NCBI RefSeq assembly: GCF_000293885.2
Contig: NZ_CP010945.1
Coordinates: forward strand, 3,740,001-3,804,000
Direction: 5' to 3'
Length of the DNA stretch: 64,000 bases
Source: Pseudomonas fluorescens NCIMB 11764
Lineage (GTDB): Bacteria; Pseudomonadota; Gammaproteobacteria; Pseudomonadales; Pseudomonadaceae
Shown here: piece by piece, positions 1 through 64,000 of the stretch
Numbering within the stretch: the first letter of the stretch is position 1
Layout of the letters: each line of letters begins with the position of its first letter
Notes under the pieces: model-generated
Seen by the model: the letters and a program-made list of their open reading frames with translations, nothing else
Database searches by the model: none
Told to the model about the DNA's origin: nothing
Made by a program: the position numbers and the translations under genes

Positions 1-374
1 ACATGGCCTCTATCGACGCCTTGGGTGGAGTGGAAATCAAGGATCGCATCAAAGATGTGATCAAGACGGGCGGGGAGTGGATCAGCTCACTGGAACTGGA
101 GAGCCTGATCAGCGAGCACCAGGCCGTCATGTCGGTCGCGGTGGTGGGCATTGCCGACGAGCAATGGGGCGAACGGCCGATGGCGCTGGTGGTGTGCGAG
201 CCCGGGCAATACCTCGACCGCAAGATGCTGGAGGCGCACCTGCAAGGGTTTGTCGAGCGTGGCCGTATCAATAAATGGGCGATCCCCAAGCAGTTCAAGT
301 TCGTTGCCGAGATTCCTAAAACCAGCGTCGGGAAGATTGACAAGAAGCTCATCCGGCAAAGCGAATCGAACTGA
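1..374 (+). CDS. Acyl-CoA synthetase (AMP-forming), C-terminal fragment
   Basis: The C-terminal domain of an acyl-CoA ligase of the ANL (AMP-binding) superfamily, cut at its 5' end by the window edge. The reading frame is open from the first bases, and the first ATG (position 3) lies inside the conserved block before the hinge, so it is not the real start. Visible marks are the hinge segment KDRIKDVIKTGGEWIS and the C-terminal PKTSVGKIDKK, whose first lysine-containing motif holds the catalytic lysine that forms the acyl-adenylate. Enzymes of this class activate fatty acids as CoA thioesters in the cytoplasm. Chain length cannot be told from this fragment. A strong terminator follows directly. 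Confidence 0.93.
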   Translation, partial: MASIDALGGVEIKDRIKDVIKTGGEWISSLELESLISEHQAVMSVAVVGIADEQWGERPMALVVCEPGQYLDRKMLEAHLQGFVERGRINKWAIPKQFKFVAEIPKTSVGKIDKKLIRQSESN

Positions 375-421
375 AAGGCGCGGCGGAGCCAGGTCTACCC
401 TGACTGCTCATGGATCAGTCA

Positions 422-456
422 AAAGGGATCAGGCATCCAGATGCTTGATCCCTTTT
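422..456 (+). terminator. Rho-independent terminator after acyl-CoA ligase
   Basis: GGGATCA-GGCATC pairs with GATGC-TTGATCCC across a two-base loop and is followed by TTTTTT. It lies about 50 bases after the ligase stop. In the other direction it also lies just beyond the end of the small minus-strand gene at 491-697, so it may serve both. Confidence 0.85.
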
Positions 457-490
457 TTGCTTCAGGTCTGCGTAAATATCACGCCAAGGC

Positions 491-697
491 TCAGGGCAAG
501 TAGCCAGCAACCTGCACGAGATGGTTGTCCTGCGCCGCAACGATAAGATGCATGGGTACATGGGGTTGCTCATCCACTGACGTGACCTCGAACCCACCCA
601 CCACCAGCGGCTGTCGTTCACACATTTCGGTCGACTCTCCCGCCAGTTTTTTCGCCATTTTCGCGTGGTTCGCTGCGATTTCATTGAGAGTTGACAC
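491..697 (-). CDS. Small hypothetical protein (68 aa)
   Basis: Product not recognised. The frame starts with GTG at 697, preceded by GGAGATGTAAC, a good ribosome binding site at normal spacing. The protein is soluble-looking, has no signal peptide or membrane segment, and has an N-terminal amphipathic stretch (STLNEIAANHAKMAKKLAGE) followed by a beta-rich C-terminal half. A longer overlapping frame on the same strand (415-822) has no ribosome binding site and reads through the shared terminator hairpin, so the 68-residue frame is preferred. It stands alone between convergent and divergent plus-strand genes. Confidence 0.6.
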   Translation of the reverse strand: MSTLNEIAANHAKMAKKLAGESTEMCERQPLVVGGFEVTSVDEQPHVPMHLIVAAQDNHLVQVAGYLP

Positions 698-932
698 GTT
701 ACATCTCCGGGTGCTGGACCCAGCGTAGCGCTGGTGCCCATAAATATTGATTGATTGGCCGCCACGTCAGAATTCCGTCGTTCCGGGGCGGTTACGGCCA
801 GCGTTTGCAAAGCCTGAGCCAAAGGTGGTTACAGTTTCTTGACGGGGGTTTTCAGGCGACGAATGGTGGTCGGTTGCGGGTTATGAATCAGGCGTAAACT
901 GGCAGGGCTACTTCATCAAAAGGAGCCGCACT

Positions 933-1127
933 ATGACTGCCGACCCAACCACCGCACAGACGTCCGCGGACAAAGCCGTGTGGGATCAATATTTCTGCGC
1001 TGCGCTGATTGCGGAAAGCCATCTGACGGCGCCAGTTGTGGGAGGGGCCACTCATGAGGACAGGCAGAATCTGTTGATTGAAAGAGCCAAGGCCCTCGCT
1101 GACAAAATGATGGATACCCGCCCATAA
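933..1127 (+). CDS. Small hypothetical protein (64 aa)
   Basis: Product not recognised. The ATG at 933 has a clear ribosome binding site (AAAGGAGCCGCACT) and the gene is followed within a few bases by a perfect terminator, so it is very probably a real monocistronic gene. The protein is acidic and helical, has no membrane segment or signal peptide, and contains one cysteine near residue 22. The 235 bases before it (698-932) hold no other feature that I can support. Confidence 0.7.
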   Translation: MTADPTTAQTSADKAVWDQYFCAALIAESHLTAPVVGGATHEDRQNLLIERAKALADKMMDTRP

Positions 1128-1131
1128 ATGA

Positions 1132-1168
1132 GAAAGCCCGACCTTATTGAGGTTGGGCTTTTTCGTGT
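1132..1168 (+). terminator. Rho-independent terminator
   Basis: AAAGCCCGACCT-tattg-AGGTTGGGCTTTTT forms a 12-bp stem with a T-tract. It ends the small gene at 933-1127. Because it is nearly symmetrical it may also end the AraC gene arriving from the opposite strand at 1174. Confidence 0.9.
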
Positions 1169-1173
1169 TTGTC

Positions 1174-2211
1174 TTAACCTGAAGTGAACAGCTGACGGAT
1201 CAGGTTCGGTGTACTACCGGTCCAGCGCTTGAACGAACGCCGGAAATTCGCCGCATCGTTAAAGCTCAAATACTCCGCGACTTCCTCGTTGCTGAACCCC
1301 TTGATCTGATACAGGTACAGCGCCACATGCTTGCGCACTCGATCCACCTGTTGCTGAAAACCGGTGTCGTGCTTTTGCAGTTTGCGTTTGAGCGTGGCGG
1401 GGCTCATGGCGAAGGCCTGAGCGGCTTGTTCCAGGCTCGGGGCTTGTCGTATATGGGTTTGCAGGTAGCGATAGAGGCAGTCGACGAAGCTTGAGGCAAA
1501 GCCCAGTTGTTCGATTTGTCCTTGGGCTTCCTGACGGGCGACCTGGCTGGCGGTGGCCGACGCGGCGGGCCAGGCGAGCGTGAGGTATTCCCGTGGGATG
1601 CGCATCAGGTCCAGTGGGCGGTTGAACTGGGTGTGCTCGCCCAGATGCACCCAGTATTGCTCGACGTAACGTGGCTCGGCATGGCTGAAGCTGCATTCCC
1701 ACGGCAGGCGTTGGCCGCTCTGTGAGCGGCTCATGGCGACGATGGAGGTCATGCTCGCTTCCAGCAGAAAACGCCATTGTTCGCCCGCGCCGCAACTGTC
1801 CAGCCAATAGAACCAGGCGTGCTTTTCATCCAGCACCAACCGCGGCGTTGCGAGCGGGCTGAGCAGCGCCTGTTGCTGCACCAGTGTGTCGAGTGCCTGG
1901 TGCAGGTTTTGTGCGTGGCGCAAGGCATGGCTGGCCGGTCCGTAATGCCCCGGCAGCAAGCGTTGGCCGAACAGGAAACTGCTGTCGTCGGCGTCCAGCA
2001 ACCGGCGGCTGTTGTTGATCAGCCCGAAAAATTGCTGGGGACTGAGGCGGGTCTGGCCGGCGAGGATGTCTTCATGAAACAGGCCGGTGCCACGCAGCAG
2101 GCGATGGCTATCGATATCCCGGGACAAGGCCAGATCAATCAAGGTCGCCGGTTGGTAATGCCCGGGAATGAAGCGGCTGTCGGTTTCATACCATGTGGTT
2201 TTCAGGGTCAT
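1174..2211 (-). CDS. AraC-family transcriptional regulator
   Basis: A 345-residue regulator with the layout of the arabinose-binding-domain AraC group: an N-terminal effector domain of about 190 residues and a C-terminal double helix-turn-helix at about residues 245-340. In the DNA-binding part the motifs FAMSPATLKRKLQKHDTGF and VAEYLSFNDAANFRRSFKRWTGSTP are typical of the family. It starts 9 bases after the stop of the GGDEF-domain gene at 2221-3135, so the two form an operon transcribed away from the phytase cluster. The effector and targets are unknown. The related OruR/ArgR-like regulators of pseudomonads act on nearby catabolic genes, but nothing here identifies the target. Confidence 0.88.
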   Translation of the reverse strand: MTLKTTWYETDSRFIPGHYQPATLIDLALSRDIDSHRLLRGTGLFHEDILAGQTRLSPQQFFGLINNSRRLLDADDSSFLFGQRLLPGHYGPASHALRHAQNLHQALDTLVQQQALLSPLATPRLVLDEKHAWFYWLDSCGAGEQWRFLLEASMTSIVAMSRSQSGQRLPWECSFSHAEPRYVEQYWVHLGEHTQFNRPLDLMRIPREYLTLAWPAASATASQVARQEAQGQIEQLGFASSFVDCLYRYLQTHIRQAPSLEQAAQAFAMSPATLKRKLQKHDTGFQQQVDRVRKHVALYLYQIKGFSNEEVAEYLSFNDAANFRRSFKRWTGSTPNLIRQLFTSG

Positions 2212-2220
2212 GACCGCGCC

Positions 2221-3135
2221 TCAGGCCGTTTTTGCCAACGGCTGCCTGGCCCGTGCCAGCGCCAGGTTAAGGCGTTTGAGCAGGGGATCCGGAGCCTCGT
2301 TGACCGCCATGACCACGGCGGTACTGGCCGACAACTGCAGGCGCTCGCCGTGTTGCCGGGTTTTGTGTGCCAAGCCCTGAACCGCCTGTTCCAGCTCCAG
2401 CGCCAGCAGCCGTGCCTGGCTCTCGCCGGTGTTGGGGAGCAGCACCACGAAGCGGTCGCCGGCCAGTCGGCAGAGCAAGTCCTGCCGCCGCAGATTGAGC
2501 AGCAACAAATGGCTGAGCGCCTGCAATACGGCGTCGCCTTCGGCATGGCCGAACGTCTGGTTGATGGCCGTGAAGTTATCGACATCCAGCGCCAGCAGTG
2601 ACAGCGGCTGCTGTTGCCGCTGACTCTCTTCAAGGCTTTCGGTCAGTTGTCGCTTGAGGTAGTCGGCGCCGCCCAGTGGCGTGAGTTTGTCGAACAACCG
2701 GTGCTCGCGGAACAGCTTTTCACGCTTCTCCATTTGCGCGCTGATCGCCAGTTGCTCGCGGTGCCAGTGATAGATGCCGAGGGTCAGCAGAATCATGCCC
2801 ACCGGCATCGGTCCGGATTCCAGCCAGTGGTCCCAGGTGATGCTGTCGGGCAGGCGGATGAACTCGTCGAGGCTGTCGATCCACCAGGAGAAAAAGATGC
2901 CGCTCAAGCCGAGCGCCAGGTAATTGGTGACGCGACCGGCCGGGCGACTCTTGAGTACCAGCCCCAACCAGACCAGCGCCAGCAGCGCCGAGCCACCTTC
3001 GCCGACGATGTCCAGCCAGACCCATTCGCTGATGCTTTTCAACTCGCCGCACGCCAGGTGCAACAGCAATCCCGCGTTCGCCGCCAACAGCAGCAGTGCA
3101 AGTTTCCAACGATGGGGTTTGAGCACTGAGAACAT
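2221..3135 (-). CDS. Membrane-anchored degenerate GGDEF-domain protein
   Basis: 304 residues. About four hydrophobic segments fill residues 11-125 and anchor the protein in the inner membrane. A linker helix (about 130-150) follows, then a GGDEF-fold domain. The fold is supported by LALDVDNFTAINQTFGHAEGD at about 181-201, the usual metal/substrate loop. The signature is AGDRF (residues 225-229) instead of GG(D/E)EF. The third-position Asp remains, but the first Gly and the fourth-position Glu are replaced. Diguanylate cyclase activity is therefore doubtful, and a GTP- or c-di-GMP-sensing role is possible. It is the first gene of an operon with the AraC regulator downstream. Confidence 0.82.
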   Translation of the reverse strand: MFSVLKPHRWKLALLLLAANAGLLLHLACGELKSISEWVWLDIVGEGGSALLALVWLGLVLKSRPAGRVTNYLALGLSGIFFSWWIDSLDEFIRLPDSITWDHWLESGPMPVGMILLTLGIYHWHREQLAISAQMEKREKLFREHRLFDKLTPLGGADYLKRQLTESLEESQRQQQPLSLLALDVDNFTAINQTFGHAEGDAVLQALSHLLLLNLRRQDLLCRLAGDRFVVLLPNTGESQARLLALELEQAVQGLAHKTRQHGERLQLSASTAVVMAVNEAPDPLLKRLNLALARARQPLAKTA

Positions 3136-3261
3136 GGCCGTGATCCTTTGGCAAAGAGGCGATGCGCGTCAGCACAGCAGATGTTTGTGACAGTGGGGTG
3201 ACTGGGGTGAAAGGTCGAATCAGCTCATGGTGCAGCGGTTTTTTTCTGCCTGGCGATGACC

Positions 3262-3372
3262 TGTGGCGAGGGCGCTTGCTCCCGTTCGGTCGCGCAGCGG
3301 CCGCCGTTAGATTCACTGCGTGTTTGATAGGGGAGCGCTCGCACTCCAACGGGGGTAACCCCCCTCGCCACA
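3262..3372. repeat. Long inverted-repeat (REP-like) element
   Basis: Ends are TGTGGCGAGGGCGC and the opposite-sense CCCCCTCGCCACA, with an internal arm pair CTCCCGTTCGG / CCAACGGGGG. The same TGTGGCGAGGG end recurs at 6138, 47210, 48804 and 60333, so it is a family of interspersed palindromes typical of fluorescens-group genomes. It lies in the 416-base gap between the GGDEF gene and the receptor gene. Its presence argues against an upstream extension of the receptor reading frame. Confidence 0.75.
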
Positions 3373-3459
3373 GGATTAGCGCCAGACTCAGGTCATTTGA
3401 GCTCATTAACCAGCCTGAAGCCTGGCAAAACCCCGGTTTACAGCGTCTCCCGCCAACCC

Positions 3460-3477
3460 CTGTCACAGAACCGTCAT
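3460..3477 (+). promoter_or_regulatory. Candidate Pho box before the TonB-dependent receptor
   Basis: CTGTCAC-AGAA-CCGTCAT is two 7-base half-sites separated by 4 bases (11-base period), matching the PhoB consensus CTGTCAT-N4-CTGTCAT at 12 of 14 half-site positions. It lies 75 bases before the proposed receptor start at 3552. A weak -10-like TAGCTT follows at about 3490. This predicts induction of the receptor and phytase by phosphate limitation. Confidence 0.68.
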
Positions 3478-3551
3478 CCCCCGAACCTAGCTTGCCCTCC
3501 CAGTTGCCGGGCCACTTGCCTGGCGTTATCGGACTCTTGGGGGAGGACACC

Positions 3552-6080
3552 ATGTACCAGCGCAGCAGCACTGCCGGGCTCGTCAGCTTCACGCTCACCG
3601 CATTGGCCATGGCAATGGCCAGCGAACGCTTGAGCGCTGCCGAAACCACCGCGAACACGGAACACGTCGAAGTGGTGGGGCAAGCGGCAAGCATCGACCA
3701 GGCGCTCAAGGAACAACGCAACGCCGACAGCATCAAGAGCGTGGTGCATGCGGACGGCGTGGCGCAGCTGCCGGACGAAAACGTCGCCGAAGCCGTGCAG
3801 CGGTTGCCGGGAGTCAGCGTCGAGCGCGATCAGGGCGAAGGGCGGTTTGTCAGCGTGCGCGGCCTCGGTCCGGACCTCAACAGCGTGACCATCAACGGCA
3901 CGCTCGTACCGTCGCCGGAAAGCGAGCGCCGCGCTGTAGCCCTCGATGTGTTGCCCTCGGAACTGGTGCAGTCGTTATCGGTGATCAAGACCCTGACCCC
4001 GGACATGGACGCTAACTCCCTGGGCGGCACCGTCGACGTCAAAAGCCTCTCGGCGTTCGATCACAAAGGCCTGTTCTACACCGGCAGCAGCGAAGCCAGT
4101 TATGACAAAAACACCCACCAGACCAGCCCGAAATTTTCCGGCGCCATCAGTGACCGTTTCAGCCTCGGCGACGGCATCGACAATTTCGGTGTGGCCGCCG
4201 CGCTGAGCTGGCAGAAGCGCGATTTCGGTTCGGACAACGTCGAAACCGGCGGTGCCTGGGATTTCGAGCAAGGCGCCCGTCTCGAAGAGTTCGAGCAACG
4301 CGACTACGACATCAGCCGCGAACGCGCCGGCGGTGGTCTTAACTTCGACTACAAGCCCGATGACCTCAGCAGCTATTACCTGCGCACCCTCTACAGCCGT
4401 TACAAGGACAGCGAAACACGCAACGCCGCGGCCTTCGAATTTGCCGACCCGCAAGCTGCGGGCGAGTTGGGCGACGCCGAAGGCTCGCGCAAACTCAAAC
4501 AACGCGAAGAGACCCAGGAAATTCAATCCTACGTCCTGGGCGGCGAACGCATGTTCGGCCTCTGGACACTCAGCGGCCAGGCTGGCTACAGCCGCTCCGG
4601 CGAAGACAGCCCGGGTCACATTGCCAACGCTGCGTTCACCGGCATTGATGACTTTGCCGACAGCGGTTACTACGACAAGGACAAACCACGGCCGATCATT
4701 GGCCAGGCCTTCTACGATCCGGCCAATTTCAGCCTCGACAAGGTCGAGTGGGAAAAGCAGAAAACCACCGACACCGAGAAAAACCTGCGCCTGGACCTGG
4801 CCCGGGATTACGACTTCAAAGGCTACGCGTCCCAGGTCAAATTCGGCGGCAAGGTCAGTCGGCGCAACAAGGACAACGACCTCGACGCCTGGGTCTATGA
4901 GGATTTCGACGGCCTGGGTTTCAGCGACGATCAGCTCAACCTGTCGCATTTCACCAAAGGCAACGTCGACTATCGCCTCGGCCAGTTCGGCCCGGGGATC
5001 AGCGGCAGTGCGATCAAGCAGTTGATCGGCGGCCTCAACCAGGCGGACTTCTATGACGAAGTCGAATCGCGGGTCAACGACTTCAAGATCAGCGAAGACA
5101 TCAACGCCGGCTACCTGATGAACACGATCGATATCGACGACTGGCGGTTCATCGCCGGCCTGCGCTACGAAGGCACCGAGTTCGAAGCCAAGGGCACCGG
5201 CGTGACCGATGGCGCGTTCACTTCCACCGACACCCAGCGCAAATATCACCACTGGCTGCCGGGCCTGCATGCGCGCTATCAACTGGACAAAAACACCCAG
5301 GTTCGCGCCGCGTGGACCAAATCCGTGGTGCGCCCGACTTTCGGTCAACTGGCGCCAGGGTTTGTCATCGACGATGACGAAGCCACGTTCGGCAACCCGG
5401 AACTCAAACCGCTGGAGTCGAGCAATCTTGACTTGGGCATCGAGCATTACATGGGCCGCGCCGGCACCGTCTCGGCGTTCGTGTTCTACAAGGACATCAA
5501 GAATTTCGTCTACAACACCGACCTGGCCGGCACGGGTGCCTGGGTCGATTTCTCCGAAGCCCACACCTTTGCCAACGGCGACAGCGCCAAGCTCTATGGC
5601 CTGGAACTGGCTTATTCGCAGAAATTCGATTGGTTGCCGGCGCCCTGGAACGGCCTGCTGATTGGCGCCAACAGCACCTTCAGCCGTTCGGATGCCGAGA
5701 TCAAGGGCTTCGACGCCGCCAGTGGCATCAACCGCAAGCGCAGCATCGATTTACCCAACCAGTCCGACACGGTCGGCAACCTGATGCTCGGTTGGGAAGA
5801 CGACAAGCTGAGCCTGCGCCTGTCGGCCAACTACAAGTCGGATTACCTCTTTGAACTGGCGTCCATCAACGACAAGGCCCACGACCTGCACGTCGATGCC
5901 CAGACCTTTATCGACTTCAGCGCCCGTTACTCGCTGACCAAAAGCCTGCAAGTCAGCTTCGAGGCGCAGAACCTCACCGACGAGCCGTATTTCGTCTACA
6001 CCGGCCACCGCGCCTACAACGGCCAGTACGAAGAATACGGCCCGACCTACAAGCTCGGCCTGACCTTCACCCACTTTTGA
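3552..6080 (+). CDS. TonB-dependent outer-membrane receptor, probable phytate or inositol-phosphate uptake
   Basis: 842 residues from the ATG at 3552, which has a strong ribosome binding site (GGGGGAGGACACC) and is followed by a signal peptide (residues 1-30, ending LSAA). The open frame continues upstream to 3162, but that part contains a repeat and the Pho box. A TonB-box-like EVVG is at about 40-43. The plug domain (about 55-180) carries LPDENVAEAVQRLPGVSVER and VRGLGPDLNSVTING, in the style of TonB-dependent receptors for sugars and organic polymers rather than siderophores. The rest is a beta-barrel ending in an aromatic residue (GLTFTHF). The phytase gene follows, then ExbB-ExbD-TonB. 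Beta-propeller phytases are known to be encoded next to such receptors, so import of phytate or its products is inferred. Confidence 0.88.
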   Translation: MYQRSSTAGLVSFTLTALAMAMASERLSAAETTANTEHVEVVGQAASIDQALKEQRNADSIKSVVHADGVAQLPDENVAEAVQRLPGVSVERDQGEGRFVSVRGLGPDLNSVTINGTLVPSPESERRAVALDVLPSELVQSLSVIKTLTPDMDANSLGGTVDVKSLSAFDHKGLFYTGSSEASYDKNTHQTSPKFSGAISDRFSLGDGIDNFGVAAALSWQKRDFGSDNVETGGAWDFEQGARLEEFEQRDYDISRERAGGGLNFDYKPDDLSSYYLRTLYSRYKDSETRNAAAFEFADPQAAGELGDAEGSRKLKQREETQEIQSYVLGGERMFGLWTLSGQAGYSRSGEDSPGHIANAAFTGIDDFADSGYYDKDKPRPIIGQAFYDPANFSLDKVEWEKQKTTDTEKNLRLDLARDYDFKGYASQVKFGGKVSRRNKDNDLDAWVYEDFDGLGFSDDQLNLSHFTKGNVDYRLGQFGPGISGSAIKQLIGGLNQADFYDEVESRVNDFKISEDINAGYLMNTIDIDDWRFIAGLRYEGTEFEAKGTGVTDGAFTSTDTQRKYHHWLPGLHARYQLDKNTQVRAAWTKSVVRPTFGQLAPGFVIDDDEATFGNPELKPLESSNLDLGIEHYMGRAGTVSAFVFYKDIKNFVYNTDLAGTGAWVDFSEAHTFANGDSAKLYGLELAYSQKFDWLPAPWNGLLIGANSTFSRSDAEIKGFDAASGINRKRSIDLPNQSDTVGNLMLGWEDDKLSLRLSANYKSDYLFELASINDKAHDLHVDAQTFIDFSARYSLTKSLQVSFEAQNLTDEPYFVYTGHRAYNGQYEEYGPTYKLGLTFTHF

Positions 6081-6133
6081 GCCCCGATGCGGCCTCCGTA
6101 GGAGCGTAATGCTGTTTGCTTGGCGAACACTGA

Positions 6134-6264
6134 CAACTGTGGCGAGGGGATTTATCCCCGTTCGACTGCGAAGCGGTCGTCGATCCGGACAATTCAGTCT
6201 GTTTGGCCGGACGCTGGGGGCCACTTCGCGACCCAACGGGGATAAATCCCCTCGCCACAATTGT
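6134..6264. repeat. Long inverted-repeat (REP-like) element
   Basis: The left end ACAACTGTGGCGAGGGGATT pairs with the right end AATCCCCTCGCCACAATTGT around a centre of about 90 bases. It belongs to the TGTGGCGAGGG family seen elsewhere in this window. It sits between the receptor and the phytase and could form a very stable stem in the transcript, so it may set different expression of the two genes. A further short repeat remnant (GTAGGAGCGAGGCTCGCC) follows at about 6296-6313. Confidence 0.78.
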
Positions 6265-6358
6265 CGGTGCCCACACTTAAGTGAACAGCATTGCCGTAGG
6301 AGCGAGGCTCGCCCGCGATGGCCGTTACACGATTCCACGACAAGGACTTTGCCTGTTC

Positions 6359-8272
6359 ATGAGTATTTCGTTTCTATCCAAGCGCCATCTTCTGGCCGCA
6401 TTGATCAGCCTGACCGCCGGCCAGGTGCTGGCGGCGGTACCCAGCCTGACACTCAAGCCATGGGGCGCCAATCTGTCGGTTGATGCGGTGGCGTTCCTGC
6501 CCGCCAATGTTGGCGCCGAACGCCTGGCGGCCAGCGAGCAAGACGGTTTGCTGCTGCTCGATGCACAGGGCCGGGAACTGGCGCGTTTACCAGGATCGTT
6601 CAGTGGCGTGGACAGCCGCGCAGCCGGCCGGCAAGTGTTGGTCGCAAGCCTGGACAACAGCCGTCAGCAGGCATTTTTGGTCAGTCTCAATCCGGACAAA
6701 CGCAGTTGGGGCCAGCCGGTGTATCTGCCGACGCGGGATTACCCGGTGAACGGCCTGTGCCTGTATCGCGACGAGGCCAGCAACCTGTTCCTGTTTCTGG
6801 TGGGCGAGGAGGGCAAGGGCGAGCAATGGCTGGTGGGTAACGACGCGGCGCTCAACCCGCAACCACAACGGGTGCGCGGTCTGCCGCTGCCACCGTCGGC
6901 CACGGATTGTCAGGTCGACGACGGCGCCAATCAGTTGGTGGTCAACGAAGAGAATGTGGGGTGGTGGGTGTATCCGGCGCATCCCGAAGCCGAGGTCAGC
7001 CGCACGCCGGTGGCTATGCGCGAACCGTTCGGCACGATCAAAAAAACCGCTGGCGCCATGGCTTTGGTGCCCGGTGGCCTCGTCGCGCTGGACCCGAAAG
7101 CCGCGCAATTGCATGTCTACCAGCAGCAGGGCGAACACTGGTCGGCCCAGGCGACCTTGGCGCTGCCAGGTTTGATAGAACCGGAAAACCTCGCCCTGCG
7201 CTCGACCGACAAAGGCCTGCAGGTTCTTCTGCGCGACGATGACGACGGCCGTCTGTATGAAGGCGAACTGAACTGGCAGCCGACACCGGTGCCCTTGGCG
7301 CCGGTGCTGCCGAACGTTAAAGCGCTCAGCCAGAGTGATCCGGTCGGCCGTCAGGGCGATGCGGCGGACGATCCGGCGATCTGGATTCACCCGCAGCAAC
7401 CGTCGCTGAGCCGGGTGCTGGGCACCAATAAAAAGCAGGGGTTGCTGGCGTATGACCTGCAAGGCAAGTTGCTGCAGGAGTTACCGGTCGGGCGCCTGAA
7501 CAACGTCGACCTGAGGCCGAATTTCAAACTCGGCCCACAGACTGTCGACCTCGCCGTCGCCAGCAATCGCGATCACAACAGCCTCAGTCTGTTCAGCATC
7601 GACCGTCTTAGCGGCGAACTGCGTGAAGCCGGCGAGATCCCCACGCCGCTCAAGGAAATCTACGGCATCTGCCTGTTCCAGCCTGCCAGTGGCGAGCTTT
7701 ACGCCATCGCCAACGGCAAGGACGGCACGTTCCTGCAATACCGCCTGAGTGCGCCGAACGGCACGGTAAAAGGTGAGTTGGTGCGCCAGTTCAAGGTCGA
7801 CAGCCAACCCGAAGGCTGCGTGGCCGACGACCAACGTCAACGGCTGTTTCTCGGTGAAGAAGATGTCGGCGTCTGGGCGGTGGATGCCCGCGCCGATCAG
7901 CCGGCGACACTGACCAGCGTGATCAAGGTCGGCCCACAACTGCAGGCCGACGTTGAAGGTCTGGCGCTGTATCAAAGCGAGGCTCGCGATTATCTGGTGA
8001 TCTCCAGCCAGGGTAACGACAGCTACCTGGTGCTGGACGCCGAGCCGCCGTTCGCCTCGCGGGGCGCTTTTCGCGTCGGCCTGAACGCCGCGCTCGGCAT
8101 TGATGGCGCCTCGGAAACCGATGGCCTTGAAGTCACTTCGGTGAACCTCGGCGGACCTTGGAGCCAAGGCCTGCTGGTGGTGCAGGACGGCCGCAAGCGC
8201 ATGCCCGAGCAGACGCAAAACTTCAAATTCGTGCCTTGGACCGAGGTCACTCAAGCCCTGAAGCTGCCTTGA
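6359..8272 (+). CDS. Secreted beta-propeller phytase (3-phytase), two-propeller form
   Basis: 637 residues from the ATG at 6359, with a signal peptide (about 1-22, ending QVLA). The C-terminal propeller (about residues 320-630) has the beta-propeller phytase signatures in order: DDPAIWIHP, TNKKQGLLAYDL, GRLNNVDLRPNF, ASNRDHNSLSLF, YGICLF, EGCVADD, DVEGLALY, SETDGLEV. These include the acidic residues that bind calcium and calcium-phytate. The first 300 residues look like a second, degenerate propeller without these motifs, as in known tandem phytases. The enzyme would hydrolyse phytate in the periplasm or outside the cell. The ribosome binding site is distant and weak (ACAAGGAC). The gene lies between the receptor and the ExbBD-TonB genes. 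Confidence 0.9.
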   Translation: MSISFLSKRHLLAALISLTAGQVLAAVPSLTLKPWGANLSVDAVAFLPANVGAERLAASEQDGLLLLDAQGRELARLPGSFSGVDSRAAGRQVLVASLDNSRQQAFLVSLNPDKRSWGQPVYLPTRDYPVNGLCLYRDEASNLFLFLVGEEGKGEQWLVGNDAALNPQPQRVRGLPLPPSATDCQVDDGANQLVVNEENVGWWVYPAHPEAEVSRTPVAMREPFGTIKKTAGAMALVPGGLVALDPKAAQLHVYQQQGEHWSAQATLALPGLIEPENLALRSTDKGLQVLLRDDDDGRLYEGELNWQPTPVPLAPVLPNVKALSQSDPVGRQGDAADDPAIWIHPQQPSLSRVLGTNKKQGLLAYDLQGKLLQELPVGRLNNVDLRPNFKLGPQTVDLAVASNRDHNSLSLFSIDRLSGELREAGEIPTPLKEIYGICLFQPASGELYAIANGKDGTFLQYRLSAPNGTVKGELVRQFKVDSQPEGCVADDQRQRLFLGEEDVGVWAVDARADQPATLTSVIKVGPQLQADVEGLALYQSEARDYLVISSQGNDSYLVLDAEPPFASRGAFRVGLNAALGIDGASETDGLEVTSVNLGGPWSQGLLVVQDGRKRMPEQTQNFKFVPWTEVTQALKLP

Positions 8273-8279
8273 TCCGGGC

Positions 8280-8308
8280 CGGTCATCAACCTGTCATCCC
8301 ACTTTCAT
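8280..8308 (+). promoter_or_regulatory. Candidate triple Pho box before exbB
   Basis: Three half-sites with an exact 11-base period: CGGTCAT-CAAC-CTGTCAT-CCCA-CTTTCAT. The middle one matches the PhoB half-site CTGTCAT perfectly and each flanking one differs from it at two positions. A -10-like AATAGCT follows at 8311-8317. It starts only 7 bases after the phytase stop and lies 62 bases before exbB, so exbB-exbD-tonB appear to have their own phosphate-responsive promoter. Confidence 0.75.
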
Positions 8309-8369
8309 CCAATAGCTCAACGGCCGTCGCGCATCGACGGCCCGAGCGCTTCAGACAAGGAGTTTCACC

Positions 8370-9071
8370 ATGCAGGCCACGCTCGAACACATGACGATCT
8401 GGGGGCTGATCAGCGACGCCAGTCTGTTGGTCAAGGCGGTCATGCTCACCCTGTTGCTGGCGTCGTTGCTCAGTTGGTACCTGATCATCCAGCGCGGTCG
8501 CGTGTTGCAGCAGCGCGAGCGGCAGATGAATGCTTTCGTGCAGCAGTTTCGCGGCGCTTCGGATCTGCAGCCGCTGTACCGGGAAACGGCAGGTAGCGAG
8601 AGCGGTGTGGAGCCGATTTTTCATGCAGGGCTTCGCGAATTCAGTCATCTCAATCAGCGTTCGGGCAACCCCGCCGACGTGGTGCTCGAAGGTGTGGAGC
8701 GCGCGTTGTATGTGGCGATCAGCGAACAGGAAGTGCAGCTGGAGAAAGGCTTGCAGTTTCTCGCCACCGTCGGCTCGGTCAGCCCTTACATCGGTCTGTT
8801 CGGCACAGTGTGGGGGATCATGAATTCCTTCCTCGGCTTGTCTCAGGTCCAGCAAGCGACGCTGTCGACCGTGGCGCCCGGCATCGCCGAAGCGCTGATC
8901 GCCACGGCCATCGGTTTGTTTGCGGCGATTCCGGCGGTGATTGCCTACAACCGGTTTTCCTCCCGCAGCCAGACCTTGCTCACCCGTTACTACGCCTTCG
9001 GCAATGAACTTCAGGTGCGTCTGCATCGCACATTGCACGGTGCGCCGTTGAACCTGGCCGCCGCAGCCTGA
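8370..9071 (+). CDS. exbB: ExbB/TolQ-family proton-channel protein
   Basis: 233 residues; ATG at 8370 with ribosome binding site ACAAGGAGTTTCACC. It has one membrane helix near the N terminus (about 18-40) and two in the C-terminal half (about 128-150 and 165-190), the usual ExbB/TolQ topology. The conserved channel segment (GLFGTVWGIMNSF and APGIAEALIATAIGLFAAIPAVIAYN) contains the polar residues that line the proton path. The N terminus is more like TolQ than classical ExbB, but the partner genes are exbD and tonB and no tol genes are nearby. With ExbD it would energise TonB for the receptor at 3552-6080. Confidence 0.9.
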   Translation: MQATLEHMTIWGLISDASLLVKAVMLTLLLASLLSWYLIIQRGRVLQQRERQMNAFVQQFRGASDLQPLYRETAGSESGVEPIFHAGLREFSHLNQRSGNPADVVLEGVERALYVAISEQEVQLEKGLQFLATVGSVSPYIGLFGTVWGIMNSFLGLSQVQQATLSTVAPGIAEALIATAIGLFAAIPAVIAYNRFSSRSQTLLTRYYAFGNELQVRLHRTLHGAPLNLAAAA

Positions 9072-9084
9072 GAGGAGCGTGAAG

Positions 9085-9531
9085 ATGCTGATCAAACCGC
9101 AACGCAAACACGGACCCAAGGCCGAAATGAACGTGGTGCCATACATCGACGTGATGTTGGTGCTGCTGGTGATTTTCATGGTCACGGCGCCGATGCTGAC
9201 CCAAGGTGTAAAGATCGAACTGCCCAAGGTTGCCAGTGAAGCCCTGGCCACTGACACGCGTCAGCAAATCCTCACGTTGTCGGTGAAGGCCGAGGGTGGT
9301 TACTACTGGAATGTCGGCGGTGAACTCGACACTCAACACCAGACCGACAGTGCGGTGAGCCTTGACGACATGCGGGCGAAAGTGGCGCAAATCGTCGCCG
9401 AGCGCCACGACACTCAGGTCTACATTCGCGCCGACAAGGACGCCGGTTATGGCAGCGTGGTCGCGGCCATGGCGGCGTTGCAGCAGGGCGGAGTCAGCAA
9501 CCTCGGGCTGGTGACCGAGGCCCCGCAATGA
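9085..9531 (+). CDS. exbD: ExbD/TolR-family energiser
   Basis: 148 residues. The ATG at 9085 is chosen because GAGGAG lies 7 bases before it; a GTG at 9079 would be only one base from that site. A single N-terminal membrane helix (about 18-38) carries VVPYIDVMLVLLVIFMVTAPM, with the essential Asp in PYIDVML. A periplasmic domain follows (VYIRADKDAGYGSVVAAMAAL). The gene starts 13 bases after exbB and its stop overlaps the tonB start (ATGA), so the three genes are one translationally coupled unit. Confidence 0.92.
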   Translation: MLIKPQRKHGPKAEMNVVPYIDVMLVLLVIFMVTAPMLTQGVKIELPKVASEALATDTRQQILTLSVKAEGGYYWNVGGELDTQHQTDSAVSLDDMRAKVAQIVAERHDTQVYIRADKDAGYGSVVAAMAALQQGGVSNLGLVTEAPQ

Positions 9532-10334
9532 CGGCGATGATCATGCACAGTCCTTCGATGACGTTGCTGCCCGGTGCTCGCAGCGGCTTCTGGCAGAACA
9601 GTCTGGCGGCGAGCCTGGCGGTGGCGTTGCACGCGGCCGTCCTCGCGTTGCTGGTGCACGGTTGGTCGCCGCAGAAGCCGCCCGTCGAACCGCCTTCTGT
9701 GCTGAGAACCCAACTGGTGATGTTGCCGCCGGCGCCGCAACCTGTGGCACCCGAACCGGCACCGGCGTTGGTCGAGCCATCACCGCCCGAACCGATTGCT
9801 CCGGCTCCCGTCAAACCCGCCATCGACCCACAGATCCAGGCGCAGAAACTCGAACAAGCTGCGTTGGCGCGCAAACGGGTCGAAGACAAAAAGCGCGATC
9901 TTCAGGCCGAGCACCAACGCCAGCGCCTTGAGTCGGAAAAACGCACTCGCGAGGCTGAACAACAACGCCTCGCCGAGCAGCAAGTGCAACAGGCGCATCA
10001 AGCCGAACAGGCCCGGTTGAACGCTGAACGCGCTCGCCAGCAAGCGGCCCAGGTCGCCGCCAACAGTCGTCAGTACCTGCCCTTGAGCAAGGAAGCGCCG
10101 GACTACCCGCAACGGGCGCTGGACAAGAACATCGAAGGCGATTGCACCGTGGAATATACGGTCAACCCCCAAGGCAAGGTTGAGAATCCCAAGGTGCTCG
10201 ACGGCTGTCATCCGCTGTTCATGCGTCCGTCGTTGGCGGCGGCCAACACCTTTCGTTATCAGCCCAAAGTCGTCGACGGCCAGGTGGTTTCGGTGCCGGC
10301 GGTGCGCAATACCTTTCATTATCGGATCAAGTGA
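9528..10334 (+). CDS. tonB: TonB protein with long charged coiled-coil linker
   Basis: 268 residues. An N-terminal membrane anchor (about 26-45) is followed by a Pro-rich stretch (about 50-98) and then an unusual 85-residue Gln/Arg/Glu/Ala-rich helical segment (about 100-185) of the kind found in TolA. The C-terminal TonB domain (about 186-268) has YPQRALDKNIEGDCTVEYTVNPQGKV, the YP motif and a disulphide-capable cysteine pair (GDC and DGC). It would transmit proton-motive force to the receptor. The start overlaps exbD by 4 bases. A hairpin of a REP-like remnant (10354-10369) lies 20 bases after the stop and may act as terminator. Confidence 0.92.
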   Translation: MTAMIMHSPSMTLLPGARSGFWQNSLAASLAVALHAAVLALLVHGWSPQKPPVEPPSVLRTQLVMLPPAPQPVAPEPAPALVEPSPPEPIAPAPVKPAIDPQIQAQKLEQAALARKRVEDKKRDLQAEHQRQRLESEKRTREAEQQRLAEQQVQQAHQAEQARLNAERARQQAAQVAANSRQYLPLSKEAPDYPQRALDKNIEGDCTVEYTVNPQGKVENPKVLDGCHPLFMRPSLAAANTFRYQPKVVDGQVVSVPAVRNTFHYRIK

Positions 10335-10353
10335 CTCGGTCAGTGGTGGTGAC

Positions 10354-10376
10354 GAGGGCGCGGGCCCTCGCCACAG
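10354..10376. repeat. REP-like hairpin after tonB
   Basis: GAGGGC-GCG-GGCCCTC followed by GCCACAGG is a short, partial copy of the TGTGGCGAGGG palindrome family. It lies between the convergent ends of tonB (10334) and the DUF6124 gene (10384) and can act as a bidirectional stop for both transcripts. Confidence 0.55.
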
Positions 10377-10383
10377 GACAGGA

Positions 10384-10671
10384 CTACTCGATTGGATCGA
10401 GTTGATCCAGCGCCCGGTTCACGTTGAGTTCGCCCAGCATGATCACTTGGGCGATGCCCAGCAGGGTATTGCGACTCGGCCCGAGCGTACGGTCCGCCAG
10501 ATCCATGGTCATGACATGGGCCGAGGCCAGTGATTCGCAAGCGTGTCCCAGCAGGTCTTCGGTGTTGATGTGTGGATCGAGGGTGTACATCGTGCTCGGT
10601 GTTCGTGGGGTGGCGTGGATGTCGGCAGCGGAGGGGGTAGCTTCCGGTGGGTTGGGTGTTGGTTTGATCAT
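10384..10671 (-). CDS. DUF6124 family protein
   Basis: 95 residues. It resembles the small Pseudomonas DUF6124 proteins: N-terminal K-PTPNPPE, a disordered Pro/Thr/Ser stretch (about 4-30), then two helices with LLGHACESLASAHVM and LGIAQVIMLGELNVNRALDQLD. The function of the family is unknown. The start ATG at 10671 has a GGGAG site 8 bases upstream. The leader on this strand carries the multi-hairpin element described at 10713-10875, so expression may be controlled by RNA structure. No membrane segment or signal peptide is visible. Confidence 0.78.
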   Translation of the reverse strand: MIKPTPNPPEATPSAADIHATPRTPSTMYTLDPHINTEDLLGHACESLASAHVMTMDLADRTLGPSRNTLLGIAQVIMLGELNVNRALDQLDPIE

Positions 10672-10712
10672 TGATGAAACTCCCGGGATGTAAATGAGGA
10701 GCCATCACCCCT

Positions 10713-10875
10713 CGCTACCAAACGATGGGTGGCAGCCATACGCAGGTTGGTAGACCGGTCCAGGAACCCGGCGCGTCCGAAGACGCCCCGCGCATGGCCA
10801 CCATAAAGGAGCAGAGATGAAGCAGGTCTGCAAAAGGTGGCGCGATGCGCCTGGACAATCCGGGCTACCAAACCC
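10713..10875. ncRNA. Structured leader or antisense-type RNA element upstream of the DUF6124 gene
   Basis: Several stems are visible. CGCTACCAAACG (10713-10724) can pair with GGTTGGTAG (10745-10753). GGCGCGTC-CGAA-GACGCC is a tetraloop hairpin at 10770-10787. ATGG-CCA-CCAT is at 10794-10804 and GGCGC-GAT-GCGCC at 10839-10851. A second copy of the first arm, GGGCTACCAAACCC (10862-10875), can compete for the same GGTTGGTAG. Such mutually exclusive pairing is a mark of attenuators and antisense regulators, and the layout is reminiscent of C4-type antisense RNAs, but I cannot confirm the family or the transcribed strand. On the plus strand the region also holds a short frame, 10817-10963 (48 codons), with AAGGAGCAGAG before its ATG. 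Confidence 0.45.
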
Positions 10876-11020
10876 GATCACTGATTTTCAGCGACCGACC
10901 AACGATAGAATCCGGGCCCAAGGCGCACAAGCCGGCGGATTCTGGCGTAACCGTAGGCAATGACGCAAGGCGCTGTAGCTTTCGCGAAGTAACCGGTAAG
11001 GCTTTTAAACACAGGCGTGT

Positions 11021-13204
11021 TTAACAGAACGAATCGATATCCAGCGTGTGCGGTGCACCGATGGTGTGCCCATAGATCGAAGCCGTCAGCGCGTCCCCCT
11101 CCGGGTCTTCCGGCGCCATGGCGAACGGATCCTGGACCTTGTTTTCGGGATGCGCCAGCCAGCGATCGACGTTTTTCCTCAGATCTTCGGGTTGTTCTGA
11201 CAGCGATCCGTAAAGCGCTTGTGCGCTAATCCTCTGAGGATGAATGCTTTTCAGGCGTGCGACGGTGGTCTCAATCCTGCTCTTTTCAAGGACGAGTGCG
11301 CGAATGTTGTTCTCCTGTGTGCGAGCGTAAGCCTCCGAACGTCCTCTTAAATCACGTTCTATCGCCCGCAGGTCAGTGGTGGCCTGTGCCAGTGAATTCT
11401 TGACCCACTCAAACTCGCTATCAGTGATCCGCGTACGTTTCTCTTCGTGCGCCTGCTTCCATCGCAGTAAAACCGCCCAGCACGCGGGAACGTAGCCACC
11501 GGTCATTGAATGATTCCCTGCCTGGAATATCTGCGCCAGCAATGGCGGCCGGTCCGGCAGCCCGTTTTTCTGCTGAATGGCCAAGGTGCACGCCGCATGT
11601 TGGGTGATGGTGTCGCAACCGGGTTCCCACATGAACGCGGACTTTTTCCCACGTTCAAAATCCACCGGCATGAAGTGCTGCAACTTGCCATGGTGATCGT
11701 AGGGCTCACCCGTCCAGTTCGTGATGCCCGTAAAAAACACCGACATCCCGACCGGCACGTTAGCAAGCGTCAAAGCCAACCCCGTCGCGAAGACACCGGG
11801 CTTGGTGTCCATCCAGGTGCCCGGCACGCTCGGCACCGGGTCGTTGTGATTGACGACGCGGTGATGCACCAAGTCCTTCGCGCCTGCAACGAAGTTGGCA
11901 TCGCCCGCGCGGGGGGCGCCGTAGGTGTAGAGCTGGAGGGTGTAGCCCTCAGTTCTGCGACGCAGCATTTCCGAAAGTATCAAGGCCACCGCACCACCGA
12001 GACTGTGGCCGCAAATGATGAGCTTCTGCCCGACATAGAATTTTTCAAGATAGTTAACAACAAATTCGTAGGCTTTCTGCGCAGCTTCGTAAAAACCTCG
12101 GTGCACTTTGCTGTCTGTGGCTTCAAACGGCACTTGGAGTGCATCGGCATCGCGTAGTCCATCCGCGATAAGCTCGTAGGTGCCACGTACCGCGATCAAA
12201 ATCAGTTCGTCATTGTGGGTAATGAAAGCCTGGGTATCGGTGGCTCCTTGCTTGGCTCTATCGTCGAGAAAGTGAAGTTTTGCGGGGTGTTCCTGCTCGT
12301 CATTTCGTTCAGGGTCGTTTACTTCATAAAGGTTCGGATCAAACGGCACGATTTCAAAACGTTTGGAGTACGGCACATCCTCATACAGTGGGTAGAAGAC
12401 TTTGTTTTGCGCCGCATCGACACGCCATAGCTCATCAGACTTTGCCAGCGCATCGCCGAACCAATTCCCAACGCTGGGCTGTTTCGGGAAGGTGACGGTT
12501 CGCGATTTCACAGGGTGTTTTTCGGGCTGCTGGCCAAATGGGCAATAACTTAAGGTTGCCATCAGCGCCAATTGATAAAGGTTCAATGCGCAGAATTCGG
12601 GGCTGGTCGACAACATCGGCCGAAGCGCCCGCATAGGCCGCACTTCCAATACGTTGTTTTTTTGCGGTATCAGAGCGACGCCAAATTCACCGTGTTTGCC
12701 CATGAGCTTGGCCGTGCCCTCACGGTGATGATAATGGCGATAAACCTCTGGAGGTAGATGCGCGATCTCCATGACTAGATGCCGCACTTCCACTTGGAAG
12801 AATGCGTCGGCGCAGGCTTGTGCAGGATTCATTTTGGTACGGGTTGAGTCTTGATTTAGATAACGGGTTCCTTCGGCTCGTACTTGAAGTTCGGTTATCT
12901 CGAGCGGGTAGTGTGGTCGTTTTCTGAGGTCTTTATAGAGTTGATTAGCACCTTGGTATTTCTCATCAAACGTCAGCGAAACAGGCCCTGCAAAGTGGTT
13001 ATCAACTTTGGCAGCACCGTTAGCGTCAAGATATCCCGTGTATTTCTTCCCCTCTGAATCGGTAACAACGTAAGCCAATCCTGCGTAAGGCTCGCCCGAG
13101 CCGCTCTCATCAACCAACTGAAAACTACTCCACTTACCTTGAGCCGGGCAGGCAAGCACGCGATTACTCAATCGTGACTCCATCTCTTTTTCAAATGATG
13201 TCAT
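11021..13204 (-). CDS. Type VI secretion lipase effector (class 3 lipase, Tle2-like)
   Basis: 727 residues. The N-terminal 120 residues form a small beta-rich domain (EPYAGLAYVVTDSEGKKYTG). An alpha/beta hydrolase core of the class 3 lipase type follows (about 325-470) with FITHNDELILIAVRGT, the nucleophile elbow GHSLGGA (Ser401) and a likely acid in NHNDPVPSVP (Asp455). His residues at about 504-510 could complete the triad. The C-terminal 190 residues are largely helical. No signal peptide is present, as expected for a VgrG-delivered toxin. It is the last gene of the vgrG operon, 12 bases after an immunity-like lipoprotein whose stop overlaps its ribosome binding site (AAGGAG). Phospholipase action in the target periplasm is inferred from the family. 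Confidence 0.85.
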   Translation of the reverse strand: MTSFEKEMESRLSNRVLACPAQGKWSSFQLVDESGSGEPYAGLAYVVTDSEGKKYTGYLDANGAAKVDNHFAGPVSLTFDEKYQGANQLYKDLRKRPHYPLEITELQVRAEGTRYLNQDSTRTKMNPAQACADAFFQVEVRHLVMEIAHLPPEVYRHYHHREGTAKLMGKHGEFGVALIPQKNNVLEVRPMRALRPMLSTSPEFCALNLYQLALMATLSYCPFGQQPEKHPVKSRTVTFPKQPSVGNWFGDALAKSDELWRVDAAQNKVFYPLYEDVPYSKRFEIVPFDPNLYEVNDPERNDEQEHPAKLHFLDDRAKQGATDTQAFITHNDELILIAVRGTYELIADGLRDADALQVPFEATDSKVHRGFYEAAQKAYEFVVNYLEKFYVGQKLIICGHSLGGAVALILSEMLRRRTEGYTLQLYTYGAPRAGDANFVAGAKDLVHHRVVNHNDPVPSVPGTWMDTKPGVFATGLALTLANVPVGMSVFFTGITNWTGEPYDHHGKLQHFMPVDFERGKKSAFMWEPGCDTITQHAACTLAIQQKNGLPDRPPLLAQIFQAGNHSMTGGYVPACWAVLLRWKQAHEEKRTRITDSEFEWVKNSLAQATTDLRAIERDLRGRSEAYARTQENNIRALVLEKSRIETTVARLKSIHPQRISAQALYGSLSEQPEDLRKNVDRWLAHPENKVQDPFAMAPEDPEGDALTASIYGHTIGAPHTLDIDSFC

Positions 13205-13216
13205 GTCAAAATCTCC

Positions 13217-14011
13217 TTATTCCGTGCAGCCGGGGTAAATGGTGCAGATGCGCCCATCCACCATTTTGAAGGTGCTGAAATCGGTGTAGTTACCATCGCA
13301 ATAAGCACGTTCGTCTTCGAAGCCTTTGCCTAGGCAACGCTTCCAGCCACCGGGCACTGCCACCCATGTGTCGCCCCAGCCGGGTTTTTCCTCCTTGGCT
13401 AACATGATCTTCATTTTCACGGTCTTGCCTGGCAGTTGATCGAGGGTGTAAGCCGAAAATGGACGGCCACGTTTACGCTCTCCCTTTTCATCAGCTGCTT
13501 TGCAGTCGAGGATTTTTCTGAGGATGCGCGGCTTGCCTGAAGTGCGGAACAGCCACTGACAATGACCGTAAAAGACGCTTTCACCCGTTTCACTAAAGGT
13601 ACCTTTGGACTGTTCCTTCAGTTCATGGCGAATAACAACCATGGCGCTTTCCCTACCGAAGTCGCCTCGATCTTTTCCATACGCCGAGTTGATCTCCAAC
13701 TCGATGCGCCTAACGACCAACGGGCAGCCCTTGCGCGTAATGCGGATCTCTACTTCAGAATCAGGTTTGTATTCTTTTCGCCACTGGCTATTGAAAACCG
13801 GCGCCAAGTTGTCTTTCGTTTCGACAGTGCAGGTTTCACCTTCGGCGGGTTCGTAGTAAACCGCAGCGACGTATGCAAAATCGGGCGGTAAATCGGCGGT
13901 AAAGGTGAATGTATTCGGCTGACTCTTGGCACAGCCGGTGATTAATGTGATGCAGCAAGCCAACGCAGCAAATTTCAGCGTCAACTTTTGCTGTGAAGAA
14001 AAAATACGCAT
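13217..14011 (-). CDS. Lipoprotein, probable lipase immunity protein (copy A)
   Basis: 264 residues from the ATG at 14011 (ribosome binding site AAGGACATTAATCAC, overlapping the previous stop). The signal peptide ends in the lipobox ITGC (Cys at about residue 27), so the mature protein is a periplasm-facing lipoprotein. The body shares nearly every residue with copy B, including FTFTADLPPDFAYVAAVYY, GDFGRESAMVVIRHELKEQ and the C-terminal GRICTIYPGCTE. It lies directly before the lipase effector gene. Periplasmic lipoproteins are the known immunity type for type VI lipases. Binding to this effector is inferred from position only. Confidence 0.8.
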   Translation of the reverse strand: MRIFSSQQKLTLKFAALACCITLITGCAKSQPNTFTFTADLPPDFAYVAAVYYEPAEGETCTVETKDNLAPVFNSQWRKEYKPDSEVEIRITRKGCPLVVRRIELEINSAYGKDRGDFGRESAMVVIRHELKEQSKGTFSETGESVFYGHCQWLFRTSGKPRILRKILDCKAADEKGERKRGRPFSAYTLDQLPGKTVKMKIMLAKEEKPGWGDTWVAVPGGWKRCLGKGFEDERAYCDGNYTDFSTFKMVDGRICTIYPGCTE

Positions 14012-14024
14012 GTGATTAATGTCC

Positions 14025-14819
14025 TTATTCCGTGCAGCCGGGATAAATGGTGCAGATGCGGCCATCTGGCATTTTGAAAGTGCTGAAATCAGAGTGATTT
14101 CCAAAACAGAAAGCATCCTGATCTTCAAAATTTTTCCCCATGCAACGCTTCCAGCCACCGGGCACTTCGACCCAGGTGTCACCCCAGCCAGGTCTTTCCT
14201 TCGTGGCCAACGTGATCTTCATCTTCACGGTCTTCCCAGGTAGCTGATCAAGGGTGTACGCCGCAAATGGGCGCCCACGCCCTAGTTGGCCCTGTGCGTC
14301 GGTCGTTTTGCAGTCGAGGATTTTAACGATGCGTCGCTGAGCACCCGCAGTGCGAAACAGCCACTGGCACTGACCGTAAAAGACACTTTCACCCGCTTCA
14401 CTAAAAATGCCTTTGGATTGCTCCTTCAGTTCATGGCGAATAACAACCATGGCGCTTTCCCTTCCGAAGTCGCCTCGATCTTTTCCATACGCCGAGTTGA
14501 TCTCCAGTTCGATGCGCCTAACGACCAACGGGCAGCCCTTGCGCGTTATATGAATCTCTATTTCGGAATCGGGTTTGTATTCTTTTCGCCATTGGTCATT
14601 GAAAACCGGCGCCAAGTTGTCCTTTGTTGCAACAGTGCAGGCCTCACCTTCGGCGGGTACGTAGTAAACCGCTGCGACGTATGCAAAATCAGGCGGTAAA
14701 TCGGCGGTGAAGGTGAATGTGTTCGGCTGACTCTTGGCACAGCCGGTGATTAATGTGATGCAGCAAGCCAACGGAGCAAATTTCAGCGTTGACTTCGCCG
14801 GTGAAGAAAAAATCGGCAT
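14025..14819 (-). CDS. Lipoprotein, probable lipase immunity protein (copy B)
   Basis: 264 residues from the ATG at 14819, the same length as copy A. The lipobox ITGC, the spacing to the next gene (13 bases) and the intergenic sequence GGACATTAATCACATG are also the same, which shows a recent tandem duplication. Differences from copy A are concentrated in the region corresponding to 13450-13560 (TAGAQRRIVKILDCKTTDAQGQ against TSGKPRILRKILDC) and near the C terminus (DQDAFCFGNHSDFSTF against DERAYCDGNYTDFSTF). Longer frames to 14936 exist but would run into copy C and lack a signal peptide at the right place. Confidence 0.8.
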   Translation of the reverse strand: MPIFSSPAKSTLKFAPLACCITLITGCAKSQPNTFTFTADLPPDFAYVAAVYYVPAEGEACTVATKDNLAPVFNDQWRKEYKPDSEIEIHITRKGCPLVVRRIELEINSAYGKDRGDFGRESAMVVIRHELKEQSKGIFSEAGESVFYGQCQWLFRTAGAQRRIVKILDCKTTDAQGQLGRGRPFAAYTLDQLPGKTVKMKITLATKERPGWGDTWVEVPGGWKRCMGKNFEDQDAFCFGNHSDFSTFKMPDGRICTIYPGCTE

Positions 14820-14832
14820 GTGATTAATGTCC

Positions 14833-15615
14833 TTATTCTGTGCAGCCCGGGTAAATGGTGCATTGCCTTCCATCCGGCATCCGGAAACTGCTGAAGTCTT
14901 TGAAGTTGCCGAAGCAAAAGGCGTACTGGTCTTCAAAGTTGTCTCCCATACAGCGCTTCCAACCTTTGGGAAGTTTTACCCAGGTATCGCCCATATAAGG
15001 TCTTTCCTCGCCAGCCAACGTAATCTTCATCTTCACGGTCTTACCCGGTAGCTGATCGAGGCTGTACCCCGAAACTGGGTGGCCTCGTTCCGGCTCTCCT
15101 CGGGCGTTCGCTGCTTTGCAATCGAGAATTTTGACAATGCGTCGCTGCGCACCCGAAGTGCGAAACAGCCACTGACAATGGCCGTAGAAAGTGCTTTCGC
15201 CGGCGTCACTGAACGTGCCTTTGTATTGTTCCTCCAGATCATCGCGGATGATGACCATTGCGCTGTCCCCACCGAAGTCCCCCCTATGTGTCCAATAGGA
15301 AGCGTTGATATCCAGCCTGATACGCCTGATACGCCTGATCACCAGCGGACAGCCACTGACTGTTCGATACATGGAAATTTCAGAATTCGGCGTGTAACTT
15401 TCACGCCACTTCATGTTGTACCCGACGGCCGTATTCCTTCCCCCCGGCACGGTGCAGGTTTCTCCTTTGGCCGGCACATACTCGGCGATGGCCTTGTAGG
15501 CAAAATCGGGCGGTAAATCGGCAGTGAAGGTGAATGTGTCCGGCTGCCCGGTAGAGCAACCCGTGACCAACCCAAGACAACAAGCCACAACTGCGATTTC
15601 TGATTTCCATTTCAT
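14833..15615 (-). CDS. Lipoprotein, probable lipase immunity protein (copy C, divergent)
   Basis: 260 residues. The start at 15615 is chosen because ATGAAATGG overlaps the stop of the DUF4123 gene by four bases (ATGA) and is followed by a lipoprotein signal ending VTGC. The same fold-defining segments as copies A and B are present (DTFTFTADLPPDFAYKA, GDFGGDSAMVIIRDDLEEQ, FYGHCQWLFRTSGAQRRIVKILDC, CTIYPGCTE), but overall it is clearly more divergent, with an extra IRR duplication (IRRIRRIRLDIN) in the middle. First of the three paralogues in the operon and translationally coupled to the adaptor. Confidence 0.8.
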   Translation of the reverse strand: MKWKSEIAVVACCLGLVTGCSTGQPDTFTFTADLPPDFAYKAIAEYVPAKGETCTVPGGRNTAVGYNMKWRESYTPNSEISMYRTVSGCPLVIRRIRRIRLDINASYWTHRGDFGGDSAMVIIRDDLEEQYKGTFSDAGESTFYGHCQWLFRTSGAQRRIVKILDCKAANARGEPERGHPVSGYSLDQLPGKTVKMKITLAGEERPYMGDTWVKLPKGWKRCMGDNFEDQYAFCFGNFKDFSSFRMPDGRQCTIYPGCTE

Positions 15616-16466
15616 ATCGGCACATCCCCCCGCCAAAACCCCACCAACTGCCGCACCCGCTCAAAGTGCTCCACCGGACTCTCATCACCCCGCACCTCCC
15701 ACTCCGGGGGCAAAGTAAAACCCGGCGCTTGCAAACTCTGAATCAACAGAAATTCCAGTTGCTCTGGCTCCAACCAGCCCCACCTGTCTGCCAGCGCTAA
15801 ACGCTCACGCAACCACGCATCAGGTTCATGTTCTTCGGCGAGATTGACGTAGGCCTCAACATGCTCGGCCAGCAAATAACGATGGGCGTTGAGCCGGCGA
15901 ATTTCCGAGGCCTGTGGCTGGGGCAGGGGTGTGCGCAACCAGAGCGGCTGGTCCGGCACGGGGTACGTTCCGGGGATAGGATTGTGAGCTGTGTTCCAGG
16001 CAGCGCCGTCCCAGTAGCAGACGCTGATCGCCGGCCCAAGAAAGGCTGGATATTCTTCAGGCCGCAGGTGTTTCAGCGCGCGACTCAACACTCGGTTGTC
16101 GTGAAAGCGATACAGCGCCTGATAGGGACGCGTCCCGACAATCAATCGCTGTTGCCAGTGATTGACCAACCCGCGTAACGCACCTTTTTCGACGCTCGCG
16201 AGCCAGCCCCAGTTGCGTTCGGGATGATCCAGCAGTTCGTCGAGGCGCCGGTCGCCGGACTGTTCCAGGGTGAAGATGAACGGACCGGCATCGGCCAGGT
16301 TCGCGAGGGTCGTTGCGTTGTAGACGCTCAGGTAGTGGTCGTGTCCGCTGGACTTCAACAACAGCTGACGGGTTTCACGCTCGTTCTGCGAGTCCAGCAC
16401 CAGGCACAGTTCGCGGCCCAGGCGGCGCTGTTCGTTCATCCATTGGCGGGGGAGTGTGTGGGTCAT
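15612..16466 (-). CDS. DUF4123 type VI effector adaptor (Tap/TEC-like)
   Basis: 284 residues. The DUF4123 fold is suggested by the N-terminal LCLVLDSQNERETRQLLL and the central FIFTLEQSGDRRLDELLDHPERNWGWLASVEKGALRGLVNHWQQRL..., including the RFHDNRVL block. DUF4123 proteins are cytoplasmic chaperone-adaptors that load a specific effector on its VgrG without being secreted. It overlaps vgrG upstream (ATGA, 4 bases) and the first lipoprotein gene downstream (4 bases), so it is made in register with both. The cargo is most likely the lipase at 11021-13204, the only toxin-like product in the operon. Confidence 0.85.
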   Translation of the reverse strand: MTHTLPRQWMNEQRRLGRELCLVLDSQNERETRQLLLKSSGHDHYLSVYNATTLANLADAGPFIFTLEQSGDRRLDELLDHPERNWGWLASVEKGALRGLVNHWQQRLIVGTRPYQALYRFHDNRVLSRALKHLRPEEYPAFLGPAISVCYWDGAAWNTAHNPIPGTYPVPDQPLWLRTPLPQPQASEIRRLNAHRYLLAEHVEAYVNLAEEHEPDAWLRERLALADRWGWLEPEQLEFLLIQSLQAPGFTLPPEWEVRGDESPVEHFERVRQLVGFWRGDVPI

Positions 16467-18532
16467 GCGGCAGCTCCTTCCGTTGGGCAGAAGCCATCAC
16501 GACACGCTTCGCAAAGGGGGCAGAGATCCGCCGCCAACGCGTTGCTTGCCGCCATCAGTGCGGGCTGGGACGACGCGAGCATGGGCGGCAGTTCGGGTGG
16601 CACGGACAAGCCATCGACTGAGCGCGGCATTGCTATCGAGTCGGCTGGCGCGCGCATCGGAGCGCCACCGATCTGGAGTTCGCTGCTGCCGAAAATTCCG
16701 CCGCCGCCTACCTGTAAATGTTCTCCACCGGCTTCGATCGAGAACTGGGTCCTGGCCTTCAGAATGATCAGATCGGCTTCAATAACAACCGCCCGGCCAG
16801 CGCTGAGTGCCTGGGTTTGATCTACGTGAGTGTGGCTGTTGCCGGCAACTTGCAGGTAGTCGTTGGCCTTGAGCTGTGTGTGCCGATCACCGCTGGTGGT
16901 GCGGTGTTCCGTGGCATGCAGCACGGTAACGCTGTCGCCCTTGACGGTGGTGCGCAGCTCGTTGCCGACCTCCAGGCGGCTGTCGTTTTCTATCCGTTGT
17001 TCCATGTCCCGCTGGGCGCGCAGGTAAATCAATTCCTGACCGGCGCGGTCTTCAATATGCAGTTCGCTGAACCCCGTGCTGTCTGGCGAGCTGCGGGAGC
17101 GGAATACGCTGCGGGTTTTGTTGGCGGGTAATTCGTAGGGCACCGGGTTGGCACTGTTGTGCAGGCAGCCGCTGATCTCGGGATGGTCGGGGTCGCCGTC
17201 CTGAAAACTGACCTGGACCTCCATGCCGACTCTCGGCAAGGCGACGCCGCCAAAGGCGTTGCCGGCCAGGAGGGAGGAGACACGCAGCCAGCAACTGCTT
17301 TTATCGTCGTAGCGACCTTCGCGATCCCAGAAGAATTGCACCTTGACCCGACCGAAGTCGTCGCAGTGGATTTCCTCGCCTTTGGGGCCTGTGACCACGG
17401 CGCTTTGAACGCCGGCGATTCGTGGTTTGTCGTGGGTCAGCGGCGAGCGGTAGATCACGTCCCAAGGCGTGGCGAGGAACTGGTTGCGATAACCCTGAAA
17501 GCCGTTGTCATCGCCGGTGCCGGTGTAGGCCGCGTGCTGTTGCAAGACTTGCGGTTGTGCACCTTCATGCTCGATTTCGGTCAGCAACCACAGGTCGTTC
17601 CATTCTTCGTCCGGGTGTTCGGCCAGCGGCAGGAAATGCCCGCAGAGCAGCATCGGTTGATCGCTCTTACCCCGTGCCACCCGGCACGCAGTGCCGTGAC
17701 GTTCCTGTTCGCGTCGACTCAACAGTTTGCCGCGATCTCCCTGGGTAAAACGACCGGGGTACTGGTAATCCTCCAGATCCGCTTCAGTCCCGGACCTATC
17801 GGACCTGCTCTCGGCCTCCAGCAAGATGCGCGCTTTTTTGAAGTCGTAATCGCGGCGAGTGGTGCGGTGGGTGCCAACTCGCACTTGCACGTCAAAGTGC
17901 TTGATCACCGGTGTGTCGGCGACCAGGCCGTTGTCGTGTCTAAAGCGTGTCGGACGGTCGAGCCGGGGAAACACTGTCTGGTCGTCGCCGAACACCATCA
18001 CATGTTTTTCGCGGCTGTGCTGGAAGTGGTAGTGCAGGCCTTCTTCCTGGCAGAGTCGCTCTATGAACGCTCTGTCGGACTCTTTGTACTGAACGCAGTA
18101 CTCACGATCCGGGTAAGCGCTGCCCAGTTGAAACTGGTGGAAGTCACGATGGATGCCGTGGCCGTCGAGCACCTGCGCGATGATTTGCGGAACGGTCATT
18201 TGCTGGAAAATACGGCAATTGGTGCGGTGGTCCAGGTACGCCAGCCTGGGCGCCAGCGTCACGCTGTAGCGGGTCAGGCCATGACCGAGACTGCCTTTGA
18301 CCACGCCATGAATTTGCCCGTGAATGCCGTCGCCGGAACCGTTGAAAGCGAGAAAGGCTTGTTTGTGCAGCAGCTCATTCTGGTCCAGGTCTCGCCTGCC
18401 GCTGACCAGCTCGATCTCAAAGGCGAAAGGCTGGCTGATGAGCTCTTTGCCGGTGAACCTGAGCACCTGAAGGTCATGTTGAATGTCGTTGATCGCAAGG
18501 CTGAAACGGGCACGAGGGTTTGCATTAACCAT
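16463..18532 (-). CDS. vgrG: Type VI secretion spike protein VgrG
   Basis: 689 residues from the ATG at 18532, which has AAAGGAAACC at good spacing; a longer frame to 18583 lacks such a site. The N-terminal two-thirds show the gp27-like part (FSLAINDIQHDLQVLRFTGKELISQPFAFEIELVSG) and the gp5-like OB fold (GRVKVQFFWDREGRYDDKSSCWLRVSSLLAGNAFGG, PRVGMEVQVSFQDGDPDHPEISG). A C-terminal beta-helix with repeating hydrophobic strands follows (about 520-620). The tail is short and Cys-rich (DLCPLCEACRDGFCP), with no fused enzymatic domain, so the toxin is delivered as separate cargo. It is the first gene of the operon. No structural tss genes lie in the window, so this is an orphan vgrG island. Confidence 0.93.
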   Translation of the reverse strand: MVNANPRARFSLAINDIQHDLQVLRFTGKELISQPFAFEIELVSGRRDLDQNELLHKQAFLAFNGSGDGIHGQIHGVVKGSLGHGLTRYSVTLAPRLAYLDHRTNCRIFQQMTVPQIIAQVLDGHGIHRDFHQFQLGSAYPDREYCVQYKESDRAFIERLCQEEGLHYHFQHSREKHVMVFGDDQTVFPRLDRPTRFRHDNGLVADTPVIKHFDVQVRVGTHRTTRRDYDFKKARILLEAESRSDRSGTEADLEDYQYPGRFTQGDRGKLLSRREQERHGTACRVARGKSDQPMLLCGHFLPLAEHPDEEWNDLWLLTEIEHEGAQPQVLQQHAAYTGTGDDNGFQGYRNQFLATPWDVIYRSPLTHDKPRIAGVQSAVVTGPKGEEIHCDDFGRVKVQFFWDREGRYDDKSSCWLRVSSLLAGNAFGGVALPRVGMEVQVSFQDGDPDHPEISGCLHNSANPVPYELPANKTRSVFRSRSSPDSTGFSELHIEDRAGQELIYLRAQRDMEQRIENDSRLEVGNELRTTVKGDSVTVLHATEHRTTSGDRHTQLKANDYLQVAGNSHTHVDQTQALSAGRAVVIEADLIILKARTQFSIEAGGEHLQVGGGGIFGSSELQIGGAPMRAPADSIAMPRSVDGLSVPPELPPMLASSQPALMAASNALAADLCPLCEACRDGFCPTEGAAA

Positions 18533-18699
18533 CCAGGTTTCCTTTTCCTGTGACGTGGCACAGGCTCCGGGACGTTGATGCAACGTGCGTAAATGACCTT
18601 CCCTGGTCAGATCACAATAGAACGTCCCGTAGCCGGGTTCTGTGCGAGGCTATCAAGGGGGCTTGGGAATTGATGTCAGACGGTTCCTAAACTGGCGTT

Positions 18700-18718
18700 A
18701 CATGTCTGACAGACATGT
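18700..18718. promoter_or_regulatory. Perfect 19-bp palindrome between vgrG and rtcB
   Basis: ACATGTCTGACAGACATGT is a perfect inverted repeat (9-base arms, one central base), 168 bases before the vgrG start and 107 bases before rtcB. It is too short and T-poor for a terminator and has the form of a dimeric operator. The regulator is not known. A further TGTCAGAC at about 18674 repeats one half-site. Confidence 0.5.
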
Positions 18719-18824
18719 TCGACGCCAGGGAATGTTCGCGTTCGCTGGGATACTATGAGGACTCAATGTACGGTTCAGTCATCAGAACAGGGCCGAAACA
18801 TCGGCCACTGGAAAGCAGCGAATC

Positions 18825-20051
18825 ATGCAAGACCCTACCTATCAATTGCTGGAAGTCGCTAACGGCAAACCGATCAAGCTCTGGACCGAAGGCGTTCCGG
18901 TAGAAAACGAAGCCCGGCAACAGTTGATCAACACCGCGAAGATGCCGTTTATCTTCAAACACCTGGCGGTGATGCCCGACGTGCACCTTGGCAAGGGCTC
19001 GACCATCGGCAGTGTGATTCCTACCGTGGGCGCGATCATCCCGGCCGCTGTCGGGGTGGATATTGGCTGCGGCATGATCGCCGCGCGCACGTCGCTGACC
19101 GCCGCTGATCTGCCGGATAACCTGCATGGTTTGCGGTGCGCGATCGAGAAGGCGGTTCCCCATGGGCGCACCGTCGGTCGTGGCGTCCGGGACACCGGTG
19201 CCTGGGGCAGCGTTCCCAAACAGGCCGATCACGCCTGGGCTGCCTTGAACCCACGGTTCAAGGCGATCACCGACAAGTACCCGAAACTCGCCAGCACCAA
19301 CAATCGCGGGCACCTGGGCACGTTGGGCAGCGGTAATCATTTCATTGAGGTATGCCTGGATGAAGCCAACCGGGTCTGGTTCATGCTGCACAGCGGTTCA
19401 CGCGGGGTTGGCAACGCCATTGGCAACCTGTTCATTCAGCTGGCTCAGAGCGACATGCGCCAGCACATCGCCAATCTGCCGGACCGTGACCTGGCCTACT
19501 TCAAAGAAGGCAGTCGGCATTTTGATGATTACGTTGAAACCGTCGGTTGGGCTCAGGATTTCGCCCGGCAGAACCGCGCGCTGATGATGCAATCGGTGAT
19601 TCAGGCGACACGGAAGGTGATCAGCAAGCCGTTCGACGTCGCCCTGGAGGCGGTGAACTGCCACCACAACTACGTGCAGAAAGAGCGGCATTTTGGTCAG
19701 GATGTTCTGGTGACCCGCAAAGGTGCGGTGTCGGCGCAGAAGGGTGAGCTGGGGATCATTCCAGGATCGATGGGGGCGAAAAGTTTCATCGTTCGCGGGC
19801 TCGGCAACGAGCAATCGTTCTGCTCCTGTAGCCACGGCGCTGGCCGCACCATGAGCCGTACCAAAGCGAAAAGCCTGTTCACCGTCGAAGATCAGATCCG
19901 CGCCACCGCCCACGTCGAGTGTCGAAAGGATGCGGCGGTGATCGATGAAATACCGATGGCCTACAAAAACATCGACCACGTGATGCACGCCCAGCGCGAA
20001 CTGGTGGAAGTGCTGCATACCTTGCGTCAGGTGGTGTGCGTGAAGGGGTAG
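18825..20051 (+). CDS. rtcB: RNA-splicing ligase RtcB
   Basis: 408 residues, the usual length of bacterial RtcB. It carries PDVHLGKGSTIGSV, GVDIGCGM (Asp79 and Cys82, metal ligands), GTLGSGNHFIE, HSGSRGVGN, CHHNYV and the guanylylated histidine in SCSHGAGRTMSR (His337, the same number as in the E. coli enzyme). RtcB joins 2',3'-cyclic phosphate (or 3'-phosphate) and 5'-hydroxyl RNA ends with GTP and Mn2+, in RNA repair. The start ATG at 18825 has only a weak GGAAAG site. No rtcA or rtcR is beside it, so the usual sigma-54-regulated rtc operon is absent here. Confidence 0.95.
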   Translation: MQDPTYQLLEVANGKPIKLWTEGVPVENEARQQLINTAKMPFIFKHLAVMPDVHLGKGSTIGSVIPTVGAIIPAAVGVDIGCGMIAARTSLTAADLPDNLHGLRCAIEKAVPHGRTVGRGVRDTGAWGSVPKQADHAWAALNPRFKAITDKYPKLASTNNRGHLGTLGSGNHFIEVCLDEANRVWFMLHSGSRGVGNAIGNLFIQLAQSDMRQHIANLPDRDLAYFKEGSRHFDDYVETVGWAQDFARQNRALMMQSVIQATRKVISKPFDVALEAVNCHHNYVQKERHFGQDVLVTRKGAVSAQKGELGIIPGSMGAKSFIVRGLGNEQSFCSCSHGAGRTMSRTKAKSLFTVEDQIRATAHVECRKDAAVIDEIPMAYKNIDHVMHAQRELVEVLHTLRQVVCVKG

Positions 20052-20058
20052 CCGACCG

Positions 20059-20184
20059 CTAGCAGTACTTGATCACGATCCCTTTGAGTTTGCGCCCCTC
20101 GATGGTTCTTACATCGCGAGCCCAGAGCGGCCCATTGACATAGGCGCCCATGGCGGACGAAGGGGGCGCGTCATGAGCGGGCAT
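20059..20184 (-). CDS. Very small hypothetical protein (41 aa)
   Basis: A short frame reading MPAHDAPPSSAMGAYVNG, then PLWARDVRTIEGRKLKG and IVIKYC, with a near-perfect ribosome binding site (GGAGGAAG, 6 bases before the ATG at 20184). The site is much better than for most genes in the window and the codon use is GC-rich like its neighbours. No membrane segment or known domain is seen, and the C-terminal half looks like a single beta-alpha unit. It ends convergently with rtcB (8 bases apart). It is too short for comparison to be decisive. Confidence 0.5.
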   Translation of the reverse strand: MPAHDAPPSSAMGAYVNGPLWARDVRTIEGRKLKGIVIKYC

Positions 20185-20260
20185 GGCGGACTTCCTCCGA
20201 AGGGGCCGCGGCGAGGCGGGGTGGCCTGTTGACGGTAGCAGACGGCCCGGGGGGTTCCAG

Positions 20261-20288
20261 AACGCCCGACTTTTTCAGGTTGGGCGTT
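20261..20288. terminator. Hairpin between the VOC gene and the 41-aa gene
   Basis: AACGCCCGAC-TTTTTCAG-GTTGGGCGTT is a 10-bp stem with one G-T pair. It lies 15 bases beyond the end of the VOC gene transcribed from the right and before the start of the minus-strand small gene. It lacks a long T-tract, so termination strength is uncertain. Confidence 0.55.
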
Positions 20289-20303
20289 TGCTTGCCTGAA
20301 AAG

Positions 20304-20717
20304 TCACTGATCCTTCTCGCAATTGACCATCCATGACACACCAAACCGATCGACCAGCATCCCGAAACGTGCGGCCCAGAAGGTCGCTTCCAGAGGCATT
20401 TGCACGCTGCCGTCTTCCGCCAGCGCATTGAAGACGCGCTCCGCCTCGGCAATGCTGTCGACATTCAGCGAGACCGAACAGCCGGCCATGTCATCCGTGG
20501 GGCGATCAGGGGTGGTATCCGACCCCATGATCGCCTGATCGCCCACCGACAGACGGGTATGAATGATCAGGTTGTGCAGGTCTGCCGGAAAGTGCTCGCG
20601 CGCCGGGCTTTCGCCGAAGGTCATCATCATTTCGAGCTGGCCTTGCAGGGCCTGGGCATAGAAGGTGAACGCGGCTTTGCAGTCGCCGTTGAAGATGAGG
20701 TAGGGATTGATTTTCAT
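20304..20717 (-). CDS. VOC-family protein (PhnB/glyoxalase-like)
   Basis: 137 residues of the PhnB-like branch of the vicinal oxygen chelate superfamily: NPYLIFNGDCKAAFTFYAQALQGQLEMMMTFGE at the start, DQAIMGSD in the middle, and EATFWAARFGMLVDRFGVSWMVNC at the end, the usual closing motif. Proteins of this group bind small ligands or metal in a beta-alpha-beta-beta-beta module. No reaction can be assigned, and family members are often mislabelled as methyltransferases. The start at 20717 has ACCGGGAGTAAAAC before the ATG (GGGAG). Confidence 0.85.
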   Translation of the reverse strand: MKINPYLIFNGDCKAAFTFYAQALQGQLEMMMTFGESPAREHFPADLHNLIIHTRLSVGDQAIMGSDTTPDRPTDDMAGCSVSLNVDSIAEAERVFNALAEDGSVQMPLEATFWAARFGMLVDRFGVSWMVNCEKDQ

Positions 20718-20882
20718 GTTTTACTCCCGGTGATAAAGGACACAGAGGGAGGCGCTATTCACCTGCGGCTCTGCAATGGATGGGCTCCATCAGCAAAGCG
20801 TTAGAGGTGGTAATTCGCAACATTCGTTTAGATGTTTTTCCTATTGGGCCGACGCGGCTTATGGCTTTGCGCAACTGCGCTT

Positions 20883-21485
20883 TCAGGCCACTGCGCGTGG
20901 CGCCGAGGGACGCAGCAAACGTTCAATGGCCCCGCCCACGAGATTTTCCAGCATCTCGACCCGCTCATGTTCCTCCAGCGCCTGGTGCGCCAGCCAGCTC
21001 GGCGCGCTGTTGAGAAGATTGGCGATAGCATGTGCGGCGGCACGTTGCGCCTGTTCGCTGAGGCGGGCGCGGGTGCCGAGCATCAGCAGTAATTTGCGTT
21101 CGTACTGTTCGCGCAACTGCTGAACGCGCGCCTGTTGCTCTTCATTCAGGCAACCGCTGTCGCGTTCTGCCAGGCGGAAATGCCAGGGCATTTCCTGATG
21201 CAGATTCAGGTGTGCGCGGATCAGGTTTTGCAGTTTGTCGCGTTTCGCTGAAGCTTTTTGATCGATACGCCCCAGCGTCGACAGCAGTTCTTCATAGAAC
21301 TCCTCGATCAGGTCGAGCAGCAAGTGCTGCTTGCTGGGGTAATGGTGATACAACGAGCCCGGGGCGAGCCCCAGGCAGGTCGCGAGCTCACGCATGCCGA
21401 CCTGCCCGAACCCCTTGCTGGCAAACAGCTCCAGCACCTTGTCCCGGTACTCGGCGAAACGTGAGCAACGCTCAGGCATAGGCAT
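20883..21485 (-). CDS. TetR-family transcriptional repressor
   Basis: About 200 residues. The N-terminal helix-turn-helix (about 12-58) reads YRDKVLELFASKGFGQVGMRELATCLGLAPGSLYHHYPSKQHLL, typical of TetR proteins. The C-terminal part is all-helical and includes ALEEHERVEMLENLVGGAIERLL. The start at 21485 (or the second ATG at 21479) overlaps the end of the 3-hydroxyacyl-CoA dehydrogenase gene by up to 14 bases, so the two are co-transcribed. That position suggests control of acyl-CoA metabolism, but the ligand is unknown. Confidence 0.87.
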   Translation of the reverse strand: MPMPERCSRFAEYRDKVLELFASKGFGQVGMRELATCLGLAPGSLYHHYPSKQHLLLDLIEEFYEELLSTLGRIDQKASAKRDKLQNLIRAHLNLHQEMPWHFRLAERDSGCLNEEQQARVQQLREQYERKLLLMLGTRARLSEQAQRAAAHAIANLLNSAPSWLAHQALEEHERVEMLENLVGGAIERLLRPSAPRAVA

Positions 21486-22323
21486 GGAAGCCGCGCCCCG
21501 TTTTACGTCCCAGGTAGCCGGCGGCGACCATTTCCTTGAGCAGTGGCGCGGGACGGTATTTGCTGTCGTTGAAACCGTCGTAGAAGGCTTCGAGAATCGC
21601 CAGTACGGTGTCCAGGCCGATCAGGTCCGCCAGTGCCAGCGGGCCGATCGGCTGGTTGCAACCCAGGCGCATGCCGGCGTCGATGTCCTCGGCACTGGCC
21701 AGGCCTTCCTGAAACACCAGGATCGCTTCGTTGATCATCGGCACCAGAATCCGGTTGACCACAAAACCCGGACGATTGCCTGCGGTGATCGCGGTTTTGC
21801 CCAGGGTCGTGGCCATGTCCAGCGCCAGCGCGTGGGTCGCGTCGCTGGTTTGCAGGCCACGAATCACTTCGATCAGGCCCATCACCGGCACCGGGTTGAA
21901 GAAGTGCAGGCCAATGAAACGCTCAGGCTGGCTGACACTGGCGGCGAGCTGGGTGATGGACAGCGACGACGTGTTGGAGGCGATGACACACTCGGTACTG
22001 ACCTGCGCGGCGATCTGTTGCAGCACACGCAGTTTCAGATCAAGGTTTTCGGTGGCGGCTTCGATCACCAGTTGCACGTTCTGCAAACTAGCGTAATCGG
22101 TGCTGGTGCGGATCTTGTCGAGGGCGGCGAGCTTTTGCTCCTGGGTCAGCGTGTCTTTGCTGACCTGCCTGTCGAGATTTTTACCGACGGTCGCGAGTGC
22201 CTTTTGCAAAGCGCTCTCGGAGATGTCGATCAAGGTCACATTGAAACCCGCCAGGGCACAGACTTGCGCGATGCCGTTGCCCATGGTGCCAGCGCCGATC
22301 ACGCCGATGTTTTGCAGATTCAT
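21472..22323 (-). CDS. 3-hydroxyacyl-CoA (3-hydroxybutyryl-CoA) dehydrogenase
   Basis: 283 residues from the ATG at 22323 (AAGGA 9 bases upstream; a longer frame to 22344 has no site). The N-terminal Rossmann fold has IGVIGAGTMGNGIAQVCALAG for NAD binding. Catalytic motifs are NTSSLSITQLA and ERFIGLHFFNPVPVM (the His and Glu/Asn of the family), then NRPGFVVNRILVPMINEA and the C-terminal domain GPLALADLIGLDT...LGRKTGRGFHAY. It oxidises 3-hydroxyacyl-CoA to 3-oxoacyl-CoA with NAD+ in fatty-acid or hydroxybutyrate breakdown. It is a single-domain enzyme, unlike FadB. A TetR gene overlaps its end and an AraC gene diverges from its start. Confidence 0.92.
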   Translation of the reverse strand: MNLQNIGVIGAGTMGNGIAQVCALAGFNVTLIDISESALQKALATVGKNLDRQVSKDTLTQEQKLAALDKIRTSTDYASLQNVQLVIEAATENLDLKLRVLQQIAAQVSTECVIASNTSSLSITQLAASVSQPERFIGLHFFNPVPVMGLIEVIRGLQTSDATHALALDMATTLGKTAITAGNRPGFVVNRILVPMINEAILVFQEGLASAEDIDAGMRLGCNQPIGPLALADLIGLDTVLAILEAFYDGFNDSKYRPAPLLKEMVAAGYLGRKTGRGFHAYA

Positions 22324-22491
22324 GTCACACGTCCTTCCGGTCAAACCCTGCGATACCTTGGCCGAGGCAACGGCCGAAGGCGTACTATTGGCCGCGAGTC
22401 TAGAACCGGCGGGGCGGTTGTCCTATGCCGAAACTGTTCAACGGTGCTGGTGTTTTTTGCCATTCGGGTAATTGGGGAGCGAAGCGTTCAG

Positions 22492-23520
22492 ATGCGGGAA
22501 AAGGACTCGGTGGCCGCCTACTTTGTGCAGGCGATGATCCATGGGCTGGGGGACGACCCGCAGCGACGGCGGGCTGCGCTGGAGCAGGCAGGCATCGATC
22601 CGGCGTTGATCGAACAGCCCGTGGCGCGGGTGCCGGCCAGTGCGTTCGCTGCACTCTGGCTGATCCAGATCCGCGAGCTCGACGACGAGTTCTTCCGGCT
22701 CGACTCCCACGGGATGCCGCCGGGCAGCTTCGCCCTGATATGCCGAGCCTTGATTCAGGAGCCCGATCTGCACAAAGCCCTGCGCCAGTGCCTGAGCAAC
22801 TTTGCGCTGTTCCTTCGCGACTTTCGCGGCACGCTGACGGTGCGCGGCAAACGTGCGGTCATCAGCCTGGATACCTGCGCGCAAAACGATGATGTGGCGC
22901 GTTTGGGCGAAGAGACGTTTCTGGTGCTGATGATCAGCCTGCTGTGCTGGCTGGGCGGTCGGCGCATCCCCATCGATCGTGCGGATTTTCGTCATGAACG
23001 CGTGGCCCTCAGCGATGATCGTTTGCTCTGGGGCCCCAACCTGACTTTCGGCGCCGAGCGCACCGAAATCGAATTCGCCAGCCACTACCTGCGCCTGCCG
23101 GTGGTTCAGGACCTCGCCTCCCTGAAAGTGTTTCTGCGTACCGCGCCGCAATGGCTGGTGATCCGCTTCCGCAACCAGCATGGCCTGGCGTCGCAGGTTC
23201 ATCAGCGTTTGCGCCACAGTCATTACAGCCAGTGGCCGACCCTGCAAGCCTTCGCCCTGGAACAACACCTCAGCCCCAGCACCTTTCGTCGCAAGCTGGA
23301 GCGTGAAGGGTGTTCGTATCAGGAGATCAAGGACGAAGTGCGCCGCGGCGTGGCGTTTGAACAGTTGCGTCAGAGCAAGGCCAGCATTGGTGACATTGCC
23401 GAACAACTGGGTTTTCAGGAGCCGAGTGCGTTTCATCGGGCGTTCAAGAAGTGGACGGGGGAGAGTCCGGGGCGGTATCGGGCGCGGTTTCAGGAGCACA
23501 TGACGTCGGATCTGGATTGA
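22492..23520 (+). CDS. AraC-family transcriptional regulator
   Basis: 342 residues from the ATG at 22492 (GGGGAGC about 11 bases upstream). The frame is open much further upstream, but that part is antisense to the dehydrogenase gene. The N-terminal arabinose-binding-type domain (about 20-205) is followed by a helix-turn-helix region (about 245-335): FALEQHLSPSTFRRKLEREGCSYQEIKDEVRRGVA and IGDIAEQLGFQEPSAFHRAFKKWTGESPGRYR. It is divergent from the dehydrogenase/TetR operon, with 168 bases between the starts, and is therefore a candidate regulator of it. Confidence 0.87.
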   Translation: MREKDSVAAYFVQAMIHGLGDDPQRRRAALEQAGIDPALIEQPVARVPASAFAALWLIQIRELDDEFFRLDSHGMPPGSFALICRALIQEPDLHKALRQCLSNFALFLRDFRGTLTVRGKRAVISLDTCAQNDDVARLGEETFLVLMISLLCWLGGRRIPIDRADFRHERVALSDDRLLWGPNLTFGAERTEIEFASHYLRLPVVQDLASLKVFLRTAPQWLVIRFRNQHGLASQVHQRLRHSHYSQWPTLQAFALEQHLSPSTFRRKLEREGCSYQEIKDEVRRGVAFEQLRQSKASIGDIAEQLGFQEPSAFHRAFKKWTGESPGRYRARFQEHMTSDLD

Positions 23521-23689
23521 GTTTTTGTCCAGTTTTTCTTTGTTAAATGTAGGAGGATTTTCGGCTTGTAGTCCCGCTTGTAGTCCCGACATTTCTTGTG
23601 ACGAGCCTCCATTTTCAATGGATGACACAGGCTGTTGTAGTGCTGTATTTATTTGCGCCAGCTCGAACTTTTCAATGGATTGGAATGGC

Positions 23690-24286
23690 ATGGATGGCTT
23701 GGTCAAGGAAGTGATTCCGTTACTTCAGTATTTGCTCCCGGGTTTTTTGGCAGCCTGGATTTTTTACTCGCTGACGGCGTTCAAACGTCCGGATACCTTT
23801 GGGCAGATCGTCCAGGCGTTGATTTTTACGTTTGTGATTCAGTCGCTGGTTGTCGGTTTGGGAGCGGTGCTGCTTTTAACGGGGGAGCGTTTTTTCTCAG
23901 TCGGCGCGTGGGACAGGAAATCGGAGGCTCTGTGGTCTGCTGTGATAGCGGTGCTGTTGGGCTTTCTATCCTGTCACATCGCTAGCAGCGACAAGCTTCA
24001 CGCTTTACTGCGGAAGCTGAAAATCACCACGCAATCTTCATATCCTTGCGAGTGGTACAGCGCTTTTTTATCGCGGAAAAGATATGTAGTGCTGCATTTG
24101 GTAGATAGCAAACGCCTGTTTGGCTGGCCAACAGAATGGCCGTCGGAACCTGCACGAGGACAATTCGTTCTCGAGTACCCTAGCTGGATTGATGGTGCAA
24201 ACAAACCGTTTCACACCGGGATCGAAGTCATTGTTATTGATGTTTCAAAGGTTCAGTGGGTCGAGTTCACGAAAACAACAGGGTGA
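23690..24286 (+). CDS. DUF6338-like membrane protein
   Basis: About 198 residues from the ATG at 23690. Upstream in-frame ATGs (23675, 23525) have no better ribosome site, and the region before them is Ser/Cys-rich without conservation marks. Three hydrophobic segments follow (LLQYLLPGFLAAWIFYSL, TFGQIVQALIFTFVIQSLVVGLGAVLLL, LWSAVIAVLLGFLSCHIA), then a soluble C-terminal part with WYSAFLSRKRYVVLHLVDSKRLFGWPTEWP. This matches my memory of the DUF6338 family of uncharacterised inner-membrane proteins. The next small gene begins 4 bases after its stop, and an ABC exporter follows that, all in one direction. The start is uncertain. Confidence 0.72.
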   Translation: MDGLVKEVIPLLQYLLPGFLAAWIFYSLTAFKRPDTFGQIVQALIFTFVIQSLVVGLGAVLLLTGERFFSVGAWDRKSEALWSAVIAVLLGFLSCHIASSDKLHALLRKLKITTQSSYPCEWYSAFLSRKRYVVLHLVDSKRLFGWPTEWPSEPARGQFVLEYPSWIDGANKPFHTGIEVIVIDVSKVQWVEFTKTTG

Positions 24287-24290
24287 TTAA

Positions 24291-24446
24291 ATGACAAGCA
24301 AAGCACCGCAAGAAATGCCGGCTGAACTTCGGCGGTTAATGGAGGAGTGGCACAATGGTGGCCCTCCACCCCCCGGGCTGGTTATTCCCCTCGGTCCTCC
24401 ACCTTCAAGAAGACCCTTCGAGAAACCACGCAAGCGCAGCAGATAA
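24291..24446 (+). CDS. Small Pro/Arg-rich protein (51 aa)
   Basis: A short frame that begins 4 bases after the DUF6338 stop and ends 2 bases before the ABC transporter start. It reads MTSKAPQEMPAELRRLMEEW, then a Pro-rich stretch (HNGGPPPPGLVIPLGPPPS), and ends with a basic tail (RRPFEKPRKRSR). No membrane segment is present. Its own ribosome site is poor (GGGTGATTAA), so it is probably translated by coupling to the upstream gene. It would keep ribosomes moving to the ABC gene, which also lacks a good site. Unknown function. Confidence 0.55.
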   Translation: MTSKAPQEMPAELRRLMEEWHNGGPPPPGLVIPLGPPPSRRPFEKPRKRSR

Positions 24447-24448
24447 AC

Positions 24449-26263
24449 ATGCCTGCGAACCTCTCCCGCATCACCTCCTTGCTCGACCAGGCCAGACGCG
24501 CCTTGCTCCTTGTCTGGGGAACCTCTCGCGGGTTGTTTCTGGGCCTGGTACTGGCCACCCTGATCGCTGGCATGCTCCCCGCGCTGGCCGCCTGGCTGGG
24601 CCAGCGCATCGTCGATGCCGTGGTGTTCGCCATGCAGTTGCATGCGCAGCAGGGCAGTGCGCCATTATGGCCGGTCGTGCGTTACGTGCTGTTTGAAGCC
24701 GGTGTGCTTGCTTTGCTGTCCGGGGCGCAACGGGCGCTGTCAGTGCAGCAGTCGTTGTTGCGGGTGCAGTTGGGGCAAAAGGTCAACACAATGATTCTGG
24801 AGAAAGCCCAGACGTTGTCGTTGGTGCAGTTCGAAAATTCGGAGTTCTACGACAAGCTGGTTCGGGTGCGGCGCGAGGCGTCGACCCGGCCGCTGGCGCT
24901 GGTGATGAAGTCGCTGGGGCTGATCCAGAACCTGATCGTGCTGATCAGCTTCGGCGTGTTGCTGGTGCATTTTTCGCCGTGGGCGCTGGTGCTGTTGGTG
25001 GTCGGCGCATTGCCGGTATTTTTTGCCGAAGCGCATTTCTCCGGTGACGCTTTCAGGCTGTTCACCCGCCGTGCGCCGGAGAGTCGGCAGCAGAACTACA
25101 TCGAGACGCTGCTCTCCCACGAGGCGTACATCAAGGAGGTCAAGCTGTTCGGTTTCGCGCCGCTGCTGTTGAAGCGGTATCGCGAGACGTTCGCGCGACT
25201 CTACGCCGAGGACCGCCGGTTGACCTTGCGCCGGGATGGCTGGGGTTTTGTGCTGGGGTTGCTGGGCACGGGGGCGTTTTACCTGGCTTACGCGTGGGTG
25301 GTGGTCGACACCGTTCACGGCAGTATCAGCCTCGGCCAGATGACCATGTACCTGGTGCTGTTCAAGCAAGGGCAGACCGCGGTGAGCAGTAGCTTGAGCG
25401 CCATCAGCGGTCTTTACGAAGATGGCCTGTACCTGTCGAGTCTTTATGAATACCTGGCTGAACCCGTCGTCGTGGATACCGGGCATCTCACCGAGGGTGC
25501 ACTGCCCGGCGATGGTTTGCGGTTCGAGAACGTCGGGTTCTGTTATCCGGGCGCGAGCCGCCCTGCGCTGGAGGGCATCGATCTGCACCTCGTGCCGGGG
25601 CACAGTGTGGCGCTGGTGGGGGAGAACGGTTCAGGCAAGACCACGCTGATCAAGTTGCTGACCCGTCTGTACCGTCCCGATAAGGGCCGAATTCTACTGG
25701 ACGGCAGCGATTTGCAGGCGTGGGAAGAAGGTGCACTGCGTCGGCGTATTGGTGTGATTTTTCAGGATTACATCCGTTACCAGTTCTCCGTGGGCGAGAA
25801 CATTGGCGTCGGTGATACGTTGGCGTTCAACGATGAACAACGTTGGCAGGCGGCCGCCGCCGAGGGCATGGCTGCGCCTTTCATCGAGCGTCTGGATCGC
25901 GGCTATGCCACGCAATTGGGCCGCTGGTTTGCGGGGGGCCAGGAATTGTCCGGCGGGCAATGGCAGAAGATCGCCTTGTCCCGCGCTTACATGCGCCGTG
26001 ATGCCGACATACTGATTCTGGATGAGCCGACTTCAGCCCTCGATCCGGCGGCGGAGGCGGCGGTGTTCGAACATTTCAGCGAGCACACCGAAGGTCGCAT
26101 GACGCTGCTGATTTCCCACCGGTTTTCCAGCGTGCGCAACGCCGACCACATCATCGTGCTGGATCAGGGGGCGATCCTCGAGCGCGGCGACCATGACAGT
26201 CTGGTGGCGGCGGGCGGGCGTTATGCGCAGTTGTTCAAGCTGCAGGCGCAAGGTTATCGATAG
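24449..26263 (+). CDS. ABC transporter, fused permease and ATPase (exporter type)
   Basis: 604 residues from the ATG at 24449, 2 bases after the small Pro-rich frame. The N-terminal exporter membrane domain (about 1-330) has six hydrophobic segments. The nucleotide-binding domain (about 365-600) has Walker A GENGSGKTT, Q-loop FQDYIRYQ, signature LSGGQWQKIALSRAY, Walker B ILILDEPTSALD and H-loop LISHRFSS. It works as a dimer that moves lipids, peptides or drugs outward. No peptidase domain or accessory membrane-fusion protein is encoded beside it, so the substrate is open. Linked to the DUF6338 and small genes as one transcription unit. Confidence 0.92.
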   Translation: MPANLSRITSLLDQARRALLLVWGTSRGLFLGLVLATLIAGMLPALAAWLGQRIVDAVVFAMQLHAQQGSAPLWPVVRYVLFEAGVLALLSGAQRALSVQQSLLRVQLGQKVNTMILEKAQTLSLVQFENSEFYDKLVRVRREASTRPLALVMKSLGLIQNLIVLISFGVLLVHFSPWALVLLVVGALPVFFAEAHFSGDAFRLFTRRAPESRQQNYIETLLSHEAYIKEVKLFGFAPLLLKRYRETFARLYAEDRRLTLRRDGWGFVLGLLGTGAFYLAYAWVVVDTVHGSISLGQMTMYLVLFKQGQTAVSSSLSAISGLYEDGLYLSSLYEYLAEPVVVDTGHLTEGALPGDGLRFENVGFCYPGASRPALEGIDLHLVPGHSVALVGENGSGKTTLIKLLTRLYRPDKGRILLDGSDLQAWEEGALRRRIGVIFQDYIRYQFSVGENIGVGDTLAFNDEQRWQAAAAEGMAAPFIERLDRGYATQLGRWFAGGQELSGGQWQKIALSRAYMRRDADILILDEPTSALDPAAEAAVFEHFSEHTEGRMTLLISHRFSSVRNADHIIVLDQGAILERGDHDSLVAAGGRYAQLFKLQAQGYR

Positions 26264-26266
26264 TCT

Positions 26267-27235
26267 TCAGGAATCCTGAGTACCGCGAGTCAGCGCCGGC
26301 CCGGCCATCTGCGGCGGCTTTGCCTTCATCAAGCCTTCAAGTGCCTGGCGATACTGGTTGCCGCCCAGGCTCATGCTGTTGTTGTGCGTACCGCCCGGCA
26401 CCAGCAGCAGGCGTTTGGGTTCGCTGGCAGCATTGAACAACTGCTGGCTGAATCGCGAGGGCATGAACGCGTCGGCCAGGCCATGGACCACCAGCAGCGG
26501 CATATCGATGTCGACGATCTTGTCGATGGAATCGAATTTCTGCGAAAGCAACCAGCGCACGGGCAGCCATTTCACCGGCAGGTTGCTTTCGGCCACCTGC
26601 GCCACGGCATCGCCCAGCGACGTGAAGGTGGACTCGATGACCAGACCGCGCACCGGAACGGCGGCGTGGTCTTTTTTCGCCTGTGCGGCAAGGTCAGCCG
26701 CCAGGTCGATGGCCACGGCACCGCCGAGGGAGTGGCCGTAGATCAGGCGCTTGCCGGCGTCGGGTTGCATCGTCTTGAAGCGCTCCCAGGCGGCTCGGGC
26801 GTCTTCATACACGCTGGCCTCCGATGGCAGGTCCCCCTTGCTCTGACCAAACCCACGGTAATCGATGGCCAGCACTGAATAGCCCATGGCGCGCAATTGC
26901 TCGATACGGAACGCCTGCCCCGTCAGATTCCAGCGCACGCCATGCAGATAGAGGATCGACGGTGCATCCCGCCGCGCGGCGGGCCACCACCAGGCATGCA
27001 GGTTTTGCCCGCCTTTGAAGCTTGCGGACTTGATGTCGAACTCCTGAACGTCCTTTGGCAAGCCGCGATACCAGCCAGCGGTGCCCGGCTCGATACGAAA
27101 CAGCAGCTCGCGTTCGGTGTGCTCAAGCACCCCGCAACTCACGGGCAGACCGACAACCAGCCCGGCCATGCACAGCAAGGGCAGCCAGCGTCGGCGAAGA
27201 CGGGTGAGCAGGGAGGAGGCCATTGGGTGGTCCAT
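26267..27235 (-). CDS. Alpha/beta hydrolase, membrane-anchored (Bem46/ABHD type)
   Basis: 322 residues. A basic start is followed by a hydrophobic segment (about 18-35) containing GLVVGLPVSCGVLEH. The cysteine gives no clear lipobox, so it may be a membrane anchor. The hydrolase core has ILYLHG, AIDYRGFGQSKG, nucleophile elbow YGHSLGGAVA, the acid in LLVVHGLADAFMP and the His in PGGTHNN. This is the serine-hydrolase triad of the ABHD/Bem46 group. The natural substrate is unknown. It ends 3 bases from the convergent ABC gene. The start may be 27235 or 27223, since neither has a strong ribosome site. Confidence 0.85.
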   Translation of the reverse strand: MDHPMASSLLTRLRRRWLPLLCMAGLVVGLPVSCGVLEHTERELLFRIEPGTAGWYRGLPKDVQEFDIKSASFKGGQNLHAWWWPAARRDAPSILYLHGVRWNLTGQAFRIEQLRAMGYSVLAIDYRGFGQSKGDLPSEASVYEDARAAWERFKTMQPDAGKRLIYGHSLGGAVAIDLAADLAAQAKKDHAAVPVRGLVIESTFTSLGDAVAQVAESNLPVKWLPVRWLLSQKFDSIDKIVDIDMPLLVVHGLADAFMPSRFSQQLFNAASEPKRLLLVPGGTHNNSMSLGGNQYRQALEGLMKAKPPQMAGPALTRGTQDS

Positions 27236-27322
27236 CGGTAAAAAACTGAAGTTCGTTTTTTAACAGAAGCGCAGCGGGGGCGGGAATAATTTCGACAGTC
27301 GTTCACGGCCCCCTGTGGCAGA

Positions 27323-28321
27323 TCAATCCACCCGCAACACAATCTTGCCAATGTGATCGCCACCTTCCATCCGCGCATGAGCCTGTGCCGCATCAGCCAG
27401 TGGATAGACCTTGTCGATCATCGGCAGACAACGCCCGGCAGCCAATACCGGCCAGACGTACTCGCGCAGTTGCTCGGCGATCGAGGCTTTTTCTTCGCGG
27501 GTCCGCGAGCGCATCAGTGAGCCGGTGATCGTCGCGCGTTTGCTCATGATCGCCATCAGGTCGACGTCTTTGGCGTGGGCGCCGCCGAGAAAGCCCAGCA
27601 TCACCAGTCGACCCTCCATGCCCAGCGCCGCGATGTTCGAGTTCAGGTACGAGCCGCCCATGATGTCGAGAATCACATTGACGCCTTTGCCGGCGGTTTT
27701 TTCCTGAATCACCTGGACGAAATCCTGGTCGCGGTAGTTGATCGCCTCCGCGCCCAGCTTGCGGATCGCCGCGCACTTTTCCTCACTGCCTGCCGTGGCG
27801 AATGCCTTGACGCCGAACTCGCGACACAACATCAAGGCCGTCGTGCCGATGCCGCTGGTGCCGCCGTGAATCAATGCTCGCTGGCCTTTGCTGGCGCCAC
27901 CCATGTCGAACAGATTCGCCCACACCGTGAAGAACGTTTCCGGGACCGCCGCCGCTTGCACCCAATCCATGCCTTGAGGAATCGGCAATGTCTGGCTGGC
28001 CGGTGCGACGCAGTATTGTGCGTAGCCGCCGCCATTGGTCAGCGCGCAGACGTTGTCGCCGACGATGAATTCGCTCACGTCTTTACCGACTGCAACCACT
28101 TCGCCGGCCACTTCCAGGCCAGGGATCGGGCTCATGCCGGGTTTCATCGGGTACTTGCCGGCCCGTTGGATCACGTCGGGGCGATTGACCCCGGCGGCAT
28201 GCACGCGAATCAGCACTTCGCCCACACCAGCGGTGGGGACCGCTTCCTGGCGCGGCTTCAACACCTCGGGCCCGCCGGGTTCGGTGATTTCAATCAGGGT
28301 CATGGTTTGGGGCAGATTCAT
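27323..28321 (-). CDS. NADPH:quinone oxidoreductase-like (PIG3/Qor, MDR family)
   Basis: 332 residues of the zinc-free medium-chain dehydrogenase/reductase family. Marks are HAAGVNRPDVIQRAGKYPMKPGMSPIPGLEVAGEV at the start, QAAAVPETFFTVWANLFDMGG, and the cofactor-binding ALIHGGTSGIGTTALMLCREFG, with AGSEEKCAAIRKLGAEAINYRDQDF after it. This pattern is that of the human PIG3/TP53I3-like group, which reduces quinones with NADPH. The start at 28321 has AGGACGCGCCC upstream. It lies alone between an alpha/beta hydrolase and an MFS gene, all on the minus strand, and may be co-transcribed with the MFS transporter 57 bases upstream. Confidence 0.9.
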   Translation of the reverse strand: MNLPQTMTLIEITEPGGPEVLKPRQEAVPTAGVGEVLIRVHAAGVNRPDVIQRAGKYPMKPGMSPIPGLEVAGEVVAVGKDVSEFIVGDNVCALTNGGGYAQYCVAPASQTLPIPQGMDWVQAAAVPETFFTVWANLFDMGGASKGQRALIHGGTSGIGTTALMLCREFGVKAFATAGSEEKCAAIRKLGAEAINYRDQDFVQVIQEKTAGKGVNVILDIMGGSYLNSNIAALGMEGRLVMLGFLGGAHAKDVDLMAIMSKRATITGSLMRSRTREEKASIAEQLREYVWPVLAAGRCLPMIDKVYPLADAAQAHARMEGGDHIGKIVLRVD

Positions 28322-28378
28322 GGGCGCGTCCTGTCTGGAGGTGTTCAGTAAATGGGACCACTTCGAGGTGGCAGTGAC

Positions 28379-29590
28379 TCAGTTCAATGCCGATTGCAGC
28401 CGATCGTGGCGGTTCAGCAGGCGCATGCCCGGTTCCAGCAGCAGCGCCACGACAATGGCTCCCGCCGCGATGATGAACAACAACCCGTGATGCCCGCCGC
28501 TGGCGTTGAACAATGCTGAATAGGCAAACCCGGCAATTGCCTGGAATGTAGCAAACGACACGGTGGCGCGACTCCAGGCAATTTGCTGCGGGTGATGCTG
28601 CGGGATCAGTTCGTGAACCCGGGCCAGTGCCAGCGGAACGATGCCCGGCGGGAACGAGCCGAGGATCACTGCCAGCAAGGCCAGGGCGGTGAATGAGCTG
28701 GAAATCGACAGCAGACCCACGGCAAGCGCCTGTACCACCAGCACCAGGCGAATGCTCAACCGTGCGCCCAGTTTATCGGCCAGGAAACCGTAGCTCACCG
28801 GACCGATAATCGCGCCGATACCGTACATCACCCAAATCAGCGCACCCACATGCGACCCGGCACCGAGCCCGCGAGCGACATAATCCACCAGAAACACCAT
28901 GGCGGGTACGAGGCCGGCCGCCATGAATGCGTACTGGGCAAACAACAGATAAACCCGTGGATCGGTCGGCGCACTGAATTCTTCGTCAGACGGCATGACA
29001 GTTGCCGGATGCGCAGCTGACGGCCAACCGAACCAGCTTGCGGCGGTCAGCACCAGCGCAATCAAACCGAGACCGAACCAGGTGTTCTGCAAACCCAGGC
29101 TCAGCAGCGGCGGAACAATCGTTCCCGATCCGGCAATGCCCAAACCGATACCCAGAAAAATCGCGCCGCTGGCCAATCCTCGGCGGGTGACCGGCACATG
29201 CGGCAGCACGGTCGCGGCGACCAGTACCATGATCGCGCCACCGGCGATGCCCGACAGCAGGCGCCAGCCGAAGAACCAGCTCACCGACAGCGGAAAGCCA
29301 CAGGCGAAAAACGACAGCGTCACCGCCAGCATCATCAGGCGCAGCGCGGTTTTGTTGGAGGTGCGGCGGGCCAGCGGATGGCCGATCAGTGCGCCGATCA
29401 GGTAGCCAACCAGGTTGGCGGCACCGAGGTACACCACGTCGCTGGTGGAAAACCAGTGCGCCTGGATCAACGAAGGAATCAACGGCGTGTAGGCAAACCG
29501 CGCCAGGCCGATGCTGACCAGGCTGGCGCAAAGACCGGCGAATATCGGCAGCCATATCGCGCTGCGTGGAGTGGATGATGTGCTGAGCAT
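28379..29590 (-). CDS. MFS transporter (YbfB/YjiJ family)
   Basis: 403 residues with about 12 hydrophobic segments. The first reads LPIFAGLCASLVSIGLARFAYTPLIPSLI, typical of the YbfB/YjiJ group of major facilitator transporters, followed by LVGYLIGALIGHPLARR (the motif A region) and further helices. These are proton-driven small-molecule carriers of unknown substrate, probably exporters. The start at 29590 has AGGACAGCCCCC upstream. The LysR gene at 29703 diverges from it with 112 bases between, the normal arrangement for a LysR regulator and its target. Confidence 0.9.
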   Translation of the reverse strand: MLSTSSTPRSAIWLPIFAGLCASLVSIGLARFAYTPLIPSLIQAHWFSTSDVVYLGAANLVGYLIGALIGHPLARRTSNKTALRLMMLAVTLSFFACGFPLSVSWFFGWRLLSGIAGGAIMVLVAATVLPHVPVTRRGLASGAIFLGIGLGIAGSGTIVPPLLSLGLQNTWFGLGLIALVLTAASWFGWPSAAHPATVMPSDEEFSAPTDPRVYLLFAQYAFMAAGLVPAMVFLVDYVARGLGAGSHVGALIWVMYGIGAIIGPVSYGFLADKLGARLSIRLVLVVQALAVGLLSISSSFTALALLAVILGSFPPGIVPLALARVHELIPQHHPQQIAWSRATVSFATFQAIAGFAYSALFNASGGHHGLLFIIAAGAIVVALLLEPGMRLLNRHDRLQSALN

Positions 29591-29702
29591 GGGGGCTGTC
29601 CTGCAGGTTTATTTCAGGTGCCCAGCTTATCCAGGTTTACTGATTCATTAGCGCAGCGAGTTTGCGCTATCGTGATGCGTATATGCATCAGTGGAGGTCC
29701 GT

Positions 29703-30578
29703 ATGAATTGGGATGACGCGCGAGTCTTTCTGGCGGTTTGCCGGGAATCGACGCTACGCGGCGCAGCGCGGGTGCTGGGTGTTGATCAGGCCACCGTCGG
29801 GCGGCGAATCACGGCACTGGAAAAGTCCTTGAGTGCGACGCTGTTTCTGCGCACGTCCGAGGGGTACGCGCTGACGGCGGTGGGCGAGGCGGCGTTGAAA
29901 GCTGTGGAAAAAATGGAGCATTCCGCACTGGAGCTCGAACGACGGATTCAAGGGCTTGATGATCGACTGACGGGCACCGTTCGGGTCAGCACCACGGACT
30001 CCATGGCCATCGACTTCCTGATCCCGGCCATTGCCCGCTTGCATGAGCAGCACCCCGACGTGCGAGTGCAACTGGACGCTTCGACGCAAATTATCAGCCT
30101 GTCGAAACGCGAAGCCGACATCGCCGTGCGCAACACCCGGCCGGATAACCCGGACCTGATCGCCCGGCGCATTGCGCGTTGGCCGGTGGGACTGTTTGCT
30201 TCCAGAGACTATGTGGACGCCCACGGCGTGCCGGCACCGGGCTCCGCGTTCGAGGGGCATGATCTGGTGGTGTATCAGCCGTATTTGCAGGGCCACAAGG
30301 ACATGACGCTGGTCTCGGAACCGCTGGGGCGCGGCCGCATCGTGTCGAGCTTGAGTTCCGGCCTGCTGGTGCGCCGAGCCATTGCCGCCGGAATCGGACT
30401 GGGGGAAATTCCGGTGTACATGGGGGAGAGGGACGGGCTGGTCCGGCTGTGGCCAGAGCGCACGCGACCGGTACCGTATGAGGTGTGGCTGGTGACCCAC
30501 GAGGATTTGCGGCATACCGCCAGGGTTCGTGTGGTCATTGATGAGATTGTGGCGGTGTTTTCGGGGACGGGTGAGTAA
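29703..30578 (+). CDS. LysR-family transcriptional regulator
   Basis: 291 residues from the ATG at 29703 (GGAGG 5 bases upstream). The helix-turn-helix reads WDDARVFLAVCRESTLRGAARVLGVDQATVGRRITALEKSL. The effector domain (about 90-288) begins GTVRVSTTDSMAIDFLIPAIARLHEQHPDVRVQL. It is divergent from the MFS transporter gene and is probably its regulator. The 112-base shared region has a T-N11-A type dyad candidate around TTTGCGCTATCGTGATGCG, but I cannot assign an operator with confidence. Confidence 0.88.
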   Translation: MNWDDARVFLAVCRESTLRGAARVLGVDQATVGRRITALEKSLSATLFLRTSEGYALTAVGEAALKAVEKMEHSALELERRIQGLDDRLTGTVRVSTTDSMAIDFLIPAIARLHEQHPDVRVQLDASTQIISLSKREADIAVRNTRPDNPDLIARRIARWPVGLFASRDYVDAHGVPAPGSAFEGHDLVVYQPYLQGHKDMTLVSEPLGRGRIVSSLSSGLLVRRAIAAGIGLGEIPVYMGERDGLVRLWPERTRPVPYEVWLVTHEDLRHTARVRVVIDEIVAVFSGTGE

Positions 30579-30592
30579 AGCTTGAAAGATCG

Positions 30593-30660
30593 CAGCCTCG
30601 CTCCGCTCGACAGCTTCTACAGGGATTGACATGTAGGAGCTGTCGAGCGGAGCGAGGCTG
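30593..30660. repeat. 68-base inverted repeat between convergent genes
   Basis: The arms CAGCCTCGCTCCGCTCGACAGCT and the reverse complement AGCTGTCGAGCGGAGCGAGGCTG (23 bases, perfect) surround TCTACAGGGATTGACATGTAGG. It lies between the end of LysR (30578) and the end of the pirin gene (30672) and can serve as terminator for both. The GTAGGAGCTGTCGAGC arm is a common fluorescens-group repeat, distinct from the TGTGGCGAGGG family. Confidence 0.8.
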
Positions 30661-30671
30661 TTATCCCAGGG

Positions 30672-31394
30672 TTATGGCATTTCCGGCAATTCCTGAGGAC
30701 GCAGGTCGAACACCAACACTTCGGCATCGACGCCATTGCTCAAGCTCAGCAATTGTTCATCCCGAACCCGTACGCCATCGCCTTCCTGCAATACCATGCC
30801 GTTGAGTTCGACACTGCCACGAGCCACATGCACATAGGCGTACCGATTGGCGGCCAGTTCCAGGGTGGCGGATTCCTTGCCATCGATCAGCCCGGCATAC
30901 ACCCGTGCATCCTGGCGCACCTGCAGCGAACCGTTTTTCCCCTCGGGGGAGATGATCAGTTGCAGGCGGCCGCGTTTTTTCTGCGTGCTGAAATGCTCTT
31001 GCTGATAGCGCGGTTTGGCGCCGCTGACGTCCGGCACAATCCAGATTTGCAGGAAGTGCACGCCACGGGTGGCCGAGTGGTTGTACTCGCTGTGCGCCAC
31101 GCCGCTGCCGGCGCTCATCAATTGCACGTCACCGGGGCGGATCACCGAACCGGTACCCAGGGTGTCCTTGTGTTCAAGGGCACCTTCGAGCACATAGGAG
31201 AAGATCTCCATGTCGCGATGCGGGTGCTGGCCGAAGCCTTTGCCGGCGGCGACGCGGTCATCGTTGATCACCAGCAGGTCGGAAAAACCCTGCTCTTTCG
31301 GGTTGCGGTAGTTGGCGAAGGAAAAGGTGTGGAACGACTTCAACCAACCGTGATTGGCCGCGCCGCGATCGGAAGCTTTGCGAAGGGTCAGCAT
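30672..31394 (-). CDS. Pirin-family protein (YhaK type)
   Basis: 240 residues of the bicupin pirin family, with the N-terminal metal-binding motifs HTFSFANYRNP and GFGQHPHRDMEIFSYVLEGALEHKDTLG, then MSAGSGVAHSEYNHS. Three His and one Glu in this cupin bind iron. The C-terminal cupin is shorter. YhaK-like pirins are linked with quercetinase activity and redox sensing, but the role in pseudomonads is not settled. ATG at 31394 with AGGAGATTTCATC upstream. Divergent from the GlxA-type regulator at 31654, with a 258-base gap in which I see no recognisable operator. Confidence 0.9.
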   Translation of the reverse strand: MLTLRKASDRGAANHGWLKSFHTFSFANYRNPKEQGFSDLLVINDDRVAAGKGFGQHPHRDMEIFSYVLEGALEHKDTLGTGSVIRPGDVQLMSAGSGVAHSEYNHSATRGVHFLQIWIVPDVSGAKPRYQQEHFSTQKKRGRLQLIISPEGKNGSLQVRQDARVYAGLIDGKESATLELAANRYAYVHVARGSVELNGMVLQEGDGVRVRDEQLLSLSNGVDAEVLVFDLRPQELPEMP

Positions 31395-31653
31395 GATGAA
31401 ATCTCCTGTTGGGACGTTGATTCGTCCGAGTGAGGAGAAGGTTAATGTTTATCGGTTTGTGCAATAAGTAGATGAAAATTGAAATACTGTCTCGTTCAGG
31501 TTGACAATAATGGGTAGGCTGTTCCTGTTCCATTGGCCATAATGCATATCACTGCCTTAATGCCGAGCACATAACGTGCAGGAGCCAGCAAGCCGGTTCC
31601 TGCAGGGTGGGTGTTCAGCCAGTAATCCTTTTTTGACTTCAGTGATGTAACCC

Positions 31654-32604
31654 ATGAAAACCGTAGCAATGGTGCTGTTTCCCGACTTTCTCCTGCTCGA
31701 CATGGCCGGGCCCATGGAGGTGTTTTCCATCGCCAATCGCTACCTGGAGCCGGCACAGCGTTATGAGCTGATGACCATTGGCACCGAACACGGGGCATTG
31801 CGTGCGTCCAACGGCGTCAACGTTCACCCCGACATGCACATCGATCAGGCGGGTCAGGCTTATGACTTGTTGCTGGTGCCTGGCGGTCCCGGTGCCTACA
31901 ACGAAAAGCACCCGCCGTTACTCCACTGGTTGCAAAACGCCGTCAGCCGCGCAGGCTGCTATGGCTCGATTTGCACCGGCGCCTTCGTGCTCGGGCACGC
32001 CGGCCTGCTCGACGGTTACCGCGTCACCACCCATTGGCATTACACAGAACGGCTGATCAAGGGCTTCCCGAAGGCGACAGTGGAGACCGACCGGATTTAC
32101 GTGCAGGACCGCAACCTCATCACCTCCGGCGGCGTTACGGCCGGCATCGACCTCGCGTTGTCAGTCGTCGCCGAAGACCACGGCAAGAAAGTCGCCCAGG
32201 ACGTGGCCAAGGTGTTGCTGGTGGTGATGAAGCGCCAGGGCGGCCAGGCGCAATTCAGTCCGTTGATGGCCACCATCGCGCCCCATGAAACGCCAGTGAC
32301 CCGCGTGCAGAATTATGTGCTTGAGCATCTGGATGAGGCATTCAGCATTGAACGCATGGCGGGCCTGGCCACCATGAGTCCCCGTCATTTCGCCAGGGTG
32401 TTCGCCCGGGAAGTGAACATGACCCCGATGGAATTCCTGCAAAGCGCGCGCATCGACTGCGCCAGGAATCTCCTGGAAACCACTGACTTGCCGCTCAAGA
32501 CCGTGGCGTTCAAAAGTGGCTTCGGCAGTGTTCGGCACATGCGGTTCCTGTTCAGTGAAAAACTTGGATTGACGCCGACCCTGTACCGGGAACAGTCGAG
32601 CTAG
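31654..32604 (+). CDS. GlxA-type regulator (DJ-1/PfpI domain plus AraC helix-turn-helix)
   Basis: 316 residues. The N-terminal DJ-1/PfpI-like domain (about 1-185) has the nucleophile-elbow motif CYGSICTGAFVLGHAG (Cys107) and YDLLLVPGGPG. The C-terminal AraC region (about 215-312) reads VQNYVLEHLDEAFSIERMAGLATMSPRHFARVFAREVNMTP and VAFKSGFGSVRHMRFLFSEKLGLTPTLYR. Regulators of this build (GbdR, ArgR, FtrA relatives) usually sense amino-acid or quaternary-amine metabolites. The target here is unknown. It could regulate the divergent pirin gene. Confidence 0.9.
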   Translation: MKTVAMVLFPDFLLLDMAGPMEVFSIANRYLEPAQRYELMTIGTEHGALRASNGVNVHPDMHIDQAGQAYDLLLVPGGPGAYNEKHPPLLHWLQNAVSRAGCYGSICTGAFVLGHAGLLDGYRVTTHWHYTERLIKGFPKATVETDRIYVQDRNLITSGGVTAGIDLALSVVAEDHGKKVAQDVAKVLLVVMKRQGGQAQFSPLMATIAPHETPVTRVQNYVLEHLDEAFSIERMAGLATMSPRHFARVFAREVNMTPMEFLQSARIDCARNLLETTDLPLKTVAFKSGFGSVRHMRFLFSEKLGLTPTLYREQSS

Positions 32605-32781
32605 AGCCTTCTTGTCCGTCTTGCGCACTGTGATGGCCGTGATGCTCCCATCTTCGCAGTTGTACCTTCACCGATGCCTGCCAAGATACTGCTGAACTCT
32701 TTGCAATGGAGGTGCGTGAGCCTGGCGCGGGATGAATGTGCAGTCCTTTTAGCCGCCCCGGGTTTGCGCACGTGAACGTGC

Positions 32782-34266
32782 ATGAACAGCATGACAAATT
32801 TGAACAGCGATGCAGTGCTGCAATTCGGCCCCTACGCACTCCACCTGCGGCAACGGTTGATCCTGGACGGTGCCCGGCCGCTGCGCATGGGCGGGCGGGC
32901 CCTGGATATCCTGCAGGTGCTGGTCCAGCGTGCAGGCACTGTCGTCAGCAAGGACGAATTGATCGCGCTCGTCTGGCCGACTTCGGTGGTCGAGGACATC
33001 AACCTGCGTGTGCACATCGCAGCGCTGCGTCGCGCCTTGGGCGACGGGCAGAACGGGCAGCGCTACATCGTCAACATTCCCCAACGAGGCTACAGCTTCA
33101 TTGCGGCGGTGCAACGTGTGCCGGCGTGTTCTCTGGTGTCGATCGAGACGGCTCAAAAACTTCAACACAACCTGCACGCGCGGCTCACACCGGTCACCGG
33201 TCGCGATTCGATCGTCGGCAGCCTGGTCCGGCAATTGCCGGTTCGACGCTTCATGACCCTGGTGGGGCCCGCTGGCATCGGCAAGACCACCGTGGCGTTG
33301 CGTGTGGCCGAACTGCTTTTGCAGCACTATCAGGACGGCGTCTGGCTGGTCGATTTCGCGGCAATCGATGATCCGGCGCAGGTGGTCGATCAGCTGACCC
33401 GGGCGCTTGAACTGGAGGTCGGGACGACACTCGATACGTTAAAACAGCGCCATGCTTTGCTGGTGCTGGACAATTGCGAGCACCTGCTCGAACGCTGCCG
33501 CACGCTGGTCGAGGACCTGCTGAAGTCCGCACCGCGTCTGTCGATCCTGGTTACCAGTCGAGAGCCGCTCAACGCGCAGGGAGAATCGGTCCAGCGTTTG
33601 CCGCCACTGGCGGTGCCGCCGGCGTCGGCATTGCACAGTGTGGCGGAGGCCATGGGCTATTCGGCGGTGCAACTGTTCGTCAGTCGCGCCCGTGCCCGTC
33701 AGCAAGGGTTTGCCCTGCGCGAACAGGACCTCAAGGCTGTGCGCGAAATCTGTCGTCGCCTCGATGGAATACCGTTGGCCATCGAGTTGGCGGCCGCACA
33801 AATCGACGCGTTGGCGCTGGTGGGCGTGCAAGCCCAACTCGACAACTGTTTTCAGCTTCTGAGCCACGGCCGGCGCACCGCCGTGCCCCGCCATCAAACC
33901 CTTAAAGCCGCGCTGGACTGGAGCTATGAACACCTGAGTCCGCTGGAGCAAACCGTGTTGAAGCGTCTGGCGGTGTTCAAAATGGCCTTTACACTGGACG
34001 CGGCGATTGGCGTGCTCGGTTGCACGGCGCTGCTGCCCGGACGTGTGATTGAGGTGGTGGAAAGCCTGGCGCTGAAATCGCTGCTGTCGCTGGAGCAGGG
34101 CGGTGGATTGAGCCGATACCGCTTTCTCAACACCACGCGCGCCTACGCCCTCGAAAAACTTGAACACAGCGGTGAGCTGCGGACCTTGGAAATGCGTTAC
34201 GCCCGCTACATCAGCCGGACGCGCTGGACATCAAGCGGGCAGGTGGCGTTGCAACTCATCGAGTAA
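32782..34266 (+). CDS. Winged-helix/ATPase regulator, short form without C-terminal repeats
   Basis: 494 residues. An OmpR/PhoB-type winged helix (about 14-108; RALDILQVLVQRAGTVVSKDELIALVWP, EDINLRVHIAALRRALGD, YIVNIPQRGYSF) is joined to a STAND/NB-ARC-like ATPase (about 135-400; Walker A GPAGIGKTTVALRVAE, Walker B LLVLDNCEHLLE, then SREPLNAQGE and GIPLAIELAAAQ). The protein stops at the winged-helix-like end of the ATPase (YRFLNTTRAYALEKL). It lacks the 440-residue repeat domain of its paralogue on the opposite strand (34231-37035), and its last 12 codons overlap that gene. It is a cytoplasmic signal-transducing transcription factor with unknown input. Confidence 0.85.
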   Translation: MNSMTNLNSDAVLQFGPYALHLRQRLILDGARPLRMGGRALDILQVLVQRAGTVVSKDELIALVWPTSVVEDINLRVHIAALRRALGDGQNGQRYIVNIPQRGYSFIAAVQRVPACSLVSIETAQKLQHNLHARLTPVTGRDSIVGSLVRQLPVRRFMTLVGPAGIGKTTVALRVAELLLQHYQDGVWLVDFAAIDDPAQVVDQLTRALELEVGTTLDTLKQRHALLVLDNCEHLLERCRTLVEDLLKSAPRLSILVTSREPLNAQGESVQRLPPLAVPPASALHSVAEAMGYSAVQLFVSRARARQQGFALREQDLKAVREICRRLDGIPLAIELAAAQIDALALVGVQAQLDNCFQLLSHGRRTAVPRHQTLKAALDWSYEHLSPLEQTVLKRLAVFKMAFTLDAAIGVLGCTALLPGRVIEVVESLALKSLLSLEQGGGLSRYRFLNTTRAYALEKLEHSGELRTLEMRYARYISRTRWTSSGQVALQLIE

Positions 34267-37035
34267 CCGGCGCACCTTGGTCAGGTCTGGCGTGGCAAAA
34301 CCCTCAGTGAACCGGTTATAGACCGGCAACAGCAACGTATGGGCTTGCCGGTGCCGGCCCTGTCGCTGCCAAAGCTGTGCCAGTGAAGTGGCGCTACGCA
34401 ATTCCCAGGCAAGGGCGCCCTGGTGTTTTGCCACGTTCAAGGCCCGAATCAACACGGCTTCGGCTGCTTCGGTTTTCAACGGGCAACCTTGCGCCAGCAG
34501 TGCATCAGCCCTGGCGCGGAGGATTTCCGCCGTGCTCCAGCCGGCCATGCCGGTGTCCGCCCGTTGCAAGGAGGCGTCATCGACGAAGCCGGTGTCCAGC
34601 GTGACCATGATGTCCTTGATCAGCCCCACGCCCGGCAGGAGGGACGAGCGCACCTCGGCGTGGTCGATCACCTGGGCGTAGTGCAGGGCCCAGGTGTAGA
34701 ACAGCAGTACCGAGTGTTTTTGCGCTTGTTCCAGCAGCAGACGCAAGAGTTCGCGAGCGGTGCGGGTGTCGCCGTTGTAGTGAGCGATCAGGCAACTGGC
34801 CAGCGCCAGGGTGTAGCAGATGGAGGTGCCGTGGTTGATCTGCAGGGCAATGTCCAGTGCCTGTCGGGCCGTGCGCCAGGCTTGTTCCGGTTGACCCTGC
34901 AACCAGAGAATGCGCGCCAGAATCGTCAGCGAGGCGACGCTCTGGTCGTATTGCACACCAAAACCGTGGGTGAAGCGGTTGAGATGCCCGCTCTGGGTCA
35001 TGCGTTGGAGAACCTGTTCGGCATTCAACCGCGCCTGTGGCTGGTCTCCGGCAAAATGCAGGGCCAATACCCGCAAGCGGTGGGTGCTGAGGGACAGCAC
35101 CGGATCGCCGTGCACGCCCAACCGATCAAATTGCCGGCTCTGCTCGAGGGCCATTTGATAGTGGGCGCAACTGAGGTTGACCGCCATGTGGCCGGACACG
35201 GCTCGCAGTTGACCGGCCAGGTCGTCGCACTGTCTCGCCAGAGTCCTGGCGCTGACGAAAGCCTCGACGGTCTCCGCCGTGCCGCCCTGGGTGTGATAAC
35301 ACGAGCTGCCGAGGGCCAGCTTGAGGGCCATTTTCAGCCGAGGGCAAGGCTCGGGCGCGGCGTCCAGCAAGGCCAGCGCCTTGCGCACGTACACGCCGTG
35401 CTCCCTGAGCAGCGACAATTCCTGCCACAGCGGAGCTGACGTCGCAGCGAGGCGGATCGCCAAGGCTTGCGGCCCTTGCGCGTTCAATCCCCAGTCGAGG
35501 GCGGCACGGATGTCTTCCAGGCTGCGGGCATATCGCTCGATCCACGTGCACGTCTGGATCGCCTCCCATTCGTGCTGGGCCTGATGCATCAAGGCCAGGC
35601 AGCGTTCGGCGTGACGTTTTCGGGTGTCGGGCAGGTCGGTGGCCTGGTCGAGTTTTTCCAGCGCATAACTGCGGGTCGTGTCGAGCAGACGGTAAAACAC
35701 CTCTTCATCACCGACCTCAACGTTCAACAGCGATTTGGCCACCAGTTGGGTGATCGATCCAAACACCTCACGGGGTTCGATGTGTTCGCCGACGATCACT
35801 GCCGCAGCGGACTCCAGTGTGAAACCGCCCCTGAACACACCCAGTCGGCGCAGGCAGACTTGCTCACAGGGGCTGAGCAGTTCGAAGCTCCAGTCCAGCG
35901 TGGCGCGCAGGGTTTGATGCCGGCCCAAGGTGGTCTGACAGCCTTGGGTGAGCAGGCGAAAGCTGCCCTGCAGTTGCGTCAGCAATCCGCTCAATCCGAG
36001 GCTGTTGACTTGCGCGGCCGCCAGTTCGATCGCCAGTGGAATGCCGTCCAGGCGCCGGCAGATTTCAATCGCCAGCGGCAGTTCGTCATCGGTCAGTTCG
36101 AAACTGTCGTGGCTGGCCATCGCCCGCTCGACAAACAGTTGCAAGGCCGAAAACGTCAGGGCCTGGGCGCGGTCGAGCACGGCGATGGGCGGGGGGCAGT
36201 CCAGTGACCCAAGGCGCTGGACGAATTCACCTTCGGCCCGCAGGCTCTCGCGGCTCGTGGCCAGAATATGCACCTCGGGCGCGGCGCGCAGAAGGCTTTC
36301 ACTCAGCAAGGCGACCGCGTCGATCAGGTGTTCGCAGTTATCGATCACCAACAACATTTGCCGATCGCGCAGGAATGCCGCGAGGCCGCTCATCGGTTCG
36401 GCGCCGTGCAAGGGCAGTTCGAGCAAGGTCGCCAGATGCGCGGTGATCATCGCCGGGTCGTTGATCGGTGCCAGGTCCAGCAGGCGAATGCCGTCCTGAT
36501 AACGCCCGATCAGTTGCTCGGCGACGCGCAGGGCCACGGTGGTCTTGCCGATCCCGCCGGGACCGACCAGGGTGATGAATCGCTGGCGTGACAACTGCCC
36601 CACCAGACTGTCGACGAGGGACTGACGCCCGATCATGCGGGTTCGACGCACCGGCAGGTTGTGGACGCTCGGCGCCGGTGCCTGACTCGCCGCGGGTTGC
36701 TCGATGTATCCCAGCGAATACGGCGCGACAAAGCTGTAGCCACGCTGGGCCACGGTGACGATGTACCGCTGGCCGGCCTGACCATCGCCCAGCGCCTTGC
36801 GCAATGCCGCCATGTGCACCCGAAGGTTGATGTCTTCGACAACGCTTTTGGGCCAGACCCTGGCGATCAGTTCCTGTTTGCTGACCACATTCCCGGCGTG
36901 CTCCAGAAGGATCAGCAGAATGTCCATGGCACGCCGGCCCAGACGCACGGGATGCTCGGCTTCCATCACCAGGCGTTGGCCGGGATAGATCCGGTAGGGG
37001 CCGAAATGGATGGCCTGTACGGGTGAAAGGGACAA
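34231..37035 (-). CDS. Winged-helix/ATPase regulator, full-length with helical-repeat C terminus
   Basis: 934 residues. The same N-terminal layout as the convergent paralogue: winged helix at about 8-105 (IHFGPYRIYPGQRLVMEAEHPVRLGRRAMDILLILLEHAGNV) and ATPase at about 130-420 (Walker A GPGGIGKTTVALRVAEQL, Walker B MLLVIDNCEHL, GIPLAIELAAAQVNSLG). The C-terminal 430 residues are all-helical and probably TPR-like, as in MalT/AfsR-type STAND regulators. Ligand or partner binding to the repeats would switch the ATPase. The start at 37035 faces the flavodoxin-esterase-catalase operon across a 357-base region that contains one of the two 21-bp exact repeats (37233-37253). This regulator is therefore the prime candidate to bind them. 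Confidence 0.87.
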   Translation of the reverse strand: MSLSPVQAIHFGPYRIYPGQRLVMEAEHPVRLGRRAMDILLILLEHAGNVVSKQELIARVWPKSVVEDINLRVHMAALRKALGDGQAGQRYIVTVAQRGYSFVAPYSLGYIEQPAASQAPAPSVHNLPVRRTRMIGRQSLVDSLVGQLSRQRFITLVGPGGIGKTTVALRVAEQLIGRYQDGIRLLDLAPINDPAMITAHLATLLELPLHGAEPMSGLAAFLRDRQMLLVIDNCEHLIDAVALLSESLLRAAPEVHILATSRESLRAEGEFVQRLGSLDCPPPIAVLDRAQALTFSALQLFVERAMASHDSFELTDDELPLAIEICRRLDGIPLAIELAAAQVNSLGLSGLLTQLQGSFRLLTQGCQTTLGRHQTLRATLDWSFELLSPCEQVCLRRLGVFRGGFTLESAAAVIVGEHIEPREVFGSITQLVAKSLLNVEVGDEEVFYRLLDTTRSYALEKLDQATDLPDTRKRHAERCLALMHQAQHEWEAIQTCTWIERYARSLEDIRAALDWGLNAQGPQALAIRLAATSAPLWQELSLLREHGVYVRKALALLDAAPEPCPRLKMALKLALGSSCYHTQGGTAETVEAFVSARTLARQCDDLAGQLRAVSGHMAVNLSCAHYQMALEQSRQFDRLGVHGDPVLSLSTHRLRVLALHFAGDQPQARLNAEQVLQRMTQSGHLNRFTHGFGVQYDQSVASLTILARILWLQGQPEQAWRTARQALDIALQINHGTSICYTLALASCLIAHYNGDTRTARELLRLLLEQAQKHSVLLFYTWALHYAQVIDHAEVRSSLLPGVGLIKDIMVTLDTGFVDDASLQRADTGMAGWSTAEILRARADALLAQGCPLKTEAAEAVLIRALNVAKHQGALAWELRSATSLAQLWQRQGRHRQAHTLLLPVYNRFTEGFATPDLTKVRRLLDELQRHLPA

Positions 37036-37392
37036 CGGGGCACTCCTGCTTGCAACCGTCTGGTATGCGGTTCTCGAACATATTCGTCAGGTTTGTCGAT
37101 CTGTGCAATGCACGGTGCAATGGTTTTCGGAGGGCATCTGGCCCGGCCGTTTGCCGTCTTTGTTCGTGAGTTCCGTATTTATTGGGCGCGGTACTCGCAA
37201 AGGTGATGTCGGGGCTTTTGGCGCGCCAGGGAAAATTAACAACGTTTAACTCGTGCTGCGTCTGGTCTACGCCCAAAACTCTGCTTCTTCAACATCCACC
37301 GGTCAGCTGCAGTGAAAACCTGTGGGAGCGGCGTTGGCTGGCTGGTACTGAGCCTTGTTGCAAAGGGAATGATTCGTCATGAGGACGCCGGA
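37036..37392. other. Divergent intergenic region, regulator / flavodoxin operon
   Basis: 357 bases without a gene. It holds the 21-bp element at 37233-37253, a TGCAATGCACGGTGCAAT direct-repeat-like stretch at about 37104-37121, and a fragment of the CTGTGGGAGC repeat family at about 37319-37329. No small gene with a credible ribosome site is seen. Confidence 0.6.
37233..37253 (+). promoter_or_regulatory. Shared 21-bp operator candidate, copy 1
   Basis: The core TTAACAACGTTTAA is part of a 21-base sequence that recurs exactly, in the opposite orientation, at 40878-40898. It lies 140 bases before the flavodoxin start and about 198 bases before the divergent winged-helix/ATPase regulator. It contains AACGTT and outer TTAA/TTAA arms. 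Confidence 0.65.
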
Positions 37393-37968
37393 ATGAGCAA
37401 CGTGGTGGTGGTCTATCACAGTGGCTACGGGCACACCCGGGTCATGGCCGAGGCCGTGGCCCAAGGTGTGGAACGGCACCTGGGCAGCACGTGCCTGCTG
37501 ATTCCGGTCGAGGACGTGCACCAGCATTGGGACCGTTTGCACAACGCCGACGCGATCATCTTTGGCGCGCCGACCTACATGGGCAGCGCCTCGGCGCGCT
37601 TCAAGGGGTTCATGGAAGCCACGGCGGCGTTCTACCTGGCTCAACCCTGGCGCGACAAACTGGCTGCCGGTTTCACCAATTCCGGCTGCCTGTGCGGCGA
37701 CAAACTCAATACCTTGCTGCAGATGGCGGTTTTCGCCGCCCAGCATTCGATGATCTGGGTCGGTCTCGACCTGCTGCCCGCGCGCTCCGGCGTCGGCGTG
37801 TTCGACGGGCAACTCAACCGCCTCGGCAGCTCGCTGGGCGCCATGGCGCAATCGAATGTCGAACAGTCCCCCGAATTCGCACCGCCCGCCGAAGACCGTT
37901 GCACCGCCGCGCACCTGGGCGAGCGCGTGGCGCGGCTGGCCGATCGCATGAGCCACTCACCGGTTTGA
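37393..37968 (+). CDS. Flavodoxin-family (WrbA-like) NAD(P)H:quinone reductase
   Basis: 191 residues from the ATG at 37393 (GAGGAC upstream). The N-terminal FMN-phosphate loop is [49 protein letters not shown] is the second flavin-contact segment, and [16 protein letters not shown] the third. This pattern is closest to flavodoxin-like NADPH-dependent quinone reductases. It is the first gene of a probable operon with an esterase/perhydrolase (31 bases later) and a catalase (65 bases later), which suggests a role in redox defence. Confidence 0.88.
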
Positions 37969-37999
37969 TTCACCCCGACACTCACTAAGGAGACATCGC

Positions 38000-38824
38000 A
38001 TGAGTACGTTCACGACCCGAGACGGAACCGAGATCTACTACAAGGACTGGGGCACCGGTCAACCCATCGTCTTCAGCCACGGCTGGCCATTGAACGCCGA
38101 CAGCTGGGAATCGCAGATGATCTTCCTCGCCTCCCAAGGCTACCGTGTGATCGCCCACGACCGCCGTGGTCACGGCCGTTCCAGTCAGCCGTGGACCGGC
38201 AACGACATGGACACCTACGCCGATGACCTGGCGCAACTGATCGAGTTGCTGGACCTGAAAGACGCCGTGCTGTTTGGCTTCTCCACTGGCGGCGGCGAAG
38301 TGGCGCGTTACATTGGTCGCCATGGTACTGGCCGGGTGGCCAAGGCCGGGCTGATTTCCTCGGTGCCGCCGCTGATGCTCAAGACTGAAGCCAACCCCGG
38401 CGGTTTGCCGATTGAAGTGTTTGACGGCATTCGTCAGGCCTCCCTGGCCGATCGTTCGCAACTCTACATCGACCTCGCCAGCGGTCCGTTCTTCGGCTTC
38501 AACAAGCCGGACGCCAAACCCTCGCAAGGCATGATCGACTGGTTCTGGATGCAAGGCATGACCTCCGGCCACAAGAACGCTTATGACTGCATCAAGGCGT
38601 TCTCCGAAACCGACTTCACCGAAGACCTGAAGAAGTTCGACGTGCCGACCCTGGTGGTGCATGGCGATGCGGACCAGGTGGTGCCGATTGAAGCTGCGGG
38701 GATCGCTTCGGCGAAACTGGTGAAAGGTTCTACGCTCAAGGTCTACCCGGGCGCGCCCCATGGCTTGACTGACACTCACAAGGATCAGCTCAACGCCGAT
38801 CTGCTGGCGTTCCTCAAGGGTTGA
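38000..38824 (+). CDS. Alpha/beta hydrolase, arylesterase/non-haem chloroperoxidase type
   Basis: 274 residues, very like the P. fluorescens arylesterase/perhydrolase family: [54 protein letters not shown], nucleophile elbow [13 protein letters not shown] (Ser95), acid in [11 protein letters not shown] (about 223) and His in GAPHGL (about 254). Such enzymes hydrolyse aryl esters and can make peracids from carboxylic acids and peroxide. ATG at 38000 with TAAGGAGACATCGC. It lies between flavodoxin and catalase, and the catalase would remove the peroxide it consumes or makes. Confidence 0.93.
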
Positions 38825-38889
38825 TGCACACCGGCGCGGGCCTAGATCCGCGCCGTTTTTGCTCCTGATGAGCTGAATTCTTCGAGTAC

Positions 38890-40338
38890 ATGACCATGAA
38901 AAAGCTGACCAACGCCACCGGCGCGCCGGTGGTCGACAACCTCAATATCCAGACCGCCGGCCCTCGTGGGCCGGCACTTTTACAAGACATCTGGTTGCTG
39001 GAAAAACTCGCCCACTTCGACCGCGAACTGATCCCCGAGCGACGCATGCACGCCAAGGGGGCGGGCGCCTACGGCACGTTCACCGTCACCCATGACATCA
39101 GCCGCTACACCAAGGCCAGTATTTTCAGCGCCGTGGGCAAGGAAACGCCGCTGTTCGTGCGCTTCTCCTCGGTAGCCGGCGAGCGTGGCGCGGCGGATGC
39201 CGAGCGCGACATCCGTGGTTTCGCGGTGAAGTTCTATACCGACGAAGGCAACTGGGACATTGTCGGCAACAACACGCCGGTATTTTTCTTCCGCGACCCG
39301 CTGCGTTTCTCCGACCTCAACCACGTGGTCAAGCGCGACCCGCGCACCGGCCTGCGTAACGCCACCAGCAACTGGGATTTCTGGACCCTGCTGCCCGAGG
39401 CGCTGCACCAGGTGACCATCGTGATGAGCGATCGCGGGATTCCTACCAGCTTCCGTCATATGCACGGCTTCGGCAGTCATACCTTCAGCCTGATCGACCG
39501 CGACAACAAACGCGTTTGGGTGAAGTTTCATTTTGTCTGCCAGCAGGGGATCGAAAACCTCTCGGACGCCGAGGCAGAAGCCGTGGTCGGCAAGGATCGC
39601 GAAAGCAATCTGCGGGACTTGTACGAAGTCATCGAGCAGGGCAACTTTCCGCGCTGGAAACTGTGCATTCAGGTGATGGAAGAACAGCAGGCGATCAACT
39701 ACCGGCACAACCCGTTCGACCTGACCAAGGTCTGGCCGCACGGCGAGTTTCCACTGATTGAAGTGGGCATCATGGAGCTCAATCGCAACGCCGAAAACCA
39801 CTTCGCCGAGATCGAGCAAGCGGCGTTCTCGCCCGCCAACGTGGTGCCGGGCGTGAGCTTCTCGCCGGACCGCATGCTCCAGGCGCGGCTGTTTTCCTAC
39901 GGCGATGCCCAGCGTTATCGTCTGGGGGTGAACTTCAACCACATTCCGGTTAACGCCCCGCGTTGCCCGGCCCACAGTTACCATCGCGACGGCGCCATGC
40001 GCACGGACGGCAACCTGGGTGGCACCGCCAGCTATTTCCCGAACAGCGTCGGCGAGTGGCAGGATTCGCCGGAACTGGCCGAGCCACCGCTGCCCCTGGA
40101 AGGTTTTGCGCAACACTATGATCATCGGCTGGAGGAGGATCATTACGAGCAGCCGGGCAATCTGTTTCGTTTGCTGGACCCGGTGCGTAAACAGTTGCTG
40201 TTCGACAATACCGCGCGGGCCATGAACGGCGTGCCGCAGGCGATTCGTCAGCGCCATATCGACAATTGCACCAAGGCTGATCCGGCGTACGGGTTTGGCG
40301 TGGCCGAGGCGTTGGAACGGTTGGTGCCGTTGGTTTAA
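38890..40338 (+). CDS. katA: Monofunctional haem catalase
   Basis: 482 residues, the same length as P. aeruginosa KatA and clearly a small-subunit clade 3 catalase. It has [19 protein letters not shown] with the distal His54, [42 protein letters not shown] with the distal Asn, and [14 protein letters not shown] with the proximal haem-ligand Tyr. It converts hydrogen peroxide to water and oxygen in the cytoplasm. The start may be 38890 or 38896. It ends the flavodoxin/hydrolase operon. No OxyR site is evident in front of it, so read-through from 37393 is likely. Confidence 0.96.
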
Positions 40339-40347
40339 TAAAGCAGG

Positions 40348-40414
40348 ATCGCAGGCTTGAGCGGCGGCTACAGGGTTATGCACATACCTGCAGCCGCTGG
40401 CGAAGTCTGCGATC
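40348..40414. repeat. Palindromic repeat after catalase
   Basis: GATCGCAGGCTT ... AAGTCTGCGATC with inner arms GCGGCT/AGCCGC and ACAGG/CCTG forms a long imperfect hairpin. It lies directly after the catalase stop and overlaps the last 16 codons of the convergent AraC gene. That suggests insertion of the repeat has altered the C terminus of the regulator. Confidence 0.65.
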
Positions 40415-40823
40415 TTTTGCTGTCGAGCCCGCGCACGGCGCGGCAACGCCACGCAAACGGATTGATACCTTCGCTGCGGGTGAAGATGTGGCAGAAGTGC
40501 GCCTGGTCACAGAAGCCGCATTCGAGGCTGATCTGGGTCAGGCTGAGGTCGGTGCTCTGGATCAGTTGCTTGGCGCGGGCGATGCGCTGCTGGCGAATCC
40601 AGTCCTGGGGCGAGAGGCCGGTGCTGCACTTGAAGGCGCGGGAGAAATGGCTGCGCGAGAGCGCGCAGGCGCGGGCCAGTTCGGTCACTTCTATGGTTTC
40701 CCCCAGACGTTCGAGGATCAGTTGCTTGGCCAGGCTTTCGCGCCACGGGGTCAGGCCGCCCGTGTTCTTCCTTGGCGTTTCAGTGACGGTCGCGCGAGCG
40801 ACGTTTTGCTGAGAATGAGCCAT
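40368..40823 (-). CDS. Short AraC-family regulator (DNA-binding domain only)
   Basis: 151 residues, far shorter than the 280-340 of most AraC proteins. It contains essentially the DNA-binding region (about 25-125): ESLAKQLILERLGETIEVTELARACALSRSHFSRAFKCSTGLSPQDWI and LTQISLECGFCDQAHFCHIFTRSEGINPFAWR. This resembles the small MarA/SoxS-like group. The last residues come from a palindromic repeat. The ATG at 40823 has no strong ribosome site. The 21-bp element at 40878-40898 lies 55 bases upstream, within its promoter region. Confidence 0.85.
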   Translation of the reverse strand: MAHSQQNVARATVTETPRKNTGGLTPWRESLAKQLILERLGETIEVTELARACALSRSHFSRAFKCSTGLSPQDWIRQQRIARAKQLIQSTDLSLTQISLECGFCDQAHFCHIFTRSEGINPFAWRCRAVRGLDSKRSQTSPAAAGMCITL

Positions 40824-40877
40824 GACAAATGTCCGTGTCGGTTGAGCGTCATTCTTGGGCGCGAGCGCTCTGGCAGG

Positions 40878-40898
40878 CGAGTTAAACGTTGTTAATTT
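40878..40898 (-). promoter_or_regulatory. Shared 21-bp operator candidate, copy 2
   Basis: On the minus strand this is identical over 21 bases to 37233-37253 (core TTAACAACGTTTAA). It lies 55 bases before the short AraC gene and 138 bases before the divergent metallo-hydrolase gene. Confidence 0.65.
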
Positions 40899-41035
40899 CG
40901 TCTGTGCGCCGTTAAGGACAACCGTGCCAACTCAGCACATTGCTGCAATTTTCAGGACGCGGGGACCGTGCATGATTGATGTCATGTGGCGGACCCGGGC
41001 AGGGCCGCTTTTGCGATTCGATCAAGGGTGAAGGC

Positions 41036-42019
41036 ATGAAACATTCTCTGATTTGCGCGTTGGGCCTCGCGATGGCGCTGGCGTCCGGCGTTTCCTCGGC
41101 TCAGGCACCGGCACAGGTGGGTTCGCAAGTGCCCGGCTACTTCCGATTGGCCGTAGGCGATTTTGAGGTGACCGCACTGTTTGATGGTTACAACGACCTG
41201 TCGCCCAAGCTGCTCAAGGGCTTGACCCAAAGCCAGATTCGCGCGCTGCTGGCTCGTCGCTCGATTGAAACGCCGGGCGTGCAGACCGCGTTCAACGCCT
41301 TTCTGATCAACACCGGCAAGCAATTGATCCTGGTGGATACCGGCGCCGGTCAATGCATCGGTGCGACGGCGGGCATGCTCTCGGACAACATGAAAGCCGC
41401 CGGCTATGAGCCTTCGCAGGTCGACACGATCCTGTTGACTCACCTGCACCTGGACCATGTCTGCGGACTGGTCGACGGCCAGCAGAAGCCGGTGTTTGCC
41501 AACGCCACGGTCTACGCCGCGAAGGCAGAAGCCGATTACTGGCTCGATCCCCAGGCCCTCGCCAAGGCCCCCGAGGGTGCCAAACCGTATTTCAAAATCG
41601 CCCAGGATTCCACGGCACCGTACGTCGCGGCAGGTCGCTTTAAAACGTTCGATGCCGGTCAGTCGCCTGTGCCGGGCGTCGAAGCCACGCTGGAAGCCGG
41701 ACACACACCGGGCAGTACCACGTACCGTTTTACTTCCCAGGGGCAGAGCATCCTGTTCATGGGCGATCTGGTGCATAACCTTGCGGTGCAGTTCTCGCAC
41801 CCGGAAGTCTCGATCGGATTTGACGTCAACAGTCAGCAGGCGATCAAAAGCCGCGCCAAAGTTTTCAGCGATGCCGCTGCGAGCAAGACCTGGGTGACGG
41901 CGGCGCACTTGCCGTTCCCGGGTATCGGTCACATCGCGGCAGAGGGCAAGCACTTCCAGTGGGTGCCGGTCGAATACGGCCCCTACAAACGAGCGGCGAA
42001 AGTCCCGCTGATCGAGTAA
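41036..42019 (+). CDS. Exported metallo-beta-lactamase-fold hydrolase
   Basis: 327 residues from the ATG at 41036, with a clear signal peptide (about 1-23, ending SSAQA). Metal ligands are THLHLDHVCGL (HxHxDH), AGHTPGSTTYRF (His), MGDLVH (Asp) and the final HLPFPGIGHI (His), a complete two-metal site. The N-terminal part reads GYFRLAVGDFEVTALFDGYNDL. Relatives are annotated as lactonases or beta-lactamase-like hydrolases, and the substrate is unknown. Divergent from the short AraC gene and followed 31 bases later by a LysR gene on the same strand. Confidence 0.9.
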   Translation: MKHSLICALGLAMALASGVSSAQAPAQVGSQVPGYFRLAVGDFEVTALFDGYNDLSPKLLKGLTQSQIRALLARRSIETPGVQTAFNAFLINTGKQLILVDTGAGQCIGATAGMLSDNMKAAGYEPSQVDTILLTHLHLDHVCGLVDGQQKPVFANATVYAAKAEADYWLDPQALAKAPEGAKPYFKIAQDSTAPYVAAGRFKTFDAGQSPVPGVEATLEAGHTPGSTTYRFTSQGQSILFMGDLVHNLAVQFSHPEVSIGFDVNSQQAIKSRAKVFSDAAASKTWVTAAHLPFPGIGHIAAEGKHFQWVPVEYGPYKRAAKVPLIE

Positions 42020-42050
42020 AGTCCGATGCCCTCCCAAGGAAACCGTGCCT

Positions 42051-42971
42051 ATGAACCGTAACGATCTGCGTCGCGTCGACATGAACCTGTTGGTGATTTT
42101 CGAGGCGTTGATGTTCGAAAAGAACCTGACTCGCGTCGCCGAAAAACTGTTCATGGGGCAACCGGCGGTGAGTGCCGCGTTGGGACGGCTGCGGGATTTG
42201 TTCGACGATCCGTTGTTGCTGCGCAACGGTCGCGGTATGGAGCCGACCGGGCGGGCGCTGGCCATTCTCAAGGAGTTGCAGCCGGCGATGGATGTCATTT
42301 CCGGAGCGGTCAGCCGGGCGAAGGAATTCGATCCGACGACAAGTTGCGATGTGTTTCGCATTGGTCTGTCGGACGATGCCGAGTTTGGCTTGTTTCCGCC
42401 GTTGTTGCGGCAACTGCAGGAAGAGGCGCCGGGGATCGTTGTTGTGGTGCGTCGCGCCAACTATCTGCTGATGCCGGCGTTGCTGGCCTCGGGGGAGATT
42501 TCTGTGGGGGTGAGTTACACCACGGATTTGCCGGCGAATGCCAAGTGCAAGAAGTTGCGGGACATTCCGTGCAAGGTGCTGCGCGGTGATAAACGGCCGG
42601 GAACGCTGACGCTTGACGAGTACTGCGAACGGCCTCATGCGATGGTGTCGTTCTCGGGTGATTTGAGCGGCAATATCGATCTGGATCTGGCCAAGATCGG
42701 GCGGAGTCGGCGGGTGGTGTTGGGGGTGCCGCAGTTCAGTGGGTTGCGGGCGTTGCTGGCCGGGACCGAGATGGTTGCCACTGTGCCGGATTATGCGGCG
42801 TGTGCGTTGGTTGAAGGGTGTGGCTTGCGTGCCGAGGATCCGCCGTTTCCGATTGAGGCGGCGCAGTTGTCGATGGCCTGGAGCGGGGTGCATGACAATG
42901 ATCCGGCGGAGCGGTGGTTGCGGTCTCGGATCAGTGAGTTCATGTCCAGGCCTTTGCCGATTGCGGGTTGA
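42051..42971 (+). CDS. LysR-family transcriptional regulator
   Basis: 306 residues from the ATG at 42051 (AAGGA ten bases upstream; an alternative GTG lies at 42045). The helix-turn-helix is RRVDMNLLVIFEALMFEKNLTRVAEKLFMGQPAVSAALGRLRDLF, typical of the NodD/LeuO-like group. The effector domain includes CDVFRIGLSDDAEFGLFPPLLRQLQEEAPGIVVVVRRANY. It lies just downstream of the exported metallo-hydrolase gene and may be in the same transcript. The codon use near its end is more G-rich than its neighbours (many GGG and TTG codons) but otherwise unremarkable. Confidence 0.9.
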   Translation: MNRNDLRRVDMNLLVIFEALMFEKNLTRVAEKLFMGQPAVSAALGRLRDLFDDPLLLRNGRGMEPTGRALAILKELQPAMDVISGAVSRAKEFDPTTSCDVFRIGLSDDAEFGLFPPLLRQLQEEAPGIVVVVRRANYLLMPALLASGEISVGVSYTTDLPANAKCKKLRDIPCKVLRGDKRPGTLTLDEYCERPHAMVSFSGDLSGNIDLDLAKIGRSRRVVLGVPQFSGLRALLAGTEMVATVPDYAACALVEGCGLRAEDPPFPIEAAQLSMAWSGVHDNDPAERWLRSRISEFMSRPLPIAG

Positions 42972-43036
42972 ACGTGGCGGCCTTTGGGCCGACCAGGTTC
43001 TGGCTGATTGAGTACATATCCATTTCTGCGGTAACG

Positions 43037-43375
43037 GCGGCTGGCGGTTTCGCCCTTACGGCGACTCACTTTTTTTTCAAACGCCAAAAAAAAGTAAGCA
43101 AAAAAAGGCTCGCCCCGAGCGTCCGGCCCCTCGCTGAGGCTCGGCGTTCCTTCGCTCCGGTATTCATCCGGGGACACTGCCCTCCGGTCTGCTTCGCGAC
43201 GACCTACATGCAGCGTGTTCGACTGCGTCGAACGGCGCTGCGCGCCACTCCCCGGATGAACACCTCCACTCAGCCTCCCGAAGGGGCGGGTGGATCAAGA
43301 TCAAGAGCGCAAGGCGAGCTAACGCTCGGCCTCGTGGTTTGGTGGGTGGGGGGCGCTGATTCATTGCGTGGGATG
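43037..43375. repeat. Interspersed repeat element, about 340 bases
   Basis: A non-coding block in the 643-base gap between LysR and DoxX. It begins near CGGCTGGCGGTTTCGCCCTT and includes the poly-A/T section CAAACGCCAAAAAAAAGTAAGC, GGCTCGCCCCGAGC and CCGAGCCTCAGCGAGG-type dyads. The central palindromes are TTCATCCGGGG...CCCCGGATGAA and GTTCGACTGCGTCGAAC, and it ends in GATCAAGATCAAGAGCGCAAG and GCGAGCTAACGCTCGGC. From memory this block is common in fluorescens/putida-group genomes. No coding frame here has a ribosome site. A short CTGTGGGAGCTGGCC repeat follows at 43420-43435. Confidence 0.65.
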
Positions 43376-43614
43376 GCGGCCTGACAGCCGACCCGATTTC
43401 CGCTGATGCCCCCGATCCCTGTGGGAGCTGGCCTGCCGGCGATGGCGGTATGCCAGTCAATATCACGCTCAATGACCCATCGCATTCGCGGGGGGATGAG
43501 CGACGGCATTCAAAAAGAGCACGTACATTCAATTTTCTCCGCCCCCACACCGGCACTATCAAACGAGTTTCCGGCGCATTGACGCCGTTGGTTTTTCATT
43601 TGTGCAGGTAACCC

Positions 43615-44031
43615 ATGAACGTTTCGCAATGGGATGAACGGGTCCAGGACGTCGGGCTGTTTTTTTTGCGGGTCAGCGGTGGTCTGTTTTTGCTGTGGGT
43701 GCATGGTCTGCCGAAGCTGCTTAACTACAGCGCTCAGCTGCAAGTCATCGAAGACCCTTTTCACCTGGGCGCGAATGTCACGCTAATGATGGCGATTTTT
43801 GCCGAGGTGTTGTGTCCGCTGCTGATCATCTTCGGGGTGTTGGTGCGTCTGGCGTGCCTGCCGATTCTGTGTGTGTTGTGGGTCGCGTTGCTGGTTGTGC
43901 ACCCGCAATGGAGCCTCGATGAAGGGCAGTTCGGCTGGCTGCTGTTGATTCTGTTCACCAGCATTCTTATCGCCGGGCCGGGACGGCTGGCGCTCAATGT
44001 CCGATTTGCCGGAGCTTTGCGTTATGCCTGA
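43615..44031 (+). CDS. DoxX-family membrane protein
   Basis: 138 residues with four hydrophobic segments, matching DoxX/quinol-oxidase-subunit-like proteins: FFLRVSGGLFLLWVHGLPKLL, the middle segment LMMAIFAEVLCPLLIIFGVLVRLACLPI, and FGWLLLILFTSILIAGPGRLAL at the end. Such inner-membrane proteins are linked with redox stress, but the biochemical role is unsettled. First gene of a tight operon: the next gene overlaps its stop by 8 bases. The ribosome site before 43615 is weak (GCAGGTAACCC). Confidence 0.85.
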   Translation: MNVSQWDERVQDVGLFFLRVSGGLFLLWVHGLPKLLNYSAQLQVIEDPFHLGANVTLMMAIFAEVLCPLLIIFGVLVRLACLPILCVLWVALLVVHPQWSLDEGQFGWLLLILFTSILIAGPGRLALNVRFAGALRYA

Positions 44032-44614
44032 ATCCAATCGTTTCGAAGAAGTCGTGACCCTGGTCATCAAGCACCGGGTCAAGGCCGGTTTTGAAGTGCC
44101 CTATGAAGCCTGGTTGCGCAACATCGTCAGCATTGCCGGGCAGCAGGAAGGGCACTTGGGCGTGGATGTGATGCGCGGCAAGAACGCCGGCCTCGACATG
44201 TACACCTGCGTGCTGCGCTTTTGCTCCACCGACGCGATGCAGCGCTGGCTCGATTCGCCGCAACGGCTGGAGCTGGTCAACGAAGCCACGCCAATGCTCG
44301 CCGATGGCGACCAGACCGAGGTCAACCCGGTCAATGAGTTCTGGTTCGCGCCCCAGGCTGAAACCGGTTCACCGCCGCCTCGCTGGAAGCAGGCGGTGGT
44401 GACGTTGTTGGTGATTCTGCCGCACACCTTGCTGGTGCCGCTGATCTGGGGTCCGCTGCTGCGGCTCAACGCATTTTTGTCCAATTACGTGGTCGCCACG
44501 TTCCTGATCACGCTGACCATCGTCGTCTCGGTGGTGTACATGTTCATGCCGATGGCGACGCGGTTGTTCGCGCCTTGGCTGTCCTCTTCCACTCAGCCCA
44601 AGGAAACGCGATGA
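44024..44614 (+). CDS. ABM-domain protein with C-terminal membrane helices
   Basis: 196 residues from the ATG at 44024 (GGAG ten bases upstream, inside the DoxX gene). The N-terminal 100 residues look like an antibiotic-biosynthesis-monooxygenase (ABM) dimeric alpha-beta barrel (VVTLVIKHRVKAGFEVPYEAWLRNIV, HLGVDVMRG, YTCVLRFCSTDAMQRWLDSPQR). The C-terminal half has two membrane helices (VVTLLVILPHTLLVPLIWGPLL and YVVATFLITLTIVVSVVYMFM). The union of a haem-degrading/monooxygenase-like fold with a membrane anchor fits the DoxX partner upstream. Its stop overlaps the amidohydrolase start (ATGA). Confidence 0.8.
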   Translation: MPESNRFEEVVTLVIKHRVKAGFEVPYEAWLRNIVSIAGQQEGHLGVDVMRGKNAGLDMYTCVLRFCSTDAMQRWLDSPQRLELVNEATPMLADGDQTEVNPVNEFWFAPQAETGSPPPRWKQAVVTLLVILPHTLLVPLIWGPLLRLNAFLSNYVVATFLITLTIVVSVVYMFMPMATRLFAPWLSSSTQPKETR

Positions 44615-46449
44615 ACGCCGATCTGATTCTATTCAATGGCCAATTTCATACCGTTGACCGTCAAAACCCGCTCGCCAGTGCCGTGGCCATCAGCGACGGT
44701 CGCTTCGTCGCGGTCGGTACCGACGCCGAAGCCATGGCCCTGCGCGGTTCCGGCACCCAGGTCATCGACCTCAAGGGCCGCTGCGTCATTCCCGGTCTCA
44801 ACGATTCGCACCTGCACCTGATCCGTGGTGGTTTGAATTACAACCTCGAACTGCGCTGGGAAGGCGTGCCGTCGCTGGCCGACGCCTTGCGCATGCTCAA
44901 GGATCAGGCTGACCGCACGCCGACGCCGCAATGGGTACGCGTGGTGGGTGGCTGGAACGAATTCCAGTTCGCCGAAAAGCGCATGCCGACCCTGGAAGAA
45001 CTCAACCAGGCCGCGCCGGATACGCCGGTGTTCGTGCTGCATCTGTATGACCGCGCCTTGCTCAACCGCGCTGCCTTGCGCGTGGCCGGCTATACCCGCA
45101 ACACGCCGAACCCGCCGGGTGGCGAGATCGTGCGCGACAGCAACGGCGAGCCGACCGGCATGCTGGTCGCGCGACCGAACGCGATGATTTTGTACTCGAC
45201 CCTGGCCAAAGGGCCGAAGCTGCCGCTGGAATACCAGGTCAACTCGACCCGGCAATTCATGCGCGAACTCAACCGTCTCGGCCTGACCAGCGCCATCGAC
45301 GCTGGCGGTGGTTTCCAGAATTATCCGGACGATTACCAGGTGATCGAGCAGTTGGCGAAGGACCAGCAACTGACCATCCGCATTGCCTACAACCTGTTCA
45401 CCCAGAAGCCCAAGGAAGAACTGGCCGACTTCAAGAACTGGACCAGCAGCGTCACCCTGCACCAGGGCGACGATTACCTGCGGCACAACGGCGCCGGGGA
45501 AATGCTGGTGTTCTCGGCGGCGGATTTCGAGGACTTCCTCGAGCCGCGTCCGGACCTGCCGCAAACCATGGAAGACGAACTGGAGCCAGTGGTCCGCCAC
45601 TTGGTCGAGCAGCGTTGGCCGTTCCGTTTGCACGCCACCTACAACGAATCCATCAGCCGCATGCTCGACGTGTTCGAGAAGGTCAACCGCGACATTCCGT
45701 TCAACGGCTTGCCATGGTTTTTCGATCACGCCGAAACCATCACTCCACAGAATATCGAGCGGGTGAGGGCGTTGGGCGGCGGCATTGCGATTCAGGATCG
45801 CATGGCGTTCCAGGGCGAATATTTTGTCGAGCGTTACGGCGCCAAGGCGGCCGAAGCGACGCCGCCGATCAAGCGCATGCTGGCCGAAGGTGTACCGGTC
45901 GGCGCCGGCACCGACGCGACGCGAGTGTCCAGTTACAACCCCTGGACCTCGTTGTACTGGATGGTCAGCGGTCGAACCGTTGGTGGCCTGGAGCTGCACG
46001 CCGAGGGATTGTCCCGTCAAACCGCGCTGGAACTGTTCACCCACGGCAGCGCCTGGTTCTCTTCCGAGCAGGGCAAGAAAGGCATGATCAAGGTCGGCCA
46101 ACTGGCTGACGTCGCGGCCCTGAGCGCAGATTTTTTCAGTGTCGACGAAGAAGCGATCAAGTGGATCGAATCGGTGTTGACCGTGGTCGGCGGCAAGGTG
46201 GTGTACGCCGCCGGTGATTTCGAAAAACTCGGCCCGGCCAGTGTGCCGGTGCTGCCGGACTGGTCACCGGTGGTGAAGGTGCCGGGTCATTGGCGCCCGA
46301 CGTCGCCGATGCAGGCGCAGGTTCACCATTGCAGCGGGCCGTGCGGCGTGCATGCCCACAGCCATGAAAAGGCGCGTTTGTCGAATGCGCCGGTCAGCGA
46401 TTTCGCGGGTTTCTGGGGCGCCTTTGGCTGCTCGTGCTTTGCGTTCTGA
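44611..46449 (+). CDS. Amidohydrolase (YtcJ-like)
   Basis: 612 residues from the ATG at 44611 (AAGGAAACGCG), coupled to the previous gene by ATGA. The N terminus reads LILFNGQFHTVDRQNPLASAVAISDGRFVAVG, and the metal-binding HxH motif is NDSHLHLIRGG (about residues 62-70). Further ligands are RLHATYNESISR, WFFDHAETI and GAGTDATRVSSYNPW (Asp), as in the YtcJ/exoenzyme-regulatory amidohydrolase group. The last 50 residues are a distinctive His/Cys-rich tail (VHHCSGPCGVHAHSHEKAR and GAFGCSCFAF) that may bind metal. The substrate is unknown. Confidence 0.88.
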   Translation: MNADLILFNGQFHTVDRQNPLASAVAISDGRFVAVGTDAEAMALRGSGTQVIDLKGRCVIPGLNDSHLHLIRGGLNYNLELRWEGVPSLADALRMLKDQADRTPTPQWVRVVGGWNEFQFAEKRMPTLEELNQAAPDTPVFVLHLYDRALLNRAALRVAGYTRNTPNPPGGEIVRDSNGEPTGMLVARPNAMILYSTLAKGPKLPLEYQVNSTRQFMRELNRLGLTSAIDAGGGFQNYPDDYQVIEQLAKDQQLTIRIAYNLFTQKPKEELADFKNWTSSVTLHQGDDYLRHNGAGEMLVFSAADFEDFLEPRPDLPQTMEDELEPVVRHLVEQRWPFRLHATYNESISRMLDVFEKVNRDIPFNGLPWFFDHAETITPQNIERVRALGGGIAIQDRMAFQGEYFVERYGAKAAEATPPIKRMLAEGVPVGAGTDATRVSSYNPWTSLYWMVSGRTVGGLELHAEGLSRQTALELFTHGSAWFSSEQGKKGMIKVGQLADVAALSADFFSVDEEAIKWIESVLTVVGGKVVYAAGDFEKLGPASVPVLPDWSPVVKVPGHWRPTSPMQAQVHHCSGPCGVHAHSHEKARLSNAPVSDFAGFWGAFGCSCFAF

Positions 46450-46519
46450 CGATCACAAGAAAGCGCCGATGCAGCGGTGTCGGCGCCTGATGTAACACCC
46501 ATCCATCGAGGAGCTTCAC

Positions 46520-47146
46520 ATGAGCAACGTTCCGTACAAACGCCTGAACAAAGACGATGCGGTTGTCCTGTTGGTCGACCATCAGACCGGTCTGATCTCG
46601 CTGGTTCAGGACTTCTCGCCGAACGAATTCAAGAACAACGTGTTGGCCCTGGGTGACGTGGCCAAGTTCTTCAAACTGCCGACCATCCTCACCACCAGCT
46701 TCGAAAACGGCCCGAACGGCCCGATGGTTCCGGAATTGAAAGAGCAGTTCCCGGACGCACCGTACATCCCGCGTCCAGGCCAGATCAACGCCTGGGACAA
46801 CGAAGACTTCGTCAAGGCCGTCAAAGCCACTGGCCGCAAGCAACTGATCATCGCCGGTGTGGTGACTGACGTTTGCGTGACCTTCCCGACGCTGTCGGCG
46901 CTGGCCGAAGGGTTTGAAGTGTTCGTGGTGACCGACGCTTCGGGCACCTTCAACGAAACCGTGCAACAGGCCGCCTGGGCGCGCATGGCGGCGGCCGGTG
47001 CTCAACTGGTCAACTGGTTCTCGGTGGCGTGCGAGCTGCAGGGCGACTGGCGCAACGACATGGAAGGCCTGGCGAACCTGCTGTCGCCGCGCATTCCAAA
47101 CTACCGCAATCTGATGAACAGCTATTCGGTGCTCACCTCGAAGTAA
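46520..47146 (+). CDS. Cysteine hydrolase, isochorismatase family (YcaC-like)
   Basis: 208 residues. The isochorismatase-like fold has DDAVVLLVDHQTGLI (Asp20) and the nucleophile in IAGVVTDVCVTFP (Cys119). PRPGQINAWDNEDF, then the C-terminal ASGTFNETVQQAAWARMAAAGAQLVNWFSVACELQGDWR, is like E. coli YcaC and its pseudomonad homologues. No substrate is known for YcaC. ATG at 46520 with GAGGAGCTTCAC. It ends the DoxX-ABM-amidohydrolase operon (70 bases after it) and is followed by a strong terminator. Confidence 0.92.
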   Translation: MSNVPYKRLNKDDAVVLLVDHQTGLISLVQDFSPNEFKNNVLALGDVAKFFKLPTILTTSFENGPNGPMVPELKEQFPDAPYIPRPGQINAWDNEDFVKAVKATGRKQLIIAGVVTDVCVTFPTLSALAEGFEVFVVTDASGTFNETVQQAAWARMAAAGAQLVNWFSVACELQGDWRNDMEGLANLLSPRIPNYRNLMNSYSVLTSK

Positions 47147-47160
47147 GCCGACCGGCCATG

Positions 47161-47192
47161 AAAAATACCCGCCAATGTGCGGGTATTTTTTT
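47161..47192 (+). terminator. Rho-independent terminator of the DoxX-amidohydrolase operon
   Basis: AAAAATACCCGC-CAATGT-GCGGGTATTTTTTT is a perfect 12-bp stem with a T7 tract, 15 bases after the cysteine hydrolase stop. Confidence 0.93.
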
Positions 47193-47209
47193 GTCTTAAT
47201 GAGCCCTTC

Positions 47210-47300
47210 TGTGGCGAGGGAGCTTGCTCCCGCTTGAGTGCGAAGCACTCATAAACAGGGGCCGCTTCGCAGCCCGGCGGGAGCAAGCTTCCTCGCCTCA
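47210..47300. repeat. Long inverted-repeat (REP-like) element
   Basis: TGTGGCGAGGGAGCTTGCTCCCGC on the left and GCGGGAGCAAGCTTCCTCGCCTCA on the right, with inner arms GTGCGAAGC/GCTTCGCAG. It is of the same family as 3262, 6134, 48804 and 60333 and lies between the convergent cysteine hydrolase terminator and the MscS gene end. Confidence 0.8.
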
Positions 47301-47319
47301 AAAAGGCCCCTCGATACAG

Positions 47320-48756
47320 TCAGGCTTGTTGGCGTTTCTGCAGCCAGCTCAGGAATCCGCCTTTCTTGATTTGCACCGGTTTGGCCAGCAACGCCAACCG
47401 GCTGTTCTGCTGCCTTACCGCCTGTAACTTGTTCAACGCCCGACCCACTTCAACCCGTTGTTCCATGCAGCTACGGGTCAGGGATTTGTCGATCCGGTAA
47501 ATGATGCACGAAGTCAGCGTGGTGAACGTCGCCTGCGACGGCGTATCGGTAAGGATGCTCTGTTCGCCCATCACTTCGCTCGGCCCCATGCGACCGGCTT
47601 CGGTTTGCCCTGTACCGTCGGGAACGGTGGCGCTGACCACACCCGTGGCAATGACCATCAGACTGTCCGGCACTTCACCCAACGCCAGCACCACCTGACC
47701 GGCCGCGTACTGCTGCGCAACCATCGACTGCGCCATCTGATCGCGTTCCTCTTCACTCAAGGAACGGAAAACTTTCACCTCATCCAGCAACGCCCGTGCG
47801 CGCGTTGTCGGTTCGATCACGCCGTCGAGCTGACGGGAAATGCCCGCCGCTTCGAGGTGCCGATGGGCCAGGTCGAACAGTTGATTACGCACTTCGCTTT
47901 TCTTGCCAAGCTCGGCGATGAAGCCGCTGGCCACGTATTCGGACATGGTTTCGCCGGCCTCTTTCAGCACCGCTTTCGGTGCCGGGTTGAGTAACAACTG
48001 GCTGCTGCCCTGAAGCGTACGATCCAGTGCATCCAGGACCCGACGCGGGCGAATGTGGTTGGGCACCTGAATGCTGATCGACACGCCATGCATGTTGTTC
48101 GGCCGGCTCAGGTTGACGATTTTCGCCTTGGCCGCCACCGAGTTCGGCACCACCGCCGTACTGCCGGCGCTGGTCAGCATGTGGGTAGCGCGCCAGTCGA
48201 TGTCGAGCACTTTGCCCTCGACGCCGTCGATCATGATCCAGTCATCCACCTGATACGGCTTGGTGGTGTTGAGCACGATCCCGGAAAACACGTCGCTCAA
48301 GGTGCTTTGCAAGGCCAGGCCGACGACGATTGCCACCACCCCGGACGTTGCCAGCAAACCTTTCACCGGCAGTTCCAGCACGTAGCCGGCCGCGGCGACG
48401 ATGGCGATCAGAAACACCAGTGCGCCGATGACGTCCTGCAGCAAGCGACCGCTGTGACCGATGCGGCGCATCAGCACCAGGCCGATGACTTCGGTGAGCA
48501 CCCGGGCGGCGTACAACCACCAGAGAATCCCCAGTGCCGTGGCACCCAGTTGCACCACGCGGTCATCTGCAAACAGCGGCGCCTGCAAGGGGCTGACGCC
48601 GGCATTGATGATGAGCGCGCTGAACATCACGAACAGGGCCAGGCGCACACCGACCCGTGTGACGCGATGCTTGAACGGCGCGAGGTGCCAGAGCACGGCG
48701 TCGATGACCAGCAGCAGGACGCTCCAGGAGAGCAGGTGACCGAGAAGAAGGGACAT
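47320..48756 (-). CDS. MscS-family channel with cyclic-nucleotide-binding domain
   Basis: 478 residues. About four to five N-terminal membrane helices (1-160) end with the pore helix LLATSGVVAIVVGLALQSTLSDVFSG, followed by the MscS beta-domain (GIVLNTTKPYQVDDWIMIDGVEGKVLDIDWRATHM, VPNSVAAKAKIVNLSRP). The C-terminal 140 residues are a cNMP-binding domain (FRSLSEEERDQMAQSMVAQQYAAGQVVLALGEVPDSLMVIATGVV, GPSEVMGEQSILTDTPSQATF). Such bCNG channels open in response to cyclic nucleotide or tension in the inner membrane. Both ends of the gene are flanked by long palindromic repeats. The start at 48756 has GGAGTTGTCCC upstream. Confidence 0.92.
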   Translation of the reverse strand: MSLLLGHLLSWSVLLLVIDAVLWHLAPFKHRVTRVGVRLALFVMFSALIINAGVSPLQAPLFADDRVVQLGATALGILWWLYAARVLTEVIGLVLMRRIGHSGRLLQDVIGALVFLIAIVAAAGYVLELPVKGLLATSGVVAIVVGLALQSTLSDVFSGIVLNTTKPYQVDDWIMIDGVEGKVLDIDWRATHMLTSAGSTAVVPNSVAAKAKIVNLSRPNNMHGVSISIQVPNHIRPRRVLDALDRTLQGSSQLLLNPAPKAVLKEAGETMSEYVASGFIAELGKKSEVRNQLFDLAHRHLEAAGISRQLDGVIEPTTRARALLDEVKVFRSLSEEERDQMAQSMVAQQYAAGQVVLALGEVPDSLMVIATGVVSATVPDGTGQTEAGRMGPSEVMGEQSILTDTPSQATFTTLTSCIIYRIDKSLTRSCMEQRVEVGRALNKLQAVRQQNSRLALLAKPVQIKKGGFLSWLQKRQQA

Positions 48757-48803
48757 GGGACAACTCCGGCGGGAATGAGGGTGTTGATCGCAGGCAAACT
48801 AAT

Positions 48804-48915
48804 TGTGGCGAGGGAGCTTGCTCCCGCTGGGCGGCGAAGCGGCCCCAAAATCTTCGCAACGATGCAAGTTTTGTGAGTGCTGCGCACTCAAGCGGGAGCA
48901 AGCTCCCTCGCCACA
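48804..48915. repeat. Long inverted-repeat (REP-like) element
   Basis: TGTGGCGAGGGAGCTTGCTC... on the left and ...GAGCAAGCTCCCTCGCCACA on the right form perfect 20-base ends around about 70 bases. It lies between the esterase end (48960) and the MscS start (48756), so an mRNA spanning both would contain a very stable hairpin. Confidence 0.85.
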
Positions 48916-48959
48916 AAAACAGCTTCGCCACACATTTTTGTGTGGCGAAGGCTGTGGAC

Positions 48960-49979
48960 TCAGTTCAGATGCGTCTTGAGTTCCAGCGCTGCCTGACGCA
49001 CAGCCGCTTTCACTTCCGGAATCTGGCTCAGCGGATTGAGCAAACCGAAGTCGTGAATCATCCCGTTGTAGCGCACCGCCGTGACCGGTACCCCGGCTGC
49101 GTCGAGGTGGCGGGCATAGGCTTCGCCTTCGTCACGCAACACGTCGAATTCGGCGGTCTGCACCAACGCTGCCGGCAAGCCTTTGAGCTGTTCGGCATTG
49201 GCCTGCAACGGTGAGGCATGGATCTGTGCACGCTCGGCCTGGTCGGTGGTGTAGTTGTCCCAGAACCAGTTCATCATGCCTTTGGTCAGGAAGTGGCCCT
49301 CGGCAAATTGCTGGTACGAGCCGGTATCGAACTGTGCGTTGGTCACCGGCCACATCAACAGCTGGAAGCGCAGTGCCGGGGCTTTCTGTTCCTTGGCCAT
49401 CAACGCCACGACTGCCGCCATGTTGCCGCCGACACTGTTGCCGGCTACGGCGAGGCGCTTGCCATCGACGCCGATGTCCTTGCCATGTTCAGCCACCCAG
49501 CGGGTCGCGGCATAGGCCTGGTTGATCGCGGTCGGGTAGTGCGCTTCCGGCGACGGCGTGTAATCGACATACACCGCAACGGCGCCGGAGCCGACCACCA
49601 AGTCATGAATCAAGCGTTGGTGAGTCGGGTAATCGCCCAGCACCCAACCGCCGCCGTGGAAGAACATGAACACCGGCAACTCACCTTTGACCTTGGCTGG
49701 CCGTACGATTTTCAGGTTGATGGTTTGACCATCGACCTTGATCGCACGATCGCTGACGTCCACACCCGACAGATCAACCTTCACCGAGTTTTGCGCACCG
49801 GTGAGCACCGCACGGGCGTCTTTCGGACTCAGTTGCTCGAGCGGCTTGCCACCACCGGCAGCGAGGGCTTCGAGGAAGGCTTGAGTGTTGTGTTCGACGC
49901 CGGGGCTGCCAGCGGCAAAAGCGTTGCCGACGGAGAGGGCGAGGAGGGACACGGTCAGGGCTTTTTTGACGAGGTTCAT
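48960..49979 (-). CDS. Exported alpha/beta hydrolase, hormone-sensitive-lipase family
   Basis: 339 residues with a signal peptide (about 1-23, ending GNAFAA). The HSL oxyanion motif FMFFHGGGWVLGDYPTHQ is followed by the nucleophile elbow VAGNSVGGNMAA (GxSxG with Asn), the acid in QTAEFDVLRDEGEAYA and His in NGMIHDFGLL. It is a secreted or periplasmic carboxylesterase/lipase. ATG at 49979 with AAGGATTTCCTC upstream. The LysR gene at 50140 diverges from it with 160 bases between and is its likely regulator. Confidence 0.92.
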   Translation of the reverse strand: MNLVKKALTVSLLALSVGNAFAAGSPGVEHNTQAFLEALAAGGGKPLEQLSPKDARAVLTGAQNSVKVDLSGVDVSDRAIKVDGQTINLKIVRPAKVKGELPVFMFFHGGGWVLGDYPTHQRLIHDLVVGSGAVAVYVDYTPSPEAHYPTAINQAYAATRWVAEHGKDIGVDGKRLAVAGNSVGGNMAAVVALMAKEQKAPALRFQLLMWPVTNAQFDTGSYQQFAEGHFLTKGMMNWFWDNYTTDQAERAQIHASPLQANAEQLKGLPAALVQTAEFDVLRDEGEAYARHLDAAGVPVTAVRYNGMIHDFGLLNPLSQIPEVKAAVRQAALELKTHLN

Positions 49980-50139
49980 GAGGAAATCCTTTTTAATTGA
50001 TTAGAGGTTGGTCACCTAAGGTTCGGGTTGCTGCTGCGCCGGGATCCAGACCTCAGCAACACCGTGGACACAGATTAATGGGATGCCGAAAAGGGAAAAA
50101 GCAGCTATAAAGCGTTTAACTGTCAACCAGAGTGTGACA

Positions 50140-51036
50140 ATGAACCCGTTCGAAGATATGCGTATTTTTTGCCAGGTCATGGACTCCGGCAGTTTCACCG
50201 CTGCGGCCGATCAGTTGGGACTGTCCAAGCAGTTCGTCAGCCGGCGTTTGATGCAACTGGAAGAGCGCCTCGGCGTAAGGCTGCTTAACCGTTCCACACG
50301 ACGGCTGGACGTCACGCCGCTGGGCCAGAGTTACTACGAGTCCGCGTTGCGCCTGCTCGGCGAAGTCGAACAGGTCGAGCAGGGCATCGCCGGCCAGACC
50401 ACTGAACCGCGCGGCACCATTCGCGTGAGTGCGCCGTTGTCGTTTGCGCTGGCGCATCTGGGCTGCCTGCTACCGTTGTTCTTGCAGCGCTATCGCGATG
50501 TCACGGTGGAAGTGGACTTGAGTGATCGCCCGGTGGATTTGCTCGGCGAGGGTTACGACCTGGCGTTGCGCATCGGCACCCTCGAAGACTCGACGCTGAT
50601 CGCCCGACGCATCGCGTCCATCCAGCGGGTGTATTGCGCCAGCCCGGCTTACCTGGCCGAGCGTGGTACGCCGCTCAAACCTGAAGACTTGCACGCGCAT
50701 GACTGCCTGCCGTACGGCCACGGGCGTCAGGTGCAATGGCGTTTTGAAGGGCAGGGCAAGCCGCTGGCGGTCAATGTCACCGGGCGGATGCGCGTCAATA
50801 ACGGGGAGTTGCTCAAGGATGCGGCCATTGCCGGGATGGGGGTTACTTACCTGCCGACGTTTATTGTCGGGGCGGCATTGAAGGATGGACGGCTGGTGCC
50901 GGTGCTGGATGAGTTTCGCCCGGAGCCCCTGACGTTGTCGGCGGTGTATCCGCAGCATCGCCAGAGTTCGCGACCAGTGCAGGCGTTGGTCGAGTTTTTG
51001 CGTGAGCGGCTGGATCAGACCGAGGGTGGTCTGTAG
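50140..51036 (+). CDS. LysR-family transcriptional regulator
   Basis: 298 residues from the ATG at 50140; an upstream in-frame start at 50083 would add a basic leader without family support. The helix-turn-helix is FEDMRIFCQVMDSGSFTAAADQLGLSKQFVSRRLMQLEERLG, of the DsdC/CrgA-like group common in proteobacteria. The effector domain includes VSAPLSFALAHLGCLLPLFLQRYRDVTVEVDLSDRPVDLL. It is divergent from the exported esterase gene. A long palindrome follows 18 bases after the stop. Confidence 0.9.
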   Translation: MNPFEDMRIFCQVMDSGSFTAAADQLGLSKQFVSRRLMQLEERLGVRLLNRSTRRLDVTPLGQSYYESALRLLGEVEQVEQGIAGQTTEPRGTIRVSAPLSFALAHLGCLLPLFLQRYRDVTVEVDLSDRPVDLLGEGYDLALRIGTLEDSTLIARRIASIQRVYCASPAYLAERGTPLKPEDLHAHDCLPYGHGRQVQWRFEGQGKPLAVNVTGRMRVNNGELLKDAAIAGMGVTYLPTFIVGAALKDGRLVPVLDEFRPEPLTLSAVYPQHRQSSRPVQALVEFLRERLDQTEGGL

Positions 51037-51054
51037 AGGGAGGGTTCGCACACT

Positions 51055-51090
51055 CCCTGTGGGAGCCGGGCATGCCCGACTCCCACAGGG
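51055..51090. terminator. 36-base palindrome between convergent genes
   Basis: CCCTGTGGGAG and CTCCCACAGGG are 11-base arms around the self-complementary CGGGCATGCCCG. It is a member of the CCTGTGGGAGC repeat family and lies between the ends of LysR (51036) and the Gly-rich gene (51120), so it can end both transcripts. Confidence 0.7.
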
Positions 51091-51119
51091 ATTTGTGGTG
51101 AACCTTTTCTCAATGGCGG

Positions 51120-51695
<576 letters not shown>

Positions 51696-51793
51696 GTCGT
51701 TCTCCGTCTTCTTATTCAGATTGGAGCGTTGATGAACAATGCAACGTGCTGCTCGATTCAGTGGGTGAACACCGCAACGTCCAGATTTATTCA

Positions 51794-51826
51794 GTTGTAC
51801 CGTCGACGAGCGATGAGCGGTACAAC
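51794..51826. terminator. Hairpin after gspF
   Basis: GTTGTACCG and CGGTACAAC are perfect 9-base arms around 15 bases, lying 19 bases beyond the gspF stop on the minus strand. There is no long T-tract, so it is either a weak terminator or an operator for the Gly-rich gene at 51695. Confidence 0.45.
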
Positions 51827-51844
51827 CCGGTCCTGCTCCCGAGG

Positions 51845-53032
51845 CTAGTGAATGCTTGAGGCCAGCTCGAAAATCGGGATGTACATCAGGATCACGATGA
51901 CCCCGATCAGCAGACCGATGAAGGTCATGAGCAAGGGTTCAAACAACCGCACGAACCATTCGATCCAGCGGCTGATTTCTTCGTCGTAGAAATCGGCGCT
52001 GCGCTCCATCATCTGCCCGAGGTTGCCGGACTGCTCGCCGGCGCGCAGCAAGCGCAGGGATACCGGAGTGACAAGGTGATTGAGCTCCAGCGCGGCGGAC
52101 AGCGATTGGCCTTCGCGCACCCGTTCGCAGGCCTGGTCGAGGCGCACGCGGGAGGCGACGGTGAGCAGGCCGCGGACCATGCCCATGGCCGTGACAAGGG
52201 GGATGCCGCCCTGCAGCAGAATCCCCAGCGAGCGGTAGAAGCGCGCCAGTTCGTACATGAAGATGCGTTGATGGACCGCCGGGAGTTTTTCGATCACCCG
52301 GTCCACACCCCGGCGAAAGGCCGGTTGGCGCTGGAGGAAGGCGAGGGCGACGACGATTGCCGCCAATGTGCCGAAGAATTCGCCCTGATGAGCATGCAGG
52401 AACATTCCGCTGCTCATCAGCACTTGCGACAGCCACGGCAGGTTGTTGCCCAGCCCTTCGAACACCAGGCTGAAGCGCGGCACCACATAGCCCATCAGAA
52501 ACAACACCACGCCACCGCCCACCACCAGCAACAGCATGGGGTAGATCGACGCGCTGACGATCTTCTGTCGAACCTCGTCCATGCGCTGGCGATAGCTGAC
52601 GTAACGGCCCAGGGCATCGCCCACGGCGCCGGTCTTCTCGCTGGACTGCACCAGCGCAACATAGAGAGGAGGGAACACTGCCGACAACTGAGCCAACGCC
52701 TGGGAAAACGATTTGCCCTCGTACAGCAGGCGCACCAGTTCGCTCAAGGTCTTGCGGGCCTGTGGCGCGGTTTCTTTTTCCGCGAGACTTTCCAGCGCAT
52801 CGATCAACGGCAGGCCCGCATTGAGCAACGTGGTCAGTTCCTGGCTGAACAACACCAGGTTGAAGGTCTCGCGCTTGTGCAATCGCAACGCGCGCCAATG
52901 GCGCTCGGCGTGCAGGCTGACCACTCGCAGCCCCTGGTCTTCGACCATGCGCCGGGCTTCGCTGTCGCCTTGGGCCTCGATGGTCATCGCGACCACGCCA
53001 GCCTTGCCGACCGCCTTGAGATGAAAGCGCAT
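51845..53032 (-). CDS. gspF: Type II secretion inner-membrane protein GspF
   Basis: 395 residues, normal for GspF/PilC. Two T2SSF domains are seen, at about 60-185 (LVLFSQELTTLLNAGLPLIDALESLAEKE) and about 265-385 (FYRSLGILLQGGIPLVTAMGMVRG). Three membrane helices are seen, the last at the C terminus (LLMTFIGLLIGVIVILMYIPIFELAS). GspF is the platform protein on which the pseudopilus is assembled. ATG at 53032 with GGGAGG upstream, 12 bases after gspG. No gspD, E, K, L or M is present in the window, so this pair needs partners encoded elsewhere. Confidence 0.93.
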   Translation of the reverse strand: MRFHLKAVGKAGVVAMTIEAQGDSEARRMVEDQGLRVVSLHAERHWRALRLHKRETFNLVLFSQELTTLLNAGLPLIDALESLAEKETAPQARKTLSELVRLLYEGKSFSQALAQLSAVFPPLYVALVQSSEKTGAVGDALGRYVSYRQRMDEVRQKIVSASIYPMLLLVVGGGVVLFLMGYVVPRFSLVFEGLGNNLPWLSQVLMSSGMFLHAHQGEFFGTLAAIVVALAFLQRQPAFRRGVDRVIEKLPAVHQRIFMYELARFYRSLGILLQGGIPLVTAMGMVRGLLTVASRVRLDQACERVREGQSLSAALELNHLVTPVSLRLLRAGEQSGNLGQMMERSADFYDEEISRWIEWFVRLFEPLLMTFIGLLIGVIVILMYIPIFELASSIH

Positions 53033-53044
53033 GGTCGCCTCCCG

Positions 53045-53494
53045 TCATTGCCAACTGGTGACTTCGGCGTTTTCGCCTTCACCGCCGGGCTGGCCGTCCT
53101 TGCCCATGGACAGCAAATCGTATTCGCCGTTTTCGCCGGGGTAGCGATAGGTGTAGTTACGGCCCCAAGGATCCTGCGGCAATTTTTTCTGCAGGTACGG
53201 GCCGGTCCAACGGGTCTCGTCGCTGGGCGCGGTGACCAGCGCCTGCAACCCCTGTTCGGTCGATGGGTAATGACCGACCTCCAGACGGTACAAATCCAGC
53301 GCTTTGCCCAGGCCTTCGATTTGCGCCTTGGCCACCTTCACTTCGGAGCGACCCAACTGGGCGAAATACTTCGGCGCGACGATGCCGGCCAATAACCCGA
53401 GCACCACCAGCACCACCAACAGTTCGAGCAGGGTGAACCCGCGCTGGGCTCGCGGTGAACAGTGAAGCGGGGCACAACACAGACGCTGATTCAT
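53045..53494 (-). CDS. gspG: Type II secretion major pseudopilin GspG
   Basis: 149 residues. The prepilin peptidase site is QRG/FTLLELLVVLVVLGLLAGIVAPKYF, with the conserved Glu at +5, after an 18-residue leader. The GspG C-terminal signature DPWGRNYTYRYPGENGEYDLLSMGKDGQPGGEGENAEVTSW, with its calcium-binding Asp/Glu residues, is complete. It is the major subunit of the pseudopilus that pushes folded proteins through the outer membrane. ATG at 53494 with GAGG upstream. Divergent from the lytic transglycosylase and mnxG genes. Confidence 0.95.
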   Translation of the reverse strand: MNQRLCCAPLHCSPRAQRGFTLLELLVVLVVLGLLAGIVAPKYFAQLGRSEVKVAKAQIEGLGKALDLYRLEVGHYPSTEQGLQALVTAPSDETRWTGPYLQKKLPQDPWGRNYTYRYPGENGEYDLLSMGKDGQPGGEGENAEVTSWQ

Positions 53495-53601
53495 GATGAC
53501 CTCACACAGTCGGCAGAAGGGTCGCCATACCGCTCATGCAATTGCCATGCTCACCACCGGACTACCTTCTGCAACCCCTGAATTACCGGCCTTCGCGCAT
53601 T

Positions 53602-53617
53602 CGGCACAGTGCTTGCG
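53602..53617 (+). promoter_or_regulatory. Sigma-54 (-24/-12) promoter candidate before the lytic transglycosylase
   Basis: CGGCACAGTGCTTGCG matches TGGCAC-N5-TTGC except at the first base. The invariant GG (53603-53604) and GC (53615-53616) are 12 bases apart, as required. The predicted transcript start is near 53628, giving a leader of about 60 bases before the ATG at 53688. Confidence 0.68.
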
Positions 53618-53641
53618 TACGGCTGGTTCACTACCGGCCAT

Positions 53642-53657
53642 TGGGGCATTAGCCCCA
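53642..53657. promoter_or_regulatory. GC-rich dyad in the transglycosylase leader
   Basis: TGGGGCATTAGCCCCA has perfect 6-base arms and is followed by TTTTT. It may be an attenuating hairpin, or a regulator site related to the TGCCCCA/TGGGGCA dyads at 54317-54344. Confidence 0.45.
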
Positions 53658-53687
53658 TTTTTCGGGGCCGGTCAGGGGAGACAAAAA

Positions 53688-54296
53688 ATGAAAACACTCA
53701 CCACTGGACTGCTCGGCTGTGTGCTGCTGGCAGGTACAGCTCAGGCCGATGTGTTCGTTTCCGTGGACAGCAAGGGCAGCTACGTTTTGTCCAATGTCCA
53801 CCGTCCCGGTCGTACCTATGAACGGGTGATTCACGAGCCTGAATCGTCACTGGTCAGCTTCGATCAACAGCCGCAGATGATTGCCCGGCAACCCTATGCC
53901 GAGCTGGTGTCGGCAGCCGCCACGGCCAATGAATTGCCGGCGGCGCTGTTGCATGCAGTGATCCAGGCCGAGTCCGCCTACGACGCCCGTGCGCGGTCGG
54001 CCAAAGGGGCGGGAGGGCTGATGCAATTGATGCCCGAGACCGCCCGGGAGATGGGCGTGACCAACGTCTACGACCCCAAGGCCAACATCCAGGGCGGGGC
54101 CAAATACCTCAAGCGCCTGATGACCCTGTTCGACAACGACATCGCCCTCGCCGTGGCGGCCTACAACGCCGGCCCGCAAGCGGTGCTGAGCCGTGGCGGG
54201 GTGATCCCGCCGTTCGCCGAAACCCAGCGTTATGTGCCGAGCGTGCTGCGCCAATATCGCCGCTTGCAGGGCCTGGCCGTGGATGCGCCGCTGTGA
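53688..54296 (+). CDS. Lytic transglycosylase (SLT domain) with N-terminal DUF4124-like segment
   Basis: 202 residues from the ATG at 53688 (CAGGGGAGACAAAAA). A signal peptide (about 1-19, ending TAQA) is followed by a small beta domain (VFVSVDSKGSYVLSNVHRPGRTYERV, like DUF4124) and the SLT domain (about 70-195) with the catalytic Glu in AVIQAESAYDARARSAKGAGGLMQLMPETA and the closing NIQGGAKYLKRLMTLF and ALAVAAYNAGPQAV. It cleaves peptidoglycan glycan strands in the periplasm, often to make room for trans-envelope machines. A sigma-54 promoter candidate lies upstream, as for mnxG downstream, so the two seem co-regulated. Confidence 0.92.
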   Translation: MKTLTTGLLGCVLLAGTAQADVFVSVDSKGSYVLSNVHRPGRTYERVIHEPESSLVSFDQQPQMIARQPYAELVSAAATANELPAALLHAVIQAESAYDARARSAKGAGGLMQLMPETAREMGVTNVYDPKANIQGGAKYLKRLMTLFDNDIALAVAAYNAGPQAVLSRGGVIPPFAETQRYVPSVLRQYRRLQGLAVDAPL

Positions 54297-54316
54297 TTGG
54301 CGAACGTGGGGAACCT

Positions 54317-54344
54317 TGCCCCAACACTGGGGCATGGTGGCCCC
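54317..54344. promoter_or_regulatory. Overlapping dyads upstream of mnxG, candidate activator site
   Basis: TGCCCCA-ACAC-TGGGGCA (54317-54334) is a perfect inverted repeat overlapping GGGGC-ATGGTG-GCCCC (54329-54344). The centre is about 110 bases before the sigma-54 promoter at 54431, the usual distance for an enhancer-binding regulator site. Confidence 0.5.
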
Positions 54345-54430
54345 GGCGGGAAAGTGGGGAATGGGTGGGGAATATCCCCCGAGTTATCAAGTCGTTTATG
54401 TAACCTGATGAAAAACAACAACAATATTTA

Positions 54431-54446
54431 TGGCATGCGGATTGCT
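54431..54446 (+). promoter_or_regulatory. Sigma-54 (-24/-12) promoter before mnxG
   Basis: TGGCATGCGGATTGCT agrees with the consensus TGGCACG-N4-TTGCW except for one base. GG (54432-54433) and GC (54444-54445) are 12 bases apart. The predicted start of transcription is about 54457, 46 bases before the mnxG ATG. In P. putida GB-1 the manganese oxidase genes depend on MnxR, a sigma-54 activator, which fits. Confidence 0.78.
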
Positions 54447-54502
54447 CAAGGGGATTTGTCGAGAATTATTCCCTGTGAGCACCCACAGCGAGGCCCGCGA
54501 TC

Positions 54503-57500
54503 ATGACCGGCATGCACCACGCTCCGTCCTTGTTAAAAATGCTGCTGTTGATGGCGTCTATGCTGGGCGTCGAGATGGCCGAAGCCGCCTTGCGCTGCGA
54601 GCGCAATCTGGTGGCGAATGTCGTGGCGCTGGATCAGCCGCTGATGTTCAACCGCCTCGGCGCACAGAACGCCAACGGCATGATGTTCGCCCTGCGTCGA
54701 GACGTGGCCGATGACCATGACATGTCCCTGGCCCAAGGCGGTGCGGCCGTACCGGGCAAAGTCTCGCTGCGGCCCGACAAGCGTCCGCGCCCGTTGGTGC
54801 TGCGGGTGGCTGCCGGTGATTGCCTGACCATCAATCTGCAGAACCTGCTTGCCTACCAGGCCAATCCCGGCAGCCACGACAACGGGGAGGAGGGCGAGAT
54901 TGAGGGAGAGGTAAACATCGGCGCTGCAGAGAACTTCAAAGTCGATGAGCAGGTCACCGACCGCCACGTCGGCTTCCAGGTCAACGGGATGCAGGCAGTC
55001 AACAGCATCGATGACATCGCGTCCTTTACCGGACGCAATGCCAACACCTTGATCCCGCCGGGTGCAACCCGCTCCTACACCTTGTACGCCGAGCGCGAAG
55101 GTGCCTTCGCCGCCAGCAGCCGCGGTGCAACGTTCGGTGGCGAGGGCGATGCGGGGAACGTCGCCAACGGCCTGTTCGGCCAAGTGGTGGTGGTGCCCAA
55201 GGGCGGCCGCACCTATCGCAATACAGTGACCGAAGAGGAAATGCGCCTGGCCAGCAGCGGTCGCACCCCGGCCGGTCAACCCATTGTCGATTACCAGGCT
55301 CGCTACCCGCAGCGCGAACCGTGGATTCGTGAAGGCAAGGCCGGCACGCCGATCATCAGCATGGTCGACGGCAATGAAATCATCTCCAGCGAAAGCGATG
55401 CGATCGTGATGGGCAGCAACGCCGACGGCAGCTTCCCGCCGTCGACCTATCCGCTGGAAGCCATTGGCAAGCGCAACCCGGCGCTGCCCAACCGGCTGGA
55501 ACCTTTCCGCGATTTCGCTTCGCAGTTCCAGGATGAGACCGCTGCGACCCAGGCATTCCCCGCCTATTGGGCAGACCCGGTCATGGCTCACGTGCTGGAG
55601 CCGACCCGCGACTCGTTCATGATCAACTACGGCTCCGGCGGCATGGGCGCCGAGGTGGTCGCCAACCGACTGGGCGTCGGGCCGATGCACGACTGCCTGT
55701 CCTGTGCCTATGAAGAATTTTTCCTCAGTTCACACACCGTCGGCGACGTAGCGATGCTGGTGGACGTACCGGCCAACGCCGGTCTGGAAGGCATTCTCCC
55801 CGGTCAAGTGCCGAGCGCCGATCAGGTCGGGGTCAAGGCGACCATGGCGCTGTATCCGTCCGAGCCGTCCAACGTCAACCACAGCTACATCGGCGACTTC
55901 GTCAAATTCCGCAACACCCACAACGGTCACGAGCAGCACATCTTCCACCTGCACGGTCATCAGTGGCTGTTCAACCCCAACGATGACAACTCCGACTATG
56001 TGGATGCCCAAGGCATCGGTCCGGGGGCCGGCTACACCTATGAAATCGCCAACGGCGGTTCGGGCAACCGCAACCGTGTTGCGGGCGATGCGATCTATCA
56101 CTGCCACTTCTACCCGCACTTCGCCCAGGGCATGTGGAGCATGTGGCGAGTGCACGACGTGTTTGAAGAGGGCACCAAACTGGAAGTTTCCCAGCAAGGC
56201 GCCGACGGTTTTCACAGCGAACCTTACGCACTGCGCAGCGGCAAACCGGCCGCTGGTGCCCGGGCCTTGCCCGATGGCGAGATCGTTGCCGGGACACCGA
56301 TTCCAGCGGTCGTGCCGTTGCCGGGCAAAGCCATGGCGCCGATGCCGGGCAAAGTCGCGGTGGTGCCTAAAATCGGCGAGACCCTCGTCGCCGGCAATGA
56401 CGACGATGATGAAGACGACGGTGAACACCATGGCGGCAACGGTGGCCCGCAAGCCATCGGTTCCCTGGCACTGGTGGATCGCAGCGAGGCCAACCGCAAT
56501 GCCGATGGCAGCCTGAAAAACCCGGGTTATCCATTCTGGATCGGTGGCATGGAAAGTTCGGTCGGCCAACGTCCGCCGACCCCACCGCTGGACATGCTCG
56601 ACGCCACCAAGGCGCAGGCCTTGAAGACCAGTGGCAATGCCTTGTGGGCGAATCTCGACCCGGCTCAGTCCGGTGGTTGGGATGGCGGTCTGGGGCGTCA
56701 CTCCCTCGACGGGTTCTCTGCCGGTGGCGTGGCGCACACCGTGACCACATCCCTGGATTTCTCCAAGGAGGTGACCCGCGCCAAACCGATTTACATGCCG
56801 GAAGAGGGCACCGAAGTCGAACAGGCTGCCATGGCCTTCCACGCCAAAAAAGACCACCCGAGCTTTGCCCTACTGCCCGGCAACCAAATCGTTGCGCGCA
56901 ACTTCCGCACCAACGGCGCCTTGCCGATGGCGGGTGCGCCTTACTACGAACCGTGCATGGACGACCGGCAAAAACGCCTGACCAGCAGCGCCGGCACTGG
57001 CGAGTTCAATAGCGGCGAGCGAATCGACGGCATGTCCTACACCGGTGCCTCGACCTTCACCGCCGACCGCCCACGCGTCTACAAAGCGGCAAACATCCAG
57101 TTCGACGCGGTCTACAACAAGGTCGGCTACCACTTCCCGCAGGCGCGCATCCTGGCGCTGTGGGAAGACGCCTGGCCGGTGATCACCAAGCAGCGTCCGC
57201 CAGAACCGCTGGTGATGCGCATGAACACCTTCGACTGCGTCCAGTACCAGCAAACCAACCTGGTGCCGGCCATCTATGAGATGGATGACTATCAGGTGCG
57301 CACGCCGACCGACGTGATCGGCCAGCACATTCACCTGCCGAAGTGGGACCTGACGGCCGCCGACGGCTCGGCCAACGGCTGGAACTACGAAGACGGCGTG
57401 CTTTCCCCCGGTGCTGTGCAGGAGCGTATCCACGCCATTCGCGAGTTCAACCAATGCACGGGCAGCGACCCGCGTGAGGGCACACCTGCCTGTCCGAAGG

Positions 57501-60319
57501 CTAAAAACCACCCGTACTTCGGTCAGTTCGGCCGGGCTGACTGGGTCGGCGCGCGCACGGCGATGCAGCGCTGGTTTGTCGATCCGGTGGTGAACGCCAA
57601 AGGGGTCGACCGTGGGCTGGGGACCATCTTCACCCACGACCACCTCGGCCCATCGACTCACCAACAGATTGGACTGTACGCCACCGTGCTGGCTGAACCG
57701 GCCGGTTCCACCTGGTTCCACGCCGAAACCGGCGAGCCGTTGTACAGCGGCGCGCGGCAGGATGGCGGGCCGACGTCGTGGCAAGCGGTGGTGTCCACCG
57801 GCGACCTGGACGGCGATGGCAAGAACGACAGTTTCCGCGAATTCTTCCTCGAATACAGCGACTTCCAGCACGCCTATGAAGCCGGTGTGTACGTCGGCGC
57901 CGGCCCGAATGGCGTACCGAACCCGCAAGCGTTCCCGGCCACCGCGGACAGTTTCCGCTACGCGATCAACCCGCCGGTGCGCAAGGAAGCCGAGACGCTG
58001 CTTGAGCAAGTGGTCGAAGCCCGTGGGGGCTTGATGCCAGGCTGTCCAAGCCGGCCTTGCCCACAAGCCATCTCGGTCGATGACCCGGGCATGTTTGTGG
58101 TCAATTACCGCAACGAACCACTGGCCCTGCGAGTGTATGACCCGAACAAGGTCGGCCCGGACGGCAAGCGCGGCATGCAGGCGGACGGCCTCGGTGGCGA
58201 CCTGGCGTATGCCATGCAAAGCCGCACCGACCGTGCGATCCCGGCGATGAACCTGGCACCGGACCTCATTACCGCTGCCACCGGCCCGACCGGCGGCACC
58301 ACTCAGTTCCCGCCGCACATCAACCGTGGCGGCGCCGAACCGGGCGATCCGTTTACCCCGATGCTGCGCACCTACACCGGTGACAACGTGCGGCTGCGGG
58401 TGCATGCCGGTGGCCACGAAGAAGAGCACAACGTGACCCTGCACGGCGTGAAGTGGCTGCAAAGCGGCTCGGGATTCGGCAACAGCTCCAACTCCGGCTG
58501 GCGCTCGTCGCAGATGATCGGGATCTCCGAGCAGATGGGCTTCATCGCGCCCGTCTCGATGCTCTCCAGTTCGGCGGCGACCACAGGTGATTACCTGTAC
58601 TCGATGGACGCTTCTCTGGAAGGCTATTGGAGCGGGATCTGGGGCGTGATGCGCAACTACACGGCCCAGCGCAGCGATCTGTTCGCGCTGCCGAATAACC
58701 CGAAACCGGCCGGGATGCGCAACACAGTGGCGTTCGAAGGTTCCTGCCCACGGTACAGCGCCAACCCCAACGGCATCGGTACACGGCCAACCGTGCAACG
58801 CAAGTATGAAGTGGTCGCGGCACTGGCGAACGATATTCTCGGCAACCCGCTGGGCCTGACCATCGGCGATCCGGCCGGGCTCGCTCAACACGTCGGTGGG
58901 GCGTTGAACCCGGCAGGCGGCACCCTGGTGTTCAACTCACGCCCAGTGAGCATTCCTCAGGTGACAGTGAACGACCCCGAAGACGGAACGACCTTCACCA
59001 TCGGCGGGCAAAACGGGCCGTTGCATGACCCGACGGCAATCCTCTATGTGCGCAAGGGCGACCTTGACCCGATCACCGGAAAGCTCAACCCCGGTGTGCC
59101 TGTCGAACCGCTGGTGCTGCGCGCGACGGCAGGGGACTGCATCAACATCACCCTGGAAAACCGTCTGCCCCTGGTCATGCCAGACCTGACCCAGACGGCG
59201 TCGGTGATGGGCATGGTCAAGCGAGACCGCAACAATGGCGAAGGCTCTACCACCTTCAGCAACAACCTGATGCGGCCGTCCAGCCATGTCGGTCTGCACG
59301 CGCAGCTGTTGGCGTACGACATCACCAAGTCCGACGGCACCAACGTCGGCACCAACCCGATCCAGACCGTGCCACCACGCGTCGGCACCGTTGGTGCGTA
59401 CCCGACGCGTACCTATCAGTACTACGCCGGGCACCTGGAACGTGAAGGCAAGCCGATCACGCAGCTGGGTCGCAGTGTCGACAACATCAACGCTACGGCA
59501 GTGGAATTTGGCGGGTTGAATTTCACTCCGGCAGATGTGATCAAGCAGCCGCAAAAAGGCCTGGGAGGTGCAATGAGCGTCCTGCCGGTCGGCGCCACCT
59601 GGGTTGAGGATGCGCGCAAGGTGAACGCGACCGTCACTGCGCCCGCACAGACTACCTACCGCGACTTTGCGATGGTCTGGCAGAAGGCATTGAATATGCG
59701 CTGGGCCAATGGGCGTCCGGTGGAAGGCATTGCCTCGGAGGCCGGGGTACCGACCGATCCGCAGGACAATTCCAGCATGGCCATCAACTACAAGACCGAG
59801 CCGATGTGGTTCCGCTTCGGCCTGCCACCGGATGCGCCGTTCGGTCACGCCGACGGCCATGGTTATGGTGACGTGCCCAACGCCCACATGGCCTACAGCA
59901 ATGCGCTGGTGGGGGGCGATCCGCAGACACCGGTGCTGTATGTGAAACCGGGGCAACCGTTCCGCACGCACATCCTGATGCCTACCGGTGGCAGCCGCGG
60001 CACGACCTTCCAGCTCGACGGGCACGTCTGGTCGGTCAACCCGTTCCAGTCGGAGAAGAGCGACACCGGGGGTTACCCGATGAGTTCGCCGGGCGTGGGT
60101 TCGGTGCGGTTCGGCTACAACCCGATGTCGATGTACATCGGCGCCCACGAAAGCATCCTGCCAGCGGCGCACTTCAGCTTCATGCACCCGAGCGCCGGGG
60201 GCAGCAACGCGATACCGGGCGATTACCTGTTCCGCGATTACGCCGCCTACGGCAACACCGCCGGGTTGTGGGGATTGCTGCGAGTGACCAACGAACCCGA
60301 ACCGGCACCGACGCCGTAG
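54503..60319 (+). CDS. mnxG: MnxG-type giant multicopper oxidase, probable Mn(II) oxidase
   Basis: 1938 residues with a signal peptide (about 1-28, ending EMAEA). Copper motifs appear in several cupredoxin-like domains: IFHLHGHQW (H482, H484, H486), the type 1 centre YHCHFYPHFAQGM (H533, C534, H535, H539, M544), HIHLPKWD (H942, H944), THDHLGPSTHQQ (H1045, H1047), VTLHGVKW (H1314), and FQLDGHVW and HFSFMHPSAGG near the end. RCERNLVAN at the start and a second GSCPRYSAN (about 1413) hint at internal duplication. Size and motif order match P. putida MnxG, which oxidises Mn(II) to Mn(III/IV) outside the cell. The start at 54503 has GAGG upstream. The rest of the operon follows at 60399. Confidence 0.88.
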   Translation: MTGMHHAPSLLKMLLLMASMLGVEMAEAALRCERNLVANVVALDQPLMFNRLGAQNANGMMFALRRDVADDHDMSLAQGGAAVPGKVSLRPDKRPRPLVLRVAAGDCLTINLQNLLAYQANPGSHDNGEEGEIEGEVNIGAAENFKVDEQVTDRHVGFQVNGMQAVNSIDDIASFTGRNANTLIPPGATRSYTLYAEREGAFAASSRGATFGGEGDAGNVANGLFGQVVVVPKGGRTYRNTVTEEEMRLASSGRTPAGQPIVDYQARYPQREPWIREGKAGTPIISMVDGNEIISSESDAIVMGSNADGSFPPSTYPLEAIGKRNPALPNRLEPFRDFASQFQDETAATQAFPAYWADPVMAHVLEPTRDSFMINYGSGGMGAEVVANRLGVGPMHDCLSCAYEEFFLSSHTVGDVAMLVDVPANAGLEGILPGQVPSADQVGVKATMALYPSEPSNVNHSYIGDFVKFRNTHNGHEQHIFHLHGHQWLFNPNDDNSDYVDAQGIGPGAGYTYEIANGGSGNRNRVAGDAIYHCHFYPHFAQGMWSMWRVHDVFEEGTKLEVSQQGADGFHSEPYALRSGKPAAGARALPDGEIVAGTPIPAVVPLPGKAMAPMPGKVAVVPKIGETLVAGNDDDDEDDGEHHGGNGGPQAIGSLALVDRSEANRNADGSLKNPGYPFWIGGMESSVGQRPPTPPLDMLDATKAQALKTSGNALWANLDPAQSGGWDGGLGRHSLDGFSAGGVAHTVTTSLDFSKEVTRAKPIYMPEEGTEVEQAAMAFHAKKDHPSFALLPGNQIVARNFRTNGALPMAGAPYYEPCMDDRQKRLTSSAGTGEFNSGERIDGMSYTGASTFTADRPRVYKAANIQFDAVYNKVGYHFPQARILALWEDAWPVITKQRPPEPLVMRMNTFDCVQYQQTNLVPAIYEMDDYQVRTPTDVIGQHIHLPKWDLTAADGSANGWNYEDGVLSPGAVQERIHAIREFNQCTGSDPREGTPACPKAKNHPYFGQFGRADWVGARTAMQRWFVDPVVNAKGVDRGLGTIFTHDHLGPSTHQQIGLYATVLAEPAGSTWFHAETGEPLYSGARQDGGPTSWQAVVSTGDLDGDGKNDSFREFFLEYSDFQHAYEAGVYVGAGPNGVPNPQAFPATADSFRYAINPPVRKEAETLLEQVVEARGGLMPGCPSRPCPQAISVDDPGMFVVNYRNEPLALRVYDPNKVGPDGKRGMQADGLGGDLAYAMQSRTDRAIPAMNLAPDLITAATGPTGGTTQFPPHINRGGAEPGDPFTPMLRTYTGDNVRLRVHAGGHEEEHNVTLHGVKWLQSGSGFGNSSNSGWRSSQMIGISEQMGFIAPVSMLSSSAATTGDYLYSMDASLEGYWSGIWGVMRNYTAQRSDLFALPNNPKPAGMRNTVAFEGSCPRYSANPNGIGTRPTVQRKYEVVAALANDILGNPLGLTIGDPAGLAQHVGGALNPAGGTLVFNSRPVSIPQVTVNDPEDGTTFTIGGQNGPLHDPTAILYVRKGDLDPITGKLNPGVPVEPLVLRATAGDCINITLENRLPLVMPDLTQTASVMGMVKRDRNNGEGSTTFSNNLMRPSSHVGLHAQLLAYDITKSDGTNVGTNPIQTVPPRVGTVGAYPTRTYQYYAGHLEREGKPITQLGRSVDNINATAVEFGGLNFTPADVIKQPQKGLGGAMSVLPVGATWVEDARKVNATVTAPAQTTYRDFAMVWQKALNMRWANGRPVEGIASEAGVPTDPQDNSSMAINYKTEPMWFRFGLPPDAPFGHADGHGYGDVPNAHMAYSNALVGGDPQTPVLYVKPGQPFRTHILMPTGGSRGTTFQLDGHVWSVNPFQSEKSDTGGYPMSSPGVGSVRFGYNPMSMYIGAHESILPAAHFSFMHPSAGGSNAIPGDYLFRDYAAYGNTAGLWGLLRVTNEPEPAPTP

Positions 60320-60332
60320 TTGCGAGACATAG

Positions 60333-60362
60333 TGTGGCAAGGGAGCAAGCTCCCTCGCCACA
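60333..60362. repeat. REP-like hairpin inside the mnxG operon
   Basis: TGTGGCAAGGGAGC-AA-GCTCCCTCGCCACA folds into a 14-bp stem with one mismatch, 14 bases after the mnxG stop. It could stabilise the 3' end of the mnxG message or partly terminate it before the accessory genes. Confidence 0.7.
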
Positions 60363-60398
60363 GGACCGGTGTGACGCGTAACTGAGGGGAGATGCGTT

Positions 60399-62351
60399 AT
60401 GAATAGAACAATCAAGGTCGCCAGCGGTGTGTTGATTGTCGCAATAGCGCTGGTCTGGCTCGGCGTCTGGCGCACGACACCGCAGACCCTGCTCACCGAA
60501 GTGGCGCTGCCGGACACCTGGAGTGGCCAGACGCTGCAGCGCGATGGTGTGTCGGTCGCGCTGGAAGTACGGCCATTGGCCGAGGACGGCGTGTTGCGCG
60601 AAGGCGAATTTGCCGACGTACGCTTCCGGGTCAGTGACAGTGCGTCGGGTCAACCGCTGTCGGGCGTCAATCCCGGTGCCTGGCTGGACCCGGAAACCGT
60701 CGCCGCCGATCAGGCCCAGGGCCGGGAGCAGAGCTGCAAATCCCGGGTCGGGGTCTTCCTCAAATCCAGCATCGGCGCGCGGCCGCTGCTCGACCTCAAC
60801 AGTTATTTCCTTTTGGTGATGAACCGCGACGCCAGCGTTTCGGTGGTCGATCCTTCGGTTTCGGTGGGTGGCATCACCAGCACCATGGCGCGCATCGACC
60901 TCAAGCAACCGCCAATGGATTGGGTCACCACCCGAGACAACAAACGTGTGTTCATCTCCATGCCCACTGCCGGCGAAGTGGCGGTGATCGACAGCGAGCA
61001 ATTCAAGTTGATCGACTCGGTCACCGCCGGCAGCCACCCGGTGCGCGTGGCATTGCAACCGGACGAGCGCCTGCTGTGGGTCGGCAATAACGCATCGAAG
61101 GCTGAGGAGTCCGGGGTCACGGTGATCGACCCCCAGAGCCTGAAGGCCCTGAAGCACCTGGCCACTGGTAGCGGGCACCACGAAATTGCCTTCAGCACGG
61201 ACAGCCGTTTCGCCTTCGTCAGCAACCGTGACGACGGAACGCTGAGCATCATCGACATCGCCAGCCTGACAATCAGCAAAAAACTTCAAACCGGCTCCAA
61301 CCCGCTGTCGGTGGTCTATTCGCCGCTGTCCCAGGCGGTGTATGTCGCTGACGGCAAGGACGGCACCGTCACCGTCGTAGATGGCGCCAGCCTTGATGTG
61401 CGCCGGGTGATCAAAACCAGGCAGGGCCTGGGCCCGATGGGTTTCAGCGCAGACGGTCGTTTTGGCATCGTGCTCAACACGCTGGAGAACCAGGCTGCCG
61501 TGATCGACGCCGGCACCGACGCGCTGATCCATGAGCTGGACGTATCCGCCGAACCCTACCAGGTGGTGTTCACCAAGGCCTACGCCTACGTGCGCGGCCT
61601 GGCCTCGGCCAAAGTCACCATGATCAACCTGTCGTCGCTGGGCGAGGGCCGTGTGCCGATCAGCCAAGGCTTCGACGCCGGGCCGCAGGCGCCACGACTG
61701 GCCGGCGATTTGCCCCTGGCTTCGAGTCTCGCGGTGTCGCGTGATGACAACGCAGTGTTCGTGGTCAATCCGGTGGACAACACCACTTATTTCTACGCCG
61801 AAGGCATGAACGCGCCGATGTCCGGTTACCCCAATCGCGGGCAGGTGGCGCGGGCGGCCCTGGTCATCGACCGCAGCCTGCGCGAAGTCGAGCCGGGGCT
61901 GTACAGCGCGCGTATCAGGCTGCCAGACGCAGGCCGGTTGGATGTGGCGTTTCTGCTGAATCAGCCAAACATCATCCACTGCTTCACCGCACTGGTAGAG
62001 CCGGATACACGCCTTGCCAAGCTCCCCGGCGCACCGACAGTCGAATTCATGCTCGACACGTCCACCGCTGTCCTCGACCGTCCTTACACCGTGCGCTTCC
62101 GCATCGTTCAAGGCCAGCAGAAGGCACAGCGCAGTGGCCTGAAGGATGTTCAGGTGCGCTACTTCCGCGCCCCGACTTCGCGCGCCCGGGCAGTCGCCGC
62201 CCTTGAGATCGGCAACGGGGTCTATGAAGCGCCAGTGAACCTCGACCAGCAGGGCGCCTGGTACCTGCATGTGCGCGCCGCATCCCTGGGCGCGAGTTTC
62301 GACAACAAGACTTTTGCCAGCGTTCGGGTCCTGCCCGGCGATGCCCACTGA
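60399..62351 (+). CDS. YncE/cytochrome-d1-like beta-propeller protein of the mnx operon
   Basis: 650 residues. One N-terminal membrane helix (about 6-24, ASGVLIVAIALVWLGVW) anchors it with the bulk in the periplasm. A beta-sandwich-like domain follows (about 40-110), then a seven-bladed propeller (about 130-440) with repeated units such as VAVIDSEQFKLIDSVTAGSHPVRVALQ, VTVIDPQSLKALKHLATGSGHHEIAFS and LSIIDIASLTISKKLQTGSNPLSVVYS. A C-terminal Ig-like/FixH-like domain (about 510-645) ends it. No haem motif or cysteine pair is present. It may hold MnxG or its cofactor loading proteins. ATG at 60399 with GAGGGGAGATGCGTT. Confidence 0.82.
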   Translation: MNRTIKVASGVLIVAIALVWLGVWRTTPQTLLTEVALPDTWSGQTLQRDGVSVALEVRPLAEDGVLREGEFADVRFRVSDSASGQPLSGVNPGAWLDPETVAADQAQGREQSCKSRVGVFLKSSIGARPLLDLNSYFLLVMNRDASVSVVDPSVSVGGITSTMARIDLKQPPMDWVTTRDNKRVFISMPTAGEVAVIDSEQFKLIDSVTAGSHPVRVALQPDERLLWVGNNASKAEESGVTVIDPQSLKALKHLATGSGHHEIAFSTDSRFAFVSNRDDGTLSIIDIASLTISKKLQTGSNPLSVVYSPLSQAVYVADGKDGTVTVVDGASLDVRRVIKTRQGLGPMGFSADGRFGIVLNTLENQAAVIDAGTDALIHELDVSAEPYQVVFTKAYAYVRGLASAKVTMINLSSLGEGRVPISQGFDAGPQAPRLAGDLPLASSLAVSRDDNAVFVVNPVDNTTYFYAEGMNAPMSGYPNRGQVARAALVIDRSLREVEPGLYSARIRLPDAGRLDVAFLLNQPNIIHCFTALVEPDTRLAKLPGAPTVEFMLDTSTAVLDRPYTVRFRIVQGQQKAQRSGLKDVQVRYFRAPTSRARAVAALEIGNGVYEAPVNLDQQGAWYLHVRAASLGASFDNKTFASVRVLPGDAH

Positions 62352-62364
62352 AGAGGAAATCGAC

Positions 62365-63021
62365 ATGAACCGATTCGCACACCGTGGACTGCTGACGTTC
62401 TGCCTGTTGGCCGCCGGTATCGGGCAAGCCCTGGCACACTCGGCGGATGAACACGCCGGTCACGACATGCCGGCCAAAGACGCCAGCTCGGAAAGTGCCC
62501 AGGTCAAATTCGCCGACGTGGCGCTGGTGGACCAGAACGGTCAGCCGGTGCGTCTGGAAAAAGACCTGGTGGACAACAAAATCGTGGTCATGAGTTTCAT
62601 CTACACCAGCTGCACCACGGTGTGCCCGGTGGTGTCGTCGATCATGGGCAAAGTGCAGAAACAGCTGGGTGCGCGGGTGGGCGCCGAGGTGCAACTGGTG
62701 TCGATCAGCATCGACCCGCAGCGCGATGACGCCAAGCGTCTGAACGACTACGCCCGCGCCTTCCAGAACGGTCCGGGCTGGAGCTGGCTGACCGGCAGTT
62801 CGCAATCGATCAACGCCACCCTCAAGGGCCTCGGCAACTTCAGCGGTGACTTCAAAAACCATCAACCGCTGATCCTCGTCGGCGACGGCAATAGCCGCCA
62901 CTGGACGCGCTATTACGGCTTCACCGACCCGGTCGTGCTGACCCGTGAAGTGGAAAAACTCAGCGGCCAGCGCAACGCGCACGCCAAGCACACCGCCATC
63001 GCCATGGAGCATCAGCCATGA
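62365..63021 (+). CDS. Sco1/SenC-family copper chaperone (first)
   Basis: 218 residues from the ATG at 62365 (AAGAGGAAATCGAC). A signal peptide (about 1-24, ending QALA) is followed by a His-rich linker (HSADEHAGHDMP). The thioredoxin-like Sco fold has the copper-binding CxxxC in YTSCTTVCPVVSS and the third ligand His in FKNHQPLILVGD. Sco proteins insert copper into oxidases. Here the oxidase is most likely MnxG, two genes upstream. The gene starts 13 bases after the propeller gene and overlaps the next Sco gene by four bases (ATGA). Confidence 0.92.
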   Translation: MNRFAHRGLLTFCLLAAGIGQALAHSADEHAGHDMPAKDASSESAQVKFADVALVDQNGQPVRLEKDLVDNKIVVMSFIYTSCTTVCPVVSSIMGKVQKQLGARVGAEVQLVSISIDPQRDDAKRLNDYARAFQNGPGWSWLTGSSQSINATLKGLGNFSGDFKNHQPLILVGDGNSRHWTRYYGFTDPVVLTREVEKLSGQRNAHAKHTAIAMEHQP

Positions 63022-63638
63022 GAACCCTCGACTGGGTCACCCTGATGGTGTGCTTCTGGATTTTCAGCGCGATGGCGTTCGCTCACGAAGGCCACGAAGA
63101 ACCTGCGCCTGCGGTGGCTGCCGTACAACCTGCAAGCGGTACGCGGGATGCGAAAACCTGGTTCACCGACACACCGTTGCAGGACCAGAACGGCGAAACC
63201 CTGCGTTTCTACAGCGATGCCTTGCAAAACCGCGTCGTGCTGCTGAACGTGATTTTCACCCGTTGCGATGATGCCTGCCCGCTGATCACCCGCAAGCTCA
63301 AGGAAGTGCGTGAGTTGCTGGGCGACAAGGCGGACGGCATCACCTTTATCTCCCTTACCAGTGATCCGCTGCGGGACACCCCGGCGGTACTCAAGGCTTA
63401 CACCTTGAAACAGGGCGTCGATGGGCCCCACTGGCTTTTTCTCACCGGTGACAAGGCGCAAATGGACCTGGTGCTCGGACGCATCGGTCAGATCGTGCCG
63501 ACCCCCGAGCAACATTCCACCCAACTGATCGTGGGTGACGTGGCCAACAAGCGCTGGAGCAAAATTCGTCCCGATGCCCCGGCCGCCGCCATTGCCCAGC
63601 GCTTGCAGTTGCTGACAATGCCTGTGGCCGGCCGCTGA
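63018..63638 (+). CDS. Sco1/SenC-family copper chaperone (second)
   Basis: 206 residues, start overlapping the first Sco gene (ATGA). The signal peptide (about 1-22, ending AMAFA) is followed by HEGHEEPAPA. CxxxC lies in IFTRCDDACPLITRK and the ligand His in TPEQHSTQLIVGD. It differs widely from the first Sco protein in sequence, so it is not a recent duplicate. The pair may act as copper carrier and thiol reductase, a division of labour known for paired Sco-like proteins. The cytochrome c gene begins 9 bases after its stop. Confidence 0.92.
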   Translation: MRTLDWVTLMVCFWIFSAMAFAHEGHEEPAPAVAAVQPASGTRDAKTWFTDTPLQDQNGETLRFYSDALQNRVVLLNVIFTRCDDACPLITRKLKEVRELLGDKADGITFISLTSDPLRDTPAVLKAYTLKQGVDGPHWLFLTGDKAQMDLVLGRIGQIVPTPEQHSTQLIVGDVANKRWSKIRPDAPAAAIAQRLQLLTMPVAGR

Positions 63639-63647
63639 GCCTGCGCC

Positions 63648-64000
63648 ATGAAAACAGCCCTTATCCTTGGCTTGCTGCTGATCGGTGGCGTGCATTTCGC
63701 TGCCGGCGCGTTGCCCTTGAACCCCAACGAAAGTGCCGGGAAGCGGCTGTATCGCGAGGGCGTGTCCAACAGCGGTGAGCCGATCATGGCGCGGGTCGGG
63801 GCGGCGGGCATGATGCTGCCGGCCACCAGCCTGCCGTGCGCCAATTGTCACGGCACCGATGGCCTGGGCCGTCCCGAAGGCGGGGTGCGACCGCCTGACC
63901 TGAGCTGGTCGCGGCTGACCAGCACCTACGGCCAGCAGCAGATCAATGGGCGCAATTATCCGGCGTACACCGAAGGCACGTTGGCGCGGGCGATCCAGGA
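63648..64000 (+). CDS. c-type cytochrome, 5' part (cut by window end)
   Basis: The frame begins MKTALILGLLLIGGVHFAAG, a signal peptide, continues LPLNPNESAGKRLYREG and contains LPCANCHGTDGLGRPEGGVRPPDLSW with the haem-binding CxxCH. It is open to the last base of the window (more than 117 codons). It is probably a mono- or dihaem cytochrome of the cytochrome c553 or alcohol-dehydrogenase-subunit style. Spacing of 9 bases from the second Sco gene puts it in the mnxG operon, where it could accept electrons taken from Mn(II) by the oxidase. Confidence 0.88.
   Translation, partial: MKTALILGLLLIGGVHFAAGALPLNPNESAGKRLYREGVSNSGEPIMARVGAAGMMLPATSLPCANCHGTDGLGRPEGGVRPPDLSWSRLTSTYGQQQINGRNYPAYTEGTLARAIQ

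Follow-up and report, generated by a model that had tools for sequence, protein, structure and literature searches.

A Pho-boxed Pseudomonas locus joins a TonB-dependent receptor and a predicted beta-propeller phytase to a Tol-type motor and a TonB-type protein

Introduction

Whether Gram-negative bacteria digest phytate outside the cell or import it bears on who gains the released phosphate, and this is the question raised by a locus in Pseudomonas fluorescens NCIMB 11764. Phytate is the phosphorus store of plants and a major organic phosphorus pool in some soils, and receptor-phytase pairs such as Xanthomonas phyA-phuR are known. Within the 64,000-nt stretch of DNA analyzed here (the window), such a pair is followed by a motor and a TonB-type protein, and a receptor that has its own motor, Pho box included, puts the import question directly within reach of gene removal. 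On balance, we think it probable that the locus is a phosphate-starvation module for the uptake of phytate or of products of its partial dephosphorylation.

Results

An earlier note on this DNA had described the receptor, phytase, motor pair and tonB as consecutive on one strand, and gene calls and domain matches bear this out: the five genes (receptor, phytase, TolQ-type, TolR-type, TonB-type) are complete, all lie on the + strand, and are separated by gaps of 278, 97 and 7 nt and then a 4-nt overlap. The unit reaches further left, to position 1174, through a divergent GGDEF-AraC pair that had been missed. The gene 3′ of the tonB-type gene is a convergent DUF6124 gene. The synteny comparison that the note had proposed returned the same five-gene order in all 55 other phytase-bearing loci, and the five genes are a fixed module in phytase-bearing Pseudomonas. 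The GGDEF/AraC pair is part of this module as well, with the AraC gene present in 53 of the 55 (both misses lie at contig ends), and the pair is conserved beyond Pseudomonas, there without the motor. All seven genes occurred in 74 of the 80 best among 432 relatives, a set of named loci that shares species with the other loci counted here, and five of the remaining six loci end at contig ends.

Across 199 Pseudomonas genomes, one per species and with related species not independent of one another, the phytase was found in 56 and the receptor in 58, the two additional genomes being assemblies broken inside the phytase. An orthologue of the TonB-type protein (E ≤ 1e-30) was found in 57, namely the 56 with phytase and one with an assembly break inside it; in G076, where a contig end truncates the phytase, there was no TonB match (assembly 93% complete, about 650 contigs). 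We did not find the motor-TonB trio in 40 phytase loci outside Pseudomonadaceae (stretches of at most 18 kb, some shorter), searched with profiles from Pseudomonas genes that a distant ExbB could escape, and a receptor match lay near the phytase, on either strand, in 32 of these 40 (counted by eye). Among the loci examined, the trio accompanies a phytase only in Pseudomonadaceae.

The gene at 6359..8272 (+ strand) encodes a predicted beta-propeller phytase (PF02333) of two parts. Its C-terminal propeller (residues 320-634) passed the PF02333 cut-off with 284 bits, aligned along its length with the solved structures 3amr and 1poo, and kept their conserved motifs, while the N-terminal half, a weak propeller half, gave a sub-threshold PF02333 match only (E 0.0067). 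The protein carries a Sec-type signal, the sole basis for its earlier description as secreted, and no lipobox. Many phytases of relatives are predicted lipoproteins, 12 of 56 in Pseudomonas (16 of 56 by a looser test) and 24 of 36 at other loci, a count that omits ten loci (four with unclear or cut starts and six of Pseudomonadaceae). These predicted lipoboxes suggest a cell-bound enzyme; since the window phytase has none, its release to the medium is possible.

The receptor (3552..6080, + strand) matched the Plug and barrel Pfam families and belongs to the TonB-Xanth-Caul subfamily (TIGR01782, 642.5 bits, cut-off 310); a TonB-box-like E.V.VVG motif was present in 49 of 55 receptors. Its score against the siderophore model, 88.3, fell below the cut-off of 223.5, and domain models gave no match to an N-terminal STN signalling domain. 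The structure model (pLDDT 87, pTM 0.83) had BtuB and FhuA as fold neighbours. Many of the similar-fold structures among the matches listed are siderophore, heme or B12 receptors, and these matches also included two receptor-lipoprotein complexes with other ligands, XusA-XusB and BtuB1-BtuG1; a named phytate transporter was not among the 50 matches listed for either receptor structure search. We also looked for a charge signature of a phytate receptor: in a comparison of 47 phytase-linked receptors with nine others, all nine from one genome, 8 of 28 conserved basic and 15 of 37 conserved acidic residues were specific to the phytase-linked group, and these positions did not discriminate. Charge conservation in the receptor thus far points to no polyanion ligand in particular. 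The best reading, drawn from gene linkage, is that the receptor imports phytate or lower inositol phosphates.

Two REP-like hairpin elements lie in the module, one an inverted repeat between the two divergent promoters (3260..3374) and the other, with 49-nt arms that are 86% complementary, between receptor and phytase (6128..6269). We found no Rfam match to a structured RNA at 2900-10700.

PhoB-like sites had been reported on both halves of the module, and both were upheld, beyond chance by genome counts: a Pho box, CTGTCACAGAACCGTCAT, at the receptor promoter (3460..3477, + strand) and a triple Pho repeat, CGGTCATCAACCTGTCATCCCACTTTCAT, which forms two overlapping boxes at the promoter of the motor operon (8280..8308, + strand). 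A third Pho box, CAGTCACCCCACTGTCAC, absent from the earlier note, lies at the GGDEF-AraC promoter (3187..3204, − strand). With a consensus built on CTGTCAT (PMC4415409), at least 11 of 14 positions matched in 47 of 56 loci at the receptor promoter (at least 10 in 54 of 56), in 28 of 54 orthologous regions at the GGDEF-AraC promoter (at least 10 in 40 of 54), and in 29 of 56 at the motor promoter. Conservation is weaker for the GGDEF and motor boxes than for the receptor box, the random control windows having been drawn from the same loci, promoters included. Direct repeats before a −10 element, as expected of the Pho regulon, were found at the receptor promoter, where the sequence TAGCTT (3488..3493, + strand) starts 10 nt 3′ of the box and where, among the 55 loci whose box scores at least 10, 54 have a TANNNT at precisely this spacing; no TANNNT-type −10 at a fixed distance was found for the GGDEF-AraC and motor promoters.

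Four of the seven Pho sites scoring at least 11 of 14 in the 64-kb window fall in the module, as do four of the 11 sites that the 7.0 Mb genome contains at one mismatch or less from the consensus (a reversed-pattern control gave three). One of the other seven genome sites adjoins an evident phosphate gene (gene names read by eye), so a match to the strict pattern is by itself not specific. Pho control is supported at the level of sequence, with PhoB as the presumed activator. Against this, the proteome study of Lidbury et al. (2016; PMC5082522) reports no evidence that PhoBR controls the phytases of SBW25 and DSM4166, although the phoBR mutant described there is one of P. putida BIRD-1, and for SBW25 the exoproteome was examined. 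Iron regulation gained no support, as no outstanding Fur-like site lies in the gaps: the best match in each was 10 of 19, and random 416-nt windows average 10.4.

These sites bear on a different account of the locus, according to which the phytase acts outside the cell, phosphate enters through porins and Pst, and the receptor imports some other ligand, such as a metal-phytate chelate, for metal supply. The Sec-type signal without lipobox would fit this, as would the Sec/SPI signal reported for another Pseudomonas phytase (PMC9369656), the chelation of metals by phytate (PMC9728340), and the siderophore, heme and B12 receptors among the similar folds. However, a common fold is uninformative on ligand, the best family is TonB-Xanth-Caul and the siderophore model is missed, and three promoters carry Pho boxes with no outstanding Fur-like site. 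We consider this account unlikely.

The motor pair had been identified as exbB-exbD, which proved mistaken: both proteins pass the TIGR cut-offs for TolQ and TolR and fail the NCBIfam equivalog models for ExbB and ExbD. The TolQ-type protein (8370..9071, + strand; the former exbB) scored 257.2 bits against TIGR02796 (cut-off 221) and 168.7 against the ExbB model (cut-off 206.2), and the TolR-type protein (9079..9531, + strand; the former exbD) scored 142.2 bits against TIGR02801 (cut-off 127.3) and 81.1, 75.6 and 62.6 against ExbD models (cut-offs 216, 152.95 and 123.45). Both fell short of the stricter models PRK10801 TolQ (223.6, cut-off 403) and PRK11024 TolR (81.3, cut-off 162). They share 60% and 58% identity with the genome's own TolQ and TolR, respectively. 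The TolQ-type protein grouped with the genome's own TolQ at 100/99 in a tree of 46 rows that held one Pseudomonas TolQ (and none from the nearest relatives at order level) and 29 rows of other families, and from which three long rows (L086 and two ExbB rows, these very long) had been left out. In an earlier tree with the two ExbB rows, one of them fell inside the phytase-linked group, and placing that group together with the genome's own TolQ was not rejected (p-AU 0.39). The Asp motif of the TolR-type protein was kept in 56 of 56 cases and a GTVWG motif in 55 of 56. Neither tolB nor pal is adjacent to the motor in the window, the third gene encodes a TonB_C protein rather than TolA, and a tolQRA set lies elsewhere (L002; gene reading).

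That third gene (9528..10334, + strand) encodes a TonB-type force transducer (PF03544, 55.2 bits, cut-off 24.6; also above the TIGR01352 cut-off) with the C-terminal domain and the His-bearing transmembrane helix of TonB, the latter present in 55 of 56 TonB-type proteins. Its coiled middle gave a TolA match below cut-off (31 bits against 59.45); a TolA-TonB chimera was rejected, as direct comparison with the genome's TolA returned nothing significant (best E 0.48). Family and kinship being computed, we most simply read the motor as a duplicated Pseudomonas Tol motor that would be coupled to TonB.

The trio might also be an additional TonB system of general use whose place next to the phytase is incidental. 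It has its own Pho repeat, a Pho-induced general energiser would serve any receptor, and the receptor-phytase pairs of the other Gammaproteobacteria we examined lack it. Yet the TonB orthologue occurs only where phytase does (199 genomes, with one phytase contig-cut) and is adjacent to it in 55 of 55 other loci; this makes a general system quite improbable and agrees with the dedicated energiser proposed in the earlier note.

The divergent pair consists of a degenerate-GGDEF protein (PF00990; 2221..3135, − strand) and, 9 nt after its gene on the same strand, an AraC-type regulator (1174..2211) with Arabinose_bd and HTH_18 Pfam domains. We read the four long N-terminal helices of the GGDEF protein (model pLDDT 86.8, pTM 0.54) as membrane helices. 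Its signature is AGDRF, not the GG(D/E)EF of diguanylate cyclases, and it is preceded by an RxxD I-site, from which c-di-GMP binding is predicted; both were present in 54 of 54 Pseudomonas orthologues, and RxxD is lost in L189. The idea that the receptor, instead of transporting, senses phytate or docks the enzyme at the cell surface would suit the conservation of this regulator pair with the receptor and the receptor-lipoprotein complexes XusA-XusB and BtuB1-BtuG1 among the fold matches, but the receptor has no STN match and docking alone would not need a dedicated motor, and we give this idea very little weight.

Discussion

Under the import reading that we favour, low phosphate would lead PhoB to turn on the receptor-phytase, motor-TonB and divergent GGDEF-AraC promoters. 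The receptor would bind phosphorylated inositol at the cell surface, as gene linkage implies, and would be opened by the TolQR-type proton motor acting through its own TonB protein. Phosphate would then be stripped off by the propeller phytase, placed either on the outer membrane or inside it, and could enter via ordinary phosphate transport; the likely signal for the degenerate GGDEF protein is c-di-GMP or GTP, and its AraC neighbour may tune expression to substrate. We advance only tentatively the more specific proposal of a self-contained inositol-phosphate importer, in which a duplicated Tol motor has been rewired to a one-receptor TonB arm, a cell-bound phytase serves as the receptor's enzymatic partner, and a membrane c-di-GMP reader and AraC gate the whole. 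If true, that importer would link phosphorus foraging to a surface lifestyle.

Parts of the module resemble known systems. PelD is a degenerate GGDEF receptor of c-di-GMP, and our protein shares with this type a non-canonical signature and a retained RxxD inhibitory site, but differs in its N-terminal helical membrane part and its association with phytase and AraC genes. The phytase resembles the two-domain Pseudomonas enzyme PSphy of FB15, whose catalytic propeller is likewise preceded by an additional N-terminal domain, although that account covers the enzyme alone, without receptor or motor (PMC9728340). HasB, in heme uptake, is likewise a TonB paralogue dedicated to a single uptake locus; it is described with ExbB (PMC9008036), whereas the motor of our locus is itself a Tol paralogue. 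Compared with the TolQR of Tol-Pal, the motor is alike in the TIGR02796 and TIGR02801 models, in sequence identity and in its grouping with Pseudomonas TolQ, but it falls below the PRK cut-offs, has a TonB-type partner in place of TolA, and is linked to an outer-membrane receptor. It looks like a natural reuse of the Tol (cell-division) motor as the drive of a TonB receptor. TonB can be activated by TolQ-TolR in E. coli, where this coupling takes the form of laboratory cross-complementation (reviewed in PMC11658791). Among the matches listed, titles and abstract openings of open-licence literature tied no phytase to a TolQR-type motor or a GGDEF/AraC pair (subscription papers may hold more), and the available part of a 2025 force-transducer paper (PMC12204202) has no word starting with "phyt".

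A TonB-dependent receptor also adjoins the phytase in Citromicrobium and in Flavobacterium (Fjoh_1367/1368), and the Flavobacterium receptor and phytase are both induced by phosphate depletion (PMC3400609, PMC8115612). The Pseudomonas module shares this adjacency and is a variant of the known receptor-phytase pair; what sets it apart, and what the 40 loci outside Pseudomonadaceae did not yield, is the attached Tol-type motor with its TonB.

Gene Content and Conservation of the Phytase Module

Five consecutive plus-strand genes encode a TonB-dependent receptor (3552–6080), a phytase (6359–8272), two motor proteins (8370–9531) and a TonB-type protein (9528–10334), and tests against domain and family models upheld the assignment of all five, which, together with their positions, confirmed the arrangement described in an earlier note. 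The receptor is a member of the TonB-Xanth-Caul subfamily and was confidently predicted to adopt a TonB-dependent receptor fold. The module phytase was the single PF02333 match in the whole genome (7.0 Mb, one contig); its closest named relatives, among the best 80 of 432, came from Pseudomonas fluorescens isolates and their kin.

Among 199 evenly drawn Pseudomonas genomes, 56 encoded the phytase, and the order and strand of the five genes were identical in all 55 phytase loci besides the window, so the synteny that the earlier note had proposed to check held throughout. Divergent GGDEF (2221–3135) and AraC (1174–2211) genes on the minus strand were also present in 53 of these 55 loci, the remaining two ending at contig ends. 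Receptor orthologues occurred in 58/199 genomes, the two beyond the phytase set being assemblies that break inside the phytase. Orthologues of the TonB-type protein (E ≤ 1e-30) occurred in 57/199, namely the 56 phytase genomes and one with an assembly break in the phytase; four more genomes gave only short C-terminal matches (33% identity). All seven genes were found in 74 of the 80 named loci (best 80 of 432 relatives), and the incomplete ones reflected contig-end cuts (five) or a partial receptor match (one). Because order, strand and co-occurrence are kept across Pseudomonas loci, the cluster is a fixed unit.

Some loci departed from this layout. In five (L053, L067, L069, L088 and L090), the stretch separating the receptor from the GGDEF gene was approximately 1.4 kb longer than in the other loci. 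Two loci with a GGDEF gene (L094 and L095, from genomes G056 and G094) lacked receptor and phytase matches, and in L095 short TonB-like and AraC pieces adjoined that gene, as if these were remnants after loss of the module. In P. fluorescens isolate PS662, the locus lay on two contigs (L107 and L108) with equal identity, reflecting either duplication or redundant assembly. Separately, the minus strand at 11021–16466 encodes a Lipase_3 protein and a DUF4123 protein together with a tandem set of three related ORFs (approximately 270–320 aa), a layout that we take to resemble that of a type VI secretion lipase accompanied by multiple immunity genes.

Tol-Type Character of the Motor Pair

The earlier naming of the motor pair as ExbB-ExbD was not borne out: both proteins exceeded the cut-offs of TIGR02796 (TolQ) and TIGR02801 (TolR) but missed those of the ExbB and ExbD models. 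They also fell below the cut-offs of the stricter Tol models PRK10801 and PRK11024. Public names of relatives were TolQ, and identity was 60% to the genome's own TolQ and 58% to its own TolR, compared with 37% for the next most similar pair of this kind in the genome. When 46 proteins were placed in a tree, the 16 phytase-linked proteins and the own TolQ shared one side of a branch (support 100/99), opposite 29 TolQ from other families; an earlier tree had been distorted by a pair of very long ExbB branches. Motor and TonB motifs were conserved, and a review documents that TolQ-TolR can activate TonB in E. coli (PMC11658791). The simplest reading is that tolQR would have been duplicated in the Pseudomonas lineage and coupled to a TonB-type protein.

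PF02333 was carried by 11/369 genomes in a class sample and 43/398 in a phylum sample, the window genome counted in each. The phytase loci retrieved from beyond Pseudomonas fell into three kinds: two from other Pseudomonadaceae genera (L186 and L187) held the complete set; in eleven further loci from Gammaproteobacteria (L099, L100, L104 and L189–L196), the phytase had a GGDEF and an AraC gene close by, with the receptor in ten and the motor-TonB trio found in none; and most of the remainder had receptor and phytase alone. As far as sampled, the motor is therefore a lineage-specific addition and the GGDEF-AraC pair an older companion of the phytase.

Pho Boxes and Divergent Regulators

Searching with the Pho box consensus CTGTCAT, as given in PMC4415409, yielded 11 one-mismatch sites in the genome, against three for a reversed-pattern control. 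Four of the 11 lie in the phytase locus, spread over three promoters, so that the PhoB-like sites noted earlier are borne out at the sequence level. By gene names taken from reading translations, one of the other seven lies between pstS and pstC, and six adjoin no evident phosphate gene. In the Pseudomonas loci, which are related rather than independent, scores of at least 11/14 occurred upstream of the receptor in 47/56, the motor in 29/56, the GGDEF gene in 28/54 and the phytase in 0/56, over a background of 146/22400 random windows from the same loci. P. simiae (L152) had both receptor and motor boxes. At the receptor promoter, TANNNT followed exactly 10 nt past the box in 54/55 loci scoring at least 10, and the search for this element at the motor and GGDEF promoters gave none. 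Outside Pseudomonadaceae, 7/11 loci had a site of at least 11 in regions of approximately 1 kb that span the divergent promoters and take in coding ends. A Pho-like 18-mer within the TonB-type gene (10205–10222, 11/14) is probably due to chance.

Since the phytase has no Pho box of its own, its expression probably depends on the receptor promoter; in the window strain, the receptor-phytase gap is 278 nt and a REP-like hairpin intervenes. Two such hairpins of one family were seen, between the divergent promoters (3260–3374) and in this gap (6128–6269). Against Pho control counts Lidbury 2016, which states that no evidence was seen of Pseudomonas phytases being controlled by PhoBR (PMC5082522). 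In the sections consulted, P. putida BIRD-1 was the background of the phoBR mutant, and the work on SBW25 used the exoproteome, so we reason that a cell-bound or substrate-gated phytase could have escaped notice.

Besides its GGDEF domain, the divergent protein was predicted to have four long N-terminal helices that we take to lie in the membrane; the AraC gene begins 9 nt after the gene for this protein. In 54/54 Pseudomonas orthologues the signature was AGDRF, with RxxD five residues before it, and most distant orthologues had a similar signature. Catalysis is doubtful, and binding of a nucleotide or c-di-GMP plausible.

Phytase Location and Comparison With Known Systems

The window phytase lacks a lipobox and has a Sec-type signal, as judged by visual inspection of the sequence. 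Under a strict definition, a lipobox was present in 12/56 Pseudomonas orthologues and 24/36 loci outside Pseudomonadaceae, counts from which the ancestral phytase was probably membrane-anchored. This, together with a private motor for the neighboring receptor, would make capture with hydrolysis by a cell-bound enzyme likelier than digestion free in the medium. Putative import of phytate or inositol phosphates, as proposed in the earlier note, is supported in part and is the best of the readings considered. In P. simiae PICF7, a transposon screen is reported to have yielded 22 mutants with reduced or absent phytase halos, and two selected null mutants whose insertion sites could not be determined (PMC7926765).

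The C-terminal part of the phytase aligned over its full length to solved phytases and retained their conserved motifs; its N-terminal half matched PF02333 weakly, below threshold, and the Pseudomonas enzyme FB15 is likewise described as having an additional N-terminal domain (PMC9728340). The receptor-phytase pair is of a kind already known; what appears new to us is the membership in the module of a private Tol-type motor, a third Pho-boxed promoter and a degenerate GGDEF-AraC pair.
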